From Rhodococcoides kyotonense (GTDB taxonomy: Bacteria > Actinomycetota > Actinomycetes > Mycobacteriales > Mycobacteriaceae): a stretch of 64,000 bases of DNA. Each line of letters begins with the position of its first letter. Position 1 is the stretch's first letter. Below the pieces are notes generated by a model. That model saw only the letters and a list, made by a program, of their open reading frames with translations, was not told the DNA's origin and made no database searches. The stretch is from positions 186,001 to 250,000 of the forward strand of contig NZ_FZOW01000007.1 of assembly GCF_900188125.1 (NCBI RefSeq), given 5' to 3'. Both the position numbers and the translations under genes were made by a program. Positions 1-64,000 of the stretch are shown here, piece by piece.

Positions 1-2
1 CG

Positions 3-908
3 GCCCAGGAAGGACTGTCGCTCGTCGTACATCCGTATGGCGCGGATGCCGTCGTCCAGGGCGACCTACTGGAAGCCGTCACGCACGAAGACCACATCAT
101 GTTGACCAACGCAGGCTGGTCCGGAGAGGGAATCTCGGACACCGCCCTGAGCCTGAGCATCATCGGAGATCCGGACGAGGTCGTCGACGCAGTCGAGTTC
201 ATCCTCCGCGAGCTACGCGGTGTGCCGCATCCGTCGTTCCTCGTTGGCAGCATCAACGGCGGACCGCACAAACCCATGTTCGACGACGGCTGGGAGCCCA
301 TCAGCGCCCGTACTCAGCTCGCCGCGGAAGTCGACGTCATGCTCACGTCGATCATGGGTCACCCACCGGTGAAGGACGACGACGGCGACATTCCCTTCGT
401 ATTCGACGGGCGGGCGGCGTTTCTGAGGGTCTCGACCTCGGCGCCGGTGATCGAATTGTTCACCGTGTTCCACGTGCACCCGGACAACCATTCAGCGACA
501 GCGCTGGCCGCCGGATACTCGCATCGATGGCCGAATATCAAATTCGACGTCGGCGATCATCACGTCGTCGCGATTCAGCGCGTCGACTGTTCGCCGCTCA
601 TCGAGGAACACGTCGGACGCGCACTCGGCGCATTTACGAGGTTCTTCGAGGACGAGGCTGGGAAGATCGCCGACGAGCTCAGGCAGGAGCCGTCGGACAT
701 CGACTTGCCGCCCGAGTTGAAGACGATCATCCACCTCGATGCCGACTCACTTACTGCCGAGGACGTCGCGCTGATCTGCACCCACGATCGCGACACCATC
801 CTCGGCCTGCTGGACGTGTGCGTTGAAGTGGAATCGGCCGAGCACATACAAAAACTGTTGCGCTCGGCCCTGCGGTTGGTCGTACTCGAGCTACCGCGGC
901 AAGCCTGA
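3..908 (+). CDS. TY-Chap/YbjN-like peptide-binding chaperone-type protein, 5' end missing
   Basis: The reading frame is open from base 3, and the codons before the first ATG (99) still look like the family, so the true start lies upstream of the window. About 300 residues are visible. They contain the pattern (R-G-V-P-H-P-S-F-L near base 220, DDDGDIPF near 375, RVDCSPLIEEHVGRALG near 577) that is repeated almost residue for residue in the gene at 27131-28723, so the two are paralogues. The family resembles the actinobacterial TY-Chap domains (T3SS/YbjN-type peptide-binding chaperone fold); that is recognition from memory, not a search. After the shared region this copy has an unrelated C-terminal tail of roughly 90 residues, where the paralogue has an HD domain. 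No enzymatic motif is visible. Function unknown. Confidence 0.75.
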   Translation, partial: AQEGLSLVVHPYGADAVVQGDLLEAVTHEDHIMLTNAGWSGEGISDTALSLSIIGDPDEVVDAVEFILRELRGVPHPSFLVGSINGGPHKPMFDDGWEPISARTQLAAEVDVMLTSIMGHPPVKDDDGDIPFVFDGRAAFLRVSTSAPVIELFTVFHVHPDNHSATALAAGYSHRWPNIKFDVGDHHVVAIQRVDCSPLIEEHVGRALGAFTRFFEDEAGKIADELRQEPSDIDLPPELKTIIHLDADSLTAEDVALICTHDRDTILGLLDVCVEVESAEHIQKLLRSALRLVVLELPRQA

Positions 909-911
909 GGC

Positions 912-1379
912 TCAGCAGTTGTTCGGCTCGTCGGTCTTGACGACGGACAGGACAGCGTCGCCTTCCTCGATCGGCACTCCGACGCCAGGGACCTGGCCGA
1001 CGACGATCCAGTTCGAGTCGTTGATCTGCGCGCGCCCGGCGCCGGTGGCATCCTCGCTACGGGAGAAGAACACGCCGGCATCTTGAATAAGGTTCTGCGC
1101 TGCTTGGAGATTCATGCAGACCACGGGCGGCATCAACACTGGCGCGACATCGGGCAGAGGAGGCGCGACCGCGGGCGTCGGCTCGGGCGCGACCGCGGGC
1201 GAAGACGTCGTAGGGGGTGCAGTGGTCGTTGTGGGTGCGGTGGTGGTCGTGGTTTCGGTCGTTGTCGTAGCCGACTCGCTCACCGCCTGACCCGTCGTCG
1301 ACCCGTCGTCCGAGCCGCATGCGGCAAGTGCGGTCATGAGCAACAGACCCACTGCGGCCCGGCTGATTGTCTTCGTCAT
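912..1379 (-). CDS. PASTA-domain lipoprotein
   Basis: A 155-residue secreted lipoprotein. Residues 1-21 form a lipoprotein signal with lipobox LAAC, so Cys21 should be lipidated and anchor the protein to the outer face of the membrane. A low-complexity Thr/Pro/Ala linker (about residues 36-80) follows, then one PASTA-like domain (about 85-155) with the usual pattern: hydrophobic N-L-x-x-A-x-x-L-I-x-x-A-G, then W-V-V-G-Q-x-P-x-x-G. Cys88 and the C-terminal Cys155 could form a disulfide. PASTA domains bind peptidoglycan or muropeptides in Ser/Thr kinases and penicillin-binding proteins; free-standing lipoprotein versions are common in actinobacteria and of unknown role. It ends three bases from the convergent chaperone-like gene and is divergent from the cyclase gene, sharing a 206-bp control region with four TTACAAC boxes. 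Confidence 0.85.
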
Positions 1380-1462
1380 TTCTCGATGCCTTCCTCGTGC
1401 GTGCGCGTGTGCGCCGAGGATTTAGATCGCCGGACCGGGCGGTCTGTTACAGCATGGCAGCC

Positions 1463-1525
1463 TTACAACGCCCCCACTCGTTTACAACAGATGCGCGCGT
1501 TGTAAACGAGCGAGCATGTTGTAAG
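1463..1525. promoter_or_regulatory. Symmetric array of four TTACAAC/GTTGTAA boxes between divergent genes
   Basis: Four identical heptamers: TTACAAC at 1463-1469 and 1482-1488, then the inverted GTTGTAA at 1499-1505 and 1518-1524. Spacing is 19, 17 and 19 bases, so the array is mirror-symmetric about 1493-1494. The inner pair lies in a perfect 12-bp inverted repeat (1477-1488 and 1499-1510). It sits between the lipoprotein (start 1379) and cyclase (start 1586) genes, as expected for a shared operator binding two dimers. The regulator is not identifiable from the sequence. Confidence 0.55.
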
Positions 1526-1585
1526 AACGTCGCCCGCCATCGAAATCACCCCTGCCTTGGAACACAGACCGCTCTGTGGACGAAG

Positions 1586-2404
1586 ATGTCGAGCGTGACC
1601 CTGTGGATTGTTGCTACCGGAGTGGAAGCGGCCGCGATCGTCGGCCTCGGTGTGTGGATCATCGTGTCTCGGCGGCAGTTGAAGAGCACACGCGACGCGC
1701 TCGAGCGGGCTCGCAGCGTCACACAGAACAAGCGTCGTCGACGGGGTCTTGCCCCGCTCGCGATCAAGACGGCGTTCCAGACCGCGGACTCGCTGATCAA
1801 CAAGGGGTTCGGCGCGACCGTCCGCAACTCGATCGAGGACCTCGCCGGATGGGCCAGAGTCGAGCGACCCGATCTGGCCAGGCTGACCGCGGACGGCGAT
1901 GTCGTCGTGATGTTCTCCGACATCGAAGGGTCGACAGCCCGCAACGAGGAACTCGGCGACCGTGGGTGGCTGAAGCTTTTGGAAAAACACAACCGGATGA
2001 TCCAGAAGCAGGTCGAGGACTACGGCGGTCACGTCGTGAAGAACCAGGGTGATGGCTTCATGATCGCGTTCTCCGACCCTGCTCAAGCCGTGCGGTGCGG
2101 AATTCAGGTGCAGGAAGCGTTGCGAGAGAAGCCGGACCGCTGGAACGACATCCGGGTGCGCATGGGAGTGCACACCGGCAGCTCGGTGAGGCGTGGAGAC
2201 GACCTCTTCGGCCTGAACGTCGCCATGGCCGCACGCGTCGCGAGCCAGGCCGAGGGAGGCGAGATCCTCATCAGCGAGCCGCTCAGTCTGAAACTCGGCC
2301 GCGACATTCCGCTCGGTGCGCCGCGGGAGGTGGAGCTCAAGGGCATGAGCGGGCGGCATCAGTTGTTTCCGGTCGACCTACCCGTCGTGAGTGAAAATGT
2401 ATAG
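1586..2404 (+). CDS. Membrane-anchored class III adenylate/guanylate cyclase
   Basis: A 272-residue protein that makes a cyclic nucleotide at the inner membrane face. Residues 5-27 are one transmembrane segment, 28-100 a basic linker, and 105-265 a class III cyclase catalytic domain. Visible catalytic residues: metal-binding Asp112 (FSDIEGST) and Asp156 (NQGDGF), Lys152 at the purine-selecting position, Asp206 at the second selecting position (suggesting ATP rather than GTP), and Arg217 for the transition state. The position that usually carries the transition-state Asn (seven residues after Asp206) is Ala213, while an Asn lies two residues earlier (Asn211), a variant I recall from some actinobacterial cyclases. 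I chose ATG 1586 because a GTGGA ribosome-binding-like stretch precedes it and it begins just before the membrane segment; the frame is open further upstream. No sensor domain other than the single membrane segment is present. Confidence 0.85.
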
Positions 2405-2413
2405 CCCCTGATT

Positions 2414-2472
2414 GACCGCTTGAATGGTTCATTCATGTTGTCAGACAACATGAATGAACCATTCAAGCGGTC
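2414..2472. repeat. Perfect 59-bp palindrome, copy 1 of a dispersed palindromic family
   Basis: Two 29-bp arms (2414-2442 and 2444-2472) are exact reverse complements around a single base at 2443. The outer part (GCTTGAATGG) and inner part (CATTCATGTTG) recur at 20644-20694. It lies between the convergent cyclase (ends 2404) and NmrA-like gene (ends 2502), the place for a bidirectional terminator, although no T-run follows either arm. Confidence 0.8.
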
Positions 2473-2476
2473 ACCC

Positions 2477-2522
2477 CATGTGCACGAAAATACATAACCG
2501 GCTATGCATTTTCGTGCACATG
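2477..2522. terminator. Second long hairpin in the same convergent gap, overlapping the NmrA-like stop
   Basis: Arms of 15 bp (2477-2491 and 2508-2522, CATGTGCACGAAAAT and its complement) flank a 16-base loop that can form a further 4-bp stem (CATA/TATG). Its right arm encodes the last residues of the minus-strand NmrA-like protein, whose stop is at 2502-2504. Read on the minus strand it could terminate that operon. Its sequence differs from the adjacent 59-bp palindrome, so the gap holds two unrelated hairpins. Confidence 0.5.
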
Positions 2523-3302
2523 TGGCGAAGCCCCCTCACAAGCGGCGAAGCCGCCCCTCCCGGCGAGGAAGTCGTGGTGATCGTAGAAGTCGAACATCGC
2601 CCTCAGTCGAGCTGCCGCACCTGCGGGCATCGTGGACCCGACGGTCTCCTGCCACTCGTCGAGCGAGATCCGTTCGACCTCGACCGAGTACCTCGCAGCA
2701 AGCTCCCGGACCGACAGGGCTTCCGGCCCGCCGAGCTCGTAGGTCGCGCCGTAATGACGCGTCCCCTCGACCAACACTGCAGCAGCCACGGCGGCAACGT
2801 CCCGCAGACTCACGAACGAGAAGCGCGTATCCGGGCTGTACGGCAACGAGATTCGCGTCGACTCCCCCGCGAACACTGACGCGAAGTTGTCCAAGTACGC
2901 ACAGGGTTGCAGCACAGTCCAGTTCAGCGGCGAACGGTGCAATTCGTCCTCGCACACCGCCTTGTCCATGTGATGCGGCATCGACGGGCTGAACGGCCAC
3001 GCCACCGAGTGGTACACCACATGCGAGACACCGGCGGACGCCGCTGCAGTCAAGACATTCCGCAGTAACCGTGGCTCATCGGGATGGACATTGGGAGCGA
3101 TGAAATAGACGGCGCGGGAACCGAGCAGCGCCTTGCGTAACCCGGCGCCCGTTTCCAACTCCACCGCGTAGTCACCGTCGACCCGCGCGGTGTGCACGAG
3201 CCGACGAGCACCAGGCGGCAATGCGTCGACGATCGCACTGCCGGTCTTGCCCGCGGCACCGATGACTGCGATATCGGTGCCGCGGACATTCTCGAAACTC
3301 AT
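2502..3302 (-). CDS. NmrA-like NAD(P)-binding protein (atypical SDR)
   Basis: A 266-residue Rossmann protein of the NmrA/atypical short-chain dehydrogenase group. The dinucleotide-binding motif GAAGKTG is at residues 15-21. The classical SDR YxxxK is absent, as usual in NmrA-like proteins, which are either redox sensors or reductases of quinones and azo compounds. The region around residues 105-150 (HHMDKAVCEDELHRS, then LQPCAYLDNF) matches the family core. The ATG overlaps the end of hyuB by 4 bp (ATGA), so it is the third gene of the hyuA-hyuB operon and probably co-regulated with it. The last residues are encoded inside a hairpin, so the C-terminal tail may be recent. Substrate unknown. 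Confidence 0.75.
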   Translation of the reverse strand: MSFENVRGTDIAVIGAAGKTGSAIVDALPPGARRLVHTARVDGDYAVELETGAGLRKALLGSRAVYFIAPNVHPDEPRLLRNVLTAAASAGVSHVVYHSVAWPFSPSMPHHMDKAVCEDELHRSPLNWTVLQPCAYLDNFASVFAGESTRISLPYSPDTRFSFVSLRDVAAVAAAVLVEGTRHYGATYELGGPEALSVRELAARYSVEVERISLDEWQETVGSTMPAGAAARLRAMFDFYDHHDFLAGRGGFAACEGASPHVHENA

Positions 3303-5239
3303 AGGTAGTCGTACACAGCCGACGTGTCGCCGCCGGACAGTCGCTCGTACCCGGGCCCGCGGTCGAAGAACGGCTCGTCCGCACCCCTACCCGCCCGCAA
3401 CTGGTCACGAAGCGCAACCGTCGCGTCGACGTCGATATCCGGCTCGTCTCCAGCGATCACGACGACACCGTAGTCCTCGCGGGCACCGTCGACGGATACC
3501 TTGCGCCACCGGACATCGCGCAACACCTCGTCGACGGGGCGGTCCAGTGGATCTCCCCAGCCGCCGCCACCCGTGGTGCGGATGCGGACGATCTCTCCTG
3601 CCTTGATCGGCTCGGCGTCGGTGAGGGCGTCGAACTCGCGCTCGTTCGGGCTGCCTGGATTGAGGGTCACCGAGAACGGTCGACCGGCCTTACCGCCCTT
3701 CACACCCCAGCACGCCAGGATCGAACGATCCGCGATGGACATGAAATGCCCGTCCTTGAGCATCCGAATGTGCTTCTCGTAACCCAGGCCGCCGCGGTAG
3801 CGTCCGGCGCCGCCCGAATCGATTGCCAATCCGAGCTTTTCGACAATGAACGGGAACCGGCTCTCACTGAATTCCGTCGGGAGGTTACGCGAATCGGGTA
3901 CGACGTGAATCGTGTCCTCACCGTCCGCGTAGTACCGACCGCCGGACCCGCCGCCGAGCACCTCACGCATGAGGTACGAATGGCCGTCGAAATCCTCGCC
4001 GTACACGCCGGTGTACCGGATGGTCTCCTGGTCAGCGGGCATGTTGCCGTCGACGGCCTTGGCGACGACACCCGACAGCACTCCCAGCAGTCGGAGAATC
4101 ACGAACGTACGAGCATTCGTCGGCGCCGGGAAGATCGGCGTGATCAGCGTGCCCTTCTCGGGGAACTTCATCTCGATCAGGGGCACGACACCTTCGTTCA
4201 CGTCGAGCTCGGCCATCCGCTCCGGCGTATCGGCGAGGTTGCGCAGAATCGGCGCGAGCCACTTGATGAGGAAGTTGCCGTCCGCGTAGTCACCACAGTG
4301 GTTGATCGGTCCCTTCGCCTGCGGACCGGTTCCGGTGAAGTCGAGGATCAGTCGCTCGCCACCCTCGTCCTCGGGAGACGTCTTGGTCAGCGTGATGCGC
4401 TGCGTGTGCAGCATGGGCTCGTCGACGCCGTCGTGCTCGGCATAGTCCTCCCACGTGTACTCCCCGACCGGGATCTTGCTCAGGATTTCGCGACGGTACG
4501 TCTCCGTCGTCGCGTCCATCATCGCGTCGAAGCAGGATTCGACCGTGTCGACGCCGTACCGCTCGAACAACTCCGTGAGCCGACGCGCCCCCATCAGGCA
4601 CGCCGAGCATTCGGCGTCCAGATCGGCGGCCAGCGCGTCGGGCATGCGGGAATTGCGCGTCATGATGCGCAACGCAGCCTCGTTCGGAACGCCCTGGTCC
4701 CACAGTTTGATCGGCGGGACCATCAGGCCTTCCTCGTAGACCGTCGTCGCACCGGACGGCATCGAGCCGGGGCAGCATCCGCCGACGTCGTCGTGGTGGC
4801 CGAATGCCTGAACGAACGCAACGACTTTCGGCTCCGCATCAGGGGTGACGCGAGCGAACACCGGCACGGTGACGCAGAGGTCGGGCAGGTGGCCGATGCC
4901 GCCTTCGGAGAGGTAGACGTCGTTGTGGAAATACACGTCGCCGGGCTTCATCGTCTCCAGCGGGAAGTCTCTGGCGATCGGGTGCACGAGCGCCGAATAC
5001 GAGCGTCCGGTCAGCTTCCGCAGGTTGCGATCGTGGATGCCGGCGCGGAAGTCGTGCGCATCGCGGATCATCGGCGAGCGCGAGGTCCGCGAGATCGACG
5101 TCTCGACCTCCATCTCGACGCTGGCAAGGTAGCCCGCGACGATCTCGACGAGAATCGGATCCGGGCTCGCGCCGTCTGTCTCGGTCAGTCGGTACGGCTT
5201 GGCTGCAGTCGTAGCGGCAGCCTCCAGAACACTGGTCAT
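3299..5239 (-). CDS. hyuB: Hydantoinase/oxoprolinase subunit B (HyuB)
   Basis: About 646 residues, the B subunit of the ATP-dependent hydantoinase / 5-oxoprolinase / acetone carboxylase superfamily, which works with HyuA to open a cyclic imide or lactam or to carboxylate a ketone. Family features: D-P-I-x-x-E-I near residues 28-35, the PGDVYFHNDVYLSEGGIGHLPD block (about 100-122) and a Gly-rich C-terminal block with GGGSGGRYYADGE and RIRTTGGGGWGDP. Two overlapping starts are possible: GTG 5242 or ATG 5239; the ATG shares one base with the hyuA stop (TGATG), so translation is coupled and I use the ATG. Which heterocycle it acts on cannot be read from sequence; the neighbouring molybdenum hydroxylase and NCS2 permease suggest an N-heterocycle such as a hydantoin or purine/pyrimidine breakdown product. 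Confidence 0.88.
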   Translation of the reverse strand: MTSVLEAAATTAAKPYRLTETDGASPDPILVEIVAGYLASVEMEVETSISRTSRSPMIRDAHDFRAGIHDRNLRKLTGRSYSALVHPIARDFPLETMKPGDVYFHNDVYLSEGGIGHLPDLCVTVPVFARVTPDAEPKVVAFVQAFGHHDDVGGCCPGSMPSGATTVYEEGLMVPPIKLWDQGVPNEAALRIMTRNSRMPDALAADLDAECSACLMGARRLTELFERYGVDTVESCFDAMMDATTETYRREILSKIPVGEYTWEDYAEHDGVDEPMLHTQRITLTKTSPEDEGGERLILDFTGTGPQAKGPINHCGDYADGNFLIKWLAPILRNLADTPERMAELDVNEGVVPLIEMKFPEKGTLITPIFPAPTNARTFVILRLLGVLSGVVAKAVDGNMPADQETIRYTGVYGEDFDGHSYLMREVLGGGSGGRYYADGEDTIHVVPDSRNLPTEFSESRFPFIVEKLGLAIDSGGAGRYRGGLGYEKHIRMLKDGHFMSIADRSILACWGVKGGKAGRPFSVTLNPGSPNEREFDALTDAEPIKAGEIVRIRTTGGGGWGDPLDRPVDEVLRDVRWRKVSVDGAREDYGVVVIAGDEPDIDVDATVALRDQLRAGRGADEPFFDRGPGYERLSGGDTSAVYDYL

Positions 5240-7338
5240 CACTTCACTCCGTTCGAGTCGGACGTCTTGGAGATACGGATGTTTCCGTGGGTGTCGATAC
5301 GCGCCGAGAAGCCCGGGTGCACAGGCACAGTGGAGCTGAACTCCTCGATGACGGCCGGTCCCTCGATGGTGTCACCGGCGCCGAGTCGCGCACGGTCGTA
5401 GACGGTGGTGTCGACCCAGGAGTCGAAATATGCCTGACGCGAACCTGTTCGAGCCGTGGCAGCACCGGAACCCGCGGCAACAGTGCGCGCAGCCGGACGC
5501 TGAATGGGCCCGATTCCGCTGACGCGCAGGTTGACCCACTCGACGTGCTGTGCGGGGTCACCGCGGAAGTCGTAGCCGTAGAGCTCGCGGTGTGCGTCGT
5601 GGAACGCTTCGGCAGCAGCATCCATCAGCTCTGCGGAAATCGGTCCTTCGCCGACGGGCACCCGCACCTCGAAGGCCTGGCCCATGTATCGAAGGTCGGC
5701 GGTCCGGGCGTACTTGCGCTGAGTTTCGTCGAATCCTTCTTCGGCCAACGCAACTTCGGCCAACCCTGCGAGCGAATCGAACAGCTCCTGCAGTTCCGAC
5801 GCCTGCAACCGATCGTGCCTGCCGACGTGCGTCTGCACGTAGTCGTTGCGCACGTCGACGGTGAGCAGCCCGAACGCCGAGACGTTGCCCGGATCCAACG
5901 GAACAAGAACGTCTTTCAGACCGAGGATGTCGATCAGCTTGCACGCCAACAGCGAACCGGAACCGCCGAACGTCACCAGCGTGAAGTCGCGGACGTCGAG
6001 ACCACGCTTGACGGTGATCTGACGCAGTGCGTTCGCCTGGTTCCACGCGGACACTTCCAGGATCCCGACGGCGCACTCCTCGAACCCGAGGTTCAGCTCG
6101 GATGCCAGCTGCTCCAGCCCTTTTCGTGCCAGCTCGGTATCGAGTGGGATCTCACCACCCAGAAGGTGCGGTGGGATACGGCCGAGCAGCACATGGGCGT
6201 CGGTGATGGTCGGCTCGCTACCGCCCTTGCCGTAGCACAACGGTCCGGGATCGGCGCCTGCCGACTGCGGTCCGACACGCAGCGTCCGCTCGGGCGTCAT
6301 CCACGCGATCGAGCCGCCGCCAGCTCCGACGGTCACGACGTCGATCATCGGGATCTTCGACGGATAATTCCCGACGCGTCCCTCTGTGGTCAGCGCAGGC
6401 TCTCCGCGTACGACGACCGTTACATCGGTCGAGGTGCCACCGCCGTCGCACGTCAGAACCTGGTCGACGCCTGCCGCGTCGGCGATCAGTGCAGCACCGA
6501 GTGCGCCGGCAGCAGGTCCGGACAGCACCGTCGTGATGGGCTGGTGAACGACCTCTTTCGCCGACAGCACCCCACCGTTGGACTTCATGACATAGAACGG
6601 GATGTCGCGCGACTCGCCGTCCGCGGTGGAGAACTCACGCAAGCGGTTCGCGATGTTGTTGACGTAGTTGCGAATGTTGGGCTTCACGGCGGCGTCGACG
6701 AGAGTCGTGATCGACCGCTCGTACTCGCGGTACTCGCGCAGCACCTGGCTCGAGATACTGACGGTGGCGTCGGGGAAGACCTCGTCGAGGATCTCGCGCA
6801 CTCGCTCCTCGTGCGACGGGTCGGCGTACGAGTGCATCAGGCACACACCGATGGTCTTGATGCCCTGATCCTTGAAGAATTGGGCAGCGGTCCGCACGCT
6901 GTCCTCGTCGAGCGGCCGGATCTCGCTGCCGTCGAATGCCAGACGGCCACCGACGGTCTTGACGCGGTCCGCCGGCACGATGCGGTCGGGTTTGACCCAG
7001 AAGTACGAGTTGCCGTAGCCGTCGGGCACGGACTGACGGGCGATCTCGAGTACGTGCTCGTAGCCCTCGGTCGTGATGAAGCCAAGGTTCTCGACCTTGC
7101 CCTCGAGGAGCTTGTTGGTTGCGACCGTCGTGCCATGGCTGACGGCCCCGATGGAATCGCCGTGCTCACCGAGCTTGTCGAGCACCTTCTCGATGCCGGT
7201 GAGGAAACCTTCTGCGGGGTCGGACGGCGTCGACGGGGTCTTGGTGGTGACGATGGCACCGGTCTCGTCGTCGACCGCCACGATGTCGGTGAACGTGCCC
7301 CCGGTGTCGATGCCGATCCGAATCTTCCTGGATTCCAC
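5239..7338 (-). CDS. hyuA: Hydantoinase/oxoprolinase subunit A (HyuA)
   Basis: About 699 residues, the ATPase-fold subunit that partners HyuB. The N-terminal phosphate-binding motif IGIDTGGTFTDI (residues 8-19) and the later LTCDGGGTSTDV and FTLVTFGGSGSLLA blocks are the acetate/sugar-kinase-like ATP-binding elements of the hydantoinase A family. The frame is open to 7353 (TTG), but GTG 7338 has a strong GGAGG six bases upstream, so I start there. It is first in the hyuA-hyuB-NmrA operon. A clear terminator at 7491-7522 separates it from the upstream molybdenum-hydroxylase operon, so it should have its own promoter in 7339-7490. Subfamily members do hydantoin, N-methylhydantoin, 5-oxoproline or ketone chemistry; the choice among these is open. 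Confidence 0.88.
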   Translation of the reverse strand: MESRKIRIGIDTGGTFTDIVAVDDETGAIVTTKTPSTPSDPAEGFLTGIEKVLDKLGEHGDSIGAVSHGTTVATNKLLEGKVENLGFITTEGYEHVLEIARQSVPDGYGNSYFWVKPDRIVPADRVKTVGGRLAFDGSEIRPLDEDSVRTAAQFFKDQGIKTIGVCLMHSYADPSHEERVREILDEVFPDATVSISSQVLREYREYERSITTLVDAAVKPNIRNYVNNIANRLREFSTADGESRDIPFYVMKSNGGVLSAKEVVHQPITTVLSGPAAGALGAALIADAAGVDQVLTCDGGGTSTDVTVVVRGEPALTTEGRVGNYPSKIPMIDVVTVGAGGGSIAWMTPERTLRVGPQSAGADPGPLCYGKGGSEPTITDAHVLLGRIPPHLLGGEIPLDTELARKGLEQLASELNLGFEECAVGILEVSAWNQANALRQITVKRGLDVRDFTLVTFGGSGSLLACKLIDILGLKDVLVPLDPGNVSAFGLLTVDVRNDYVQTHVGRHDRLQASELQELFDSLAGLAEVALAEEGFDETQRKYARTADLRYMGQAFEVRVPVGEGPISAELMDAAAEAFHDAHRELYGYDFRGDPAQHVEWVNLRVSGIGPIQRPAARTVAAGSGAATARTGSRQAYFDSWVDTTVYDRARLGAGDTIEGPAVIEEFSSTVPVHPGFSARIDTHGNIRISKTSDSNGVK

Positions 7339-7490
7339 TGCTTCCTCCGTCAAGTCGTTCCCGATGGCCTGAACTGATCCGATCGGCTCGTTGGGTGTGA
7401 AGCCATTCCACAGCCTGCGCGAAGTGGAATCTTTGTCACAATTCGCCGAACCCGACGGACACTCTTCGGCGGACGCTCACGAGCGCCACG

Positions 7491-7522
7491 AAAAACGCCC
7501 CGAACCAGGGCGGTTCGGGGCG
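7491..7522 (-). terminator. Intrinsic terminator after coxG
   Basis: On the minus strand a perfect 10-bp GC-rich stem (CGCCCCGAAC at 7496-7505 with its complement at 7513-7522) around a 7-base loop is followed by TTTTT (7495-7491). It lies about 20 bp after the stop of the CoxG-family gene and ends the molybdenum-hydroxylase operon. Confidence 0.85.
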
Positions 7523-7541
7523 AAATTCCTTGACTGAAGTG

Positions 7542-8183
7542 CTATCTGGTGCGACCTAACAGTCCACCGATGACGACACCGGTCAGCGCGATGACCGCAC
7601 CGGCCGCGGCACTGACGAGGACGGTGCGCGTGTCGGTTCCAGCAGAGGGGGCAACTACTCGACCGAGAGAAGGGTCCTTCTCCTGTTGTCCTACAGCAAC
7701 TTCCGTGGCATTTTCAGGCATCGACGACGGCACCTTCGACGGAATCCCGTTCGCGATGACGCCGTCGATGCTCTTGAAGAACACCCCGGCCATCTTCTTC
7801 GCGACGCCGGTGATCATGCGCTGCCCGACGCCTCCCACCATCCCTCCGACAACTGCATCGGCGTCGTAGGACAGCAGCGTTCCACCTTCGTTCTCGGTCA
7901 AAGTCACCGTCACATCGGCCTTGACCGTGCCCGGCGCCCCCGCTCCCGACGCGGTCATGACGAACGAGTGGGGTCGATCCTGTTGCGAGAGCACCACTTC
8001 ACCGTCGTACACGCCCTTGATCGACGCGACTCCCGCCATGATGGAGAGCTTGTAGTGGTTGTCGGTGAGCTGTTCGAGCGACTGCACTCCGGGAATCGTC
8101 GCGGCGAGCACGCGCCCGTCCTGAAGATTGTCGTACACCTCTTCGCGGGGTGCCGTGAGCTGTGCGGTTCCGGCGATTCTCAT
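7542..8183 (-). CDS. coxG: CoxG-family SRPBCC protein with C-terminal membrane anchor
   Basis: A 213-residue protein. Residues 1-145 match the CoxG (carbon monoxide dehydrogenase subunit G) branch of the SRPBCC/START-like fold: opening M-R-I-x-G-x-A-x-L-x-A-P-R-E-x-V-Y, then IPGVQSLE, and a Gly-rich GGMVGGVGQRMI segment. After a polar linker the C-terminus (about 185-208) is a single hydrophobic helix followed by GRTR, so the protein is tail-anchored. In Oligotropha CoxG helps recruit CO dehydrogenase to the membrane, and the same role is likely here for the Mo-hydroxylase. The ATG overlaps the large-subunit stop by 4 bp, making it the last gene of that operon before the terminator. Confidence 0.85.
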   Translation of the reverse strand: MRIAGTAQLTAPREEVYDNLQDGRVLAATIPGVQSLEQLTDNHYKLSIMAGVASIKGVYDGEVVLSQQDRPHSFVMTASGAGAPGTVKADVTVTLTENEGGTLLSYDADAVVGGMVGGVGQRMITGVAKKMAGVFFKSIDGVIANGIPSKVPSSMPENATEVAVGQQEKDPSLGRVVAPSAGTDTRTVLVSAAAGAVIALTGVVIGGLLGRTR

Positions 8184-10648
8184 GAATTCTCCTGTGGTGA
8201 CTGGTGTGCGAGCCGAAGTTCGAACAATTCCGACGGTGAAATAGGCATGGATGTGATGGGGATGCCCTCGGCGTTCTCGATGGCCGCGGCGATGACAGCG
8301 CTGGTGGGTATGACGCCCGCCTCGCCTGCACCTTTCATTCCCAACGGATTCAGCGCGGACGGGGTGACGGTGTGGTCCATCTCCAGCGAGTTCGGCATTT
8401 CGGTGACGAACGGCATCAGAAAGTCCATGTACGACGCGTTGAGCATCTGCCCGTGCTCGTCGTAGACGATCCGCTCGTACAACGCTCCCCCGATGCCCTG
8501 CGCGACAGCACCCTGGACCTGGCCTTCGACGATGCGCGGGTTGATGACGTTGCCGCAGTCGTGGATCACCACGTACCGCAGCACGGTGATCTCGGCGGTG
8601 ATGGGATCGGTCTCGACGATCGCCGCATGCACGCCCGACGCGAACGTCGAATGCGGCGGCGAATAGAAGCCGGTCGCTTCCAGACCCGGCTGCTCACCCT
8701 CGGGAATCGGCGGTTTCGTCATGTCCGGGTCCGCCTTGGCGAAACCGGTGGCGAGCTTGGATTCGCGATCGAACGCATATCGCAGCGGATTCGACAGCAC
8801 CGCAACCACACTCAGCGGAACCGAGGTCCCCTCGACGCCCGGCTCGGTCCCGATTCGGCAGACGTGACCGCCGCGGAGTTCGAGATCCAGAGCATCGATA
8901 TCCAGAATCCCCGACGCGATCTTCTTCGCCTTCCCTGCCACCATCTGCGCTGCGACATGGAATGCCGAACCCGACATGACCGCGCCACGCGAGGCGAACG
9001 TGCCGACGGCATAACCGAATCGACGAGTATCGCCGGTGACGATCTCGACGTCGGACACCTGAACCCCCAGGTCGTCGGCGACGATCTGAGCGAACGCCGT
9101 CTGGTGCCCTTGACCCTGCGTCGTCAATCCCGTTGCTGCCTTGACCTTTCCCGACGTCTCGACGACGACGTGCGCGCCCTCGTACGGTCCGGGCCCGGTG
9201 CCTTCGACGTACGCGCCGATGCCGATGCCGACGGTCCGGCCCTCTTCTCGGGCCTGCCTCTGGTACTCCGGGAAGCCGTCCCAGTCGACCAGTTTCTTCA
9301 GCTTGTCGATGCCGGCTTGGTAATCACCGCTGTCGTAGATCAGCGGTCGGCCGTCCTGGAACATCAGACCGAAGTCGTACGGCATGTCCTCGGGCCGAAC
9401 GAAGTTGATCTCACGCACCTCGATCTTGTCCTTGCCGAGGTGGTCGGCGATGGCGTCCATCGCGCGTTCCATCGCGAACACGGCCTGGGGTCGACCCGCG
9501 CCGCGGTACGGGGTGACGAGAACGGTGTTGGTGTACAGCGAATAGGCGTCGACGCGGAACGATTTGGGCTTGTACGGCCCCAGAACCTGTGTCGCCGTGT
9601 TGATCATGACGATGATGCCGTACGGCAGGTAGGCGCCGTTGTCGTGCCAGAACGTGAAATCGAAGGCCAGCAGCCGGCCGTCGTCGTCGAACCCGATGTC
9701 CACCTTCTGAATCTGACCGCGCTCGTGTGCGCTGGAGATGAAGTGCTCGCGACGATCCTCGACCCACTTGACCTCGTTCGAGACGCCCGCGCGGCCGAGG
9801 CGTCGGGCAGCCCAGGTCACCATGACCTCCTCGGGCCACGGGTGGACGATCTTCACGCCGAACCCGCCACCGACGTCCGGCGCGATGCAGTGAACCTTGT
9901 TCAGCGCCAAGCCGAGTCGCGCGGCGATCGCAGCACGCGCGGACGTGGACGTCTGCGTCGACGTCCAGAACGTCAGCGCGTTCTCGTCCCCGTCCCAGCG
10001 TGCGTAGACACCCTTGCCTTCCATCGGCATCGATGCGGAACGCTCGATCTCGAGGTCCAGCGTGAGCCGGTTCGGGGCAGCCGCGATCTCGGCATCCACA
10101 TCACCGAACCCGTGTTGCAGACGCGCAGCCACGTTGTCCGGAACATCCGCGTGCACAGCATTGACCGCCGTGCGCGCCGTGTCGATCCCCACGACGGGGT
10201 CGAGCATTTCGTACGTGACGTCGATCTTGGCGCACGCGTCCTCGGCGATGTACCGATTGTCGGCGACGACCATCGCGATCGCCTCACCGACGTGGTTGAC
10301 CTCGTCGCGAGCGAGTGGATATCCGTTGCGCGGAGCCACGATCGCCGGATGGGGAATCAACAGCGGAAGGTTCTCGGCCATCTCCTCCGAGTCGTCGAGA
10401 AGGTCGTCGTATACGTAGATCGCATGCACGCCCGCCACTTCCAATGCAGGGTCGATGTCGATGTCGACGATGCGCGCGTGCGCATGTGGCGACCGCACGA
10501 ACGCTGCGATCAGCGCGCCGTGTCCCAAGTCGTCGAGATACCTGCCCTGGCCACTGAGCAGCCGCGTATCTTCCTCGCGCGGAATCGGTTTGCCGAAGAA
10601 CTTTCCCGACGAGCCCACCGCCTGCTCGGTCTCGACCTGGATGCTCAT
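8180..10648 (-). CDS. Molybdenum hydroxylase large (Mo-cofactor) subunit, xanthine dehydrogenase/CoxL family
   Basis: An 822-residue catalytic subunit that binds molybdopterin cytosine dinucleotide and hydroxylates its substrate with water-derived oxygen. The N-terminal a/b hammerhead starts near residue 20 (GKPIPREEDTRLLSGQGRY). The active-site loop PYRGAGR near residue 378 is the form II signature, not the CO-oxidising loop with Cys (form I), so this is probably not a CO dehydrogenase. The catalytic Glu is in KGAGEAG near residue 776. Q-G-Q-G-H-Q (about 510) contacts the cofactor. It overlaps its neighbours on both sides by 4 bp, and with the small and medium subunits forms an L-S-M heterotrimer. 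The purine/pyrimidine-type permease and PucR regulator upstream and HyuAB downstream suggest an N-heterocyclic substrate; this is inference. Confidence 0.88.
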   Translation of the reverse strand: MSIQVETEQAVGSSGKFFGKPIPREEDTRLLSGQGRYLDDLGHGALIAAFVRSPHAHARIVDIDIDPALEVAGVHAIYVYDDLLDDSEEMAENLPLLIPHPAIVAPRNGYPLARDEVNHVGEAIAMVVADNRYIAEDACAKIDVTYEMLDPVVGIDTARTAVNAVHADVPDNVAARLQHGFGDVDAEIAAAPNRLTLDLEIERSASMPMEGKGVYARWDGDENALTFWTSTQTSTSARAAIAARLGLALNKVHCIAPDVGGGFGVKIVHPWPEEVMVTWAARRLGRAGVSNEVKWVEDRREHFISSAHERGQIQKVDIGFDDDGRLLAFDFTFWHDNGAYLPYGIIVMINTATQVLGPYKPKSFRVDAYSLYTNTVLVTPYRGAGRPQAVFAMERAMDAIADHLGKDKIEVREINFVRPEDMPYDFGLMFQDGRPLIYDSGDYQAGIDKLKKLVDWDGFPEYQRQAREEGRTVGIGIGAYVEGTGPGPYEGAHVVVETSGKVKAATGLTTQGQGHQTAFAQIVADDLGVQVSDVEIVTGDTRRFGYAVGTFASRGAVMSGSAFHVAAQMVAGKAKKIASGILDIDALDLELRGGHVCRIGTEPGVEGTSVPLSVVAVLSNPLRYAFDRESKLATGFAKADPDMTKPPIPEGEQPGLEATGFYSPPHSTFASGVHAAIVETDPITAEITVLRYVVIHDCGNVINPRIVEGQVQGAVAQGIGGALYERIVYDEHGQMLNASYMDFLMPFVTEMPNSLEMDHTVTPSALNPLGMKGAGEAGVIPTSAVIAAAIENAEGIPITSMPISPSELFELRLAHQSPQENS

Positions 10649-11280
10649 GACCGTCCCGCCCGTCCGCCCACAGGCTGCGTGCTCCCCCGCACCTGACGGT
10701 CGAGCGCATCGCGGGTCGCTTCGTCGTCGACGCCGAGCGGAAACTGGCCTGCGCGTTCACGTGTGATTTCCGCCGCGCGAAGAACCGATGCTCGGATGTT
10801 CTGGTATCCGGTGCATCGGCACAGGTTGCCTGCGATCGCGTCGGTGGCCTCGTCGTGCGTCGGGTTGGGGTTGTCCTCGAGGAATGCGGCGATGGTCGTC
10901 ACGAAACCTGGGGTGCAGAAACCACATTGCAGCCCGTGGCAATCCTTGAACGCTTGCTGAACCGGATGCAGCGTGCCGTCGGGCTCGACGAGCCCCTCGA
11001 CCGTCGTGACCGAATGTCCCTCGAGACTGGCGGCCAATACGAGGCACGAACGCACCGGGTTTCCGTCGAGCAATACAGTGCACGCACCGCACACGCCGTG
11101 CTCGCACCCGACGTGAGTTCCGGTGCGGCGCAGATGATGCCGAATGGCATCCGACGCCAGCGTGCGAGACGGGAGTACGACGGTTTCGGTGACGCCGTTC
11201 AAAGTGAAGGTGACCGCCACATGGTGCTCGCCGGTGTCGGCTTGGAGCTCGGCCACTTGGTCGTCGATGGACTTCGGCAT
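10645..11280 (-). CDS. Molybdenum hydroxylase small subunit, two [2Fe-2S] clusters
   Basis: A 211-residue iron-sulfur subunit that passes electrons from the Mo site to FAD. The plant-type ferredoxin cluster is held by Cys59, Cys64, Cys67 and Cys79, and the second, helical-domain cluster by Cys119, Cys122, Cys154 and Cys156 (CGFCTPGF and CRCTGYQ). All eight ligands are present, so the subunit should be functional. It is somewhat longer than typical CoxS (about 160) because of an N-terminal extension of about 20 residues and a C-terminal tail after residue 175. It starts inside the TAATG junction with the medium subunit and ends overlapping the large-subunit start by 4 bp. Confidence 0.93.
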   Translation of the reverse strand: MPKSIDDQVAELQADTGEHHVAVTFTLNGVTETVVLPSRTLASDAIRHHLRRTGTHVGCEHGVCGACTVLLDGNPVRSCLVLAASLEGHSVTTVEGLVEPDGTLHPVQQAFKDCHGLQCGFCTPGFVTTIAAFLEDNPNPTHDEATDAIAGNLCRCTGYQNIRASVLRAAEITRERAGQFPLGVDDEATRDALDRQVRGSTQPVGGRAGRS

Positions 11281-12176
11281 TACAACCTTCCTACGAGTGC
11301 GCGAGCCGTACGTGCGTCCCGTGCTGCTGCGAGCCCGACACGACTGGTCAGGGCGGACACCAACTGGGATCGATATGCGGCCGTCGCATGGATGTCCGCG
11401 TCGGTTTCTATTGTGTCGCGGGCGATGTCACCGACTGCACGCCACAGTGGGTCTCGTTCGTCGGTGGCCGACGCACCGGCAAGCGCATCGCTGTAGTCGA
11501 CGACGGTACCGAGTTCGCCGGCCGAGATGTAGGTCATCCGCGCCGACAGCACGTAGCCGTCGACCACCTCGACCTGCGCGACGACACCGACCAACGCGTA
11601 ATCGCCATGGCGTCGGGCAATCTCGTCGATCGCCGTGCCGACACCCTCTCGCGCCGACGGGACGCTGACCGACAGCGCGATTTCATCGGATTCGAGCGTG
11701 CTTTCCAGTGGACCGGCGAACAGGTCACTCGCGTCGATGACGCGGTGTCCACGCACCGACGTGACGGTGACCTGCCCGCCCAGCAGAGACAGCACTGCAG
11801 GCATCTCGGCCGACGGGTCCGCGTGCACGATCGATCCGACGGTCGTGCCGCGGTTGCGGATGGTCGGATGTGCGACGAGGTTCAGCCCCCGGCTCAGCAG
11901 CGGCTGAACCTCGCGGGCCTCGGCATGGTCGTAGAGCGCCGAGTGCGTGACGAGGGCTCCGAACTCGACCGCTTCGGGTGACACGGTGACCGCGTCGAGG
12001 TCGCGGACCGCACCGATGTCGACGATGTGCGCGGGCGCAGCCAGCCGCATCGACAGCAACGGAACGAGCGACTGACCACCGGCCATGACCTTGCCCTCGT
12101 GGGACACCTCGGAGAGGATGCGGCACGCCTCCTCGACCGTGGTCGGCCGGTGGTACGTGAGCGGCGACGGTTTCAT
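11280..12176 (-). CDS. Molybdenum hydroxylase medium (FAD-binding) subunit, CoxM family
   Basis: A 298-residue FAD subunit with a vanillyl-alcohol-oxidase-type FAD fold and a CO-dehydrogenase flavoprotein C-terminal domain. The FAD pyrophosphate motif AGGQSLVPLL is at about residues 32-41 and the second FAD motif T-I-R-N-R-G-T-T-V-G-S-I at about 106-118. It is the first structural gene of the hydroxylase operon (order medium, small, large, CoxG), 80 bp after the NCS2 permease, so the permease may be in the same transcript. It passes electrons from the Fe-S subunit to an acceptor not encoded here. Confidence 0.92.
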   Translation of the reverse strand: MKPSPLTYHRPTTVEEACRILSEVSHEGKVMAGGQSLVPLLSMRLAAPAHIVDIGAVRDLDAVTVSPEAVEFGALVTHSALYDHAEAREVQPLLSRGLNLVAHPTIRNRGTTVGSIVHADPSAEMPAVLSLLGGQVTVTSVRGHRVIDASDLFAGPLESTLESDEIALSVSVPSAREGVGTAIDEIARRHGDYALVGVVAQVEVVDGYVLSARMTYISAGELGTVVDYSDALAGASATDERDPLWRAVGDIARDTIETDADIHATAAYRSQLVSALTSRVGLAAARDARTARALVGRL

Positions 12177-12256
12177 GTCTCGATCCTGCCTGTCATCGTG
12201 CGTTCACTATCTGTCGAGATGTGACAACAGTCACCTCGGTGAGCTGTCAACGTCAA

Positions 12257-13666
12257 TCAAGTGAGCTGTTTGGCGGGCGGTGTATCCGCGGCCTTCTTGC
12301 GTGGGATGTAGCCGTCGAGCTCGGGGTTTCGGGATCCGATGAACCTGCAGAAGTGATACATCGTGATGACGACGATCGTGCCGAGCGAGATGCCGCCGAG
12401 CGAGAACGTATCGCTGAAGGTCAGCGCGGTGTCACCGATGCCAATGATGAGGCCGGCGGCAATCGGCATCATGTTCAACGGATTACCGAAGTCGACGCCG
12501 TTCTCCTTCCAGATCTTCGCGCCCAGCAAACCGATCATTCCGTACAGAACGACGGTGATTCCACCGAGCACACCACCGGGCGTCGCCGAGATGAACGCAC
12601 CGAACTTGGGTGAGAAGCCGAGCAGCATCGCTACGATGCCGGCGACGAAGTAGGCAGCCGTCGAGTACACGCGGGTGGCGGCCATGACACCGATGTTCTC
12701 CGCATACGTCGTGGTGGGAGATCCGCCGACGCCACTGGCGATGGCCGTCGCGAATCCGTCACCGGCGAGGGCACGGCCCATGTACGGGTCGAGGTCGTCC
12801 TTGGTCATCTCGGCCACGGCTTTGACGTGGCCTGCGTTCTCGGCGATCAGCGCGATGACACCGGGCAGCACGAGGACGATGAACGTGAGACTGAACGACG
12901 GCGCATGGATTCCCACGACCCCGTTGGCCTCGTCCGAGAACGGCGGCAGACCGAACCACGACGCCGACGACACCGAGTCCCAGTTGACGCGGAAATGCTC
13001 GGTGATGGCGCCGGCACTCGCGTCGAACGAGGTGATCGGGCCGGACACCTTGTCCAGTACCCACGAGACGACGTACCCGAGTATCAGCGCGAGGAAGATC
13101 GCGATACGCCCCATGAAGCCGCGCAGCCCTACCGACATCACGATCAGAGCCACCATGACCAACAACGCGACCCACTGATCCTGCGGCCAATACAGACCGG
13201 CTACGACGGGTGCGAGGTTGAAGCCGATCAGCATCACGACGGCGCCGGTGACCGCGGGCGGCAGCAACTTGAAGATCAGGCGTCCACCGAGGAAGTGAAC
13301 AGCAACACCGATCAGGCCGAGGACGAGTCCGGACACCAGGATCGCACCGGTGACTTCCGCCGACGTGCCTCCCTGCGCGCGGATCGCTGCGATACCGCCG
13401 ACGAACGCCGCCGAAGTCCCGAGGTAACTCGGAATTCGTCCCTTCACGACGAGCAGGAAGAAGATAGTACAGAAGCCCGACATCATCACGGCCAGTTGAG
13501 GATTGAGGCCCATGATGATCGGGAAGACGAAGGTCGCGCCGAACATCGACACGACGTGCTGGCCACCCAGTCCGATGGTCCTCCCCCAGCTGAGTCGTTC
13601 ACCGGGAGCGACGACTTCGCCGGGAGCGACCGTTTTGCCATCTCCGTGCAGGGTCCAAATCGGCAT
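12257..13666 (-). CDS. NCS2-family uracil/xanthine-type permease
   Basis: A 469-residue polytopic membrane protein of the nucleobase-cation symporter 2 (UraA/XanQ) family, with about 14 hydrophobic segments in the 7+7 arrangement. The QH motif on the first segment (GGQHVVSMFG, about residues 34-43) and the family signature in the second half (VGGSPTTTYAENIGVM near 310-325) are visible; the Glu there binds substrate in the family. Members import uracil, xanthine or urate with protons. Its place between PucR and the molybdenum hydroxylase suggests it imports the compound that enzyme oxidises. The intergenic 13667-13810 upstream (144 bp) must carry the promoter; I see no clear operator in it. 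Confidence 0.9.
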   Translation of the reverse strand: MPIWTLHGDGKTVAPGEVVAPGERLSWGRTIGLGGQHVVSMFGATFVFPIIMGLNPQLAVMMSGFCTIFFLLVVKGRIPSYLGTSAAFVGGIAAIRAQGGTSAEVTGAILVSGLVLGLIGVAVHFLGGRLIFKLLPPAVTGAVVMLIGFNLAPVVAGLYWPQDQWVALLVMVALIVMSVGLRGFMGRIAIFLALILGYVVSWVLDKVSGPITSFDASAGAITEHFRVNWDSVSSASWFGLPPFSDEANGVVGIHAPSFSLTFIVLVLPGVIALIAENAGHVKAVAEMTKDDLDPYMGRALAGDGFATAIASGVGGSPTTTYAENIGVMAATRVYSTAAYFVAGIVAMLLGFSPKFGAFISATPGGVLGGITVVLYGMIGLLGAKIWKENGVDFGNPLNMMPIAAGLIIGIGDTALTFSDTFSLGGISLGTIVVITMYHFCRFIGSRNPELDGYIPRKKAADTPPAKQLT

Positions 13667-13810
13667 GACTGGCCTTTCGTGCAGAGGAAGGCGCTTGCTG
13701 CGCTGTGGTCCAGCTCACAAACTGCCCTTGATGACACTGAACGCTATTACAGCCGGTCGGGGCCGACGTGATGACAATCTGACAGATCGGAGACCCTCGG
13801 ATTGGCAGGA

Positions 13811-15454
13811 TTAGTGATTGATGCCGCGCATCGCGATTATCTTCAGTGCTAGGGACAGGTCCAGCCGCAATTCCGGCTGCGCGGTGAACGAGCCCAGCAT
13901 TTTCTCGAGCTTAACGACTCTGTAACGCAGTGTGTTGTAGTGGAAGTGGAGCTGCCGTGCGGTCTCGGCGATGTTGATGTTGGTCGCCAGCAACACTTCC
14001 AACGTGTTGCGCATGTCCTGAGCTTCGACGGTCTCCTCGGTGAGTTCGCGCAGCGTCTCCCGGGCGAAGTTCTCGAGCTCGTCCTCGTCTTCGACGAGCG
14101 AGAGCAATCGGTAGACACCGAGGTCGTCGAAGTTGGTCAACGACCACTGTCCCGAAATACGCCGCCCCACAGTCAAAGCCGTCCGCGCCTGCGTGTACAG
14201 GGCAGGCACTCCGTCGGTGGTCACTGCGGTGCGCGACACCCCGACGCTGAACGGCCTTCTGCCACCGCCTCCTTCGCCCCTCACCACACTCACGAGGTCG
14301 CGCACGAGCGCCATGGTGTCGTTTCCGACGCCCATGACGATGACAGTTTCCCCGGTCAGGGCCGTCACCGCGGCGCCGGGATCTCGATGAGCGATCGCAC
14401 CCGAGAAGGCCATCGCCTGACGGTCGACGACGGGGAGCCTATGCGCGGCGCTGGTCGTTTCGTCCGGAACAGGGTCGGGCTCGATGCTGACGATGACCAA
14501 CGGCCGGTCGAAATCCCAGCCGAACGTCTTGGCATGTGAGACAACGTGTTCGGTGTCGCCGGCCCGGCCGAGCATCAGATCGTGGATGAAGTTCGCTCGA
14601 TGCCGCTCCTCGACGGAGGCGACCGCTTGTTGTCGCGTGACGACCAGCGCGCACACCGATGCAGCGCGTTCGACGAGGTACAAGTCGTGCTCGGTCATCT
14701 CGCGATCCCACGTGAACAACGCCAGTCGTCCGTGATCGATGTGGTTGGCGGAAATGGCGGCGACCGATCCCGAATGACCGTCGAACACGTGGAGTCCGAG
14801 TCCGCCTTCGACGGTGTCGGTACGCAGCCGCCCGGTGGAGTCGAGGGCAGGGCTCGTCGACAATCGTCTTCGGCCTGCGGCGTCGCCTGCACGGCAGATC
14901 TCACGGCCGTCCGACGTCGTCAGCAGTACGGTCCCGTTCAACTCGCGGGCCGCGACCTCGGCCAGCTCTGCCAACCCTCCCCCGGCCATGACGACGTCGA
15001 CGAGCAGTCGGCGCACCCGCTCGGCCTCGAACATGGCCGACACCTGCGACGATTCGACGCGTGCTCGGTCGCGCGACAGTGAGTGATCGCCGTCGCCGTG
15101 GAATGCGACGATCGGCAGCTGAGCCTGTGCCGCGGCGTCGATCAACTCGGGTTCGAGATTCCAGCCGTCACCGTCGAATTGCACTGCGAGCGCGGCGACT
15201 CCGCGCGAACTGAGCCTGCCGACGAACGCCGTCGCGGACTCCGTCACCAACCCCAGCGTGCGCGGCGTCGTGATCAGGAGTTGGTCGCGCCGGAGCCAGG
15301 GGCCGATGTCAGGAACGGCCATGAAGCCGACGCGTCGCACATCGATGTCGTCGACGTCCCCCACGACGACCGACGACGAGGGCAGAAGAGAGGACCGCAG
15401 GAGTTCCGTGAGCGAAGGATCGGAGACAGGTGTGGACACGGACCTGACAGACAC
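13811..15454 (-). CDS. PucR-family transcriptional activator
   Basis: A 547-residue regulator. Residues about 10-130 fit the PucR N-terminal ligand domain, the middle a GGDEF-like/CdaR-type region, and the last 60 residues (about 485-540) the PucR C-terminal helix-turn-helix with the hallmark NINIAETARQLHFHYNTLRYRV. The family regulates purine, allantoin or amino-acid catabolism in response to pathway intermediates. It starts at GTG 15454, preceded by GAGGTG. Same strand and immediate upstream position relative to the permease and Mo-hydroxylase genes make it their likely activator. Confidence 0.9.
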   Translation of the reverse strand: MSVRSVSTPVSDPSLTELLRSSLLPSSSVVVGDVDDIDVRRVGFMAVPDIGPWLRRDQLLITTPRTLGLVTESATAFVGRLSSRGVAALAVQFDGDGWNLEPELIDAAAQAQLPIVAFHGDGDHSLSRDRARVESSQVSAMFEAERVRRLLVDVVMAGGGLAELAEVAARELNGTVLLTTSDGREICRAGDAAGRRRLSTSPALDSTGRLRTDTVEGGLGLHVFDGHSGSVAAISANHIDHGRLALFTWDREMTEHDLYLVERAASVCALVVTRQQAVASVEERHRANFIHDLMLGRAGDTEHVVSHAKTFGWDFDRPLVIVSIEPDPVPDETTSAAHRLPVVDRQAMAFSGAIAHRDPGAAVTALTGETVIVMGVGNDTMALVRDLVSVVRGEGGGGRRPFSVGVSRTAVTTDGVPALYTQARTALTVGRRISGQWSLTNFDDLGVYRLLSLVEDEDELENFARETLRELTEETVEAQDMRNTLEVLLATNINIAETARQLHFHYNTLRYRVVKLEKMLGSFTAQPELRLDLSLALKIIAMRGINH

Positions 15455-15546
15455 TGGCGGGCACCTCGGATTTCATCAGCTCGCGAAGGGGGGGGTCGCG
15501 AAGAGACGATCCTAACGCTCACAGGCCCGCGCGGCAGGACATTAGG

Positions 15547-16632
15547 TTATGCAGACGAACTGAGGCCATGGATCGGTCCGCGACGGTGGCGCAACTCCTC
15601 GCCCGACGCAGCGCGCATCGTCTTGGTGACCTCGGCCATCACCGACAGTGCGGTCTCGGCGGGAGTACGTGCACCCAGGTCGAGTCCGATCGGCGAATGC
15701 AGACGCGCGAGCTGATGGCGAGTGATCCCCTCTTCCTGCAGCAGGCCGACGCGTCGTTCATGGGTGGCGCGGCTCCCCATCGCGCCGACGTACCCGGCGT
15801 CGGACCGCAGGGCGAGGTTCAACAGCGGAATGTCGAACTTCTCGTCGTGGGTGAGCACGACGACGGCGGTGCGCGAGTCGATCGGCGCGCTGACCAGGAA
15901 TCTGTCGGGCCACATGACGACGACCTCGTGCGCCGACGGGAATCTGGCAGGGGTCGCGAACACAGGACGTGCATCGACGACGGTGACCCGGTACCCGGCG
16001 AACGCCCCGAGAGTGCTTACTGCAGAGGCGAAGTCGATGGCTCCGAACACGTACATGCGCGGCAGAGGTGCATGGATCTCGACGAGAACGTCGTCGTCGA
16101 TGCCGGTGAACGTGCTCCGGTGTGCGACGAACACCTCCGAGTCGCCGAGTCGCGCTCGCACGTCCTCGATGTCGTGCCGCGTCAGCGGAAGGTCGCCGTC
16201 GTGGCTGGCCTCGTCGATCACGAGGTGGCGGGACGGATGACCGTCGACCATCGTCGTCAGAATCGCAACCGGTCGGTCCTGGGCAAGTCGGTCGCACACT
16301 CCCCCGAACCCGGGCCAACGCGGGCCGACTAATTCGACCAGCACTTCGATCCTGCCGCCGCACGTCAACCCGACACCGAAGGCGTCGTCGTCGGTGACGT
16401 CGAAGGTCGCGATGCGCGAGTTGCCGTCGGCGAGAACGTCACGCGCGGTCTCGTACAGCGAGCTCTCGATGCACCCGCCCGAGACACTCCCGACGACCTC
16501 TCCGCTCCGGCTGACTGCCATCGCGGCCCCTGGTCGACGCGGGGACGAACGCCACGTACGCGTGACGGTCGCGAGCGCGAAGGACTCGCCGGCATCGAAC
16601 CAGGTGTGCACCGCCGCAGAGATCTCACGCAT
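15547..16632 (-). CDS. XdhC/CoxI-family molybdenum cofactor maturation protein
   Basis: A 361-residue protein of the XdhC/CoxI family, which binds and sulfurates the molybdenum cofactor and inserts it into xanthine-dehydrogenase-like enzymes. The N-terminal XdhC/CoxI domain shows SSPRRPGAAMAV and GSVSGGCIESSLYE (about residues 30-62) and the conserved LTCGG near 93. The C-terminal half is the Rossmann domain (YVFGAIDFASAVSTLGAFAGY near 195, GYVGAMGSRATHERR near 275). It lies upstream of PucR on the same strand and presumably matures the hydroxylase encoded at 8180-12176. It is divergent from the CoA-transferase gene across 179 bp. Confidence 0.9.
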   Translation of the reverse strand: MREISAAVHTWFDAGESFALATVTRTWRSSPRRPGAAMAVSRSGEVVGSVSGGCIESSLYETARDVLADGNSRIATFDVTDDDAFGVGLTCGGRIEVLVELVGPRWPGFGGVCDRLAQDRPVAILTTMVDGHPSRHLVIDEASHDGDLPLTRHDIEDVRARLGDSEVFVAHRSTFTGIDDDVLVEIHAPLPRMYVFGAIDFASAVSTLGAFAGYRVTVVDARPVFATPARFPSAHEVVVMWPDRFLVSAPIDSRTAVVVLTHDEKFDIPLLNLALRSDAGYVGAMGSRATHERRVGLLQEEGITRHQLARLHSPIGLDLGARTPAETALSVMAEVTKTMRAASGEELRHRRGPIHGLSSSA

Positions 16633-16811
16633 CGTTTTCTCCGTTCGCTTGTCCTGCCTGTCACGCTAACGGGCACGACCGAGGTGTTCGCTCACAGAAG
16701 TCGCCGAAAAGTCGACCGGCTCGTTGTGCACTGTCGCCGACGCGCCGAACGGCGCCCTCGACCATCGTCAATGCTCGACCCAGGTGGACGAGAAGAACGA
16801 GGAACGCACCG

Positions 16812-17999
16812 ATGGACGAACTACTCAGCGGAACAAAAGTTCTCGACCTGACCAGGGCACTCGCCGGCCCGCTCTGCACATCCCTGCTGTCCGATTTCGG
16901 TGCGGACGTGATCAAGGTGGAACCCCTTGGTACAGGTGACAGTTCCCGCCAGTGGCCACCGTTCGACGACGACCGGAGCCTGTATTTCACGTCCGTCAAC
17001 CGCGGGAAACGTTCCGTTGCAGTGGACTTTCGAAGCGCGTCGGGTCGAGAGTTGTTGCGCCGGTTGGCTCTCGATGCGGATGTGCTGGTGGAGAACTTTC
17101 GGCCCGGCGTGTTGGCGGACATGGGACTCGACCCTCAGGAACTCGAACGCGAGAATCCGCGGCTGATCGTCATGAGCGTCAGCGGATTCGGCCCGGTGGG
17201 CCCCGACCATCTCGCGGCAGGTCTCGACCAAGTGGCGCAGGGGATGTCCGGGCTCATGTCCGTGACAGGTGACGCCGGGAGCGCACCGATGAGGGTAGGA
17301 ATCCCGATTGTCGACACGGTCTCCGGAATCTATGCAGCGCTGGGGATTGCAGCAGCTTTGGCTGCCCGCGAGCGCGACGGACGCGGCCGACGCGTCGAGA
17401 CCTCCCTGCTGGAGTCGGCCATTTCGATCATGACCTTCCAGGCTCAGAACTACATCAGCACAGGTCGGGTCGCGCAACCCAACGGCAACACGCATCCGTC
17501 GATCACCCCGTACGGCGTCTTCGATACCGCGGACTTTCCGATCACCATCGCAACCGGCACTGAAAAGCATTGGATAGCACTGTGTTCGGTCCTGGGTGCG
17601 CCGGAGCTCGTGGACAGGCCTGAGTACGCGGATGGGAAGCTCCGTACTGAGCATCGGGACCAGCTGACGAAGGAGATACTCGAACTGCTGACCGTGCATG
17701 GTGCTGCGAGTTGGATCGAACAGATGCGCGCCGCGGGAATCCCGTGCGGGCCGATCCACACCCTCGATCAGGTGTTCACAGACCCGCAGGTCCGCGCGCT
17801 CGAGATGGTCCAGGAAACAGAGGATTCCGACGGACGCCGAACCCCAGTCGTGCGCGGACCTTTCTGGGTCGACGGGAAGGTGCTTTCGGTACGCAAAGCC
17901 CCGCCGATCACGTTGGGCGCGGACACCGTCGAGGTGCTCACCGAACTGGGTCTGGGTGCAGACGAGATCGTCGACCTGCGTAAGCGCGCGGTCATCTGA
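16812..17999 (+). CDS. Class III (CaiB/BaiF) CoA-transferase
   Basis: A 395-residue family III CoA-transferase, which moves CoA between carboxylic acids through an aspartyl-CoA thioester. The N-terminus (GTKVLDLTRALAGPLCTSLL, then DFGADVIKVEP) is the family signature. Asp168 (PIVDTVSG) is at the position of the catalytic Asp. The ATG follows GAGAAGAACGAGGAACG, a usable ribosome site. It is alone on the plus strand, facing the amidase across a hairpin at 18007-18033. A role next to amidase and HyuAB in processing acids released from amide or imide substrates is possible but not shown. Confidence 0.9.
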   Translation: MDELLSGTKVLDLTRALAGPLCTSLLSDFGADVIKVEPLGTGDSSRQWPPFDDDRSLYFTSVNRGKRSVAVDFRSASGRELLRRLALDADVLVENFRPGVLADMGLDPQELERENPRLIVMSVSGFGPVGPDHLAAGLDQVAQGMSGLMSVTGDAGSAPMRVGIPIVDTVSGIYAALGIAAALAARERDGRGRRVETSLLESAISIMTFQAQNYISTGRVAQPNGNTHPSITPYGVFDTADFPITIATGTEKHWIALCSVLGAPELVDRPEYADGKLRTEHRDQLTKEILELLTVHGAASWIEQMRAAGIPCGPIHTLDQVFTDPQVRALEMVQETEDSDGRRTPVVRGPFWVDGKVLSVRKAPPITLGADTVEVLTELGLGADEIVDLRKRAVI

Positions 18000-18006
18000 C
18001 CCTCCG

Positions 18007-18033
18007 GGCCCGCTCCTACTTCAGGAGCGGGCC
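18007..18033. terminator. Bidirectional terminator between CoA-transferase and amidase
   Basis: A perfect 11-bp GC-rich stem (18007-18017 with 18023-18033) and 5-base loop lie 8 bp after the CoA-transferase stop and overlap the amidase stop codon (18016-18018). No T-tract follows, as is common in high-G+C actinobacteria. Position between convergent genes supports use in both directions. Confidence 0.7.
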
Positions 18034-19374
18034 GGCGACGGCAAGGGCATCCGCCTCGCGCCACGGGCGAGCGATGATCTGCAGTCCGATCGGTAAACCG
18101 TTGCGGGCCTTACTTATCGGTATGGTCAAGGAGGGCAAGCCGAGAACACTGATCGCCCGGCAACTCGCCAGAGCATCCATCCACGTGAGCTCACGCGAGC
18201 CGACGGTGAACTCCTCCAGCCCCAACGGAGGTGCCAGGATCGACGCGACCGGCATGACCAGGACGTCGCCCATCTCGTCGAGGAATTGCCTGATGAGCAT
18301 TGCTCTGTCGGCCCAGAGATGTTCGACGGGGCCCTCGGGGGTCTCATCCGTGGATTCCGACCCGATCAACGCGCGTATGTCCGCGTGGGACTCGGTGGCA
18401 CGCAATGCTCCGAACAGCGCGTTGCCGCGTTCGAGCGCAATGCCGTCGTATGGCTTTGCGTCCACTGCGCGAGCAGCGGCCGAAACGGCGGCGATGATCT
18501 CGTCGTCGACCGGCATGGTTCCGTCACCAGGTGCCCATCGGATGTCGAGAGTGTCGGGGTTCACGGATGCGGAATCAATCTTCGCAAGGCTTTTTTGAGA
18601 CAGAACATCCAGTGCCAGTTCGAGATCCGAGAGATTCCGTGCCAGCGGGCCGATCGTCTGGATCGCGCCGTGCACCGTCACCGGATTCGCCAGCACATGG
18701 CCGTCGAACATGACCCCGGGGATCTGGCCGTCGGTGTCGACGCGGCCGAGTGTCGGGCGGATCGCGACCAGCCCGGTGCAGTGCGCGGGCCATCGGAGCG
18801 AACCGCCGAAGTCCGTGCCGAGACCCAACACGCTCATACCTGCTGCGACAGAGGCAGATTCGCCGCCGCTCGAACCTCCCGGTGACCGTGCAACCCCGTC
18901 GGCGATGAGTGGGCTGGCGGTAGTCCCGAACAAATCGTTGGAGGTGAGGCCCGACGCACCGAACTCCGGCGCATTGGTCTTTCCGACGAGGACGGCACCC
19001 GCGGCCTTGAACGCGGCCACCGCGGTCGCGTCGCGCATGGGGATGTTCGACGCGAGTGCGCGGGACCCGGCCGTTGTTCTGACACCGGCCGTCGTGATGG
19101 TGTCCTTTACCGTGAACGGGACGCCTGCCAGGGGGCCGAGGACTTCGCGTTGGTTTCTGGCGCGGTCGATGCTATCGGCGGCTGCCAATGCCTCTGTGCC
19201 GCATACCGTGACGATCGCGTTGAGACCGGGGTTCAGCTCGTCGATTACCGAGAGGTGATCCTCGACGACCTCGCGCGCGGTGACCTCACCCGCGCGTACC
19301 GCAGCGGCGATGGACCGCGCCGAGCGTCCCACCCACGTCCGAACGTCCACCTGGGGCCTCTCGATCGACTTCAT
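18016..19374 (-). CDS. Amidase signature-family amidohydrolase
   Basis: A 452-residue amidase with an intact Ser-cisSer-Lys triad: Lys90 (FTVKDTITT), Ser168 (in SPGGSSGGESAS) and nucleophile Ser192 (GTDFGGSLRWP), 24 residues after Ser168 as the family requires. It hydrolyses amides to acid and ammonia; the substrate is not predictable. I start at ATG 19374; the frame stays open for more than a kilobase upstream, but that stretch is the antisense shadow of the MFS gene. It is divergent from MFS across 120 bp. With HyuAB and the Mo-hydroxylase it fits a nitrogen-compound breakdown region. Confidence 0.92.
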   Translation of the reverse strand: MKSIERPQVDVRTWVGRSARSIAAAVRAGEVTAREVVEDHLSVIDELNPGLNAIVTVCGTEALAAADSIDRARNQREVLGPLAGVPFTVKDTITTAGVRTTAGSRALASNIPMRDATAVAAFKAAGAVLVGKTNAPEFGASGLTSNDLFGTTASPLIADGVARSPGGSSGGESASVAAGMSVLGLGTDFGGSLRWPAHCTGLVAIRPTLGRVDTDGQIPGVMFDGHVLANPVTVHGAIQTIGPLARNLSDLELALDVLSQKSLAKIDSASVNPDTLDIRWAPGDGTMPVDDEIIAAVSAAARAVDAKPYDGIALERGNALFGALRATESHADIRALIGSESTDETPEGPVEHLWADRAMLIRQFLDEMGDVLVMPVASILAPPLGLEEFTVGSRELTWMDALASCRAISVLGLPSLTIPISKARNGLPIGLQIIARPWREADALAVAGPLLK

Positions 19375-19494
19375 CACCTCGAACCTAGGTTCCTGTCGGT
19401 GGGCAACATATGACCACAGTCGACACAGAATCGTCGGTGACGCTGGCAATGTGTGCCGAATGCGTGGGGTGCTGCAGTTGGAAGGATGACCAGG

Positions 19495-20649
19495 ATGCCC
19501 GTGAGTTGGATCCGTGTGGTTGCCGTCGTGTTCGCCGTGAGCTGGGGCGCCAACCAGTTCGCCCCCATGCAGCTCGTGTATCGCGAGACCGTGGGCCTGA
19601 CGAGCACGTCGTTCACGGCGATGTTGGGTAGTTATGCGCTGGGGCTCATTCCGTCGCTGCTGTATTTCGGTCGATTGTCGGATCGACGAGGACGACGGTT
19701 CGTCGTTCGGCCAATGATCGGTGTGGCCGTCGCGTCGACCGTCGTGCTCGCTCTCGGCGCCGACATGCCTGCCCTGCTGTATCTCGGGCGGGTGCTGGCC
19801 GGGGTCGCGTCGGGAATGGCGTTCACCGCGGGCGGCGCGTGGATCAAGGAGCTGAGCGACAACCCGGGAACCGGAGCACGTCGGACTGCCGTCGCGCTGT
19901 CCGCTGGATTCGGTTGCGGCGCACTGTTCGCGGGGTTGATCGCGCAGTGGCTGCCTGCGCCGGACGTGCTGCCCTACGTAGTTCACCTGGGGATGATGGC
20001 GGTCACCGGGCTTCTGGTGTGGAGGGTCCCGGAGACGAGGGCACGCAACACTTCTTCTGGGCGGAACCCGCGCGTCATCGGGCAACGTTGGTTCTACGCT
20101 GGGGTCGCGCCGTGGGCACCGTGGGTGTTCGGGGCCGCGACGGTGGCGTTCGCGACGTTGCCCCCGCATGTCGCCGACGTCACCGGGCCGTTGTCCATCG
20201 CATTCACGGGAGGCATTGCGGCACTGACGCTCTGGACGGGCGTGGCGGTCCAACCTACTGCCCGACGGCTGTCCACTCGCGGCGACATGATTCCCGTGCG
20301 GACCGGCGTCGCATTCGGGTGCGCGGGATTCGTTTGCGCTGCAGCGGCATTGAGTATCAACGGGATCGGATCCGTTGCGCTCGTCGTGATCGCGGCGGTG
20401 TTGCTCGGATCCTGTTACGGAATGCTGCTGGTGTCGGGCCTGGTGATCGTCGAGAAGAACACGCCACCCGAGGGTGATCTGTCCAGCGCCACCGCGGTGT
20501 ACTACTGCTTCGTCTACCTGGGTTTCGCCGTGCCGCTGCTGCTGTCGCTGACCGTCTCGACCATCGGACTCGCGGTGGCAGCGGTACTGATGGTGGCGGG
20601 GTGCGTCGCGGCGTCGGTGCAGTCGCGGGGCGTGCGCACCGCTGCTTGA
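19495..20649 (+). CDS. MFS transporter
   Basis: A 384-residue major facilitator with about 12 hydrophobic segments. The loop 2-3 signature appears as GRLSDRRGRRFVVRP, and P-E-T-R-A-R-N is near the mid-loop. Two starts lie close together: ATG 19486 sits directly on the GGAAGG sequence, so ATG 19495 with nine bases of spacing is more likely. It resembles single-component drug or metabolite exporters of actinobacteria; the substrate is unknown. The stop codon lies inside a palindrome (20644-20694) shared with the convergent isocitrate dehydrogenase gene. Confidence 0.85.
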   Translation: MPVSWIRVVAVVFAVSWGANQFAPMQLVYRETVGLTSTSFTAMLGSYALGLIPSLLYFGRLSDRRGRRFVVRPMIGVAVASTVVLALGADMPALLYLGRVLAGVASGMAFTAGGAWIKELSDNPGTGARRTAVALSAGFGCGALFAGLIAQWLPAPDVLPYVVHLGMMAVTGLLVWRVPETRARNTSSGRNPRVIGQRWFYAGVAPWAPWVFGAATVAFATLPPHVADVTGPLSIAFTGGIAALTLWTGVAVQPTARRLSTRGDMIPVRTGVAFGCAGFVCAAAALSINGIGSVALVVIAAVLLGSCYGMLLVSGLVIVEKNTPPEGDLSSATAVYYCFVYLGFAVPLLLSLTVSTIGLAVAAVLMVAGCVAASVQSRGVRTAA

Positions 20650-20694
20650 ATGGCCCATTCATGTTGTCTGGCAACATGAATGGACCATTCAAGC
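20644..20694. repeat. Copy 2 of the dispersed palindrome, between convergent genes
   Basis: Arms 20644-20666 and 20672-20694 are complementary at 22 of 23 positions around a 5-base loop. Sequence and arrangement match the palindrome at 2414-2472 (GCTTGAATGG ... CATTCATGTTG). The left arm includes the MFS stop (20647-20649), and the isocitrate dehydrogenase stop is 11 bp beyond the right arm. Likely a bidirectional terminator; the shared sequence 18 kb apart also marks a repeat family. Confidence 0.8.
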
Positions 20695-20704
20695 GATCAC
20701 AGAG

Positions 20705-22942
20705 CTAGCTCGTAAAGCTGGCCAACGCCTCGTTGAACGTCTTGCTCGGACGCATGACGGCAGAAGCAGCCTCGGGATCCGGGAAGTAGTATCCGCCGAT
20801 CTCGACCTCCTTGCCCTGAGCGTCGTTGAGTTCCTGCACGATTGCGTTCTCGCTCTCGGCCAGGGTCTTCGCGAGGGCACCGAAGTGCTCCGCGAGCTCC
20901 GCGTCCTCGGTCTGTGCGGCGAGCTCCTGCGCCCAATACAGGGACAGGTAGAACTGGCTGCCGCGGTTGTCGAGCTCGCCGGTGGTGCGCGACGGGCCCT
21001 TGTCGTTCTCGAGGAGCTTGCCCGTAGCCGCATCCAGAGCGTTGGCGAGGATCTTCGCCTTCTGGTTGTCGGTCTTGATGCCGAGGTCCTCGAGGCTGAC
21101 TGCGAGAGCCAGGAATTCGCCGAGCGAATCCCAGCGAAGGTGGTTCTCCTCGATGAGCTGCTTGACGTGCTTCGGCGCGGAACCGCCCGCGCCCGTCTCG
21201 TACAGTCCGCCGCCTGCCATCAACGGCACGATCGACAGCATCTTGGCACTGGTGCCGAGCTCGAGGATCGGGAACAGGTCGGTGAGGTAGTCGCGCAGGA
21301 TGTTGCCCGTCGCGGAGATGGTGTCGAGCCCGCGGATGAGGCGCTCCATCGTGTAGCGGATCGCGCGGACCTGCGACATGATCTGGATGTCGAGGCCCTC
21401 GGTGTCGTGATCCTTCAGGTACTTGCGCACCTTGCCGATGAGCTCGTTCTCGTGCGGGCGGTACGGGTCGAGCCAGAAGACGACCGGCATGCCCGAGTTG
21501 CGGGTACGCGTCACGGCGAGCTTGACCCAGTCCTGGATCGGCGCGTCCTTGACGATGCACAGGCGCCAGATGTCACCCTCTTCGACGTTCTGCGTCAGCA
21601 GCACCTCGCCCGTCGCCAGGTCGGTGATGTTGGCGACGCCCCCCTCGGGGACCTCGAACGTCTTGTCGTGCGAGCCGTACTCTTCAGCCTTCTGCGCCAT
21701 GAGGCCGACGTTCGGAACGGTACCCATCGTGGTGGGATCGAACGCGCCATTGGTCTTGCAGAAGTTGATCATCTCCTGGTAGATCCGGAAGAAGGTCGAC
21801 TCGGGGCTGACGGCCTTGGTGTCCTTGGGCCGACCGTCCGCGCCCCACATCTTGCCTCCGACGCGAATCATCGCGGGCATCGACGCGTCGACGATGACGT
21901 CGCTCGGGGAGTGGAAGTTCGAGATGCCGCGCGCGGAGTCGACCATGGCCAGCTCGGGGCGCTTCTCGTGACACTTGTGCAGATCGTCGACGATCTCCTC
22001 GCGCTGTGCGCTGGGGAGCGATTCGATCTTGCTGTACAGGTCGGACAGACCGTTGTTGACGTTGACGCCGAGCTCGTCGAACAGCTCGCCGTGCTTGGCG
22101 AATGCGTCCTTGTAGAAGACCTTGACGGCGTGCCCGAAGACGATGGGGTGAGACACGCGCATCATCGTGGCCTTGACGTGCAGAGAGAACATGATGCCCG
22201 TCTTGTAGGCGTCCTCCATCTGCTCTTCGTAGAACTCGATGAGCGCCTTCTTGCTCATGAACATGCTGTCGATGACGTCACCGTCGGTGAGCGACACCTT
22301 CTCCTTGAGGACGATGGTCTTGCCGCTGGTGGTCAGCAGCTCCATCTTGACCTCGCGGTCGCCTTCGACCGTCATCGACTTCTCGCCGTGGTAGAAGTCG
22401 CCGTGCCGCATGTGAGCGACGTGCGTGCGCGACGCGGGAGACCACTCACCCATGCTGTGCGGATGCTTACGCGCGTAGGCCTTGACGGCCTTCGGCGCGC
22501 GACGGTCCGAGTTACCCTCGCGCAGAACAGGATTGACGGCACTGCCGGTGCATTTGGTGTAACGGTTCTTGATCTCTGCTTCTTCGTCGGTCTTCGGGTT
22601 GCCCGGGTAGTCGGGGATGGCGTAACCCTTGCCCTGCAGTTCCTTGATCGCGGCAAGCAGCTGAGGTATCGAAGCCGAGATGTTCGGCAGCTTGATGATG
22701 TTGGTCTCGGGGAGTTGCGTCAGCCGACCCAGCTCGGCCAGGTTGTCCGGAACCCTCTGCTCCTCGGTGAGGTAGTCGGGGAACTCCGACAGGATGCGGC
22801 TTGCGACGGAGATGTCGCTGGATTCGACGTTGATGTCGGCTGCACCCGCGAATGCCCGGATGACGGGCAGAAACGCGTGGGTGGCGAGCATCGGGGCTTC
22901 GTCGGTCAGTGTGTAGATGATGGTCGGCTGTTTCGCACTCAT
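20705..22942 (-). CDS. icd: NADP-dependent isocitrate dehydrogenase, monomeric type
   Basis: A 745-residue monomeric isocitrate dehydrogenase, the TCA enzyme converting isocitrate to 2-oxoglutarate, CO2 and NADPH. Size and the opening [20 protein letters not shown] are diagnostic of this single-chain form, typical of Corynebacterium, Rhodococcus and Azotobacter. Family blocks: [35 protein letters not shown] (substrate phosphate/carboxylate contacts), [13 protein letters not shown] and [20 protein letters not shown]. The frame is open to 23023, but ATG 22942 (residue 28 of the long frame) starts the conserved protein. The 241-bp gap 22943-23183 to the divergent dehydrogenase shows no clear motif. 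Confidence 0.97.
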
Positions 22943-23183
22943 GTTCTGCCTTTGCCTCAGTGTCCGTCGACGCATCGCTTTGTGTGCGTGCGTCCTCTTC
23001 AACCCTAAACTTTGACGTAACATTACGCGCGTACTGCGAAGTGTTTCGAGCCCCCCGGCCAGTGCGAAAAGTTACTCGTCGGTACCGATCATGATGGTCG
23101 ACGCCGCACTTCGTCGACCTGCAATGCAGCATCCGATCTGTCCGAATCGGAACAACAACCCCCACGTGGCCCGTTGTTGAAGT

Positions 23184-24560
23184 ATGACGACATACAAGAC
23201 TGTCAATCCGGCCACCGGCGAGACCGTCAAGGAGTTCGACGCACTCGACTCCGCAGGCGTCGAGCGAGCGCTGGAGTCGGCGCACTCCGGCTTCCAGACG
23301 TGGCGAATCACGTCGCCGCAACATCGTTCCGAGGTCCTCGGCCGAGTCGCGACGCTGTACGCCGAGCGCGCCGACGAACTTGCCCGCAGCATCTCGATCG
23401 AGATGGGCAAACCCGTCAAGGAAGCCAAGGGTGAGGTGAAGCTCGCGGGAGCCATCTTCCAGTACTACGCCGACAACGGCCCCCGCTTCCTCGAGGAAGA
23501 GACACTCGACGTGCCCGGCGCCGAAGAGTCCGTGGTGCAGCGCAAACCCGTCGGCGCGCTCGTCGGCGTCATGCCGTGGAACTTCCCGTACTACCAGGTT
23601 GCGCGCTTCGCAGGGCCGAACCTGATGGTGGGCAACACGATTCTGCTCAAGCACGCCCCGAACTGTCCGCAATCCGCGCTGCTCATCGAGGAGATCTTCC
23701 ACCAGGCGGGCCTGCCCCAGGACGCCTACATCAACATCTTCGCGACCAACGAGCAGATCGCCGACATGATCGCCGACAAGCGCGTTCAAGGCGTCTCGCT
23801 CACCGGTAGTGAGCGCGCCGGAACGAGCGTCGCCGAAACTGCGGGCCGCAACCTCAAGAAGGTCGTCCTCGAACTCGGTGGCTCCGATGTGTTCATCGTG
23901 CTCGACTCCGACGACATCGACGCCACGGTCAAGTCCGCCACCCGCGCGCGTTTGTCCAACGCGGGCCAGGCCTGCAACGCCGCCAAGCGGATCATCGTCA
24001 CCGAGGACTACTACGACGAATTCGTCGGCAAGCTGACCGCGTCGTTCGCCGCGACCAGGACCGGAGATCCGCTCGACGAGAACACCAAGCTCGGTCCCCT
24101 ATCGTCGCAAACGGCCGCGGACACGCTCATCGAACAGATCGACGACGCCGTCTCCAAGGGTGCGACGCTCTTGACCGGCGGCAAGAAGATCGACGGCCCA
24201 GGCGCCTATGTCGAGCCGACGCTGCTCTCCGACGTCACACCGGACATGCGCGCGTACGAGGAAGAGCTCTTCGGTCCCGCAGGCGTCGTCTACAAGGTCA
24301 AGAACGCCGAAGAAGCAGTCACCCTCGCCAACTCGTCGCCGTTCGGTCTGAGTGGTTCGGTGTGGAGCTCCGATCTCGACAATGCCCGCACCGTCGCCGA
24401 GCAACTCGAGGTCGGTATGGCCTTCGTCAACGAGCACGGGACCACGCTGCCGGGGCTGCCCTTCGGCGGCGTCAAGCGTTCGGGTGTCGGACGTGAGCTC
24501 GGACCGTGGGGCATGGACGAATTCGTCAACAAGAAGCTCGTCCGCGTCTCGAAGAGCTGA
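23184..24560 (+). CDS. gabD1: Succinate-semialdehyde dehydrogenase (NADP-type), GabD1-like
   Basis: A 458-residue aldehyde dehydrogenase. Catalytic Cys264 (NAGQACNAAK) and general-base Glu230 (VLELGGSD) are present, with the cofactor-site VMPWNFPYYQ near residue 130. Length and sequence style match the mycobacterial GabD1 class (about 457 residues), which oxidises succinate semialdehyde to succinate and can bypass 2-oxoglutarate dehydrogenase. The neighbouring isocitrate dehydrogenase is consistent with a role around the TCA cycle. A terminator hairpin follows directly. Confidence 0.88.
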   Translation: MTTYKTVNPATGETVKEFDALDSAGVERALESAHSGFQTWRITSPQHRSEVLGRVATLYAERADELARSISIEMGKPVKEAKGEVKLAGAIFQYYADNGPRFLEEETLDVPGAEESVVQRKPVGALVGVMPWNFPYYQVARFAGPNLMVGNTILLKHAPNCPQSALLIEEIFHQAGLPQDAYINIFATNEQIADMIADKRVQGVSLTGSERAGTSVAETAGRNLKKVVLELGGSDVFIVLDSDDIDATVKSATRARLSNAGQACNAAKRIIVTEDYYDEFVGKLTASFAATRTGDPLDENTKLGPLSSQTAADTLIEQIDDAVSKGATLLTGGKKIDGPGAYVEPTLLSDVTPDMRAYEEELFGPAGVVYKVKNAEEAVTLANSSPFGLSGSVWSSDLDNARTVAEQLEVGMAFVNEHGTTLPGLPFGGVKRSGVGRELGPWGMDEFVNKKLVRVSKS

Positions 24561-24569
24561 TGTGTACGA

Positions 24570-24595
24570 GGGCCGCGCCTGGCATGGCGCGGCCC
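24570..24595. terminator. Bidirectional hairpin terminator after gabD1
   Basis: A perfect 10-bp stem GGGCCGCGCC (24570-24579) with its complement (24586-24595), loop TGGCAT, nine bases after the gabD1 stop and before the end of the convergent small gene at 24624. TTGCTGT follows on the plus strand. Confidence 0.75.
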
Positions 24596-24623
24596 TTGCT
24601 GTGTCGTTGTCGCCGAACGTGAT

Positions 24624-24977
24624 TCACTCCCCCACCAGCACCGCGACGAGCCCGCACAGATGACGGACTTCGGAGACCGTCGGCGCAAGTTCGTACGCAT
24701 GGTGATGGCACGCAGAGCTGAGTCGATTCCAGGCGATGGCGGCCGCGTCGGCGCGTTCGGACGTGTCGAGTGACCGCAGGACGACCAACCTCGATCGCAT
24801 ACTCGCGCCAGGGACATCGACGTCGAGAGCACGACACCGCTCGTCGACGAGTGTCTCCAGCGCCTGGCGTGCAAGAAACGCCGCGAGCCGCGCGGAACTA
24901 CCTGCGGCACCGACGTTTCCGTCGAGAAGCCGTTCGGCGTTGTGCAGCATCACTGCCGGCGATGTCGCAGTGGTCAT
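24624..24977 (-). CDS. Small all-helical protein, possibly HEPN-like, coupled to the Rad50-like ATPase
   Basis: A 117-residue protein, predicted mainly helical, with no family I can name firmly. The pattern A-R-L-A-A-F-L-A-R-Q-A-L-E-T-L-V-D-E in the first half and ACHHHAYELAP in the second resembles HEPN-type helical bundles, but the Rx4-6H motif of HEPN nucleases is not clear (the nearest candidate is R near residue 86 and the His cluster after it). Its ATG overlaps the ATPase stop by 4 bp, so the two are translationally coupled and probably work together. The longer frame upstream overlaps the ATPase and is not real. Confidence 0.65.
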   Translation of the reverse strand: MTTATSPAVMLHNAERLLDGNVGAAGSSARLAAFLARQALETLVDERCRALDVDVPGASMRSRLVVLRSLDTSERADAAAIAWNRLSSACHHHAYELAPTVSEVRHLCGLVAVLVGE

Positions 24978-26819
24978 GACGTCAGGATCCCGTCTACCAC
25001 TTTCTGCAGATCGTTCACCGTGCCCCACGAGATGTCGACGTCGGCGCCGTGCACTCCGGCGTTCGCGATCCGCACCGTCGACTTGCGCCCGTCCCGCTGC
25101 GCAAGCCACCCGGACAGATCCTTGTCGGGATCGTCGTGCACGGCCAGCGCCAGCCTGTTGCGGGTCTTCTTGACGTCGGACCACCGTTGTTCGGTCTCGA
25201 GTCTGCTCGCCCCGCTTCGATGCCTCTTGGCGTAGAACAACTGCTGCGCTGCAGATTCCAGAGCGAGGCGGAACAACCCGGGTGCGACGCGGCGCTTCAC
25301 ATCACTCGGCACGGCCTCGTCGAGTATCAGTGCACGGACGTCGTCGACGTATCGCGTCGCTTGATCGAGAGTGTCCGCGACATGGATCTGCGACCCCGTC
25401 TCCCGCGTCACTTCCACCAACCGCGCGTCGACGGCCAACTGCCGGATGGCAGTGGCGAGGCGATCGTCATGCGAGAACACGACCACCTGACGGGTGGTCG
25501 CCAGAGTCGAGAGGACTCGAATGAACCCGTCGATCTTCGCCGGGTGAATCCTGTAGCTCGTCCACCAATACGAGCGCGGCGCGGTGTGCGTCGTCGAGAT
25601 CCCGCCGACCCTGCTTGTACCGCGCGAGCTTGGAATCTTCGAGGTCGATCAGCTCGTGGGTGTGCGCGGCCCATGCGTCGTCGAGCGTTCCTGTTGCGCA
25701 GACGGGGCACTCGATGGTGCCGGTCTTGCTGTGCAGGTCGAGGGCCGCCGACAGCACCACGGCGCGACGTTCGGCGACCGCCAGTGCGTCGTCGGCGAGT
25801 TCGACGGTGTTCGACACGGCCGTGCGCAGTGTGCCGGCGACAAGATCGACCTGCTCCTGCAGCGGGATCGGCAGGGTAGCCAGGCCACGCAGTCCGACGA
25901 GTGCAGGTGACTGCGTCGTATCGGATCCTGTTGCGAGCGACCGTACTGCGTCGACGTCGACCAGGCGTTTCTTGATCAACGTTGCGGCTGCGGAGGCGCG
26001 ATCCTCGGTGGATTCGGAGCAGATGCGTTTGAGCTGCTTCAGCTCGTCGGATGCGCGCTGACGCGGAACCTTGGCGGTCTTCGCGGCTGAAGCGAGACGC
26101 TTCTCGGCGTCGGCGATCTCGTCGAGACCCAGCAGCTTGGCCAGCGCGTCGTGCAGCGTCGACGGGCTGTCCTCGACGAGGCCGCCGATTTCGTCGTAGG
26201 ACAGGATCGGGCGGTGGAGTTCGACGGCGGACTTCCACCCCAACGCGTCGGTACCGGCAGTACGTTTCACGGAGCCGACCTGCGTCCACGTGGTGTTCTC
26301 ACGCAGCGGCACGTCGGCTTTCCAGTCGACACCGACGACGGTGGGTTCACTGCCTTCGATGGTGAGGCCGATCTGCACCTCGCAGGGCGACGGGTGATGC
26401 AGGTTTCGCCAGGTGTCGGCCCAGAGTTTCGCTTTGTTCTCCCAGCGGTAACTCTTACCGGTGACTGCGAATTCGAGTGCTTCGGCGAAGCTGGACTTAC
26501 CCGACCCGTTTCGGCCGCTGACGATGGTGATGCCCGGCGCTGGGTGTAGCCGCAGCTCCGACTTCGGACCGATGCCACGGAAGCCTGCGACGGCGATCGA
26601 CGTCAGAAAGGCACCGACCGGTTGCTCCCGGACCGCGCCCGCAGCACGCCGGACCGGCACCGGCGCAACACCGTCGAGTTGTTCGTCGAGCGCATCGGTA
26701 CCGTCGAGTGCAGCCAGAACCAGATACTTGGCGTCGTCGGACAATTCGTTGTCACGGTCGATGGCCTCGACTACGACATCCATCAACGGTCTGTCCACGG
26801 CTTCGTCGGTTGCGCTCAC
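24974..26819 (-). pseudogene. Rad50/SMC-like AAA ATPase interrupted by a frameshift
   Basis: Two frames make one protein. The upstream part (GTG 26819, good AAGGGAC ribosome site, to 25467) has Walker A SGRNGSGKSS at residues 101-110 (after an N-terminal F-R-G-I-G), a helical region, and CPVC in ECPVCATGTLDDAW, like a Rad50 zinc hook. It reaches VLVDELQ, the Walker B area, then reads nonsense and stops at 25467. One base over, from about 25545, the other frame continues IHPAKIDGFIRVLSTLATTR and QVVVFSHDDRLATAIRQL, the D-loop and switch-His region expected after Walker B, and runs to 24974. One extra base or two missing bases near 25540-25548 explains it. It may be a real pseudogene, programmed slippage or a sequencing error. 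Intact it would be about 615 residues. It is coupled to the small helical gene downstream. Confidence 0.8.
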
Positions 26820-27130
26820 GCGTCGTCCCTTCGATTCGTACGTCTCCCAACCGGACACCAGGGTTTCACACCGGTCCGACACATTGCAGGAACTCTCCGA
26901 CCCGACGGGCACGCTTCGGAGTCGGTGTCGGTCGTTCGAATGACACATCTTCTCGTGTCACGTCGACAAGTCCGAGCAGTTCATCGACAAGCGATGGACT
27001 ACAAGTCCGCGAGATCGCAAAAGCCCGTCGCCATAGGGCGTTACAGTTCATCCAGGAAATAGACCAAGGCACAGCTTCCTGCTTTTTCCGAGTCGAGACA
27101 ACGGCTCAGCTGCCACCTAGGAGTGCCCGT
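26820..27130. promoter_or_regulatory. 311-bp divergent control region between the ATPase and TY-Chap/HD genes
   Basis: No gene of its own is apparent. It must hold promoters for both neighbours. An inverted repeat TGACAC-N8-GTGTCA (26941-26946 and 26955-26960) is the only clear symmetric site. The last 20 bases contain the CTAGGAG ribosome site of the plus-strand gene. Confidence 0.4.
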
Positions 27131-28723
27131 ATGCCTGAGGACCGCAACGATTTCGACACGGAGATCGAGACCGCGTGGAATCAGTTCCGCACTCGCCTCG
27201 GTACCTACCTCGTGAACATGAAGCCCGGTGATCTGCTGACCATCTGCCCAGGAGGTGGTCGAAAACGCGACGACCTCTACCTGACGATCACCGGCAGATT
27301 CGGCAATCGACTCGTAGGTGACGCAGGGATGAACGGACGTCTCGTCGCAACAGTCACGTCGGAGAAGATCGAACTGATGGCCGAGCAGGGCTGGCAGGAA
27401 TACGACATGGACGACGGCTTGCAGCGCACCTTCGGTCTGGACGCACACGCGGACGATGTCGCAGAGGCGGTCATCGTTCTCGTCAGAGACGTTCGAGGTA
27501 TTGCACACCCGTCGTTTCTCGCGGCCAGCTCGGTAGGGGCGCCGGTCACGTCTGTGTTCGACAGTGGATCGATGTTGGAGGACTGGACACTCGACCCCGT
27601 GCGGACCAGGCTGGTCGGCGAAGTGGACAGGGCGCTCGAGTCGATCACCGGCTCCACACCAGTTCGAGACGACGACGGGGACATTCCGTTCGACAGCGGG
27701 CGGCACGTCGCCTACGCACGGCTGTTGGACGACGAGCCGGTACTGGAACTGTACGCAGTGTTTCCGATCCATACGCGTGCCGCCACGGTCGATGCCACCG
27801 TCGCTGATCTCTCGAACTCGTGGCCGGACATCAAGTTCCAGCCCAACCACACGCACGTGGTGGCATCGACGCGTGTGGATTGCGCACCCGTCGTGGAAGA
27901 GCATCTCGGACGTCGACTCGGGATGTTCGTGAAGTTCGTCGAGGAACAGGGTGACGCGATCACCATCAGGTTGTCCAGGAACTCAGCTATGCAAGTTCCG
28001 ACGCATGCGATCCTCGCGGACCATTTCAGACGAATTCGTTTGGCCGACATGGACGCGTCCACGCTGGCGTTCACGATCGGTTACGAGGCGCGCGAGCTCG
28101 GGTTCACCTCTCCGATGCTGCACGACGCCATGTCCCTCGCCGCGGGTGCTCACCTGTACCAGCGACGGTTCGGTGGTGCCGCAGGCAGTGATCCCCACGT
28201 GGTTCACCCCCTTCGAAACGTATTGCGTCTCATCAGGTTCGGATGCACCGACGAGGTCGTTCTCACCGCGAGCGCACTACACGACACCGTCGAGGATCAG
28301 GCCGACCGCATCGTGTCGCTTCTCGACTCCGGTCGCACGCCGACCCGAGAGAACACGCTGGCGATCATCGATGATCACTTCTCACCGACGGTTGCGTCGG
28401 TGGTCCGCGCGGTCACCGATCCGATCGAGCCGGAAGGGCTCACGACAACCGAGAAAAACCGGGCTTACCTCGATCATGTCGCGACCGCCATCGTGGATCC
28501 GAGGGTGTTCTTGGTGAAGCTGTCGGACTTCATCGACGACGCAGGCATCGTGGAGCACCTCGAGGACGACGACAAGCGGAACCGGCTCCGCGTCGAGTAC
28601 GCACCGGTGCTACAGGTGTTCGTCGACGCCCGCGAACAGCACGGAGCTTCACTGAACCTCACGGCCGAGGGTGAGCACCGCCTCGACGCTCGATTGGGCA
28701 GCCTGGCCCGAACGTTGGGGTGA
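27131..28723 (+). CDS. TY-Chap-like protein fused to a RelA/SpoT-type HD hydrolase domain
   Basis: A 530-residue two-part protein. Residues 1-280 are TY-Chap/YbjN-type chaperone-like repeats, clearly paralogous to the gene at 3-908 (shared IAHPSFLAAS, DDDGDIPF and VVEEHLGRRLG). Residues about 330-500 are an HD domain of RelA/SpoT/MESH1 style: His359 (VHPLRNV), His384-Asp385 with Glu388-Asp389 (HDTVED) and a KLSD motif with Asp466 in place of the usual KLAD. No synthetase or TGS domain is present. It could hydrolyse (p)ppGpp or another nucleotide under control of a peptide-binding module; substrate is inference. I start at ATG 27131 because AGGAG lies seven bases upstream and the conserved domain begins there, although the frame is open further upstream. 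It ends seven bases from the convergent VWA gene. Confidence 0.8.
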   Translation: MPEDRNDFDTEIETAWNQFRTRLGTYLVNMKPGDLLTICPGGGRKRDDLYLTITGRFGNRLVGDAGMNGRLVATVTSEKIELMAEQGWQEYDMDDGLQRTFGLDAHADDVAEAVIVLVRDVRGIAHPSFLAASSVGAPVTSVFDSGSMLEDWTLDPVRTRLVGEVDRALESITGSTPVRDDDGDIPFDSGRHVAYARLLDDEPVLELYAVFPIHTRAATVDATVADLSNSWPDIKFQPNHTHVVASTRVDCAPVVEEHLGRRLGMFVKFVEEQGDAITIRLSRNSAMQVPTHAILADHFRRIRLADMDASTLAFTIGYEARELGFTSPMLHDAMSLAAGAHLYQRRFGGAAGSDPHVVHPLRNVLRLIRFGCTDEVVLTASALHDTVEDQADRIVSLLDSGRTPTRENTLAIIDDHFSPTVASVVRAVTDPIEPEGLTTTEKNRAYLDHVATAIVDPRVFLVKLSDFIDDAGIVEHLEDDDKRNRLRVEYAPVLQVFVDAREQHGASLNLTAEGEHRLDARLGSLARTLG

Positions 28724-28730
28724 GGCTCGC

Positions 28731-29375
28731 TCACTCCCCCCGCGCCCGACGGCGATCTTCCTCGGAAAAGCCCCGGGCCGGCGGCGCACCCATGATCGTC
28801 GCACGCTTACGGTCCTGGTAGCTGGCCACCGAATCGAAGGCAGCGGTGACCCCGACGGTCGTCGACATGTACGTCATCGACTTGTCGGGTGCGAAACCGA
28901 GATCCGTACCGACGTTCACCGCATCGATGTTGGCACCGAGGAAGACGAAGTCCCACTGGTAGTCGCGTTCCTGCTGTTCGATCAGCTGGCGTACAGCCAC
29001 GTTGGTCCACTCGCGGCTGGCATTCTCGTGTCCGTCGGTCATCACGAGAACAGTGACCGATCCGGGACGCTGATCCTCCGGCAGCGCAGCCAATTCGACG
29101 CCGACATCGGTGATGAGCCGGCCGATACCGTCGTACAGAGCGGTGGACGCACGCGGCTCCAACACGAGCGGCGGCACCTCGTCGATCGGATTGGAGCTGT
29201 AGACGAGCTCGTATCGGTCGTCGAACTGCGCAAGCGTGACGACGGTATCGCCCTCTTGCGCACGCTCTTTCGCGATGAACGAGTCGAACCCGCCCCTCGT
29301 GTCGTCGGCAATGGTGTGCATGGAACCCGAACGGTCGAGCAGAGCGGCAACAAGAGACAGCTGTGGATTGGTCAA
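28731..29375 (-). CDS. VWA-domain protein with intact MIDAS
   Basis: A 214-residue von Willebrand factor A domain protein without signal or membrane segment, so cytoplasmic. The metal site is present: DRSGS (about residues 15-19), a Thr-bearing region STALYDGI, and MTDGHEN near 102-108. Stand-alone bacterial versions are common in stress or tellurium-resistance-type loci and act in metal-dependent protein binding. I choose TTG 29375 because CAGGAGGATCCA precedes it with good spacing and the domain starts there; the longer frame adds a poorly conserved 26 residues. It is convergent with the HD-fusion gene and 88 bp from the AraC gene's end. Confidence 0.8.
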   Translation of the reverse strand: MTNPQLSLVAALLDRSGSMHTIADDTRGGFDSFIAKERAQEGDTVVTLAQFDDRYELVYSSNPIDEVPPLVLEPRASTALYDGIGRLITDVGVELAALPEDQRPGSVTVLVMTDGHENASREWTNVAVRQLIEQQERDYQWDFVFLGANIDAVNVGTDLGFAPDKSMTYMSTTVGVTAAFDSVASYQDRKRATIMGAPPARGFSEEDRRRARGE

Positions 29376-29463
29376 TGGATCCTCCTGTAAGAGATGCGTC
29401 GGAACCGGCGCGGTGAAGATGATGGCCCGAACCATACCGAGGGGTACCGACAAGAAACTCGAA

Positions 29464-30474
29464 TCAGGTCCTGGGAGTCTGCCGCGATAGGTCGCGGCGC
29501 TTGGCGAGCGGCGGCATCCCGAACCACCGACGACTACTGCGGGTCAGCGTGCTCGGCTCCGAATAGCCGAGCTGTCGCGACACAGCGGAGATGGACACAT
29601 CGGCATTGGCGAGAAGACTCAGCGCGAGCTCTCGGCGCGAGTCGTCGACCAGAGTGTCGAACGTCTTGCCCTCCGTCGCCAATCTCCGCTGCAACGTTCT
29701 CGGATGCAGGACCATCAGCCCTGCCACCTGCTGCAGGGTCGCGGCCCCGGCGGGCAACGATCGAACGATGAGCGCGGACACGGCGTCGTGAAACGCCGTA
29801 CTCGGGTCCCGACCCGCCATGTACCGCACCGCGAAATCGTGAGCCAGAGGATCCACCTGCGGCAGATGCCGGTGCAGAACACCACGCGGAAAGTTCAACG
29901 TGTTGGACGCAGACGAGAACTCGACGGTACACCCGAAATAATCTGTGTACGTGGATATTTCGGATATCCGAGGATGCTGGAACGAGATGCGTGTCGGATG
30001 GAAGTCCGGTCCCGCCATCATACGGAACGTCGACAACGTGACCCCGAGCGCCAATTCGACGACGTGTGCACGAGACGGAAGTCGATGCAGCACAGTGTCG
30101 ATGCTGTAGCTCGCCTCGACGTCACCGACTGTCAATGCAGTCGACAGTGCCGGACTGTAGACGTGTGCGTACTGCGCGACGCCGCGCACGGCGTCGCCGA
30201 TCGTGTCCGCGTTGCGTGCCGCGATGGCAACCGGCCCGAGGATGTCCGGATCCTGACGGGCAGCAAGACGCAGGGCGAAATCCGGCACTCCCAACTCTCG
30301 CGCACAGAGTCCGAGCAAGGTCGACAGCGCACTGAACGGAACGAAGTTGTCATACGTCCCGATCACCGACGGATCGATGCCTACCCGGTCGCAGAATTCG
30401 TACGGATCGCCTCCACACTCCTCGATCAGCTCCGGCACGCGACTCAGTGACGACGCACTGATCAGGTCGGCCAT
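29464..30474 (-). CDS. AraC-family transcriptional regulator
   Basis: A 336-residue regulator with an N-terminal AraC-type ligand/arabinose-binding-like domain of the OruR/ArgR-like group (about residues 15-205) and a C-terminal double helix-turn-helix (about 225-330; RTLQRRLATEGKTFDTLVDD, then ISAVSRQLGYSEPSTLTR). It is divergent from the ALDH/DinB/SDR operon at 30590-33704, which it most likely activates in response to the pathway substrate. ATG 30474 has no ribosome site, but a strong promoter ends right in front of it, so the mRNA is probably leaderless. Confidence 0.9.
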   Translation of the reverse strand: MADLISASSLSRVPELIEECGGDPYEFCDRVGIDPSVIGTYDNFVPFSALSTLLGLCARELGVPDFALRLAARQDPDILGPVAIAARNADTIGDAVRGVAQYAHVYSPALSTALTVGDVEASYSIDTVLHRLPSRAHVVELALGVTLSTFRMMAGPDFHPTRISFQHPRISEISTYTDYFGCTVEFSSASNTLNFPRGVLHRHLPQVDPLAHDFAVRYMAGRDPSTAFHDAVSALIVRSLPAGAATLQQVAGLMVLHPRTLQRRLATEGKTFDTLVDDSRRELALSLLANADVSISAVSRQLGYSEPSTLTRSSRRWFGMPPLAKRRDLSRQTPRT

Positions 30475-30510
30475 GTGTCGAAATGTAAAAAAGATGGCGT
30501 GTGATGTCAA
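30475..30510 (-). promoter_or_regulatory. Sigma-A-type promoter giving a leaderless AraC mRNA
   Basis: On the minus strand TTGACA (30510-30505) is followed after 17 bp by TACATT (30487-30482), close to the ideal -35/-10 pair. The ATG begins seven bases after the -10, at the expected transcription start, and no ribosome site is possible. Confidence 0.7.
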
Positions 30511-30589
30511 TTTTGAGCCGGCCATGACAGTGATGATCGACACAGATGGCCTGTTCAGTGTCGAACACCGTCCCAGGAGGAGCTACACC

Positions 30590-32038
30590 ATGACATCTCG
30601 CATCGAGCGCGACGCACTCTTCATCGGCGGCCAATGGAGGGCGCCGGACAGCGCCGCCAGAATTCCCGTCGTCTCTCCGCTCACCGAGCAGGAGATCGGA
30701 TCGTTCCCCGCATCGGCTGCAACCGATGTCGACACCGCCGTCGCCGCAGCCCGAACTGCGCTACGACGCCCGGAGTGGGCCGGGCTCTCCCCTATCGACC
30801 GAGCAAACGCGATCCGACGGTTCGCCGACGAACTCGACAAACGCGCCGAACAACGGGCCACGACGGTCACCGCGCAGAACGGGATGCCGATCGGGCTCGC
30901 GCGCTTCGCCGAGGGCGCAGCACCCGTCCAGTTGCTCCGGTACTACGCCGATCTCGCCGAATCGACTCCGATCGAAGAACAGCGCGCCAGCCAACCGATG
31001 CCGGGGACGACGATCGTACGACGCGAACCCGTCGGCGTCGTTGCTGCCATCGCGCCCTGGAACTTTCCTGCGGTGCTGTCGATGTTCAAGATCGCTCCCG
31101 CATTGGCCGCGGGATGCACGATCGTCCTCAAACCGTCGCCCGAGACCACACTGGATTCCTACGTGCTCGCGGAGGCCGCGATCGCTGCTCGGTTACCCGA
31201 TGGTGTCATCAACATCGTCACGGGTGGACCCGACATCGGGCAGTATCTCGTCGCGCATCCGGGCGTCGACAAGGTCGCGTTCACAGGCTCCACCGCGGCT
31301 GGGCGCCACATCGGACGGGTCTGTGGCGAACTGCTGCGCCCCGCAACACTGGAGCTCGGAGGGAAGTCGGCGGCGCTGATTCTCGACGACGCGGACATCG
31401 AGCAGACGGTCACCGGCCTTGCCACGGCGTCGTTGCTCAACAGCGGACAAACCTGCTACATGTCGACGCGAATCCTGGTGCCACGCAATCAGAAAAGCGT
31501 CTACACCGATGCGATCACGTCGATGGTCGCTGGACTCCAGGTGGGAGATCCCATGGACGAGGCGACGTTCTTCGGCCCTCTTGTCAGTGCGCGTCAGCGC
31601 GATCGGGTGCTGTCGTTGATCGACCAGGCCCGGTCCGAAGGCGGCACCATCACCACCGGGGGCCACGCTCCCGAAGGCGTCGGATACTTCGTCCAACCGA
31701 CCGTCTTCGCCGACGTCGACAACACGAGCACCATTGCGCGCCAAGAAGTATTCGGACCGGTGCTGTCCATCATCGCCTACGACGAACTCGACCACGCCGT
31801 TGCACTCACCAACGACTCGGACTACGGCCTCGGCGGCACGGTATGGACGTCGGATCAGGACCGCGGAATCGATGTTGCCCGACGCGTCGAGACAGGGTCG
31901 TTCGGCGTCAACACCTACAACCTCGATTGGGGTTCTCCGTTCGGCGGGGTAAAAGCGAGTGGTCTCGGACGCGAACTCGGACCGGAGGGTCTTGCGTCGT
32001 ACCAGCAACTCAAATCCATCTTCCTCGCATCCCCCTAG
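30590..32038 (+). CDS. Aldehyde dehydrogenase family protein
   Basis: A 482-residue NAD(P)-dependent aldehyde dehydrogenase. Cofactor site IAPWNFPAVLSM (about residues 153-164), base Glu in LELGGKSA (about 256) and catalytic Cys in NSGQTCYMS (about 290) are all present; the C-terminal FGGVKASGLGRELG is standard. The start at ATG 30590 has a near-perfect AGGAGGAGC ribosome site. It is first in an operon with a DinB-like protein and an SDR, divergent from AraC. It resembles actinobacterial ALDHs used on medium-size or terpenoid aldehydes; no specific substrate can be assigned. Confidence 0.9.
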   Translation: MTSRIERDALFIGGQWRAPDSAARIPVVSPLTEQEIGSFPASAATDVDTAVAAARTALRRPEWAGLSPIDRANAIRRFADELDKRAEQRATTVTAQNGMPIGLARFAEGAAPVQLLRYYADLAESTPIEEQRASQPMPGTTIVRREPVGVVAAIAPWNFPAVLSMFKIAPALAAGCTIVLKPSPETTLDSYVLAEAAIAARLPDGVINIVTGGPDIGQYLVAHPGVDKVAFTGSTAAGRHIGRVCGELLRPATLELGGKSAALILDDADIEQTVTGLATASLLNSGQTCYMSTRILVPRNQKSVYTDAITSMVAGLQVGDPMDEATFFGPLVSARQRDRVLSLIDQARSEGGTITTGGHAPEGVGYFVQPTVFADVDNTSTIARQEVFGPVLSIIAYDELDHAVALTNDSDYGLGGTVWTSDQDRGIDVARRVETGSFGVNTYNLDWGSPFGGVKASGLGRELGPEGLASYQQLKSIFLASP

Positions 32039-32051
32039 GAGTCGACAACCC

Positions 32052-32843
32052 ATGTCCCAGAACGGACTTACCGGTGCACATGCACTGGCCACGAACACCG
32101 TCGAGATCGCCGAGCAATTCGGGACTGCCGAATGGGAGGCGGACAGCGCCTGTCACGGGTGGCGTGTCCACGACCTGATCGGCCACATGGCGTTCTTCTT
32201 CAACTTCATCGCCGACCCGAACCTGGTGTTTCCACCGAACCCCAGCGGCACATCCGAACGACTCAACGACGCAGCGGTGCGCGAACGCGCAGACTGGCCA
32301 CACGAGAAGATACTCGACTACTACCGCGAACAGTCCGAGGCCGGACTTGCAACGCTCACTGCGCTTCAGGGTGAAGAACTGCGCGACAACCCGATCGCCA
32401 TGCTGGACCTCGGAACGTACAAACTCCATCAGCTCGCCGACGCTGTCTCGTTCGACCACCTGGTGCACCTGACGTCGGACCTGCTGGCTCCCTTCGGTCC
32501 GATCCCCGTCGGTGATGTCGATGTGCAGGCGGCCATCGACCCGGCAATCGACTGGATGCTCGCGGGACTCCCTCAGATGTGCGGAGAGCGAGTAGCTCCT
32601 GCTCTGACTTCGCCTGTCGCACTTCGACTCACCGGGATCACCGAGCGCAGTGTCGTGCTCGCGTCGGAGGACGGCGTCGTCACAGTCACCGAAACCGGCG
32701 ATGCACCCGAGGATGTGGCTACCTCGTCGGCCACTGATTTCCTACGTTGGGGCACAACCCGTTCCGCATGGCGTTCCGCTGTCACCCTCAGCGGCGACCA
32801 CACGAGAGTGGCATCGGTACTCGACGCCATCGATATCGTGTAA
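32052..32843 (+). CDS. DinB/maleylpyruvate-isomerase-type (mycothiol-linked) protein
   Basis: A 263-residue protein of the DinB/MDMPI metal-binding superfamily, which in actinobacteria includes mycothiol-dependent maleylpyruvate isomerase and mycothiol S-transferases. The N-terminal bundle shows W-R-V-H-D-L-I-G-H-M-A (about residues 36-46), the usual first metal His region, and FDHLVHLTSDL near 137 with a further His pair. A C-terminal SCP2-like domain (about 170-260) is typical of the larger MDMPI members. The ATG at 32052 follows CTAGGAG. Being between an ALDH and an SDR gene, it may detoxify or isomerise a pathway intermediate with mycothiol; inference. Confidence 0.75.
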   Translation: MSQNGLTGAHALATNTVEIAEQFGTAEWEADSACHGWRVHDLIGHMAFFFNFIADPNLVFPPNPSGTSERLNDAAVRERADWPHEKILDYYREQSEAGLATLTALQGEELRDNPIAMLDLGTYKLHQLADAVSFDHLVHLTSDLLAPFGPIPVGDVDVQAAIDPAIDWMLAGLPQMCGERVAPALTSPVALRLTGITERSVVLASEDGVVTVTETGDAPEDVATSSATDFLRWGTTRSAWRSAVTLSGDHTRVASVLDAIDIV

Positions 32844-32867
32844 CACGAAGAGAGAAGGAAGAAAGCA

Positions 32868-33704
32868 ATGTCGCAGTACCTGCAGGACAAAGTCATTCTG
32901 ATCACCGGCGCCGGTGGTGGCTTCGGTCAACTCATCGCGGAAAAGGTTGCGGCACAAGGCGCCAAGGTCGTCGGTGTGGACATCAACGAACAGGGACTGA
33001 AGACCGTGTTCGACGGCATCGCCGCTGCCGGATTCCAGGGAACCTACGCGGTGGCCGACGTCACCGAGATGGATCAGGTCGTCGCAGCAGCGAAGCACGC
33101 GGTGGATACCTTCGGCGCGCTCGATGTATTGGTGAACAACGCAGGCGTCATGCCACTCGCGTATTTCGCCGACCACGAACGCGCATGGCAGAAGTGGCAC
33201 AAGGCAATCGACATCAACATCAAGGGCGTCGTCAACGGAATCTCGGCGGTGTACGACCAGATGATCGCGCAGGGCCGCGGCCAGGTCGTCAACATCTCGT
33301 CGATCTTCGGCAACGCAGGCATCGACGGATCCGGTGTCTACAGCGCGACGAAGGCTGCCGTCACGACGATCTCCGATTCACTGCGCATCGAGGCCAAGGG
33401 CAAGATCAAGGTGACGACGGTCAAGCCGACGGGCGTCACCGGGACCAATCTCGCGAGCTGGATCGTCAACGAGAACGCGATCCTCGGACTCACCGGTCAG
33501 CGGGCCGCCACCTTCACCGAGAACATGACCGCTGCGACCACCGACACGCTTCGGCCCGAGCAGAAGGACGTCGACTCGATCGAATACTGGCTCATCAAGC
33601 CCGACGACCTGGCCACCGCCGTCGTCCACGTCATCGATCAGCCGTGGGGAATCAGCATCAGCGACGTCACCGTCCGTGCCAGTGGCGAGGATTATCTGTA
33701 CTGA
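32868..33704 (+). CDS. Classical short-chain dehydrogenase/reductase
   Basis: A 278-residue SDR with cofactor motif TGAGGGFG (residues 14-21), VNNAGV (about 88-93), NISS (about 143) and catalytic YSATK (about 158-162). D-I-N after the second strand (VVGVDIN) favours NAD(H). It probably oxidises an alcohol to aldehyde or ketone ahead of the ALDH in the same operon. The ribosome site GAGAGAAGGAAG is strong. Confidence 0.9.
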   Translation: MSQYLQDKVILITGAGGGFGQLIAEKVAAQGAKVVGVDINEQGLKTVFDGIAAAGFQGTYAVADVTEMDQVVAAAKHAVDTFGALDVLVNNAGVMPLAYFADHERAWQKWHKAIDINIKGVVNGISAVYDQMIAQGRGQVVNISSIFGNAGIDGSGVYSATKAAVTTISDSLRIEAKGKIKVTTVKPTGVTGTNLASWIVNENAILGLTGQRAATFTENMTAATTDTLRPEQKDVDSIEYWLIKPDDLATAVVHVIDQPWGISISDVTVRASGEDYLY

Positions 33705-33738
33705 GCGCTGCCCGTGTGCGTGGCGCAGTCGCGCCTTC

Positions 33739-34290
33739 TCACACGTTCCTGGCACGCGAGTTTCGCAGATTCACGTAATTCGCGCATCGCGCTGCGTGAT
33801 AACGCGCCGACCGGTTCTTCGATCGATCGTGAAATGCGACGCTGCATTGTCCGAGGGCGCAGAGCTTGAGCCGAGACCACTCTCCTCGAGCCTGCGCCCT
33901 CAACATCTCCGCGAAAACCAGTCCTGCGACATCGTTTTCGAGTCCAGCCACGACGGTTCCCGACTCGTCGAGCGTCAATGCCACCGAGTGCAGGTGCGGC
34001 ACGATCGACGCGGTATCCCCGGACACTGCGGCTCGGATAGTTTCTCGCAAGGCGCGAAGCGATTCGGCGTCGACAGACGCCGGAGGAAGTCCCCGAGCCA
34101 CAAGGGCAGCATCGGCCCAGCGTTGAGCCGTGTCGGACTCGGCGAGAAGATCCGGCGTCGGGTCGCGCAGTCCAGCGGAGGCAGTGTTGAGAAGCTCCTG
34201 CACTATGTCGAGTCCGTCCGGCGCAGCCGTCACTCCGTAGCGACTGTTCGCGCTGTCAACCATTGCTCGATCGTACGATGAGTCATTCAC
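33739..34290 (-). CDS. CGNR-type zinc-finger regulator (ABATE family) with a degenerate motif
   Basis: A 183-residue protein. The C-terminus (about 138-180) matches the CGNR zinc-finger domain: W-S-R-L-K-L-C-A-L-G-x-C-x-x-A-F-H-D-R-S-K-N-R-S. The first Cys pair is intact, but the second half reads Y-H-A-A-R-C-A-N-Y instead of W-C-x-M-x-x-C-G-N-R, losing one Cys (His may replace it) and the naming CGNR. The N-terminal ABATE-like helical domain is present. Such proteins are thought to be stress-linked transcriptional regulators. Start GTG 34290 overlaps the OsmC gene by 8 bp; ATG 34263 is an alternative. It is last in the ECH-OsmC-CGNR operon. Confidence 0.75.
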   Translation of the reverse strand: MNDSSYDRAMVDSANSRYGVTAAPDGLDIVQELLNTASAGLRDPTPDLLAESDTAQRWADAALVARGLPPASVDAESLRALRETIRAAVSGDTASIVPHLHSVALTLDESGTVVAGLENDVAGLVFAEMLRAQARGEWSRLKLCALGQCSVAFHDRSKNRSARYHAARCANYVNLRNSRARNV

Positions 34291-34717
34291 TTGCCCCGAC
34301 CAGCTCCGCTGTCATTTCAGGTGTGTCGCGCAACATGCGCGACAGCAAGCATCCGTCGCGGGCCACCGTCGTCAGCGCCGCGAACTGATCGGAACGGATG
34401 CCGGGCACGACGGCTTTCAGGGCAATCCTGACCGTGCCCGGCTGCCCGCCACGCACCCCGAGCTCGACCTCGAATTCGACAGCGGTTTCGATCGACTCGG
34501 CGACGAAGTTTCCCCATCCCAACACGTTCGCAACGGCCTGATTCAGGCAACCGGCATACGCTGCCGCGAAGAGTTCCTCAGGGCTTGCGCCTGCCTCGTC
34601 GTCGAAACGACTTCCGTAGCTGAAGGGCGTCGGTGGAACTGTCGGCCTCGACGTCGCAATCGTCCCGGATCCCCGATGCCAATCGCCCGACCATGTCGAA
34701 CTCCCACGCGCGATCAT
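34283..34717 (-). CDS. OsmC/Ohr-family protein
   Basis: A 144-residue OsmC-fold protein, probably a thiol-dependent hydroperoxide reductase. Both reactive Cys are visible, in AYAGCLNQAV (about residue 56) and DGCLLSRML (about 126), at the family spacing, and the opening A-R-G-S-S-T-W-S-G-D is typical of the OsmC subfamily. The ATG overlaps the enoyl-CoA hydratase stop by 4 bp (ATGA), so it is translationally coupled to it. Confidence 0.88.
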   Translation of the reverse strand: MIARGSSTWSGDWHRGSGTIATSRPTVPPTPFSYGSRFDDEAGASPEELFAAAYAGCLNQAVANVLGWGNFVAESIETAVEFEVELGVRGGQPGTVRIALKAVVPGIRSDQFAALTTVARDGCLLSRMLRDTPEMTAELVGASE

Positions 34718-35550
34718 CGCGCGTCACCGCCGTTCGCCAGTTGCACCAGCAACGCCGGATGATCCCGCTCCGCGTTCGTCGCTCGTCCCCACCCCGCCGA
34801 CTCCATGGACGCCATTCGTCGCCGAGCCTCTGGATGCGCGATTGCCTCCCCGATCGCCGAAAACGATTGGGCGAGTTCGTCGGTCGTCGGCACGATCGAT
34901 CGGTCGTCGACGATCCGCTTGGCCGACGCGATCGCATGACGCGGAAACCCTGCAATCCGTTCGGCCAATGCCGTCACCTCGTCGTCGAGTCGGTCGTCGG
35001 CGATCGCTCGGTTGATCCAGCCGTAGCGCTCGGCCGTGGCCGCATCGAAATCATCTGCACCGAGGACTATTTCGAGTGCGCGGGACCGCCCTACGATTCG
35101 GGGAAGCCAGTCGAGCCCTCCCCCGCCAGGAACGACGCCGAATCCAACTTCCGGCTGGCCCAGCCGCGCGGTCTCGAGACTTGCGAATCGCATGTCGCAC
35201 GCAAGTGCGAACTCGCTTCCGATACCGCGGGCACGTCCTCTGATCGACGCGATGGTGACGACCGGTGCCGACGCGAACCGTCGTACGAAGGTCGGCCACG
35301 TGCGCGGCAGGGACGCTGCACCTGGAATGTCGGGGACCTCGTCGAGCCTGTCGACGTCGAGATGAGACACGAAGTAGTCGGAATCGGCACTGTCGATCAC
35401 GACGACGCGCAGGTTCTCGTCGTTCTCCATGCGGTCGAGTAGAAGGTTCAGGGCTGCATAGAGATGCGGATCGAACAGGTTGATAGGCGGGTTGTCGATC
35501 GTCACCCGTATCAGTCCTGGCGCCTGTTCCTCGAGTATCAGCGTGGTCAT
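34714..35550 (-). CDS. Enoyl-CoA hydratase/isomerase family protein
   Basis: A 278-residue crotonase-fold protein. The oxyanion-hole region A-S-I-R-G-R-A-R-G-I-G-S-E-F-A-L-A-C-D-M-R-F-A is near 100-120, and GQPEVGFGVVPGGGG near 130-144. The two catalytic Glu positions of enoyl-CoA hydratase are not obvious (the second aligns with E in QPEVGFG), so an isomerase or other crotonase reaction is possible. ATG 35550 has GGAGAG five bases upstream; the longer frame to 35592 is unlikely. It heads an operon with OsmC and the CGNR-like regulator. Confidence 0.88.
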   Translation of the reverse strand: MTTLILEEQAPGLIRVTIDNPPINLFDPHLYAALNLLLDRMENDENLRVVVIDSADSDYFVSHLDVDRLDEVPDIPGAASLPRTWPTFVRRFASAPVVTIASIRGRARGIGSEFALACDMRFASLETARLGQPEVGFGVVPGGGGLDWLPRIVGRSRALEIVLGADDFDAATAERYGWINRAIADDRLDDEVTALAERIAGFPRHAIASAKRIVDDRSIVPTTDELAQSFSAIGEAIAHPEARRRMASMESAGWGRATNAERDHPALLVQLANGGDAR

Positions 35551-35681
35551 CGGCTCTCCAATCGGTGACAGCAGTGAAATTGCTTTACCCATGTCTACAC
35601 CCTTGACCGGCGCGCCCGCATCCGTTAGACAGGACTCAACCCCTTATGCCGCTGTCAATCATCGATCCACAGGAGCACCGG

Positions 35682-36500
35682 ATGCCAACCCTGACCGTCG
35701 GGACCGAAGAACTGCACTTCGAGGATCACGGCTCGGGCAGACCCCTTGTACTGATCCACGGATTCCCGCTGGACGGCACATCGTGGGAACCTCAGGAACT
35801 CGCTTTTCTCGACGCCGGATTCCGCGTGATCACCTACGACAGGCGCGGATTCGGCCAGTCGAGCAAGCCTGCAACGGGATTCGACTACGACACCTTCGCC
35901 GACGACCTGAACGCGCTGCTGTCGTATCTCGACCTGACGGACGTCACGCTGATCGGATTCTCCATGGGCACAGGAGAAATCGCACGTTACCTCGGACGGT
36001 ACGGCGCGACCCGAATTCGATCGGCAGCAATGCTCGCAACACTCGGCCCGCAGTTGGTTGCCAGTGCCGAGGACCCCGTCGGCGTACCCGCCGAAGCATT
36101 TCAGGCAATCCAGGACAACATTCGCCGAGATCGATTCCAATACCTCGAGAACTACTTCCTGACGCACTACATCGCCGAGGAAAATCTCGGAAACCGTGTG
36201 AGCGCACCGACTCTGCGTCAGAACTTCGTCGTCGCCTCTACGGCAGGAGCGTACGCAACGCTGCACTGCGTCGACGCATGGCAAGAGGACTTCCGCGCCG
36301 ACCTACGGAAGATCGATGTTCCACTGCTTGTCCTGCACGGCACCGAGGACCGGAACATCCCCATCGACTTCGGGGCGCGGCGCATTCCCGAGTTCGTGCC
36401 GCACGCAGAGATCGTCGAGGTCGTAGGTGGACCCCACGGCATCGGTACGACGCACGTCGAGGTGGTCAATCCGAAGCTCCTCGACTTCGTCGGAAAGTAG
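35682..36500 (+). CDS. Alpha/beta hydrolase, non-haem chloroperoxidase/esterase type
   Basis: A 272-residue alpha/beta hydrolase. Nucleophile Ser94 sits in GFSMGTGE, the acid in HGTEDRNIP (about 222) and the His in GGPHGIGTTH (about 251-258). The sequence style (Y-D-R-R-G-F-G-Q-S-S-K-P) is that of cofactor-free haloperoxidase-like esterases. ATG 35682 follows AGGAGCACCGG, so I prefer it to the upstream ATG at 35646. It is divergent from the ECH operon across 131 bp and convergent with the acyl-CoA ligase gene, 18 bp away. Confidence 0.9.
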   Translation: MPTLTVGTEELHFEDHGSGRPLVLIHGFPLDGTSWEPQELAFLDAGFRVITYDRRGFGQSSKPATGFDYDTFADDLNALLSYLDLTDVTLIGFSMGTGEIARYLGRYGATRIRSAAMLATLGPQLVASAEDPVGVPAEAFQAIQDNIRRDRFQYLENYFLTHYIAEENLGNRVSAPTLRQNFVVASTAGAYATLHCVDAWQEDFRADLRKIDVPLLVLHGTEDRNIPIDFGARRIPEFVPHAEIVEVVGGPHGIGTTHVEVVNPKLLDFVGK

Positions 36501-36518
36501 CAGGTCCGGCTGTTCAGC

Positions 36519-38051
36519 CTAGCCGAACATGGACTTCAGCGTGCCCTTGACCAACTTGCCCGTCGGCGTACGGGGTAGGTCCGCTGCGAAGACGACTCGG
36601 CGCGGCACCTTGTAGCGAGCGAGTTTGTCCTTGGCGGCTGCGAGGATCTCCTCGGCGACTGCGTCCGAGGGCTCGACCCCTGGCACGAGCTGCACGACGG
36701 CCAACACCGACTCGCCCATCTCGTCGTCGGGCACTCCGATGACGGCGATGTCGAGGATCTTCGGCTGCGCTGCGAGCGCATTCTCGATCTCCTGCGGATA
36801 GATGTTGACCCCGCCGGAAATGATCATGAACGTCGAGCGATCCGTCAGGAACAGATACCGGTCTTCGTCCAGGAAGCCGACATCACCCGTCGTCGACCAG
36901 TTCTCGTGGTTCGGGTGCTGCGCGGCCTTCGTCTTCTCCGGATCGTTGTGATAGGCGAACGGCATCGTCTCCCGCTCGAAATACACGTCGCCGATCTCGC
37001 CCGCACCGAGCTCACGGCCGTCGGGACCGCAGATCCGTACGATTCCGACGAGCCCGTCCTTGCCGACGGAGCCCGGCTTCTTCAGCCATTCCTCCGAGGT
37101 GATGCTGGTCATCCCGGCGAGCTCGGTGGACGAGTAGTACTCGAGCAGAATCGGTCCCCACCAGTCGATCATCGCGCGTTTGACGTCGATCGGACACGGC
37201 GCGGCGGCGTGAATCGCTGCTCTCAGCGAGGACGTGTCGTACTTGTCGCGTACGGTCCGGTCCAGCTTGAGCAGGCGAACGAACATCGTCGGCACCCACT
37301 GGCTGTGCGTGATGCGGTACCGGTCGATGAAAGTCAGCGCGGTTTCCGCGTCGAATTTCGGCATGACGACGACGGTTCCGCCGAGCGCCTGCACCGACGC
37401 AGCCGTCCGCAGAGGCGCAGCGTGGTACAGCGGCGCTGTCGACAGATAGACCGTCTCCGACGTCATCCCCCACACCGACGTCGCCAGGCCGACCATCGTG
37501 TCACCCGGCTCGTACACTTCCCGGTCCGGCAGTGTCGGCTCGATCCCCTTGGGCCTGCCCGTGGTTCCCGACGAATACAGCATGTCGGCACCGCGCGGTT
37601 GCACGGCGAGAGGCTCGTCGGAGATGCCGTCGAGCTCGGTGTCCAGTGAGGCATACCCGTCGATCTCTCCCCCGAAGGACAGAAAGAAATCGACCTTGCC
37701 CGACGCCTTGGCCACCTCGGCTGCCACGTCGGCCAATGCCGCAGAGGCCACGACGACGCGAGCCTCACAGTCGTCGACGATGTAGCCGACCTCCGCGGGC
37801 GTCAGGTGACGGTTGATCGCGGTGATGTAGAGCCCCGAGCGCATCGCTGCCCAATACACGTCGAACACACGTGGGTCGTTGTCGCTGATCAGCGCGATGT
37901 GATCACCCTTGCGCACGCCTCGGCCATGGAGATAGCGCGCCAGCCGAGCCGACCGCGACTCGAGCTCGGCGAAACTGACCTGGATTCCGGTATCCGCCAT
38001 GATCACTGCGGGCTTGTCCGAATGGGTCGCCGCATGGGCACCGGGAAACAT
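36519..38051 (-). CDS. AMP-dependent acyl-CoA synthetase (FadD-like)
   Basis: A 510-residue ligase activating a carboxylic acid to its CoA ester through an acyl-AMP. P-loop-like YSSGTTGRPKG (about residues 158-168), YYSSTELAG (about 305) and the hinge/core SGGVNIYPQEIE (about 407-418) are intact, and the C-terminal catalytic Lys is in TPTGKLVKG (about 497). It is paralogous to the ligase at 44063-45553 (shared THSQWVPTM and following residues). It follows the PEP-type protein/LLM/NTF2/APH operon after a 79-bp gap containing an inverted repeat. The acid it activates is unknown. Confidence 0.92.
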   Translation of the reverse strand: MFPGAHAATHSDKPAVIMADTGIQVSFAELESRSARLARYLHGRGVRKGDHIALISDNDPRVFDVYWAAMRSGLYITAINRHLTPAEVGYIVDDCEARVVVASAALADVAAEVAKASGKVDFFLSFGGEIDGYASLDTELDGISDEPLAVQPRGADMLYSSGTTGRPKGIEPTLPDREVYEPGDTMVGLATSVWGMTSETVYLSTAPLYHAAPLRTAASVQALGGTVVVMPKFDAETALTFIDRYRITHSQWVPTMFVRLLKLDRTVRDKYDTSSLRAAIHAAAPCPIDVKRAMIDWWGPILLEYYSSTELAGMTSITSEEWLKKPGSVGKDGLVGIVRICGPDGRELGAGEIGDVYFERETMPFAYHNDPEKTKAAQHPNHENWSTTGDVGFLDEDRYLFLTDRSTFMIISGGVNIYPQEIENALAAQPKILDIAVIGVPDDEMGESVLAVVQLVPGVEPSDAVAEEILAAAKDKLARYKVPRRVVFAADLPRTPTGKLVKGTLKSMFG

Positions 38052-38068
38052 CGACTACCACCTTCACT

Positions 38069-38109
38069 GAACAGCTACCGATCGATCGTTCACACGATGT
38101 TAGCTGTTC
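38069..38109. promoter_or_regulatory. Inverted repeat upstream of the acyl-CoA ligase
   Basis: Arms GAACAGCTA (38069-38077) and TAGCTGTTC (38101-38109) are perfectly complementary around a 23-base spacer that contains ATCGATCG. It lies 18 bp before the ligase ATG and 21 bp after the end of the APH-type gene, so it could be an operator or an intra-operon hairpin. Confidence 0.4.
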
Positions 38110-38130
38110 GATGCTGCCCGCGGAAGGCAG

Positions 38131-39237
38131 TCAGGCAACTCGGAGTGCTTGCGTCACGTTCCTCAGGGCTGCCACCGACTTCCAGTCCGTCACTGCCGCA
38201 CAGTTTCGCGCGAGCAACGCGAGAATCAGCCGGTTCACGACGTCGTTGTCCGGCAATACGTCGATGGCGGCAAGCGTGATGTACAGACCGCTCAACAACT
38301 GAATCTGGTAGTCGCACGTTGCCTGTCCGAGGTCGTAGCCAGGCGTGCGTTCGGCGAACACATCGATGTATTTCTGCAGGAGCCTGTTCTCGTGAGCTCG
38401 TCTGGCCTCGATCCCGACGCTGCCGGACATGAAGTATCCGACGTCGTACATGGGATTGCGCAGCCCAGTGACCTGCCAGTCGATGAAAATGGCGGCAGGC
38501 TGCGCGCCCGAGGTGTCGAACAAGATGTTGTCCACCCGAGGATCGCCGTGCGTGAACGTAAGGCGTTGCTGCGGAAGCTGATACCAGTCGCGGACCAGAG
38601 CCGTCGCTTCGGAGATCGCACCGAGCGACTCCGCGGGAAGGTCGTTCGAAAACCGTTGCAGCGCAGCTCGTGCACCCGACTCCGCCGCCACGGACCAGTA
38701 CTCGCACACAGCCCCGAGCCGAATCATCCATGCCGGCGCCGACTCGTCGGTCAGAGGGAAGAACTCCGAATGGAGCCGTGCCATCTCGATGACGACGGAT
38801 TCCGCTTCCACCGGCCCGCACCCGGCGACCTGGTTACCTGCCGTTGTCGTCGTGCTGAGGTCCTCCATCACGAGATTGATGGTGGTCTCGTCCCCGGTGA
38901 CCCAGTACTTCAGGGGAATTCGGCACGCGTGACGCTCCGAGATATCCACGTAGGCGCCGATCTCACGATGGTAAGCACCGCTCCGAAGACCGTGCGCGTG
39001 AACCGCCGGATCGCTGGGCTTCAGTTTCACGACGAGCGAGCTCGGCGCATCACCCGCTGGAGTCGAGTAATCGATCTCGACCCGGACCGTGTCGCTGACG
39101 TTGCCCGCCCCGATGGGCGCCGACGAGATCGACGCGACCTCCGCTCCAGGGATTCCCGAGTACCGAAGCACGGACTGAATCCACGCGGCATCGATCTCGG
39201 CGACGGTATCCAACAGGCGAGGCTCGAGAGTGCTCAT
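38131..39237 (-). CDS. APH-family phosphotransferase (kinase-like)
   Basis: A 368-residue protein with the aminoglycoside phosphotransferase/choline-kinase fold. The catalytic loop is FTHGDPRVDNILFD (about residues 233-246; catalytic Asp in HGD, metal Asn in DN), followed by FIDWQ for the second metal Asp (about 256). This branch is common in actinobacterial lipid, steroid and hydroxyacid gene clusters and is unlikely to be a resistance gene. ACAD10/11 and LvaA, relatives by fold, phosphorylate hydroxyacyl-CoAs. The start at ATG 39237 shares ATGA with the NTF2-like stop; ATG 39243 is also possible. It is the fourth gene of the operon beginning at 42367. Confidence 0.85.
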   Translation of the reverse strand: MSTLEPRLLDTVAEIDAAWIQSVLRYSGIPGAEVASISSAPIGAGNVSDTVRVEIDYSTPAGDAPSSLVVKLKPSDPAVHAHGLRSGAYHREIGAYVDISERHACRIPLKYWVTGDETTINLVMEDLSTTTTAGNQVAGCGPVEAESVVIEMARLHSEFFPLTDESAPAWMIRLGAVCEYWSVAAESGARAALQRFSNDLPAESLGAISEATALVRDWYQLPQQRLTFTHGDPRVDNILFDTSGAQPAAIFIDWQVTGLRNPMYDVGYFMSGSVGIEARRAHENRLLQKYIDVFAERTPGYDLGQATCDYQIQLLSGLYITLAAIDVLPDNDVVNRLILALLARNCAAVTDWKSVAALRNVTQALRVA

Positions 39238-39584
39238 GACCATGACCCTTCGAAGTAGCCGGAATTCCAGACGTCGGTGATGACACCGTCGTCGGCCTTG
39301 AATATTTCTATGCCACAGAGCTTTTCTCCCGTGCTGTGACGGATTGCGTTCCAGGTGAGTGACGCAAAAGTGTCGTCTCCCACCAGCGTCACTATCGAGA
39401 ATTCCGGTTCGTGCGCCGCCAGATCTGCTTCGATGCGCGCGAACTGCTGCTCCCTGGTGAGTGCGGTGACCGATCCTGCTGCGTGCCTCAGCATCGGTTC
39501 GCCGCAGATCTCGTGAACAAGGTGAATCTGTCGATCGTTGTAGAGCTCGAAGAGGTATCGCTCGACAAGATGAGAAGGTGTCAT
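39234..39584 (-). CDS. NTF2-like (SnoaL-type) protein
   Basis: A 116-residue protein with the SnoaL/ketosteroid-isomerase-like cone fold: an opening amphipathic helix (LVERYLFELYNDR), then L-T-R-E-Q-x-x-x-R-I and a strand-rich C-terminus ending CGIEIFKADDGVITDVWNSGYFEGSW. Members are small isomerases, hydrolases or binding proteins; no catalytic residue can be assigned. ATG 39584 overlaps the LLM stop by 4 bp, and its own stop overlaps the next ATG, so it is embedded in a tightly coupled operon. The longer open frame upstream is shadow. Confidence 0.8.
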   Translation of the reverse strand: MTPSHLVERYLFELYNDRQIHLVHEICGEPMLRHAAGSVTALTREQQFARIEADLAAHEPEFSIVTLVGDDTFASLTWNAIRHSTGEKLCGIEIFKADDGVITDVWNSGYFEGSWS

Positions 39585-40630
39585 GCGGACACCCGCGCGT
39601 TCCGAAACGCCGTCACCGTCGACCTCAGCTCGGACGGTGTGGCACCGTGCAGGATGACACCATCGACACCGAGATCGAACTGATGACGGACCAGATCGGC
39701 GCATCGTTCCGCCGAACCGGTTGCAGCGCAGTCCAACCACTCGGATGGAATGACCTCGGCGAGTTCGGCGAACGTCTCCGAATCGCCGACAGCGTCGGCC
39801 CATCCCGGAAGCCCCTGCACGACGGCCGATTCACGGAATTCTTTCAGTCTTGCCGGATCCCACCGGTTGGTGGACACCAGCAGATCGCCATAGACCTGGA
39901 GGTACGTGGCGATGCGGCCGACCGTCTTCTTCAGGAACGTCTGCTCGTCGATTTCGTCGGACACCGTGGCGTAGCACGACCAGACCTTCACGCTCCGAGG
40001 ATCTCGGCCTGCCTGTTCGGCGGCGTCACGTACTGCCTGCACCGAACGTACGACGGTCTCGTCGGAGAAGAAGGTGTGCAGCACGACCATGTCGTACGCC
40101 CGACCTGCCATCGCGAGCGTCTTGTCGCCGAATGCCGTTGTCGCGAGCGGAATGCGTTCGTCGAACGTCGGATCCAACGACAGCGCGGGAAATTTTCCGA
40201 GGGGGCCGTCGTAATCCAGGATCTTCTCGCCCTGCCACAGGCGTCGCATCACGTGCGCAAATTCCTCGAGTTGCACGGTGGTGGTCTGCTTCAACCCCAT
40301 CGCATCGATCTGTGGCCGTAGACCGCGCCCGACGCCGAGCGTGAACCGACCGCCGGTGAGGCGGTGCATCGTCGACCCGAACGCAGCCGTGATCGACGGA
40401 TGGCGGGTGTTGATGTTCGTTGCGGCAGTGGTGATTCCGATGCGGCTGGTTACCGCTCCCGCGGCGCCGGACAGCGCGCATGCCTCCTTGACATTGAGTC
40501 GCTCGGAGATGAAGGCCTGCCCGAGCCCCATTGCCTCGGCCTCGGCCAACTCGTCGAGCATCGTCCGAGGGCTCTCGACGTGGCCACCCAATGTGTAGAA
40601 GCCGAGCTGGTCGACCCTCGCGTCAGACAT
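39581..40630 (-). CDS. LLM-class F420-dependent oxidoreductase
   Basis: A 349-residue luciferase-like TIM-barrel oxidoreductase, probably using coenzyme F420. Typical features: A-E-A-M-G-L-G-Q-A-F-I-S-E-R near 31-44, ATNINTRHPSITAAFGSTMHRLTGGRFTLGVGRG (about 69-103), and a C-terminal GVDGVILHG. It resembles the actinobacterial TIGR03857 group. Three bases after the PEP-type gene's stop, it is the second gene of that operon. It may reduce or oxidise a pathway intermediate; substrate unknown. Confidence 0.88.
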   Translation of the reverse strand: MSDARVDQLGFYTLGGHVESPRTMLDELAEAEAMGLGQAFISERLNVKEACALSGAAGAVTSRIGITTAATNINTRHPSITAAFGSTMHRLTGGRFTLGVGRGLRPQIDAMGLKQTTTVQLEEFAHVMRRLWQGEKILDYDGPLGKFPALSLDPTFDERIPLATTAFGDKTLAMAGRAYDMVVLHTFFSDETVVRSVQAVRDAAEQAGRDPRSVKVWSCYATVSDEIDEQTFLKKTVGRIATYLQVYGDLLVSTNRWDPARLKEFRESAVVQGLPGWADAVGDSETFAELAEVIPSEWLDCAATGSAERCADLVRHQFDLGVDGVILHGATPSELRSTVTAFRNARVSA

Positions 40631-40633
40631 GGG

Positions 40634-42367
40634 CTAGAGAACCGTCACGGTGCCGGTTGTCCCGTCGACTTCGATTTCGGCGCCGTCCGGGATTCGGACA
40701 GTCGCATCCGTTGCCGAGACGATGCACGGGATCCCGAGTTCGCGGCTGACGATCGCGGCATGCGAGAACGGCGCACCGACGTCGACGACGACAGCCGCGG
40801 CCGTGACGAAGAGCGGCGTCCACGACGGATCGGTGATCGGTGCGACGAGAATGTCTCCTGCATCGAGAGCGGACGGATCGTCAGGTGTAGTGAGGACGCG
40901 AGCCCGTCCACGCGCGATTCCGGTACAACCGGAGACGCCGGCGATCGACTCACCCTTGCCCAGCACAGTGCTGCGCTTGTCCGACCGCAGAGGCCACTCC
41001 TCGACCGGAGGCGCGGTGCCATCGACGACGAACGGCGGCTGTCGGTCGAACAGGTGAAGGTAAGTCTTCTCACGGTCGGCCAAAACGGATGTCAGCGCGG
41101 ACGGATCCGCGAGATAGCTGTCGATCTCGTCGGCGAACAGCATGAAGATGTGCTTCACCTCCGCCAAAGAGCCGGATTCGACGCCTCGCTTGCCGAGTTC
41201 CAGTGCTGCCAAGCGGATCTCGTGCATCAGCATCGCAGCAGTAGTGCGCCCGCGCTCTCGTCCGCGCATCCAGAGCGCAGCTGCATTCAGAACGGCTTCG
41301 AACTGAGCCGATGCCTCGGCGTCCGCTGCGAGCGCAGCACGAACGTCGGTCGATGCTGCTTCACGCTGCGCAGCCCGCTCGGCGGTCTTCGCCTCGGGTG
41401 CTTCCGACTCGTCGACGAGTCGCATTCGGTCGATGGTGCCCAGCGCCAAAGCTGGATTGACACCCCACGTCGTCGCACGGATCTCCCATTCGGCTGGGCC
41501 GCGGAAGTCCCAATCGGCGAGGAAGTCGTCGAGTTCGGCGGCGAACGCGACGACGTCGGAATCCTCGGAGCCGCTGAGTCGTTCGTACAGGCCTTCGACA
41601 CCGGCGTCGAAGAGAGCAGCGATCTGCGGCTTCTGCGCGAGACGCCCGAGGTTCCACATCCTGATCGACGGTAGGGCAGAGTCGATGTTGCCGATTCCCG
41701 CGACGAGCGTCAGCGCCAATTCGGGTCGGCCGATGGCCTCGGTCAGTTGCGCCATTGCGCCGAGGCCGACGCCCGACTTGAGGCTCGCTTCGATGTGATG
41801 CTTGAACAGGCGCCGGAGAACAGTTTCGAAAGACCGCATGCGCGTGAACAATTCAGCATCCGACAGGCCCGTCAGATCGGGACGGTCGGCTCGGATCTGT
41901 TCGACCTCTGCCCTGTCCACGTCGTAAGCGGCGAGATCCGTTGCGCCGAGAACCTGCTCGCCGAGCCACTGGCCGGCCTTCGCCTCGTACTCGGCGTTCT
42001 CGTCGAAATCGCGACGCTCGCTTTCGTAGCTGGGAATACCCGGCATGTCGCCGAAGTACTGGAGGTCGACGGCTTCGGCGGACATACCGGGAACGCGGAC
42101 TCCGAACAGCCGCATCAGCGACATGTTGATGTACAGGTAGCTGCCGAACGCAGGAAGGATGTTCATTGCGACGTTCTCGACGTACAGATCGGCATCCCAC
42201 ACACCGCACGCGACGAAAGCGTCGCGCCAGCCGGGCTCGAGGCAGTGCTGGAATCCGACCGATGCATTCAGCGGACTGATCGGATCGGGGAAGATCTCGC
42301 CGACATTGGCCCGCGAGTACAGAGGAAATACCTTGGACGTTGCGTCGTCGATCGGCCACTCGGCCAT
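40634..42367 (-). CDS. PEP-synthase-type swivelling-domain phosphotransferase without ATP-grasp
   Basis: A 577-residue protein. The last 80 residues are the PEP-utilising enzyme mobile (swivelling) domain, with phosphorylatable His536 in APFSHAAIVSRELGIPC after GDILVAPITDPSWTPLF. The first 450 residues are mainly helical, with no ATP-grasp and no PEP/pyruvate barrel; they may bind the phosphate acceptor, as the middle domain does in rifampin phosphotransferase. This layout is like protein 1 of phenylphosphate synthase (Thauera), whose His is also near the C-terminus and which needs a separate ATP-grasp partner; the PPDK-like gene at 49066 is a candidate. ATG 42367 has AAGAGG upstream. It is first of the operon with LLM, NTF2-like and APH genes, and divergent from surE. 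Confidence 0.85.
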   Translation of the reverse strand: MAEWPIDDATSKVFPLYSRANVGEIFPDPISPLNASVGFQHCLEPGWRDAFVACGVWDADLYVENVAMNILPAFGSYLYINMSLMRLFGVRVPGMSAEAVDLQYFGDMPGIPSYESERRDFDENAEYEAKAGQWLGEQVLGATDLAAYDVDRAEVEQIRADRPDLTGLSDAELFTRMRSFETVLRRLFKHHIEASLKSGVGLGAMAQLTEAIGRPELALTLVAGIGNIDSALPSIRMWNLGRLAQKPQIAALFDAGVEGLYERLSGSEDSDVVAFAAELDDFLADWDFRGPAEWEIRATTWGVNPALALGTIDRMRLVDESEAPEAKTAERAAQREAASTDVRAALAADAEASAQFEAVLNAAALWMRGRERGRTTAAMLMHEIRLAALELGKRGVESGSLAEVKHIFMLFADEIDSYLADPSALTSVLADREKTYLHLFDRQPPFVVDGTAPPVEEWPLRSDKRSTVLGKGESIAGVSGCTGIARGRARVLTTPDDPSALDAGDILVAPITDPSWTPLFVTAAAVVVDVGAPFSHAAIVSRELGIPCIVSATDATVRIPDGAEIEVDGTTGTVTVL

Positions 42368-42454
42368 GTCGTACCTCTTTCGTGGGCGTTGGTCCCGTGC
42401 GTGAAGACGTTCGGCGCAGCTCATCGTCGTACCGGATGGTTAGCGAACGTGTAT

Positions 42455-42470
42455 TCACAGTATTATGTGA
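42455..42470. promoter_or_regulatory. TCACA-N6-TGTGA inverted repeat between PEP-type gene and surE
   Basis: TCACA (42455-42459) and TGTGA (42466-42470) flank GTATTA in the 269-bp divergent region, 88 bp upstream of the PEP-type gene's ATG. Similar TCACA/TGTG-rich symmetry appears upstream of the P450 operon. No regulator can be assigned. Confidence 0.35.
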
Positions 42471-42636
42471 CTGCGATCACGGTGTCAAGACCTCTTTCGA
42501 GGCCTTTCGCCGGGCTTCGGGTCGACATCGCGTCGCGACGCACTGAAGGCTGGACAAAAGTGCGAACTTTGAGTCACTATCGGACTCACGATCACTGGCG
42601 CACCCCATTCTCGGTGTGCGCGAAAGGGGAACTGCG

Positions 42637-43416
42637 ATGCGCATTCTGGTCACCAACGACGACGGAATCGAGGCCCCGGGCCTGCTGGCGGTAGCCTCTG
42701 CGCTCGTCGAGGCAGGACACGACGTCGTGATCGGTGCCCCCGCCGTCGAGAGCAGCGGGAGTGGATCCTCACTCGGGACACTCGAACACGGGGCTGTCAT
42801 CGCCGTCGAACCTCGTCGACTACCGGAATTGCCGAGCGTGGACGCGTACGCATTCGACTGCCCGCCTGCATTCGCCGTGCTGGCTTTCTGCGCGGGCCAG
42901 TTCGGCCCACCTCCGGAACTGGTCGTGAGCGGCATCAACCCCGGTCACAACACCGGACGATCGGTTCTCTTCTCCAGCACGGTAGGCGCCGTGCTCACTG
43001 CCCAGATCGCGGGAATCGGGGGCGTCGCGGTCAGTTGCGGGTTCCCGCCGTCACATCGATTCGACACCGCAGCCGACGTAGCCGTGCGGGTCGTGCAATG
43101 GATCGACGACAACGAGGCCCATGGCCTCACACTCAACGTCAATGTCCCGGACCTGGACTTCGATCAGCTCACCGGTGTACGCGTCGCAACCCTCGGTGCG
43201 CGCAGCCTGCTCGGGTTGAAGATCACGCGGGTGGACGGCGGCGTCGAACTGCGCAGGTACGACAACACGTCGGGCCTGGGAGCGGACACCGACGCTGCGA
43301 CGGTGTTGGCCGGTGCCGTTGCGGTGACTGCGTTGACGACCGTCGGCTCGGATGAGTCCACCGAATTGGCCGGGGTCGGAGATCTCTTGCGATATGGCTT
43401 CGCCGCCCGTGCGTGA
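42637..43416 (+). CDS. surE: SurE-family nucleotidase/phosphatase
   Basis: A 259-residue SurE phosphatase. The metal-binding NDDG (residues 7-10), a Ser-rich loop, and VSGINPGHNTG (about 98-108), the family motif S-G-x-N-x-G-x-N, are intact, as is FSSTVGAV (about 113-120). SurE enzymes dephosphorylate nucleoside monophosphates and other phosphoesters. ATG 42637 has AAGGGGA upstream; the frame is open to GTG 42616. Being divergent from a phosphotransferase operon, it may remove phosphate from a pathway intermediate rather than serve only as a housekeeping nucleotidase; inference. Its stop lies inside a 40-bp palindrome. Confidence 0.92.
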   Translation: MRILVTNDDGIEAPGLLAVASALVEAGHDVVIGAPAVESSGSGSSLGTLEHGAVIAVEPRRLPELPSVDAYAFDCPPAFAVLAFCAGQFGPPPELVVSGINPGHNTGRSVLFSSTVGAVLTAQIAGIGGVAVSCGFPPSHRFDTAADVAVRVVQWIDDNEAHGLTLNVNVPDLDFDQLTGVRVATLGARSLLGLKITRVDGGVELRRYDNTSGLGADTDAATVLAGAVAVTALTTVGSDESTELAGVGDLLRYGFAARA

Positions 43417-43448
43417 GGAGTTACGCCGCGGCGTAACTCCTCACGCAC
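43409..43448. terminator. Perfect 40-bp palindrome between surE and the convergent gene
   Basis: Two 20-bp arms (43409-43428 and 43429-43448) are exactly complementary with no loop, centred on CCGCGG. The surE stop (43414-43416) is in the left arm and the convergent gene's stop is 7 bp past the right arm. Probably a bidirectional terminator. Sequence unrelated to the 2414/20644 family. Confidence 0.7.
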
Positions 43449-43454
43449 AGAGCC

Positions 43455-44066
43455 CTATTCGTCGTGCTCGCCCCGCTCTCGACGCAACACGAACAGCAAG
43501 TCCTGGTGTAATTCCATCCAGATGTCGTGGTAACTGTCGTTCATCGGCCGGGCGAAGGCACCGCGATCGCCGGCTCGGATTCTGTTCAGCGCAGCGGTGA
43601 GCCGAGGCGCGTAGAGCGACATCCGCGGATCCTCCGCTCCCAGCGGCTTCAGAGCTTCGGCGATGTCGGCATGTACGACAGCAAGATCGTCGACGACCCG
43701 CGCGTCGTATTCGATATCTGCATGATCGTTGGGCGTCGCCTCGTCCCGCATCTGCCAGGCGCTGCATACCTGCTTGAACCGCCCGTTCAGCGGAAGGAAT
43801 GCCTCGTAGAACGCCTCGACGGCGGGTCCTGCCTGCTCCGATGCAAGCAATTCGGCGTGCCGTTCCTTGCCGACGGGGCTGAGCATCGAGCCGCTCATCC
43901 GCCCTTCCTTACGCACGACGAGGTGGTCGTCGACGAGCGGTTGCAACCGCAACTGCAACTCGTCCGGACCGATTCCGACCATCTCCGCGAGCACGGGATC
44001 GGTTGCCAATCCTTTGATCCGGATCGAGTGCAGAATCGAAAACGATTCCTGAGCAGTGGTTGTCAT
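43455..44066 (-). CDS. Winged-helix DNA-binding-like protein (MarR-like N-terminus)
   Basis: A 203-residue protein. Residues 5-75 look like a winged helix (ILHSIRIKGLATDPVLAEMV, then LVDDHLVVRKEGRMSGSMLSPVGKERHAEL), the rest is helical with W-Q-M-R-D near 105 and a conserved-looking acidic/His C-terminus. I do not recognise a named family. It is translationally coupled (ATGA) to the end of the acyl-CoA ligase upstream, so it may regulate or assist that pathway. No enzymatic motif is visible. Confidence 0.6.
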   Translation of the reverse strand: MTTTAQESFSILHSIRIKGLATDPVLAEMVGIGPDELQLRLQPLVDDHLVVRKEGRMSGSMLSPVGKERHAELLASEQAGPAVEAFYEAFLPLNGRFKQVCSAWQMRDEATPNDHADIEYDARVVDDLAVVHADIAEALKPLGAEDPRMSLYAPRLTAALNRIRAGDRGAFARPMNDSYHDIWMELHQDLLFVLRRERGEHDE

Positions 44067-45553
44067 GACTGTCCTCCTATGTGAGCGAATTCGTCCTTCA
44101 GGGCACGCTTGTTCAACTTGCCGGTGGGCAGCCGCGGCAGTCGCGAGGTGAATTCGACGACACGCGGAGCTTTGTAGTGCGCAAGCCGACCTCGGCAGAA
44201 CGCGATGAGATCGGCCTCGGTGACCGTCGAATCTCTCAGTTCGACAACAGCTTTGACGCGCTCACCGAATTCGGCATCGGGCACTCCGATCACGGCAGCG
44301 TCGAGGACACCGGGATGCGAGACGAGTACTGCTTCGATCTCATCCGGATAGATGTTGACCCCACCGGAAATGATCATGAACCCCGCGCGTCCGACGAGAT
44401 ACAGAAATCCGTCCTCGTCGAGATAGCCGAGGTCGCCCATCTGCTTCCGGCCACTCGCGTCGGCGATGTTCGTGTAGCTCTGAGCCGCGGTCGGTTCGAA
44501 CCAGACAGTCCCCACCTGGCCTGCGGGCAGTTCGACGCCGTCGCCGTCGGTGATGCGCACGGTGGTCTTTCCGAGCGGGCGCCCGACCGACCCGGGATGC
44601 GTCCTGGCCTCCAGCGGCGCGATATAGGTGTGGCCGTAGCCCTCGGATGCGCCGTAGTACTCGTGCAGAATCGGGCCCCACCAGCGATCGATCTCGTTCT
44701 TGATGTCGATCGAACACGGCGCACCGGAGGTGAAGGCAACTCTGTGCGTCGCTATTCGCCTGCGGTTCGGGACGTTCAGCAACCTGACCAGCATCGTCGG
44801 CACCCACTGCGAATGAGTCACCCCGTACTTCTCGATAGCAGCCAGCGCGGCGTCGGCATCGAATTTCTCCATGCAGACGATGGTTCCGCCGGCCGCCAGC
44901 GTGATGAGCTGGAAGGTGAACGGCGCGGCGTGATAGTTCGGCGCGGGCGAGAGCAGCACGGTGTCCGCGTCGATCTCGAGCTTGTCGACGAGACCGGCGT
45001 GACGCGGCGGTGCAGCCTCCGGATGCACTCCGAGCAATCCCTGCCGAAAAGCCTTGGGGCGTCCGGTGGTTCCGCCGCTGAACAGCACTCGGGCACCGAG
45101 AAGTTCGCCGTCGACAGGCGTGGTCGGCCTGTCTCGGAGGGACGCGTCGAGGTGCTCGAAACCAGGGACGTCGTCGACGGACATCAACAAAGCTCGATGC
45201 CCGGCAGAACCGACAGCGCCCGCCACCGTCGAAGCCAACAGCGCACTGGTCACGACCACCGCGGGCTTCGACTCCGCGATGAGCGCAGCCAGCTCCGAAG
45301 TCTGCAGATGCCAGTTCACCGGCGTCACGTAGAGCCCGGTGCGCATGCCTGCGGCGACGACAACGGGCCACTCGATGTTGTTCTCCATCGCGATCACGAC
45401 GGTATCGCCGCTGCTCACGCCGTGTTCGCGCCACCGGTGGGCAAGTTGATTCGAACGACGGTCCAGCTCGGCGTATGTCAAAGATTTGCCCGACGCCGCC
45501 ATCATGTAGGCCACTGCATCCGGCCTGTCTCGGGCAATGCTCGGTGGGTACAC
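44063..45553 (-). CDS. AMP-dependent acyl-CoA synthetase, second paralogue
   Basis: A 496-residue CoA ligase. The ATP motif FSGGTTGRPKAF (about 158-169), YYGASEGYG (about 303), SGGVNIYPDEIE (about 400) and C-terminal LPTGKLNKRAL with the catalytic Lys are present. The ATP loop lacks the Lys-Gly ending of its relative (K-A in place of K-G), a minor change. I start at GTG 45553 (CGAGG seven bases upstream) because the encoded protein then aligns at its N-terminus with the ligase at 36519-38051; the frame is open to 45595. It is divergent from the P450 operon and probably activates the acid that operon produces. Confidence 0.9.
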   Translation of the reverse strand: MYPPSIARDRPDAVAYMMAASGKSLTYAELDRRSNQLAHRWREHGVSSGDTVVIAMENNIEWPVVVAAGMRTGLYVTPVNWHLQTSELAALIAESKPAVVVTSALLASTVAGAVGSAGHRALLMSVDDVPGFEHLDASLRDRPTTPVDGELLGARVLFSGGTTGRPKAFRQGLLGVHPEAAPPRHAGLVDKLEIDADTVLLSPAPNYHAAPFTFQLITLAAGGTIVCMEKFDADAALAAIEKYGVTHSQWVPTMLVRLLNVPNRRRIATHRVAFTSGAPCSIDIKNEIDRWWGPILHEYYGASEGYGHTYIAPLEARTHPGSVGRPLGKTTVRITDGDGVELPAGQVGTVWFEPTAAQSYTNIADASGRKQMGDLGYLDEDGFLYLVGRAGFMIISGGVNIYPDEIEAVLVSHPGVLDAAVIGVPDAEFGERVKAVVELRDSTVTEADLIAFCRGRLAHYKAPRVVEFTSRLPRLPTGKLNKRALKDEFAHIGGQS

Positions 45554-45608
45554 CAGGAACCTCGTTTGCGAATAGAAGGTCACTAACGCTTGCAAGCTAA
45601 GCGCACGT

Positions 45609-45640
45609 CACATTTTTACACAAGATGTGGTTCACACCAC
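45609..45640. promoter_or_regulatory. Overlapping inverted repeats between ligase and P450 operons
   Basis: CACAT-N11-ATGTG (45609-45613 and 45625-45629) overlaps GTGGT-TCAC-ACCAC (45627-45640) in the 147-bp gap between the divergent GTG 45553 and ATG 45701. This is a plausible operator for the TetR encoded in the P450 operon, but no second copy confirms it. Confidence 0.35.
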
Positions 45641-45700
45641 TGTCCATGTATGGTTTAGTGAAACATGAGTCGCAAACCAGATTCTGCACGGGAGGACACG

Positions 45701-46903
45701 ATGACGATCACCGAGGACGTCGACCTGATGGACCTTCGTCCGTTCGCGGACGGGTCCGACCACCGGGTCTTCTCGCACCTACGCGACGCCGACCCGTTGC
45801 ACTGGAATGCCGAACCGAACGGTCCCGGATTCTGGTCGGTCACACGCTACGAGGACGTCAAAACCGTCGCATCGTCGTTCGAGGACTTCTCGGTGGTCGA
45901 GGGAACTCAGATCGCCAGCAGGCGCGCGGAAGGTGAAGGTGCGCGCAGCATCCACCACGTCGATCCGCCCGAGCACGGGCCGCTACGCGGCATCGTCACC
46001 CCACACGTACGCCCGGTGAAGATCAAGTCACTCGAGAAGGACATCGCAGCAGTCATCGATTCGCTGCTCGACGACGCCATCGACGCCGGCACCATCGACC
46101 TGGTCGCCTCGATCACCTCACAACTGCCGCTGGTGATGATCGGACGCCTGCTCGGCGCACCCCTGGAGGACTGCCCGAACCTGCTGAAGTGGACCAATCA
46201 GATGGCCAGCGAGGATCCCGACTACTCCGAGGGCCCCGAGACAGCAGTCAAGGCACGCGACGAGGTGTTCGGCTACTTCCGCGGACTCGAAGAACTACGC
46301 CGTCACTGCCCGGCCGACGACCTCATCTCGGTGCTGACAGCAGCCGAACTGGACGGAAAGCCCTTGGCTCGTGGCTATCTCGACGCCTATTACCTGATTC
46401 TGATGGTGGCGGGCAACGAGACCACCCGAAATCTGTTGTCGGGCGGTGTTCAACTGCTCCACGAGAATCCACAGTGGTGGCAGTTCATGCGCGACAATCC
46501 CGCCAAGATCCGCGTCGTCGTCGAAGAGATGGTGAGGATGACGTCGCCGGTTCTGTCGATGCGACGCACCGCGACGCGTGACATCGAGATGCATGGCAAG
46601 ACAATTCGCCGGGGCGACAAGGTCGTCATGTGGTTCTGCTCGGCCAACCGCGACGAGCGTGTCTTCGAGAACCCCCAGGAGTTCCGCGGCGACCGCTTCC
46701 CCAACGAGCACGTCGGATTCGGTTGGGGTGCACACGCGTGCCTCGGTGCGAATCTCGCACGCCTGGAAGCGAAGCTGTTCTTCACTCGCATCGTCGAACG
46801 TGGGCTGCGCATGGATGTCACCGGCGACGTGAACCGACTGCAGAGCAACTTCTTTCGCGGAATCAAGACACTCCCGGTGGAAGTGACCCGGATCGATGGG
46901 TGA
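45701..46903 (+). CDS. Cytochrome P450 (bacterial class I type)
   Basis: A 400-residue soluble P450. I-helix LMVAGNETTRN (about 236-246), E-x-x-R in EEMVRM (about 286), and haem loop FGWGAHACLGANLAR with Cys347 are intact. The style (HHVDPPEHGPLR) is that of the CYP125/124/268-like actinobacterial enzymes that hydroxylate alkyl chains, terpenoids or aromatics. ATG 45701 has GGGAGGACACG in front, so I prefer it to ATG 45665. It leads an operon with ALDH, SDR, PPDK-like, TetR and ferredoxin reductase genes; the reductase/2Fe-2S fusion supplies its electrons. Confidence 0.92.
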   Translation: MTITEDVDLMDLRPFADGSDHRVFSHLRDADPLHWNAEPNGPGFWSVTRYEDVKTVASSFEDFSVVEGTQIASRRAEGEGARSIHHVDPPEHGPLRGIVTPHVRPVKIKSLEKDIAAVIDSLLDDAIDAGTIDLVASITSQLPLVMIGRLLGAPLEDCPNLLKWTNQMASEDPDYSEGPETAVKARDEVFGYFRGLEELRRHCPADDLISVLTAAELDGKPLARGYLDAYYLILMVAGNETTRNLLSGGVQLLHENPQWWQFMRDNPAKIRVVVEEMVRMTSPVLSMRRTATRDIEMHGKTIRRGDKVVMWFCSANRDERVFENPQEFRGDRFPNEHVGFGWGAHACLGANLARLEAKLFFTRIVERGLRMDVTGDVNRLQSNFFRGIKTLPVEVTRIDG

Positions 46904-48293
46904 GCACGCGGTGTCGTTGATCGACGGCACACCCTACGTAACCGAGACTCTCGTCGACGTCGTCGACCCGTTCACCGGTCAATCGATCGGCTCGACGCAC
47001 GAGTCCGGTTCGGATGCAGTTCATTCCGCCGTTCGGTCGGCAACCGAAGCGTTCCAGGACTGGTCTCGAACTTCGGTCGACGATCGGGCTGCGGTTCTCG
47101 AACGAGCAGCGGACCTGCTCGACGAACGAGGGTCTTTCATCGCGTCGACGGTCACCCGTGAGATGGGTATGCCCACCCGGCTTTCCCAGGTGACGCAGTC
47201 CCAGCTCCCGGCATCGGTACTACGTGCAGCCGCTGCCACTGCACGAGCCTTCCCGTGGATCGAGGACATCGACGGCGCACAGCTGCGACGACGCGCCAGT
47301 GGTGTGGTCGGAGCGATCACACCGTGGAACATGCCTGTCCATCAGATCGTCGCGAAGGTGTCCGCGGCGTTGGGCGCGGGCTGCACCGTCGTGCTGAAGC
47401 CCTCGGAGGCCACACCTTTCGACGCGGTGGCCATCGCGCAGATCTTTCTCGACGCCGGTCTCCCTCGCGGCGCGTTCAACGTCGTCCAGGGAACGGGCGC
47501 TGTCACCGGATCCGCGTTGGCGAGTCACCCAGGCATCGCCCATGTGTCGTTCACCGGGAGCGTCGGTGCGGGACGCACAGTTGCCGCCCTGGCTGCCGGC
47601 TCACTGGCGCGCACGACGTTGGAACTCGGAGGGAAGTCACCCGCAGTGATTCTGCCCGACGCGGACCTCGACGTCGCCGTCGCAGGTGCCCTCGGTAGCG
47701 CATTGGTCAACTCGGGCCAGGCATGTAATGCGCCCACACGCATGGTGATCCCTTCTCACATGGCCGGCGAGATCGAAAGACGTATCGCCGAAGCGACTTT
47801 CGTTCTGGGAGATCCCAGCGATCCTGCGACGACGCACGGACCGCTGGCATCCAAGCGCCAGCTCGATCGCGTCGTCGACTATGCACAATCCGCACTCGCC
47901 GACGGCGGTCGTCTCGTCGTCGGAACCGGGAAACCCGAGGGCGGATGCTTCATGGCTCCCACCGTCATAGCCGATCTGCCACCGACTGCGCGCGCTGTTC
48001 GAGAGGAGATCTTCGGTCCGGTTGTCGTACTGCAGACGTATGGTGACGTCGACGAGGCAGTGAGGATCGCGAACGACAGTGATTTCGGATTGTCCGCAGA
48101 GGTGTGGGGCGACCCGTCCGAGGCCAAGTCCGTGGCATCGAAACTTCATGTGGGACAGGTGAAAGTGAACGGCGTGAGAACACGGGAGCGACCTGCGGTA
48201 CCCTTCGGCGGGATCAAGCAGTCCGGCTATGGGCGTGAACTCGGAGCACTCGGATTCAGCGAGTTCACCGACGTGACGGCGGTGATGGCATGA
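46896..48293 (+). CDS. Aldehyde dehydrogenase family protein
   Basis: A 465-residue ALDH with ITPWNMPVHQ (about 143), base Glu in LELGGKSP (about 243) and catalytic Cys in NSGQACNAPT (about 276). It overlaps the P450 end by 8 bp and the SDR start by 4 bp. It probably oxidises the aldehyde formed after P450 and SDR action to the acid. Confidence 0.92.
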   Translation: MGEHAVSLIDGTPYVTETLVDVVDPFTGQSIGSTHESGSDAVHSAVRSATEAFQDWSRTSVDDRAAVLERAADLLDERGSFIASTVTREMGMPTRLSQVTQSQLPASVLRAAAATARAFPWIEDIDGAQLRRRASGVVGAITPWNMPVHQIVAKVSAALGAGCTVVLKPSEATPFDAVAIAQIFLDAGLPRGAFNVVQGTGAVTGSALASHPGIAHVSFTGSVGAGRTVAALAAGSLARTTLELGGKSPAVILPDADLDVAVAGALGSALVNSGQACNAPTRMVIPSHMAGEIERRIAEATFVLGDPSDPATTHGPLASKRQLDRVVDYAQSALADGGRLVVGTGKPEGGCFMAPTVIADLPPTARAVREEIFGPVVVLQTYGDVDEAVRIANDSDFGLSAEVWGDPSEAKSVASKLHVGQVKVNGVRTRERPAVPFGGIKQSGYGRELGALGFSEFTDVTAVMA

Positions 48294-49069
48294 CCCTCGT
48301 CGTGACAGGAGCCGCGTCGGGCATCGGTTTGGCTCTCGTTCGCAGGGCATTGGGCGCAGGCATCGAGGTCTGGGCGGTGGACCGCAATGCGTGCCCCGAA
48401 CCCGCGGCGAAGACGGTGCTGTGCGATCTGTCGGATCCGGACGAGATTGCGACTCTGGAGCTTCCGCGGCACATCGACATGCTCGCATGCGTGGCCGGCG
48501 TGCCGGGAACCGCTCCACCAGAACTGGTACTGGCGGTCAACACGCTCGGCATGCGGCTCCTCACCGGACGGTGTCTCGGTGCCATGGCTTCGGGCGCGCG
48601 CATCGTCAACGTTGCCTCGGTGGCTGCTCACCGCAATACCGTCGCGCTACCCGATATTGCGACTCTGCTCTCCGTCACGGACAAGCCGAATCTGGACACA
48701 TGGCTGGCCGAGCACCCGCTCGACGGACCTGCCGCCTACGACACGTCCAAACGTGCTGTGCTGGAATGGACGTCATCGCTCGCCGCACATCTGATCCCGC
48801 GGGGCATCGGAGTCGTTTCCGTCAGCCCAGGACCGACCGAGACTCCGATTCTGACCGACTTCACGGAGAGCATGGGTGCCGAGTCGATCGACCGGTCAGC
48901 CGCAGCCGTCGGTCGTCATGGCACAGCCGACGAAATCGCGGCCGTCGTTCACTTCTTCCTCTCCCCCGCAGCATCGTGGACCAACGGAATCGACATCCCC
49001 GTCGAAGGCGGGTTGCTCGCCACTCGATCAGCACTGCTGTCCGATGCATTGAAAGGACTCGATTCATGA
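48290..49069 (+). CDS. Short-chain dehydrogenase/reductase
   Basis: A 259-residue SDR with TGAASGIG (residues 6-13), CVAGV in place of NNAG (about 67), NVASVA (about 105) and YDTSK (about 147-151). The NNAG change is known in several hydroxysteroid/alcohol dehydrogenases of the family, and a long insert (LPDIATLLSVTDKPNLDTWL) near 123-142 precedes the Tyr. It probably oxidises the alcohol made by the P450. ATGA overlaps at both ends show tight coupling with ALDH and the PPDK-like gene. Confidence 0.9.
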   Translation: MTLVVTGAASGIGLALVRRALGAGIEVWAVDRNACPEPAAKTVLCDLSDPDEIATLELPRHIDMLACVAGVPGTAPPELVLAVNTLGMRLLTGRCLGAMASGARIVNVASVAAHRNTVALPDIATLLSVTDKPNLDTWLAEHPLDGPAAYDTSKRAVLEWTSSLAAHLIPRGIGVVSVSPGPTETPILTDFTESMGAESIDRSAAAVGRHGTADEIAAVVHFFLSPAASWTNGIDIPVEGGLLATRSALLSDALKGLDS

Positions 49070-50526
49070 GCTTGCCGACGATCGTCGATCTGAACGGAAC
49101 CGAGCCTGGCAGCCGCGAGCTGCTCGGCGGAAAAGCATACAGCGTCAACAAGATGCGAGCCCTGGGCCTCCCGGTACCGCCTGCATTCGCGCTGACGACT
49201 CCGTTGTGCGCGCAGTATCACGACAACGGCGGGTCGCTGTCCGAGGACCTGTGGGCCGAGGTGCTGGGGCATCTGGCCAGGCTCGAAGACGAAACCGGCC
49301 GCAAGTTCGGCGTCGGACCGTTTCCTCTGCTGGTGTCCGTGCGGTCCGGTGCCGCGCAGAGTATGCCCGGAATGATGGACACCGTCCTCAACCTCGGTCT
49401 CACCGAGTCTCTGCGCGACGAGCTTGCCGCGGCGACGGGCGACGAGGCGTGGGCGCAGAACACGTGGACCCGATTCTGCGAGAGCTACACATCGATCGTC
49501 GGTCCCGTACCCGCGGATCCCTACGAGCAGCTGCGCGGCGCGATCGGCGCAGTGTTCGACTCGTGGAACAACGAACGCGTCGCTGCGTACCGAAACCGTC
49601 ACGGGCTCGGCGCGGGAACGGGAACCGCTGTCACCGTGCAGGCCATGGTGTTCGGCAATCGCGACGAGCGCTCCGGCACAGGCGTTCTGTTCAGCCGGAA
49701 CCCGAGCTCGGGTGAGAACGCCCTGTTCGGAGAGTGGCTTGCGCAGGCACAGGGTGAGGACGTCGTCTCCGGCGAGCGGACGCCGTCGCCCCTCACGCAC
49801 TTGGAGGCGACGTTGCCGCAGCACTACGCCGAGCTCGCACGCATCGCGTCGGTCCTGGAGAAGGATCACCGCGACCTCGTCGACATCGAGTTCACCATCG
49901 AAAGCGACACGCTGTACGTCCTGCAGTGCCGCAAGGGCAAGCGCTCGGCTGCCGCGGCAGTCCAGGTGGCCGTCGACCTCGTCCACGCAGGAATGATCAC
50001 GAACATCGAAGCGCTGGAACGTGTCTCGGCCGAGCAGATCCGGTCACTGGAGGACAACGACGAGATCACAGTGGGTGCTCCCGTCGTCGCACAGGGTAAC
50101 GGCGCCAGCCCAGGGACTGCGTCAGGCATCGCCGTCACCGATACGGACGAGGCCCAGAATCTTGCGGCCGAGGGTGTCTCGGTGGTGCTGGTTCGACCGT
50201 CGACCGCGCCGGACGATGTCCCCGCAATGTTCGAATCCGTTGCGGTGGTGACCGAAGTGGGTGGTTCGACGTCCCACGCAGCGCTGGTCTGCCGAGAGAT
50301 CGGCCTACCGTGCGTCGTCGGATGCGGGCCGGGGACGGTCGATGCTCTGCGGGGCCGGACCATCACCGTCGACGGCGCGTCGGGGAAGATCTACGAGGGG
50401 AACGTGCTCGAAGCAGGCACGCAGAATCACGCGTCGCTCGCGGAGTTGTTGACGTGGCTGCCGGATCCGATCCCCGCCGACCACCACCTGGCGTCGGTGA
50501 CACACCGACCTCTCGAAAGCGCCTGA
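49066..50526 (+). CDS. Short PPDK-like protein: ATP-grasp plus swivelling domain, no PEP/pyruvate barrel
   Basis: A 486-residue protein. Residues about 10-330 resemble the N-terminal ATP-binding part of pyruvate phosphate dikinase (ELLGGKAYSVNKMRALGLPV, then VSVRSGAAQSMPGMMDTVLN, EFTIESDTLYVLQCRKGKR). Residues about 345-445 are the swivelling domain (NGASPGTASG, and GGSTSHAALVCREIGLPC with phospho-His404). The 350-residue C-terminal PEP/pyruvate barrel of real PPDK (about 870 residues) is missing, and the gene ends cleanly, so it cannot make PEP. It could use ATP to phosphorylate its own His or that of the partner at 40634-42367, giving a two-component phosphotransferase for an alcohol or phenol. 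The ATG overlaps the SDR stop by 4 bp. Confidence 0.85.
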   Translation: MSLPTIVDLNGTEPGSRELLGGKAYSVNKMRALGLPVPPAFALTTPLCAQYHDNGGSLSEDLWAEVLGHLARLEDETGRKFGVGPFPLLVSVRSGAAQSMPGMMDTVLNLGLTESLRDELAAATGDEAWAQNTWTRFCESYTSIVGPVPADPYEQLRGAIGAVFDSWNNERVAAYRNRHGLGAGTGTAVTVQAMVFGNRDERSGTGVLFSRNPSSGENALFGEWLAQAQGEDVVSGERTPSPLTHLEATLPQHYAELARIASVLEKDHRDLVDIEFTIESDTLYVLQCRKGKRSAAAAVQVAVDLVHAGMITNIEALERVSAEQIRSLEDNDEITVGAPVVAQGNGASPGTASGIAVTDTDEAQNLAAEGVSVVLVRPSTAPDDVPAMFESVAVVTEVGGSTSHAALVCREIGLPCVVGCGPGTVDALRGRTITVDGASGKIYEGNVLEAGTQNHASLAELLTWLPDPIPADHHLASVTHRPLESA

Positions 50527-50530
50527 GACC

Positions 50531-51223
50531 ATGACCGAGAATGCGGCAACCACCGGAATCGATGCCGAGTTCACCCGCGCCGGCCTGGTCGAGAACATCG
50601 TCTCGTCGCCGAAGCGCGCGAACCGTCGCGGCGAGCAGACCAGGGACAAGATCATCGCGGCCGCGACCGAGTGCTTCACCGAATACGGCTACACGAGGAC
50701 ACGGATCTCGGACATCACGCATCGCGCCGATACCGCTCAGGGCAATTTCTATCGCCACTTCGCAGGTCTCGACGACGTGTTCCTCGCTGCGCTGAGGCCC
50801 GCCCTCGCAGATCTGTCCAATTCGCGTGGTCGCCCGGACCGCGCTCACGGTGAGCTCGACTCACTCATCGAGGTGAACACCACCTACCTGCAGACCTATT
50901 CGCGACACCGGCACATGCTGCGGCTGCTCCGCGAAGCTGCTGCAGCAAGTGCGAACGAGGGATTTCAGCAACTGTGGCTGAACCTCCGATCGGACTACGT
51001 AGCGCGCACCCGTCGGTGGCTCGAGCGTCTCGCCGAGGCAGGCGTCATCGAGGGGCGAAACTTCGAACTGCTCGCCGAGACGCTCGGCTGCATGACCGAA
51101 CAATTGGCGTACGTGCACATCGGACTGCCGTCGAGCACCCCGAAGCGTGAACGTATCGACGAACTCGGCAAGGTCCTGGGTGAGGTCTGGTACCAGACCC
51201 TGCCGTTCAAGGCGGCGACATGA
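50531..51223 (+). CDS. TetR-family regulator
   Basis: A 230-residue TetR-type repressor. The helix-turn-helix is at about residues 35-85 (RDKIIAAATECFTEYGYTRT and RISDITHRADTAQGNFYRHF), preceded by a 30-residue extension. The rest is a helical ligand domain. It is inside the P450 operon (4 bp after the PPDK-like stop and overlapping the reductase start by ATGA), so it probably autoregulates that operon through the symmetric sites at 45609-45640. Confidence 0.88.
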   Translation: MTENAATTGIDAEFTRAGLVENIVSSPKRANRRGEQTRDKIIAAATECFTEYGYTRTRISDITHRADTAQGNFYRHFAGLDDVFLAALRPALADLSNSRGRPDRAHGELDSLIEVNTTYLQTYSRHRHMLRLLREAAAASANEGFQQLWLNLRSDYVARTRRWLERLAEAGVIEGRNFELLAETLGCMTEQLAYVHIGLPSSTPKRERIDELGKVLGEVWYQTLPFKAAT

Positions 51224-52233
51224 CACTCGTCGAATCTCGCACTCTGGGAGTCGAACTCGAAATCCGCGACGTCGTCCAAGAGACTCCCGACGCAGTCTCG
51301 ATCGTGTTCGACGGGCATGTCGACTACACACCGGGACAATTCCTGACCTTGAGAGTTCCGAGCGAGCAGACAGAGTTCGTCGCTCGGTGCTACTCGCTGG
51401 CGAGCTCACCGGCTACCGACTCGGCGCTGAAGGTCACCGTCAAGAGAACGCGCGACGGCTATGCGTCGAACTGGTTGTGTGACAACGCCGAACCGGGCCT
51501 GCGTCTGCGAATCCTTCCGCCAAGCGGGACGTTCACTGCTGTGTCGTTCGAGCATGACCTCTCACTGTTCGCCGGCGGAAGCGGAATCACGCCGATCATC
51601 TCGATTCTGAAGTCGGCTCTCGCCACCTCGACCGTGAATGTCGCGCTGTTCTACGCCAACCGTGACCGCGTGTCGGTCATCTTCGACGACGAACTCGCCG
51701 AGCTCGAGGACCGATATCCCGGTCGCATACGCGTCGTACATTGGCTCGAGTCCGAACGCGGGATTCCTGGCGCCGACGATCTGCGTGCATTCGCCGGGCC
51801 CGTGACGGACAGCCACGCCTACATCTGCGGACCGGGTCCGTTCATGGCTGCGGTGGAATCCACTCTCCACGGTCTGGGTGTCGAGCATGTCCATGTCGAA
51901 CGGTTCGTCTCGCTGTCGGGTGATCCGTTCACGCTGTCTCTGGACACCGAGCCGTCGGCGGCTTCTTCGACGGTATCCGTGGAGTTGGACGGGGAACAGC
52001 ATTCCCTCGAGTGGCCGTCGAAGTCCACGCTCATCGACGTCCTTTTGGCCGCGGGAATCGATGCGCCGTATTCGTGCCGCGAAGGTGAATGCGGATCGTG
52101 TGCGTGCACGTTGCGATCGGGAACGGTCGATCCCGGGAACATCACCGCCCTCGCCCCGGAGGACGTGGACGACGGCTACATCCTCGCGTGCCAGGCAAAA
52201 CCGACGAGCCCTCACCTGGATGTGGAGTTCTGA
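51220..52233 (+). CDS. Ferredoxin reductase fused to C-terminal [2Fe-2S] ferredoxin domain
   Basis: A 337-residue electron-transfer protein of the KshB/PaaE-type family. FAD motif R-C-Y-S-L-A-S-S (about 56-63), NAD(P) motif GGSGITPI (about 118-125) and CGPGPFM (about 204), then a plant-type [2Fe-2S] domain with Cys286, Cys291, Cys294 and Cys324. It reduces an oxygenase, here most likely the P450 at 45701, directly from NAD(P)H without a separate ferredoxin. It is the last gene of the operon, and its stop is 90 bp before the UvrA-like gene. Confidence 0.92.
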   Translation: MTLVESRTLGVELEIRDVVQETPDAVSIVFDGHVDYTPGQFLTLRVPSEQTEFVARCYSLASSPATDSALKVTVKRTRDGYASNWLCDNAEPGLRLRILPPSGTFTAVSFEHDLSLFAGGSGITPIISILKSALATSTVNVALFYANRDRVSVIFDDELAELEDRYPGRIRVVHWLESERGIPGADDLRAFAGPVTDSHAYICGPGPFMAAVESTLHGLGVEHVHVERFVSLSGDPFTLSLDTEPSAASSTVSVELDGEQHSLEWPSKSTLIDVLLAAGIDAPYSCREGECGSCACTLRSGTVDPGNITALAPEDVDDGYILACQAKPTSPHLDVEF

Positions 52234-52323
52234 GCAGGCACTCTGCACTTTCGTACACCGTACGGTAGGATGCTCTGGCGTCCGCTTGGATGCGTCCTGC
52301 CGTCCGAGAGGTGACTGCCCCAG

Positions 52324-54591
52324 ATGACCACGGCCGAAGTACTGGACACGATCGTCGTTCGAGGCGCTCGTGAGAACAATCTTCACGACGTCGATCTCGA
52401 CCTGCCCAAGCGTCAGCTCATCGTGTTCGCCGGAGTCTCGGGCTCCGGCAAGTCCTCGCTCGTGTTCGACACGATCGCGGCCGAGGCGCAGCGCCAGATC
52501 AACTCGACGTTCACCGCCTTCGCTCAAACGTTCCTGCCGTCGTACGGCCGCCCCGACGCAGATCTGATCGCCAACCTGTCCGCGGTGATCATCGTCGACC
52601 AGAAGCGGTTGTTCGGCGGCCCTCGATCGACCGTCGGCACCATCACCGACATCGGCGACTGGCTGCGCATGCTGTGGTCGCGTGGAGTGACCCCGTCCAT
52701 CGGATACGCCAACGCCTTCTCGTTCAACGATCCGGCCGGCATGTGCCTCGAATGCGAGGGGCTCGGCGAGGCCAAGATCATCGACATGGAACAGCTGGTC
52801 GACGAGTCGAAGTCGTTGCGCGAGGGCCCCTTCAAGCATCCGGACTTCGAGCCGGGCAAGTGGCCGTACCGTGTCTTCGCGGATTCCGGTTTCTTCGATC
52901 TCGACGTGCCCGTCGAGCAGTACTCCGCACGCGAGCGACACCTGTTCTTCGACGCCAAACCCGGCGAGGTGACGGTGACGAATCCCGACGCCGTCATGAA
53001 GAGCTACGAGGGCATCATCTCCCGCTTCCGGCGCAGTTACCTGTCGAAGGATGCCGACGCGCTGAAGGGCAAGGCGAAGGCCGCGTTCGATCGCATCGTG
53101 ACCAGGGGAACATGCGAATCCTGCAGCGGGACAAGGTACAACGACACGATCCGCGGTGCGACCCTCGAGGGACTCTCGCTGCCCGACGCCTTCGCCATGC
53201 AGGTCTCCGACCTCGCCGAGCGTATCGACGGCTGGAAGCTCAAGGGGCTGGACAGTTTTCGGGCGGAGATCGTTCTGCAGCTACGACGGCTGGTGGACCT
53301 CGGACTCGGCTACCTGAGTCTCGACCGTGCGACGTCGTCGCTGTCCGGTGGTGAATCGCAGCGCATCAAGATGGTTCGCCACCTCGGGTCGACTCTGAAC
53401 GACATGCTGTACGTGTTCGACGAGCCGACGACGGGTCTGCACCCACGCGACGTGCACCGTCTGAACGACATGCTGCTTGCGTTGCGCGACAAGGGAAATA
53501 CCGTCCTGGTCGTCGAACACGATCCCGAGGTCATGGCCATCGCCGATCGCATCGTCGAAATCGGCCCTGGCGCAGGTAAAGCCGGAGGCACCGTTGTATT
53601 CGAGGGAACGTACGACGAGCTGCTGTCGGCCGACACCAGGACAGGTACGGCCCTCAGGCGCGACGGTGCCGAACCGCGCAGCCCGCGTATTCCGACAGAA
53701 TTTCTGCAGATCGTAGGCGCGAACACGCACAACCTTCGCAACGTGAGCGCCGACATTCCGCTCGGTGTCCTGACGGCAGTGACCGGCGTTGCGGGGTCGG
53801 GTAAGTCCAGTCTGATCCACGGTCATCTGCGGTCGGTCGCGCCCGACGCCGTCATCATCGACCAAGCGCCCATTCGTGGTTCGCGCCGCTCCTCCCCCGC
53901 GACGTACACCGGACTGCTCGACCCGATCCGGGCCTACTTCGCGAAGAAGACGGGACAACCCGCCTCGCTGTTCTCTCCGAACTCCGACGGTGCGTGCCCG
54001 GACTGCCAGGGCAGCGGCATCATCTTCACCGACCTCGGGTTCACCGATCCCGTCACGAGCATGTGCGAAACGTGTCAGGGCAGGCGTTTTCGATCCGGCG
54101 CCATCAGGCACACGGTCGACGGCATCAGCATCGCCGACATCTTCGAGATGTCCGTCGAGGATGCTCAGGACTTCTTCGAGGTCAAGAAGATTCGCGACAT
54201 CCTGCACCGGTGCTCCGACGTCGGACTCGGGTATTTGTCTCTCGGACAGAACCTTTCGTCGCTGTCCGGCGGCGAACGCCAGCGGTTGAAGCTTGCAACC
54301 GAGTTGGTCGGGTCGTCGCCCATTCTCGTTCTGGACGAACCGACGACCGGTCTGCATCCTTCCGATGTGTCCAAGTTGATCGACCTGCTGTCCGGGATGG
54401 TCGACGAGGGTCGCAGTGTGATCGTCATCGAGCACAACCTCGACGTCGTCGCTGCAGCGGACTGGGTCATCGACCTCGGCCCGGACGGCGGACACAACGG
54501 AGGCGAGGTCGTCTTCACCGGCACGGTGGAGGACCTGGTGAAATCCGATACCCACACGGGCGTCTATTTGGCGAAGAGTCTGGGCCGTTAG
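52324..54591 (+). CDS. UvrA-like excinuclease paralogue without the UvrB-binding insert
   Basis: A 755-residue double-ABC protein like UvrA, but about 200 residues shorter than housekeeping UvrA (about 950). Walker A motifs VSGSGKSS (about 38-45) and VAGSGKSS (about 489-496), two LSGGE signatures (about 337 and 652), and CxxC zinc modules (CLECEGLG, CESCSGTR, CPDCQGSG, CETCQGRR) are present. The region matching UvrB binding is absent or reduced. Short paralogues of this type include DrrC-like proteins of drug-producing actinomycetes and class III UvrA; a role in resistance to a DNA-binding compound is possible. ATG follows GAGGTGACTGCCCCAG. Confidence 0.9.
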   Translation: MTTAEVLDTIVVRGARENNLHDVDLDLPKRQLIVFAGVSGSGKSSLVFDTIAAEAQRQINSTFTAFAQTFLPSYGRPDADLIANLSAVIIVDQKRLFGGPRSTVGTITDIGDWLRMLWSRGVTPSIGYANAFSFNDPAGMCLECEGLGEAKIIDMEQLVDESKSLREGPFKHPDFEPGKWPYRVFADSGFFDLDVPVEQYSARERHLFFDAKPGEVTVTNPDAVMKSYEGIISRFRRSYLSKDADALKGKAKAAFDRIVTRGTCESCSGTRYNDTIRGATLEGLSLPDAFAMQVSDLAERIDGWKLKGLDSFRAEIVLQLRRLVDLGLGYLSLDRATSSLSGGESQRIKMVRHLGSTLNDMLYVFDEPTTGLHPRDVHRLNDMLLALRDKGNTVLVVEHDPEVMAIADRIVEIGPGAGKAGGTVVFEGTYDELLSADTRTGTALRRDGAEPRSPRIPTEFLQIVGANTHNLRNVSADIPLGVLTAVTGVAGSGKSSLIHGHLRSVAPDAVIIDQAPIRGSRRSSPATYTGLLDPIRAYFAKKTGQPASLFSPNSDGACPDCQGSGIIFTDLGFTDPVTSMCETCQGRRFRSGAIRHTVDGISIADIFEMSVEDAQDFFEVKKIRDILHRCSDVGLGYLSLGQNLSSLSGGERQRLKLATELVGSSPILVLDEPTTGLHPSDVSKLIDLLSGMVDEGRSVIVIEHNLDVVAAADWVIDLGPDGGHNGGEVVFTGTVEDLVKSDTHTGVYLAKSLGR

Positions 54592-54594
54592 CTT

Positions 54595-54608
54595 ACTTAC
54601 GGGTAAGT
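54595..54608. promoter_or_regulatory. Palindromic ACTTAC-GG-GTAAGT box
   Basis: A perfect 6-2-6 palindrome (54595-54600 and 54603-54608) sits between the UvrA-like stop (54591) and the next ATG (54618), in operator position for the downstream gene. No second copy was noticed elsewhere. Confidence 0.35.
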
Positions 54609-54617
54609 TCGAGCAGC

Positions 54618-55481
54618 ATGAGTCCTACTGCGATCGCACGCGCCGCCTACACGACGTTCGAACCGTTCCACATCACCGCCTATTTCAATCCGCAACTGAA
54701 GGCAGCGGGAGACGACCTGGGGCTCGACGGCCACGCGTGGTACGTCGGCGCCCGGGCCGCACCTCTGGGCGAGACCGCTGCGAGCGTCGTCGCGGCGACG
54801 TTCTACAACTTCAACCCAGCGCTCATCGAACGCGTCTGGCCGTTGGCCGTCGATGCGGGGTTGGAGAAGATCTCGGAGCGACGCTGGACCATGCTCGACT
54901 CGGTCCTCGGCGACGCGCTCGGACCGTTGGCGACGGATCCCGCACTGGTGGAGGTCGCTGAAAGGTTGCGAGACATCGGCGACAGCGCAGTGTTCGCGGG
55001 CCGTCCTCTGGCTTCGGCCTGGCAGTCGGTGGCGGCCCCCGATTCGCCTCAGCTCGCACTCTGGCACGCGATCGCCGTCATCAGAGAGTGGCGCGGAGAC
55101 GGCCACATCGCGGCATTGGTCGACGCGCAACTGGATCCGACGGAAGCCGTCGTCTTCCACGAAGCGCAGCATCCCGACCCGAAGGCTCGACGGGTGCTCG
55201 GCAAGCGCATCACTCAGCTGACCCGGCAGTGGTCGGACGAAGAATGGGACGCTGCGGCCGATCGACTCGCCGGACGTGGGTTGGTGACGCGGGCCGAGAA
55301 GGGCGAAGCGCTGACCGAGGCAGGCGTGGATCTCGACACGCACATCGAGGCCAGGACCGATGCACTCGCGTCGTCCATCTGGGATGGCGTGTCCAACGCC
55401 GAGGAGTTGGTCATCAGCGTCCGGCCCTACGTCAAGGCAGTCATCGACGCGGGAATTCTGCCGGGAACGAAGAGGAAGTGA
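54618..55481 (+). CDS. SCO6745-family helical protein
   Basis: A 287-residue, mainly helical protein whose N-terminus (A-x-A-A-Y-x-x-F-E-P-F-H-x-x-x-Y-F-x-P) and central F-Y-x-F-x-P matching VAATFYNFNPALIERVW identify the actinobacterial SCO6745 family, which has no known biochemical function. It has an LWHAIAVIREWRGDGH block (about 154-169) with paired His residues that could bind metal or haem. A winged-helix-like C-terminus (about 200-260) is likely. It starts at ATG 54618, 27 bp after the UvrA-like gene, with a palindrome in between. Confidence 0.8.
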   Translation: MSPTAIARAAYTTFEPFHITAYFNPQLKAAGDDLGLDGHAWYVGARAAPLGETAASVVAATFYNFNPALIERVWPLAVDAGLEKISERRWTMLDSVLGDALGPLATDPALVEVAERLRDIGDSAVFAGRPLASAWQSVAAPDSPQLALWHAIAVIREWRGDGHIAALVDAQLDPTEAVVFHEAQHPDPKARRVLGKRITQLTRQWSDEEWDAAADRLAGRGLVTRAEKGEALTEAGVDLDTHIEARTDALASSIWDGVSNAEELVISVRPYVKAVIDAGILPGTKRK

Positions 55482-55544
55482 CGGGACAGATGTCCCAGTT
55501 GCCCTGAATCCACAAGGTTGTCTGATGGTGCGGGCGCCGTTCAC

Positions 55545-56738
55545 CTAGCGTCGGTACGCCTCCTGGACGATGTGCTCAGCGATGGCGAGCGACGACGTCG
55601 CGCCTGGTGACGGCGCGTTGCGCACGTGCACGATGCGCGCACTGCCGGCGATGACGAAATCGTCCTCGAGGCTGCCGTCGCGGTTCATCGCCTGCGCACG
55701 GATGCCGCGAGGGCCGCGTCGAACATCCTCGATCGAAATGTCGGGGACGTACTGTCGCGCCTGTTCCACGAAAACCTTTGTGCTGAGCGCAGTTTTCGTC
55801 TCTCGCACCGCCGCCGGGATGTTTCGCGCGGCGAATCGCCAGAAACCAGGGAATCCGATGGCGTCGACAGTGTCCTTGAACGATGGGGTTCCGCGGTCGT
55901 AGGATTCACGGCCGAGGGAAAGAAAAGCGTTGGGCCCCAACGTCACCTCGCCGCTGATCGTCTTGCTGACGTGGACGCCGAGGAACGGATACTTCGGGTC
56001 GGGCACGGGGTAGATCAAACCGTTCACCAAGCGCGACTTCTCGGGTGACAGCAGAAAGTAGTCGCCGAAGAACGGAACGATCTTCGGGTACGCGGACTCG
56101 CCTGACTTCTCGGCGAGCCTATCCGACTGCAAGCCAGCGCACGCGATGACTCTGTCGAATTCGTCAGTGTCACTGCCGGTTCGGACGATGACGCTTCTCG
56201 GCCGCTCGGTCACACCGGTGACTGCCGTGCCCAGTCGGATGACACCGCCATCGTCGGTGATGTCGTCGGCGAGTGCACGTGTCATGGCCGGATAGTCGAC
56301 GATGGCGGTCTCCGGAGAATAGAGCGCTCTCGACCCGCGGGCGTGAGGCTCGATCTCGCGGATCTCGTCGGCGCCGATGATCCTGACGCCGGGAACGCCG
56401 TTGGCGGTTGCTCGCTGATGAATACTGTCGAGGCGCCGCGCCTCGTCGTCGCTGTGCGCGACGACGATCTTCCCGCACTTCTCGAACGCGACCCCCTTCT
56501 CGGCGACGAACTTCTCCAGCAGCCCGACGCCGCGTCGGCACAGAGTCGCCTTCAGACTGCCGGGTTCGTAGTACAAGCCGGCGTGCACGACGCCGCTGTT
56601 GTGGCCGGTCTGGTGAGCGCCGACGGACGACTCCTTCTCGAACACCGTGACCTCGACGTCACGGAACCTCATCAGTTCGCGGGCTACCGCCAGCCCGATG
56701 ATTCCGCCCCCGACCACTGCGACTCTGCTTCTCGCCAC
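55545..56738 (-). CDS. lhgO: L-2-hydroxyglutarate oxidase (LhgO)-like FAD enzyme
   Basis: A 397-residue FAD-dependent oxidase of the DAO family matching LhgO, which oxidises L-2-hydroxyglutarate to 2-oxoglutarate. FAD motif VVGGGIIGLAVAREL at residues 8-22, GHNSGVVHAGLYYEPGSLKA (about 46-65), and FFGDYFLLSPE (about 218) are the family hallmarks. GTG 56738 has GGGAGG seven bases upstream, preferred over ATG 56765 and GTG 56771 in the same frame. It is divergent from the ClpC-like gene across 149 bp containing the HAIR box. Confidence 0.9.
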   Translation of the reverse strand: MARSRVAVVGGGIIGLAVARELMRFRDVEVTVFEKESSVGAHQTGHNSGVVHAGLYYEPGSLKATLCRRGVGLLEKFVAEKGVAFEKCGKIVVAHSDDEARRLDSIHQRATANGVPGVRIIGADEIREIEPHARGSRALYSPETAIVDYPAMTRALADDITDDGGVIRLGTAVTGVTERPRSVIVRTGSDTDEFDRVIACAGLQSDRLAEKSGESAYPKIVPFFGDYFLLSPEKSRLVNGLIYPVPDPKYPFLGVHVSKTISGEVTLGPNAFLSLGRESYDRGTPSFKDTVDAIGFPGFWRFAARNIPAAVRETKTALSTKVFVEQARQYVPDISIEDVRRGPRGIRAQAMNRDGSLEDDFVIAGSARIVHVRNAPSPGATSSLAIAEHIVQEAYRR

Positions 56739-56846
56739 GACCCCGCCTCCCGTTGATCGCGTCATTTTCACACGGACGGCCCCACCTCGTGGGGCCCGGG
56801 GAAAAAGTTTCTGTCGGCGGGAATTGATACGGTGTCGAGCACGTTA

Positions 56847-56867
56847 GTTGAGTCTAGAACGCTCAAG
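56847..56867. promoter_or_regulatory. HAIR box (HspR binding site)
   Basis: GTTGAGT (56847-56853), seven bases, GCTCAAG (56861-56867): 12 of 14 bases match the HAIR consensus CTTGAGT-N7-ACTCAAG. It ends 20 bp before the ClpC-like ATG, overlapping or just after the expected promoter, the right place for repression by HspR. Confidence 0.75.
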
Positions 56868-56887
56868 CTTCACGTAGGAGGAAACGA

Positions 56888-59281
<2,394 letters not shown>

Positions 59282-59289
59282 TACGAAGC

Positions 59290-59321
59290 AAAGCCGCCCT
59301 GTATTGCTGCAGGGCGGCTTT
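59290..59321 (+). terminator. Terminator after the ClpC-like gene
   Basis: A 12-bp perfect stem (59290-59301 with 59310-59321; core GCCGCCCTG) and 8-base loop begin 9 bp after the stop, and the downstream arm ends in TTT. Confidence 0.8.
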
Positions 59322-59337
59322 GTCGCATACTGAGGCA

Positions 59338-59625
59338 ATGATCCTGGAACATGCGCTGCTGCACGTAATACCCGCGCAGACCGATGAATTCGAAGCGATC
59401 TTCGCACAGGCGAAGTCGATCATCTCGTCGATGCCTGGGTTCCGGAGCGTCCGACTGTCGCGTGGAATCGAACAGCCGAGCGTCTATCTACTCCTGGTCG
59501 AATGGGACACACTCGAGGACCACACCGAAAGATTCCGAGGGTCGGCGGAGTACCAGCAGTGGAAGGCGCTGCTACATCACTTCTACGCCCCGTTTCCGGT
59601 CGTAGAACATTTCGAACCCGTGTGA
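59338..59625 (+). CDS. Antibiotic biosynthesis monooxygenase (ABM)-fold protein
   Basis: A 95-residue dimeric a+b barrel protein of the ABM type: opening M-I-L-E-H-A-L-L-H-V, then F-x-x-I-F-A-Q-A-K-x-I-I-x-S-M-P-G-F-R-S-V-x-L-S-R, W-D-T-L-E-D-H-T-E-R-F-R-x-S and FEPV at the end. Members act as haem-degrading or quinone monooxygenases or are of unknown function. ATG 59338 has no good ribosome site; CATACT seven bases upstream resembles a -10 element, so a leaderless mRNA is possible. Confidence 0.8.
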   Translation: MILEHALLHVIPAQTDEFEAIFAQAKSIISSMPGFRSVRLSRGIEQPSVYLLLVEWDTLEDHTERFRGSAEYQQWKALLHHFYAPFPVVEHFEPV

Positions 59626-59646
59626 TGACTGAACACCGGGCAACTC

Positions 59647-59714
59647 CGTTTGCCGACGGATTATTCGTTTGCGCACCAGGACCGGTGAGCAAACGAATAA
59701 CCCGTCGGCAAACG
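59647..59714. repeat. Long inverted repeat with 26-bp arms
   Basis: Arms 59647-59672 and 59689-59714 are complementary at 25 of 26 positions around a 16-base loop. It lies between two same-strand genes, after the ABM gene (ends 59625) and 51 bp before GTG 59766. Terminator for the first gene, or control element for the second. Sequence unrelated to the other palindromes. Confidence 0.7.
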
Positions 59715-59765
59715 CAGCTCACGCTATCTTCGACTACGCCCCCCTCAGCGTCGAAGGAGACCACC

Positions 59766-60623
59766 GTGGCAGATACGTCGTCGTACATCTCGAAGCAGGA
59801 CCAGCTGGAGATCAGCACCCACACCTGGCCCGCGCCGAATGCACGGGGTGTCGTCCAGATCGCGCACGGTCTCGCCGAGCACGGCAGTCGGTACGCGCGG
59901 TTCGCGTCGGCGCTGAACGACGCGGGGTTCCACGTCGTCGCGTCCGATCACCGTGGACACGGGTCGACGATCACCGACTCACCGGGAGACCTCGGCGAGA
60001 TCGGTTTCCCAGCTTTGTGGGCCGATATCGAACAGCTCGGCGAGGCCCTGTTAAACGACTACCCGGACCTCCCCCTGTTCCTGTTCGCACATTCGATGGG
60101 ATCGTTTGCGGCGCAGCATGTTCTGGTGGAACGTTCGGACCTGTACGCAGGTGTGGTGCTGTCGGGATCGTCGGCCCTCGATGTCCTCGCCGCAGGCATG
60201 GCCGACGCCCCGGCCGGTGATTTGAGCGTCTTCAACAGCGCGTTCGAGCACCGTACCGGCTACGAGTGGCTCTCCCGCGACGAGGCCGAGGTGGACGCTT
60301 ATGTCGCCGATGCCTTGTGCGGTTTCGACCTGCCCGCAGCAACCGTGCCGGCGTTGTTCACGGAGGCCGAGAAGCTCGCGGACCCGCACAAGTTGGAGGA
60401 GATTCGCTCCGACCTGCCGCTGCTGATCGCGTCGGGATCCGATGATCCTCTCGCCGGCGGGGGCCAGCTCGTCGAACAGCTCGGTTCGCGGTACCGCGAG
60501 GCAGGACTCAGCGACGTCACCGTGAAGATCTACGACGGTGCGCGGCACGAGATCCTCAACGAGACCAACCGAGACGAGGTCACCGCGGACATCATCGGTT
60601 GGCTCGCCGATCGCTTGATCTGA
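59766..60623 (+). CDS. Alpha/beta hydrolase, monoacylglycerol-lipase-like
   Basis: A 285-residue hydrolase of the YbaC/MGL type. HGLAEHGSRYARFA (about 35-48), SDHRGHGST (about 61), nucleophile Ser in AHSMGSFAA (about 111), acid Asp in GSDDPLAG (about 226) and His in GARHEILNE (about 260) are intact. It probably hydrolyses monoglycerides or similar lipid esters. GTG 59766 follows GAAGGAGACCACC. Its 3' end overlaps the convergent P450 gene by 32 bp. Confidence 0.88.
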   Translation: MADTSSYISKQDQLEISTHTWPAPNARGVVQIAHGLAEHGSRYARFASALNDAGFHVVASDHRGHGSTITDSPGDLGEIGFPALWADIEQLGEALLNDYPDLPLFLFAHSMGSFAAQHVLVERSDLYAGVVLSGSSALDVLAAGMADAPAGDLSVFNSAFEHRTGYEWLSRDEAEVDAYVADALCGFDLPAATVPALFTEAEKLADPHKLEEIRSDLPLLIASGSDDPLAGGGQLVEQLGSRYREAGLSDVTVKIYDGARHEILNETNRDEVTADIIGWLADRLI

Positions 60624-61968
60624 GCCGGAGGTTCACTGGCTGCCCGTCCTCCGGGAAGGGCAGCGACGTGAAATTCAGCGGCGCAACATAATTCGACGCC
60701 ACGGTCCAGTCGAACTTGCGCAACAGATGATGCATGATGGTCTTGATCTCGGCTCCCGCGAAGAACATGCCGATGCACTTGTGCACACCTCCCCCGAACG
60801 GTTCCCACGCATAGCGGTGCACCTTGTCCTCGCGGCGTTCTGCGGAGAACCGCTCGGGGTCGAACGTCTCGGGATCGGGCCAGTATTGCGACATGTGGTG
60901 AGTGAAGTGTGGAGCGACCGACGCATACGTCCCCGCGGGAACGTATTTGCCCTGTACCTCGGTATCTTTCACTGCTCGACGCGCCACGACGGGCGTCGGC
61001 GATACCAACCTCAGGCACTCCTTCATCACCAGGTCGACGCAGACCAGCTCGTCCAGTTGCGTCAGTGTCGGTGCGTCGGTATCGAGCGTCAGTACTTCGG
61101 ACCGGCAACGCTCACGCCACTCCGGATGCTGCCCGAGGTACTGCATCATCGTCGACAGCGTGATCGTCGACGTGTCATGGGCAGCCATGAGCAGAAAGAT
61201 CATATGGTCGATCACTTCGTCGTCGGTGAAGCGATGACCGTCCTCGGATTCGATGTGGCACAACACCGAGAACATGTCGTCGGTTTCGGACGCTCTCCTG
61301 GCAGGCAGGTAGCGGCGGAAGAACGTGTCGAGCACTGCCCGTCCGTCGAGTCCGCGCTTCCACCTCGTCCCGGGGACGCGGTATCGGACGATCGACGTCG
61401 CAGCCTGCACACACGCGACGAAACTGGCGTTGACGACATCGATTTCGGCGTCGGAGCTTCCTTCCGCACCGCCCATGAAGATGTTCGTCGCGACGTCGAG
61501 AGTGAGTGACTTGAGCGCGGGATAGACGCGAAAATCCGACGACGTATCCCACTCGTCCAGACCTGTTGCAACCACGGGATTCAGCGCATCGACAGACCGC
61601 GCGATGCGGTCGCGGGTGAACGCTTGCTGCATGATCCGACGGTGACGTAGGTGCTCGGCGTCGTCCAACAGCATGAGACCGCCGTGGAAGAACGGCCCGA
61701 TCAGCAACGACCATCCGTCACCGTTCGCGAAAGCCTTGTCCTTGTTCTGCAACACCTCCTGGCACGCGTCGGGACCGAGCACCGTGATCCACCGCTGACC
61801 GGCCACCGTCATCCACGACACGTCGCCGTACTTCTCCCACCGGCGACGGAACAAATCCAGCGGATCACGCATGTACTCGAGCGAATGCCCGACGAGCGGC
61901 AGTCCTCCGTCGCCGTACACGCCATCGAGATGCGAATTCGCAGGTGGAGCGGCCAGTACCCGTGCCAT
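60592..61968 (-). CDS. Cytochrome P450 (class E/microsomal-like)
   Basis: A 458-residue P450 with PLVGHSLEY near 29, I-helix LMAAHDTSTI (about 251), KECLRL for E-x-x-R (about 305), and haem loop PFGGGVHKCIGMFFA with Cys398. Length and loop are of the longer, eukaryote-like P450s (CYP51/CYP120-style) that act on sterols, carotenoids or lipids. ATG 61968 has AGGAGGG upstream. Divergent TetR with a shared operator suggests inducible control. Confidence 0.9.
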   Translation of the reverse strand: MARVLAAPPANSHLDGVYGDGGLPLVGHSLEYMRDPLDLFRRRWEKYGDVSWMTVAGQRWITVLGPDACQEVLQNKDKAFANGDGWSLLIGPFFHGGLMLLDDAEHLRHRRIMQQAFTRDRIARSVDALNPVVATGLDEWDTSSDFRVYPALKSLTLDVATNIFMGGAEGSSDAEIDVVNASFVACVQAATSIVRYRVPGTRWKRGLDGRAVLDTFFRRYLPARRASETDDMFSVLCHIESEDGHRFTDDEVIDHMIFLLMAAHDTSTITLSTMMQYLGQHPEWRERCRSEVLTLDTDAPTLTQLDELVCVDLVMKECLRLVSPTPVVARRAVKDTEVQGKYVPAGTYASVAPHFTHHMSQYWPDPETFDPERFSAERREDKVHRYAWEPFGGGVHKCIGMFFAGAEIKTIMHHLLRKFDWTVASNYVAPLNFTSLPFPEDGQPVNLRLRSSDRRANR

Positions 61969-61983
61969 CGGAACCCTCCTCAA

Positions 61984-62053
61984 ATCTGACAGGGCATCAT
62001 GTCAGATAACTGTAGTCTGCGTCACACCGAAGGTTTCTGTCAATATCTAGACA
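61984..62053. promoter_or_regulatory. Two TGTCA-based inverted repeats between P450 and TetR
   Basis: ATCTGACA (61984-61991) and TGTCAGAT (62000-62007) form perfect 8-bp arms with 8 bp between them. A second, shorter TGTC-N8-GACA repeat (62038-62041 and 62050-62053) touches the TetR start codon. Both are likely operators for the TetR, one over each promoter. Confidence 0.6.
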
Positions 62054-62670
62054 TGACCCCCACCACCCGTCGATACGCAGGTATGAGCGCCGACGACCGT
62101 GCAGCCGATCGGAGATCGCGGTTGCTCGAAGCAGCGCTGGAGGTGTTCGCCTCAGCGGGGGCAAGTGGTGCGACGATGACGTCGATCTGCGCACGAGCCA
62201 ATCTCACCGAGCGGTACTTCTACGAAAGCTTCAGCAGCAGAGACGAATTGCTGCGGCACATCGTCGACTCCGTGTCCGACGACATCAGGAATGCTGCCCT
62301 CGAGGCACTGCGTTCACCCGCCGATACCGTCGAAAGCCGGGTTCGCGCAGCGATCACCGCCTTCGTCACGGTGCTCACGGACGACCCCCGAAAAGGTCGC
62401 GTCGCGATGATCGAATCCCTGGCGGTCGACTCGCTGCGGCGACACCGTCGAGAATCGCTGCGTCAATTCGCGCGACTCGTGGCAGATCAGGCACACGAAC
62501 TGTACGGCGACGACGCATGGCCCGAGCCTCAGGCCGAGATCAACGGCCTGCTGTTCACCGGAGGCCTCGCCGAGCTGGTCGTCGCATGGCTGAACGACGA
62601 GCTCGATGTGACTCCCCGGCAGATCATCGAGTCCGCAACCCACCAGTTCATCTCGACGGCACATCGCTGA
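62053..62670 (+). CDS. TetR-family regulator of the adjacent P450
   Basis: A 205-residue TetR repressor. Helix-turn-helix at about residues 20-65 ([40 protein letters not shown]). I use ATG 62053 because the conserved domain starts soon after and the operator overlaps it; the frame is open to 61999. It is divergent from the P450 and probably represses both. Confidence 0.85.
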
Positions 62671-62690
62671 CGCCAGCTACTGTGGACGAA

Positions 62691-63065
62691 GTGGCCCATG
62701 CACCCGACAAGACCTGCGCTTCCTGCGGCCGACGCATCGAGTGGCGCAAGAAGTGGGAGCGGAACTGGGATGACATCAGATACTGCAGCGACGCGTGCAG
62801 GCGCCGCAAGGTGAGTGCGTCGGATCGCGCTTTGGAGAACAAAATTCGCGAGCTGCTCGACGCCCGATCACGCGATGCGACCATCTGCCCGTCGGACGTC
62901 GCGCGGGCGATGTCCGACGACAACTGGCGCGAACTGATGGAGCCCGTACGTAAAGCGGCCCGCCGCATGGTCGACGCGGGCGAAGTCGAGATCACTCAGA
63001 AGGGTTCGGTGGTCGATCCGTCGACTGCCAAGGGTCCCATCAGGATTCGCTGGACACGCTCATAG
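62691..63065 (+). CDS. DUF2256/DUF3253 zinc-binding protein
   Basis: A 124-residue protein with two uncharacterised domains fused: residues 5-42 a DUF2256-like zinc module ([15 protein letters not shown]-x-[11 protein letters not shown]) and 45-120 DUF3253 (winged-helix-like: [26 protein letters not shown]). GTG 62691 or 62682 are both possible. Function unknown. It follows TetR and overlaps the convergent TetR by 6 bp. Confidence 0.75.
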
Positions 63066-63668
63066 CCGAGGGAACGGCGGCGGATTCGACACCAACTGCT
63101 GCGTCACCGTTTTCAAATCCTCGACGGCCCGGGCAGCTGCAGCATCGCTGTCGCCTATGTCGCTCAATGTCCCTTTCTCGCCGACCAGTTCGAGCACCAT
63201 CGACGCCATTCGGGCCGCTGCCCTGCAATAGAGATCGTCCGGCGATCTCCCGAGCCGTTCGGCAATCGCCTCTCCGAGGAGCCGACGCTCGGCGACGTAC
63301 TGCTCCAGGAGACGCGTCTGCAACGACGGAGTCGTCAGCATCACCTTCTCGATCTGCGCAATACGATCGGTGCCGGCACGCGGCGCGACGAGCAATGCCC
63401 GAACAGCGTGCCCCAAGGCCAGGTCCAGCGGCTCGTCCGCAGGACGTGCGCGCAACTCTTCGGCCATCTGCCCGTTGAACTCCAGCGGGCCGATGACGAG
63501 AAGGTCTTTGCTCGGGTAGTAGCGGTACAACGTGGTGGTGCCGACCTCTGCCTTCGCAGCGATGTCTTCCATGGTCGTCTTCTCGTAACCGCGGTCGAGA
63601 AACAACGAGAACGCCGCGTCGAGAATCAGCTCACGCGTCTGAGCAGCATGCACCTCACGTAACCCCAT
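63060..63668 (-). CDS. TetR-family regulator of the MMPL exporter
   Basis: A 202-residue TetR repressor. Helix-turn-helix (residues 12-55; [40 protein letters not shown]) is textbook. The C-terminal part is TetR_C-like. It is divergent from the MMPL gene across 127 bp with two identical-type palindromic operators, so it almost certainly represses the exporter and itself. Confidence 0.92.
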
Positions 63669-63695
63669 GCCAGCAATGTAGCAGCCGCCTCCTTA

Positions 63696-63741
63696 ACGGT
63701 AGTGACTACCGTCACGGATCCGAAACTGGTAGTAACTACCA
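63696..63741. promoter_or_regulatory. Two TetR operators, GGTAGTNACTACC
   Basis: ACGGTAGT-G-ACTACCGT (63696-63712) and TGGTAGT-A-ACTACCA (63727-63741) share the core GGTAGTNACTACC. Their centres are exactly 30 bp apart (63704 and 63734), about three helical turns, so two dimers would bind one face of the DNA between the TetR and MMPL genes. Confidence 0.85.
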
Positions 63742-63795
63742 AGTAGGTTTACTCTTCACTATCAGGTCATACTTCCGCGACGAAAGGCTTCACCG

Positions 63796-64000
63796 ATGGC
63801 ATGGCAACTGTTCAGGCTGGGGCGCTGGTCCTTCCTGCATCGCAAGCTCGTCGCAGGGGTGTGGGTACTTCTGCTGATCCTCGGAGTTCTGGGTGCAGCA
63901 ACACTCGACAGCAAGACCAGCGACTCGTTCGAACTCCAGGGCATCGAGTCCACCGAGGCGTTCACGCTGATCTCCGATCGCAGCGGTGAGTCCGCCGACG
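63796..64000 (+). CDS. MMPL-family transporter, N-terminal part only
   Basis: The first 68 residues of an RND/MMPL exporter, cut by the window edge. An N-terminal basic cytoplasmic stretch, a transmembrane segment (about 19-38, VAGVWVLLLILGVLGAATLD) and the start of the periplasmic domain with SFELQGIESTEAFTLI are standard for the family, which exports lipids, siderophores or drugs. GAAAGG lies upstream of ATG 63796. Regulated by the divergent TetR. Confidence 0.9.
   Translation, partial: MAWQLFRLGRWSFLHRKLVAGVWVLLLILGVLGAATLDSKTSDSFELQGIESTEAFTLISDRSGESAD

What the first reader, a model, noticed from the sequence alone, without database searches (positions are those of the whole stretch)
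38131..52233. Candidate phosphorylate-oxidise-dephosphorylate catabolic system (Cre-like), in a new arrangement
Seen: within 14 kb there are a swivelling-domain PEP-type phosphotransferase lacking ATP-grasp (His536), a short PPDK-like protein with ATP-grasp and swivelling His404 but no PEP/pyruvate barrel, SurE phosphatase, a P450 with its own reductase/2Fe-2S fusion, SDR, ALDH and a CoA ligase (a second lies just outside, at 36519). Known: in Corynebacterium glutamicum p-cresol degradation, CreHI phosphorylates the phenol, P450 CreJ oxidises the methyl group, CreD removes phosphate and CreG/CreC dehydrogenases finish; phenylphosphate synthase of Thauera also splits the swivelling His and ATP-grasp parts. 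Inference: the genes here build an analogous pathway for a phenolic or alcohol substrate, with SurE as the phosphatase, a fused reductase, and F420-type LLM, NTF2-like and APH-type kinase proteins as extra steps.
Basis: partly seen in the sequence, partly recalled or inferred. Interest (0 to 1): 0.85.

Follow-up and report, generated by a model that had tools for sequence, protein, structure and literature searches.

The report
Split kinase built from truncated PPDK
This stretch of an actinobacterial genome carries genes for what looks like a previously unrecognised kind of multi-part enzyme that puts a phosphate on a small molecule before a P450 pathway breaks it down, and parts of the same enzyme recur in other bacteria, including mycobacteria.

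Summary
The two operons belong together: the order PpsX | SurE | p200-CoA ligase | P450-ALDH-SDR-short PPDK-TetR-reductase occurs twice on a Rhodococcus pyridinivorans plasmid, and most parts lie together in G184. It is not a CreHI/HpeHI system: I found no CreI/HpeI-type ATP-grasp gene in the genome, and the swivel subunits form their own clade. Of 80 PPDK loci, the 5 without a barrel are the 5 with p200. I read this as a new variant of split small-molecule dikinase. Phosphorylate-oxidise-dephosphorylate is plausible (a phosphatase in 10 of 12 PpsX clusters); the substrate is unknown and no activity is shown. In a genus that is Mycobacterium by content, short PPDK co-occurs with the Pks12-linked Rv2047c-like family (both in 61 of 148 genomes), which suggests a job for VadK.

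The parts
40634..42367 (-). PpsX: substrate-binding (RIF-binding-like) + C-terminal swivel subunit, 577 aa, catalytic His536
   Evidence: PF00391; rifampin phosphotransferase residues 571-866 match residues 297-596 of the longer ORF; RedH model 319-877/880, 130 bits, far below its cut-off 1350; 14-member clade
49066..50526 (+). Short PPDK (VadK/PRK05878 family): ATP-grasp + swivel His404, no PEP barrel, 486 aa
   Evidence: NF004531 624.3 bits, cut-off 456; alignment to PPDK 1kbl ends at residue 526; PF01326
43455..44066 (-). p200: winged helix + conserved helical C-terminal domain, 203 aa; partner of short PPDK
   Evidence: A4 family; next to or fused with short PPDK elsewhere; AlphaFold2 pLDDT 88.8; only winged-helix look-alikes in PDB, none at E <= 0.001
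42637..43416 (+). SurE-family phosphatase, 259 aa
   Evidence: PF01975 139.9 bits; TIGR00087 113.8 bits, below its cut-off 135.1; syntenic in R. pyridinivorans twice
44063..45583 (-). FadD4-like acyl-CoA ligase, 4-nt overlap with p200
   Evidence: PF00501
45701..46903 (+). Cytochrome P450 (best solved matches: CYP125MRCA, P450terp, CYP125)
   Evidence: PF00067
46896..48293 (+). Aldehyde dehydrogenase
   Evidence: PF00171 461.5 bits
48290..49069 (+). Short-chain dehydrogenase (PRK12428-like)
   Evidence: PF13561; PRK12428 221.3 bits, just below its cut-off 242
50531..51223 (+). TetR regulator
   Evidence: PF00440
51220..52233 (+). FAD/NAD reductase with C-terminal 2Fe-2S domain
   Evidence: PF00970, PF00175, PF00111
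39581..40630 (-). LLM-class F420-type oxidoreductase (TIGR03857)
   Evidence: 375.7 bits, cut-off 218.4; kept in one of two R. pyridinivorans copies
39234..39584 (-). 116-aa protein of unknown family
   Evidence: no Pfam match to E 0.1
38131..39243 (-). EcKL/APH-type kinase-like protein
   Evidence: PF02958 61.6 bits
36519..38051 (-). Second acyl-CoA ligase; membership uncertain, a 64% relative lies beside R. pyridinivorans copy B
   Evidence: PF00501

Best explanation
A multi-part ATP-dependent small-molecule dikinase opens a catabolic pathway. Short PPDK (ATP-grasp + swivel), helped by p200, takes phosphate from ATP; the phosphate reaches His536 of PpsX, either directly from the ATP-grasp site or through His404; PpsX binds a hydrophobic alcohol or phenol and phosphorylates its hydroxyl. 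The P450 then oxidises a methyl group of the phosphate ester, SDR and ALDH take it to the acid, a CoA ligase activates it, and SurE removes the phosphate. Shown here: gene content, conserved linkage, distinct families, conserved catalytic residues. Inferred: physical partnership, phosphate route, order of steps, substrate class.
For: Whole cluster conserved in order in two copies in R. pyridinivorans (PpsX 72%, P450 77-78%, short PPDK 66-67%); most parts together in G184. Of 12 PpsX clusters 11 have a PPDK-type gene and p200 in the fetched stretch, G247 only a PPDK fragment, 0 of 12 a CreI-type gene; 6 of 6 HpeH-type or unclassified ~600-aa loci have a CreI-type neighbour and no p200 (loci picked by me, not at random). 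Tight operons of p200, short PPDK and a PpsA-like gene in G230, G234, G021 and Diaphorobacter. p200 fused to short PPDK in Nocardia uniformis (L079), L168 and L218. The own genome has no further PF01326 protein, although that model scores an HpeI-type protein at 355.5 bits. A phosphatase in 10 of 12 PpsX clusters; models built from these phosphatases match 5 of 45 control regions of the order and 0 of 38 full-PPDK loci (the models were built from the cluster proteins, so only the control rates are independent).
Against: No activity was measured. Why the donor keeps its own swivel is unexplained. In six genomes (C26 type) the PPDK-like partner keeps its barrel and has a weakly scoring ATP-grasp, so the donor may differ. 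VadK is reported as a protein-interacting regulator (PMC13400623). Of 27 high-scoring p200 loci 3 lack a PPDK at my threshold and one (L160) has a fragment; of 24 low-scoring ones only 6 pass, one of them (L206) better matched by the CreI-type model. SurE falls below the TIGR00087 cut-off. G184 has His_Phos_1 and no SurE that I saw.
Confidence: 0.55

Rival explanations
1. The short PPDK is a VadK-like regulatory histidine kinase that tunes enzymes by binding, and PpsX works with a donor not recognised here.
For: VadK autophosphorylates His422 and interacts with methylcitrate-cycle enzymes (PMC13400623, abstract and sections 8, 17 read; the rest by passages).
Against: No CreI-type donor found in the genome; one-operon arrangement with PpsA-like partners in unrelated bacteria; two linked copies in R. 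pyridinivorans.
Confidence: 0.15
2. The kinase is as described, but phosphorylation comes after the P450, or SurE is an unrelated nucleotidase; the phosphate is an end-product handle rather than a temporary mask.
For: Gene order does not fix reaction order; SurE misses the TIGR00087 cut-off.
Against: Phosphatases of three Pfam families recur in the clusters above the rate in control regions; in the Hpe pathway the carboxylase accepts only the phosphorylated compound (PMC9618137, passages).
Confidence: 0.17
3. PpsX makes a phosphorylated intermediate for a condensation, as RedH/PigC do (recalled), rather than for catabolism.
For: The RedH model aligns over the whole of PpsX (34-595 with 319-877/880), though far below its cut-off.
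Against: Neighbours are oxidative and CoA-activating enzymes; I saw no biosynthetic partner genes in the stretch.
Confidence: 0.06
4. It is an orthologous CreHI-type p-cresol pathway.
For: Same list of enzyme classes: kinase, P450, dehydrogenases, phosphatase (Cre genes recalled).
Against: ATP-grasp type, swivel motif, tree position and p200 all differ; no P450 labelled CreJ among the 60 shown of 128 solved P450 matches (many titles are generic).
Confidence: 0.04

Closest known systems
HpeHI / CreHI / PpsAB two-component phenolic dikinases
   Same: Split substrate-swivel subunit and ATP-grasp subunit; phosphate carried on a swivel His; CoA ligase and phosphatase alongside (Hpe)
   Different: ATP-grasp subunit here is PPDK-type with its own swivel, not PEP-synthase-like; p200; GA instead of GG before the His; separate clade in the tree
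VadK (Rv1127c) with Rv1126c
   Same: Short PPDK without barrel, same NCBIfam family (that Rv1127c itself falls in PRK05878 is recalled); an operonic partner whose co-expression improved VadK solubility (PMC13400623 section 28, passage)
   Different: VadK was read as a regulator; here the short PPDK is linked to a substrate-swivel protein and a catabolic operon. That Rv1126c belongs to p200 is inferred (its sequence was not held)
Rifampin phosphotransferase (RPH)
   Same: RIF-binding-like + swivel order at the C-terminus
   Different: Single chain with its own ATP-grasp; PpsX is separate and carries none
Pyruvate phosphate dikinase
   Same: ATP-grasp and swivel of the donor (E 5e-110)
   Different: PEP/pyruvate barrel absent; p200 alongside; a stretch of the ATP-grasp domain (PPDK residues about 146-194) absent in P0001

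Membership tests
CreHI/PpsAB/HpeHI two-component dikinase | ~600-aa subunit with C-terminal swivel and catalytic His | tested here: met
   PF00391 at the C-terminus, His536; RPH C-terminal match
CreHI/PpsAB/HpeHI two-component dikinase | PEP-synthase-like ATP-grasp subunit without swivel | tested here: not met
   PF01326 finds only PPDK-type proteins in the genome; P0001 is PPDK-type with swivel
CreHI/PpsAB/HpeHI two-component dikinase | ~45% pairwise identity among HpeH, CreH, PpsA; T/SxxGGxxxH motif (PMC12167813) | tested here: not met
   HpeH-like G085 29-32% over 272-295 aa to own PpsX paralogues; GA invariant at the GG position in four copies; separate clade. G085 is HpeH-like by context; CreH, HpeH and PpsA themselves were not held
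CreHI/PpsAB/HpeHI two-component dikinase | ATP-dependent phosphorylation of a phenol | not testable with these tools
   needs assay
VadK / PRK05878 short PPDK | Above curated cut-off, no PEP barrel, catalytic His present | tested here: met
   624.3 v 456 bits; ends before the barrel; His404
VadK / PRK05878 short PPDK | Regulation of the methylcitrate cycle | not testable with these tools
   reported for Rv1127c only (PMC13400623)
Pyruvate phosphate dikinase (enzyme) | C-terminal PEP/pyruvate barrel | tested here: not met
Cre pathway (4-cresol) | Kinase, P450, alcohol and aldehyde dehydrogenases, phosphatase in one locus | tested here: met
   as enzyme classes only; the Cre gene list is recalled
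Cre pathway (4-cresol) | P450 of the CreJ (CYP288) family | tested here: inconclusive
   best solved matches are CYP125MRCA, P450terp, CYP125; CreJ sequence not held
5'/3'-nucleotidase SurE | Curated SurE equivalog score | tested here: inconclusive
   PF01975 met; TIGR00087 113.8 against 135.1

The most novel reading that the evidence does not exclude
Truncated PPDKs with p200 are the shared ATP-side module of a whole class of small-molecule dikinases, plugged into different substrate-swivel subunits for breakdown (this window), phosphorylation-carboxylation (swivel + 'fam2' + biotin carboxylase operons) or lipid synthesis. In mycobacteria VadK, Rv1126c and Rv2047c would together phosphorylate the product of Pks12, giving the phosphomycoketide lipid, so that VadK's role would be partly or wholly that of a lipid kinase.
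Probability: 0.4. Interest if true: 0.92.

Novelty: new variant of a known kind. Interest (0 to 1): 0.78.

Why it matters
It gives truncated PPDKs, annotated as PPDK or read as a regulatory kinase, a testable enzymatic job; it names a third gene whose C-terminal domain found no look-alike in the PDB; and it suggests that phosphate-masking pathways were put together more than once from different kinases, phosphatases and oxidases. It also offers candidate partners for VadK and for the phosphorylation step of phosphomycoketides (that this step has no assigned enzyme is my recollection; the listing and passages of two of its papers, named none).

Tried and rejected
CreHI orthology was rejected (ATP-grasp type, motif, tree). 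A single-sequence AlphaFold model of PpsX was poor (pLDDT 38.7) and was not used. My PPDK threshold of 100 bits is not fully specific: three RPH-like single chains also reach 103-111 bits. Low-scoring p200 relatives often have no PPDK neighbour; the adjacency rule is limited to the high-scoring class. The short PPDKs of own cluster C17 and G184 branch apart from the other 55 short ones, so the barrel may have been lost more than once.

Paper searches; no title or abstract listed there joins a short PPDK to a small-molecule kinase. What I saw: PMC12167813 abstract and sections 8 and 10; PMC9618137 abstract and passages; PMC13400623 abstract, sections 8 and 17, and passages; PMC7058343, PMC3182942, PMC6851703, PMC7261415, PMC6930167 passages only; PMC10611731 (R. 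pyridinivorans P23 and PET) listing only, which gave no substrate clue. Against my reading of VadK: PMC3182942 reads the ppdK requirement on cholesterol as ordinary gluconeogenesis, and PMC13400623 as regulation. The TnSeq pattern shared by rv1127c, rv2047c and pks12 (needed with mycobactin, not with hemin) is also shared by mmpL5, mmpS5, murI and irtB, so it is weak support. PMC6851703 lists Rv2047c-Rv2049c as succinate dehydrogenase, in conflict with PMC7058343; I take it to be a misprint.
Full report
What is there. The window is G000:C12:186001-250000 of a 6.31-Mb, 50-contig genome. The 'NTF2-like' label for the 116-aa gene has no Pfam support.

The short PPDK. P0001 (486 aa) scores 624.3 bits with the NCBIfam model PRK05878 (cut-off 456) and aligns with PPDK 1kbl in its ATP-grasp and swivel parts only. 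In an alignment of nine short PPDKs, RSGA, EFT, Q287, R289, T396, G399, G400, T402 and His404 are kept in 9 of 9, and K23 in the 8 rows that reach it. Truncated PPDKs are the family of Mycobacterium tuberculosis VadK (Rv1127c), which autophosphorylates a histidine and whose solubility improved on co-expression with 'its operonic partner Rv1126c' (PMC13400623, sections 8, 17 and passages). I therefore class P0001 with VadK and not with CreI.

PpsX. The other protein matches the C-terminal part of rifampin phosphotransferase and, end to end but below its cut-off, the RedH model. Searching 298 genomes of the order with the four own-genome copies gave 12 full-length relatives in 8 genomes at 626 bits or more, then a drop to 212 bits (the listing was cut at the low end). 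On a quick tree of 56 proteins, PpsX (14 rows), a generic type 'ppsG' (22) and the Rv2047c-like type (9) each lie on one side of a branch with 96-99% SH-aLRT support, apart from the HpeH-type proteins (some branches are long, the deepest supports are 86-88, and there is no bootstrap).

The two go together. The own genome has four PpsX genes in three clusters (C12, C17, C26) and four PPDK-like genes, one in each of these and one in a fourth cluster (C16) with another swivel family. All four PpsX genes lie within about 14 kb of a PPDK-like gene; 0 of 200,000 random placements did so within 16 kb. PF01326, which scores an HpeI-type protein at 355.5 bits, finds three proteins in the genome, all PPDK-type; the fourth PPDK-like protein (C26) shows only in the search with P0001. 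Seven more picks of ppsG or unclear type: G234, G138, G021 and G230 have short PPDK and p200; G025, G148 and G155 show none, in stretches of 4.1, 12 and 4.3 kb. Five RPH-like picks (G169, G205, G163, G202, G176) carry an ATP-grasp in the same chain. These loci were chosen by me, not at random, and stretches differ in length.

The window's locus is conserved. Rhodococcus pyridinivorans P23 plasmid pA carries it twice in the same order: PpsX | SurE | p200 and CoA ligase | P450-ALDH-SDR-short PPDK-TetR-reductase; identities to the window in copy A are PpsX 72, SurE 63, p200 54, P450 77, ALDH 63, SDR 59, short PPDK 66, TetR 67, reductase 59, LLM 69 and kinase-like 28%. G184 holds PpsX 72%, TetR 51%, P450 52%, ALDH 46%, SDR 44%, CoA ligase 47%, p200 41% and a short PPDK (60% to that of C17, 41% to the window's) on one 20-kb stretch, with a His_Phos_1 phosphatase and another type of reductase.

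p200. Of 80 PPDK loci from public genomes, five have no frame that matches a PEP-barrel model, and these are the five with p200: L079, L080, L081, L087, L100; the other 75 have a barrel frame and no p200. In the order, 59 of 298 genomes hold p200, 65 hits in all. Around 51 of the 65, fetched afterwards (the other 14 had been seen before), 24 of 27 with at least 150 bits have a PPDK-type match of 100 bits or more within 6 kb (one, L160, a fragment), but only 6 of 24 weaker ones do, one of which (L206) fits the CreI-type model better. The p200 model is confident (pLDDT 88.8): an N-terminal winged helix and a helical domain without PDB look-alike at E <= 0.001.

A phosphatase is usually near. SurE lies in the window and both R. 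pyridinivorans copies; His_Phos_1 proteins lie in own clusters C17 and C26 and in G184, G029, G161 and G215, and in G160 by 85% identity. That is 10 of 12 PpsX clusters; G149 and G247 showed none. Models built from these same phosphatases matched 10 of 12 PpsX clusters (428 kb), 5 of 45 p200 regions of the order (893 kb) and 0 of 38 full-PPDK loci of other phyla (805 kb); the first figure is circular, the last two are the background. In the Hpe pathway the phosphate is put on, the carboxylase acts only on the phosphorylated compound, and HpeD removes it (PMC9618137). This supports the phosphorylate-modify-dephosphorylate logic without proving it here.

Mechanism, best reading. ATP binds short PPDK; a phosphate reaches His536 of PpsX, directly or through His404; PpsX passes it to a hydroxyl. 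P450, SDR and ALDH then oxidise a methyl end to the acid, the CoA ligase activates it, and SurE frees the hydroxyl. The P450's best solved matches (CYP125MRCA, P450terp, CYP125) hint at a terpenoid-like or branched hydrophobic substrate, but a phenol is as possible. The C26-type clusters, in six genomes, have a PPDK-like protein that keeps its barrel while its ATP-grasp and swivel score weakly (barrel 404-418 bits, ATP-grasp/swivel model 158-201 bits), which may mean a PEP-driven form.

Beyond the window. In 148 genomes of one genus that is Mycobacterium by content, PRK05878 (short PPDK) is in 74 and PRK05865 (Rv2047c-like: epimerase + RIF-binding-like + swivel; that it is Rv2047c's family is inferred from domains and the Pks12 neighbour) in 64; both in 61 (Fisher p 2e-24, not corrected for descent). 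The 61 include two genomes with broken copies (G361, G396) and one partial match (G419); a stricter count gives 60 both, 2 and 11 alone, p 3e-27. Three have PRK05865 alone (G339, G374, G400). Of the 13 with PRK05878 alone, ten short-PPDK loci were looked at: seven have one to three ppsG genes beside it (G230; G306, G307, G330, G334, G354, G381), G369 and G418 have none in 20 kb, and G148 has one on another contig; the other three (G323, G324, G332) match only through a frame of full PPDK length. By the tables the two genes lie within 20 kb of each other in eight genomes only (G311, G312, G326, G344, G353, G375, G393, G415); in the rest they are apart. In G353 and G344 the Rv2047c-like gene, a 4151- or 4145-aa synthase, short PPDK and p200 lie in about 17 kb (the 4151-aa one was checked by Pfam and is a polyketide synthase); Pks12 is 4151 aa (PMC7261415, passage). 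Six of six further genomes have the Rv2047c-like gene beside a synthase 64-68% identical to it. Published TnSeq gives rv1127c, rv2047c and pks12 a like pattern, needed with mycobactin and not with hemin, though some siderophore-export genes share it (PMC7058343). This is the basis of the novel case.

Status. Gene content, linkage and family placement are shown. Partnership, phosphate route, substrate and order of steps are inferred. I file it as a new variant of the split small-molecule dikinases, not as a member of CreHI/PpsAB/HpeHI.

Noticed in passing
L040:19883 to L041:2336 (own genome C26:162882-165335): A PPDK-like protein that keeps the PEP barrel but has a weakly scoring ATP-grasp, next to p200 and between two PpsX genes; relatives in G160, G029, G149, G161, G215. 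Possibly a PEP-driven donor.
   Followed up: partly
L042:8258-16325 (own genome C16) and L080, L081, L087: Operons joining short PPDK and p200 with a separate swivel protein, a ~500-aa 'fam2' protein, a CoA ligase and, by length and similarity to C16 genes, a biotin-dependent carboxylase: the Hpe logic of phosphorylation then carboxylation, with a different kinase.
   Followed up: partly
L038:18313-19314: A DUF7064/DUF7065 protein with two relatives in the same C17 cluster and one beside a PEP-utilising gene of the M. avium plasmid.
   Followed up: no
L188:10355-11485 and similar in L189, L192, L194, L201, L206: Weaker p200 relatives sit beside a ~380-480-aa protein matching both a CreI-type ATP-grasp and a swivel; in L188 a histidine-phosphatase-like gene (by eye) is also near. 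Another possible variant.
   Followed up: no
window 52324-54591: ABC-type ATPase, UvrA-like by eye, directly after the reductase gene; not next to either conserved cluster in R. pyridinivorans.
   Followed up: no
window 60592-61983: A second P450 (PF00067, 218.6 bits), 24% identical to the first over 203 aa.
   Followed up: no
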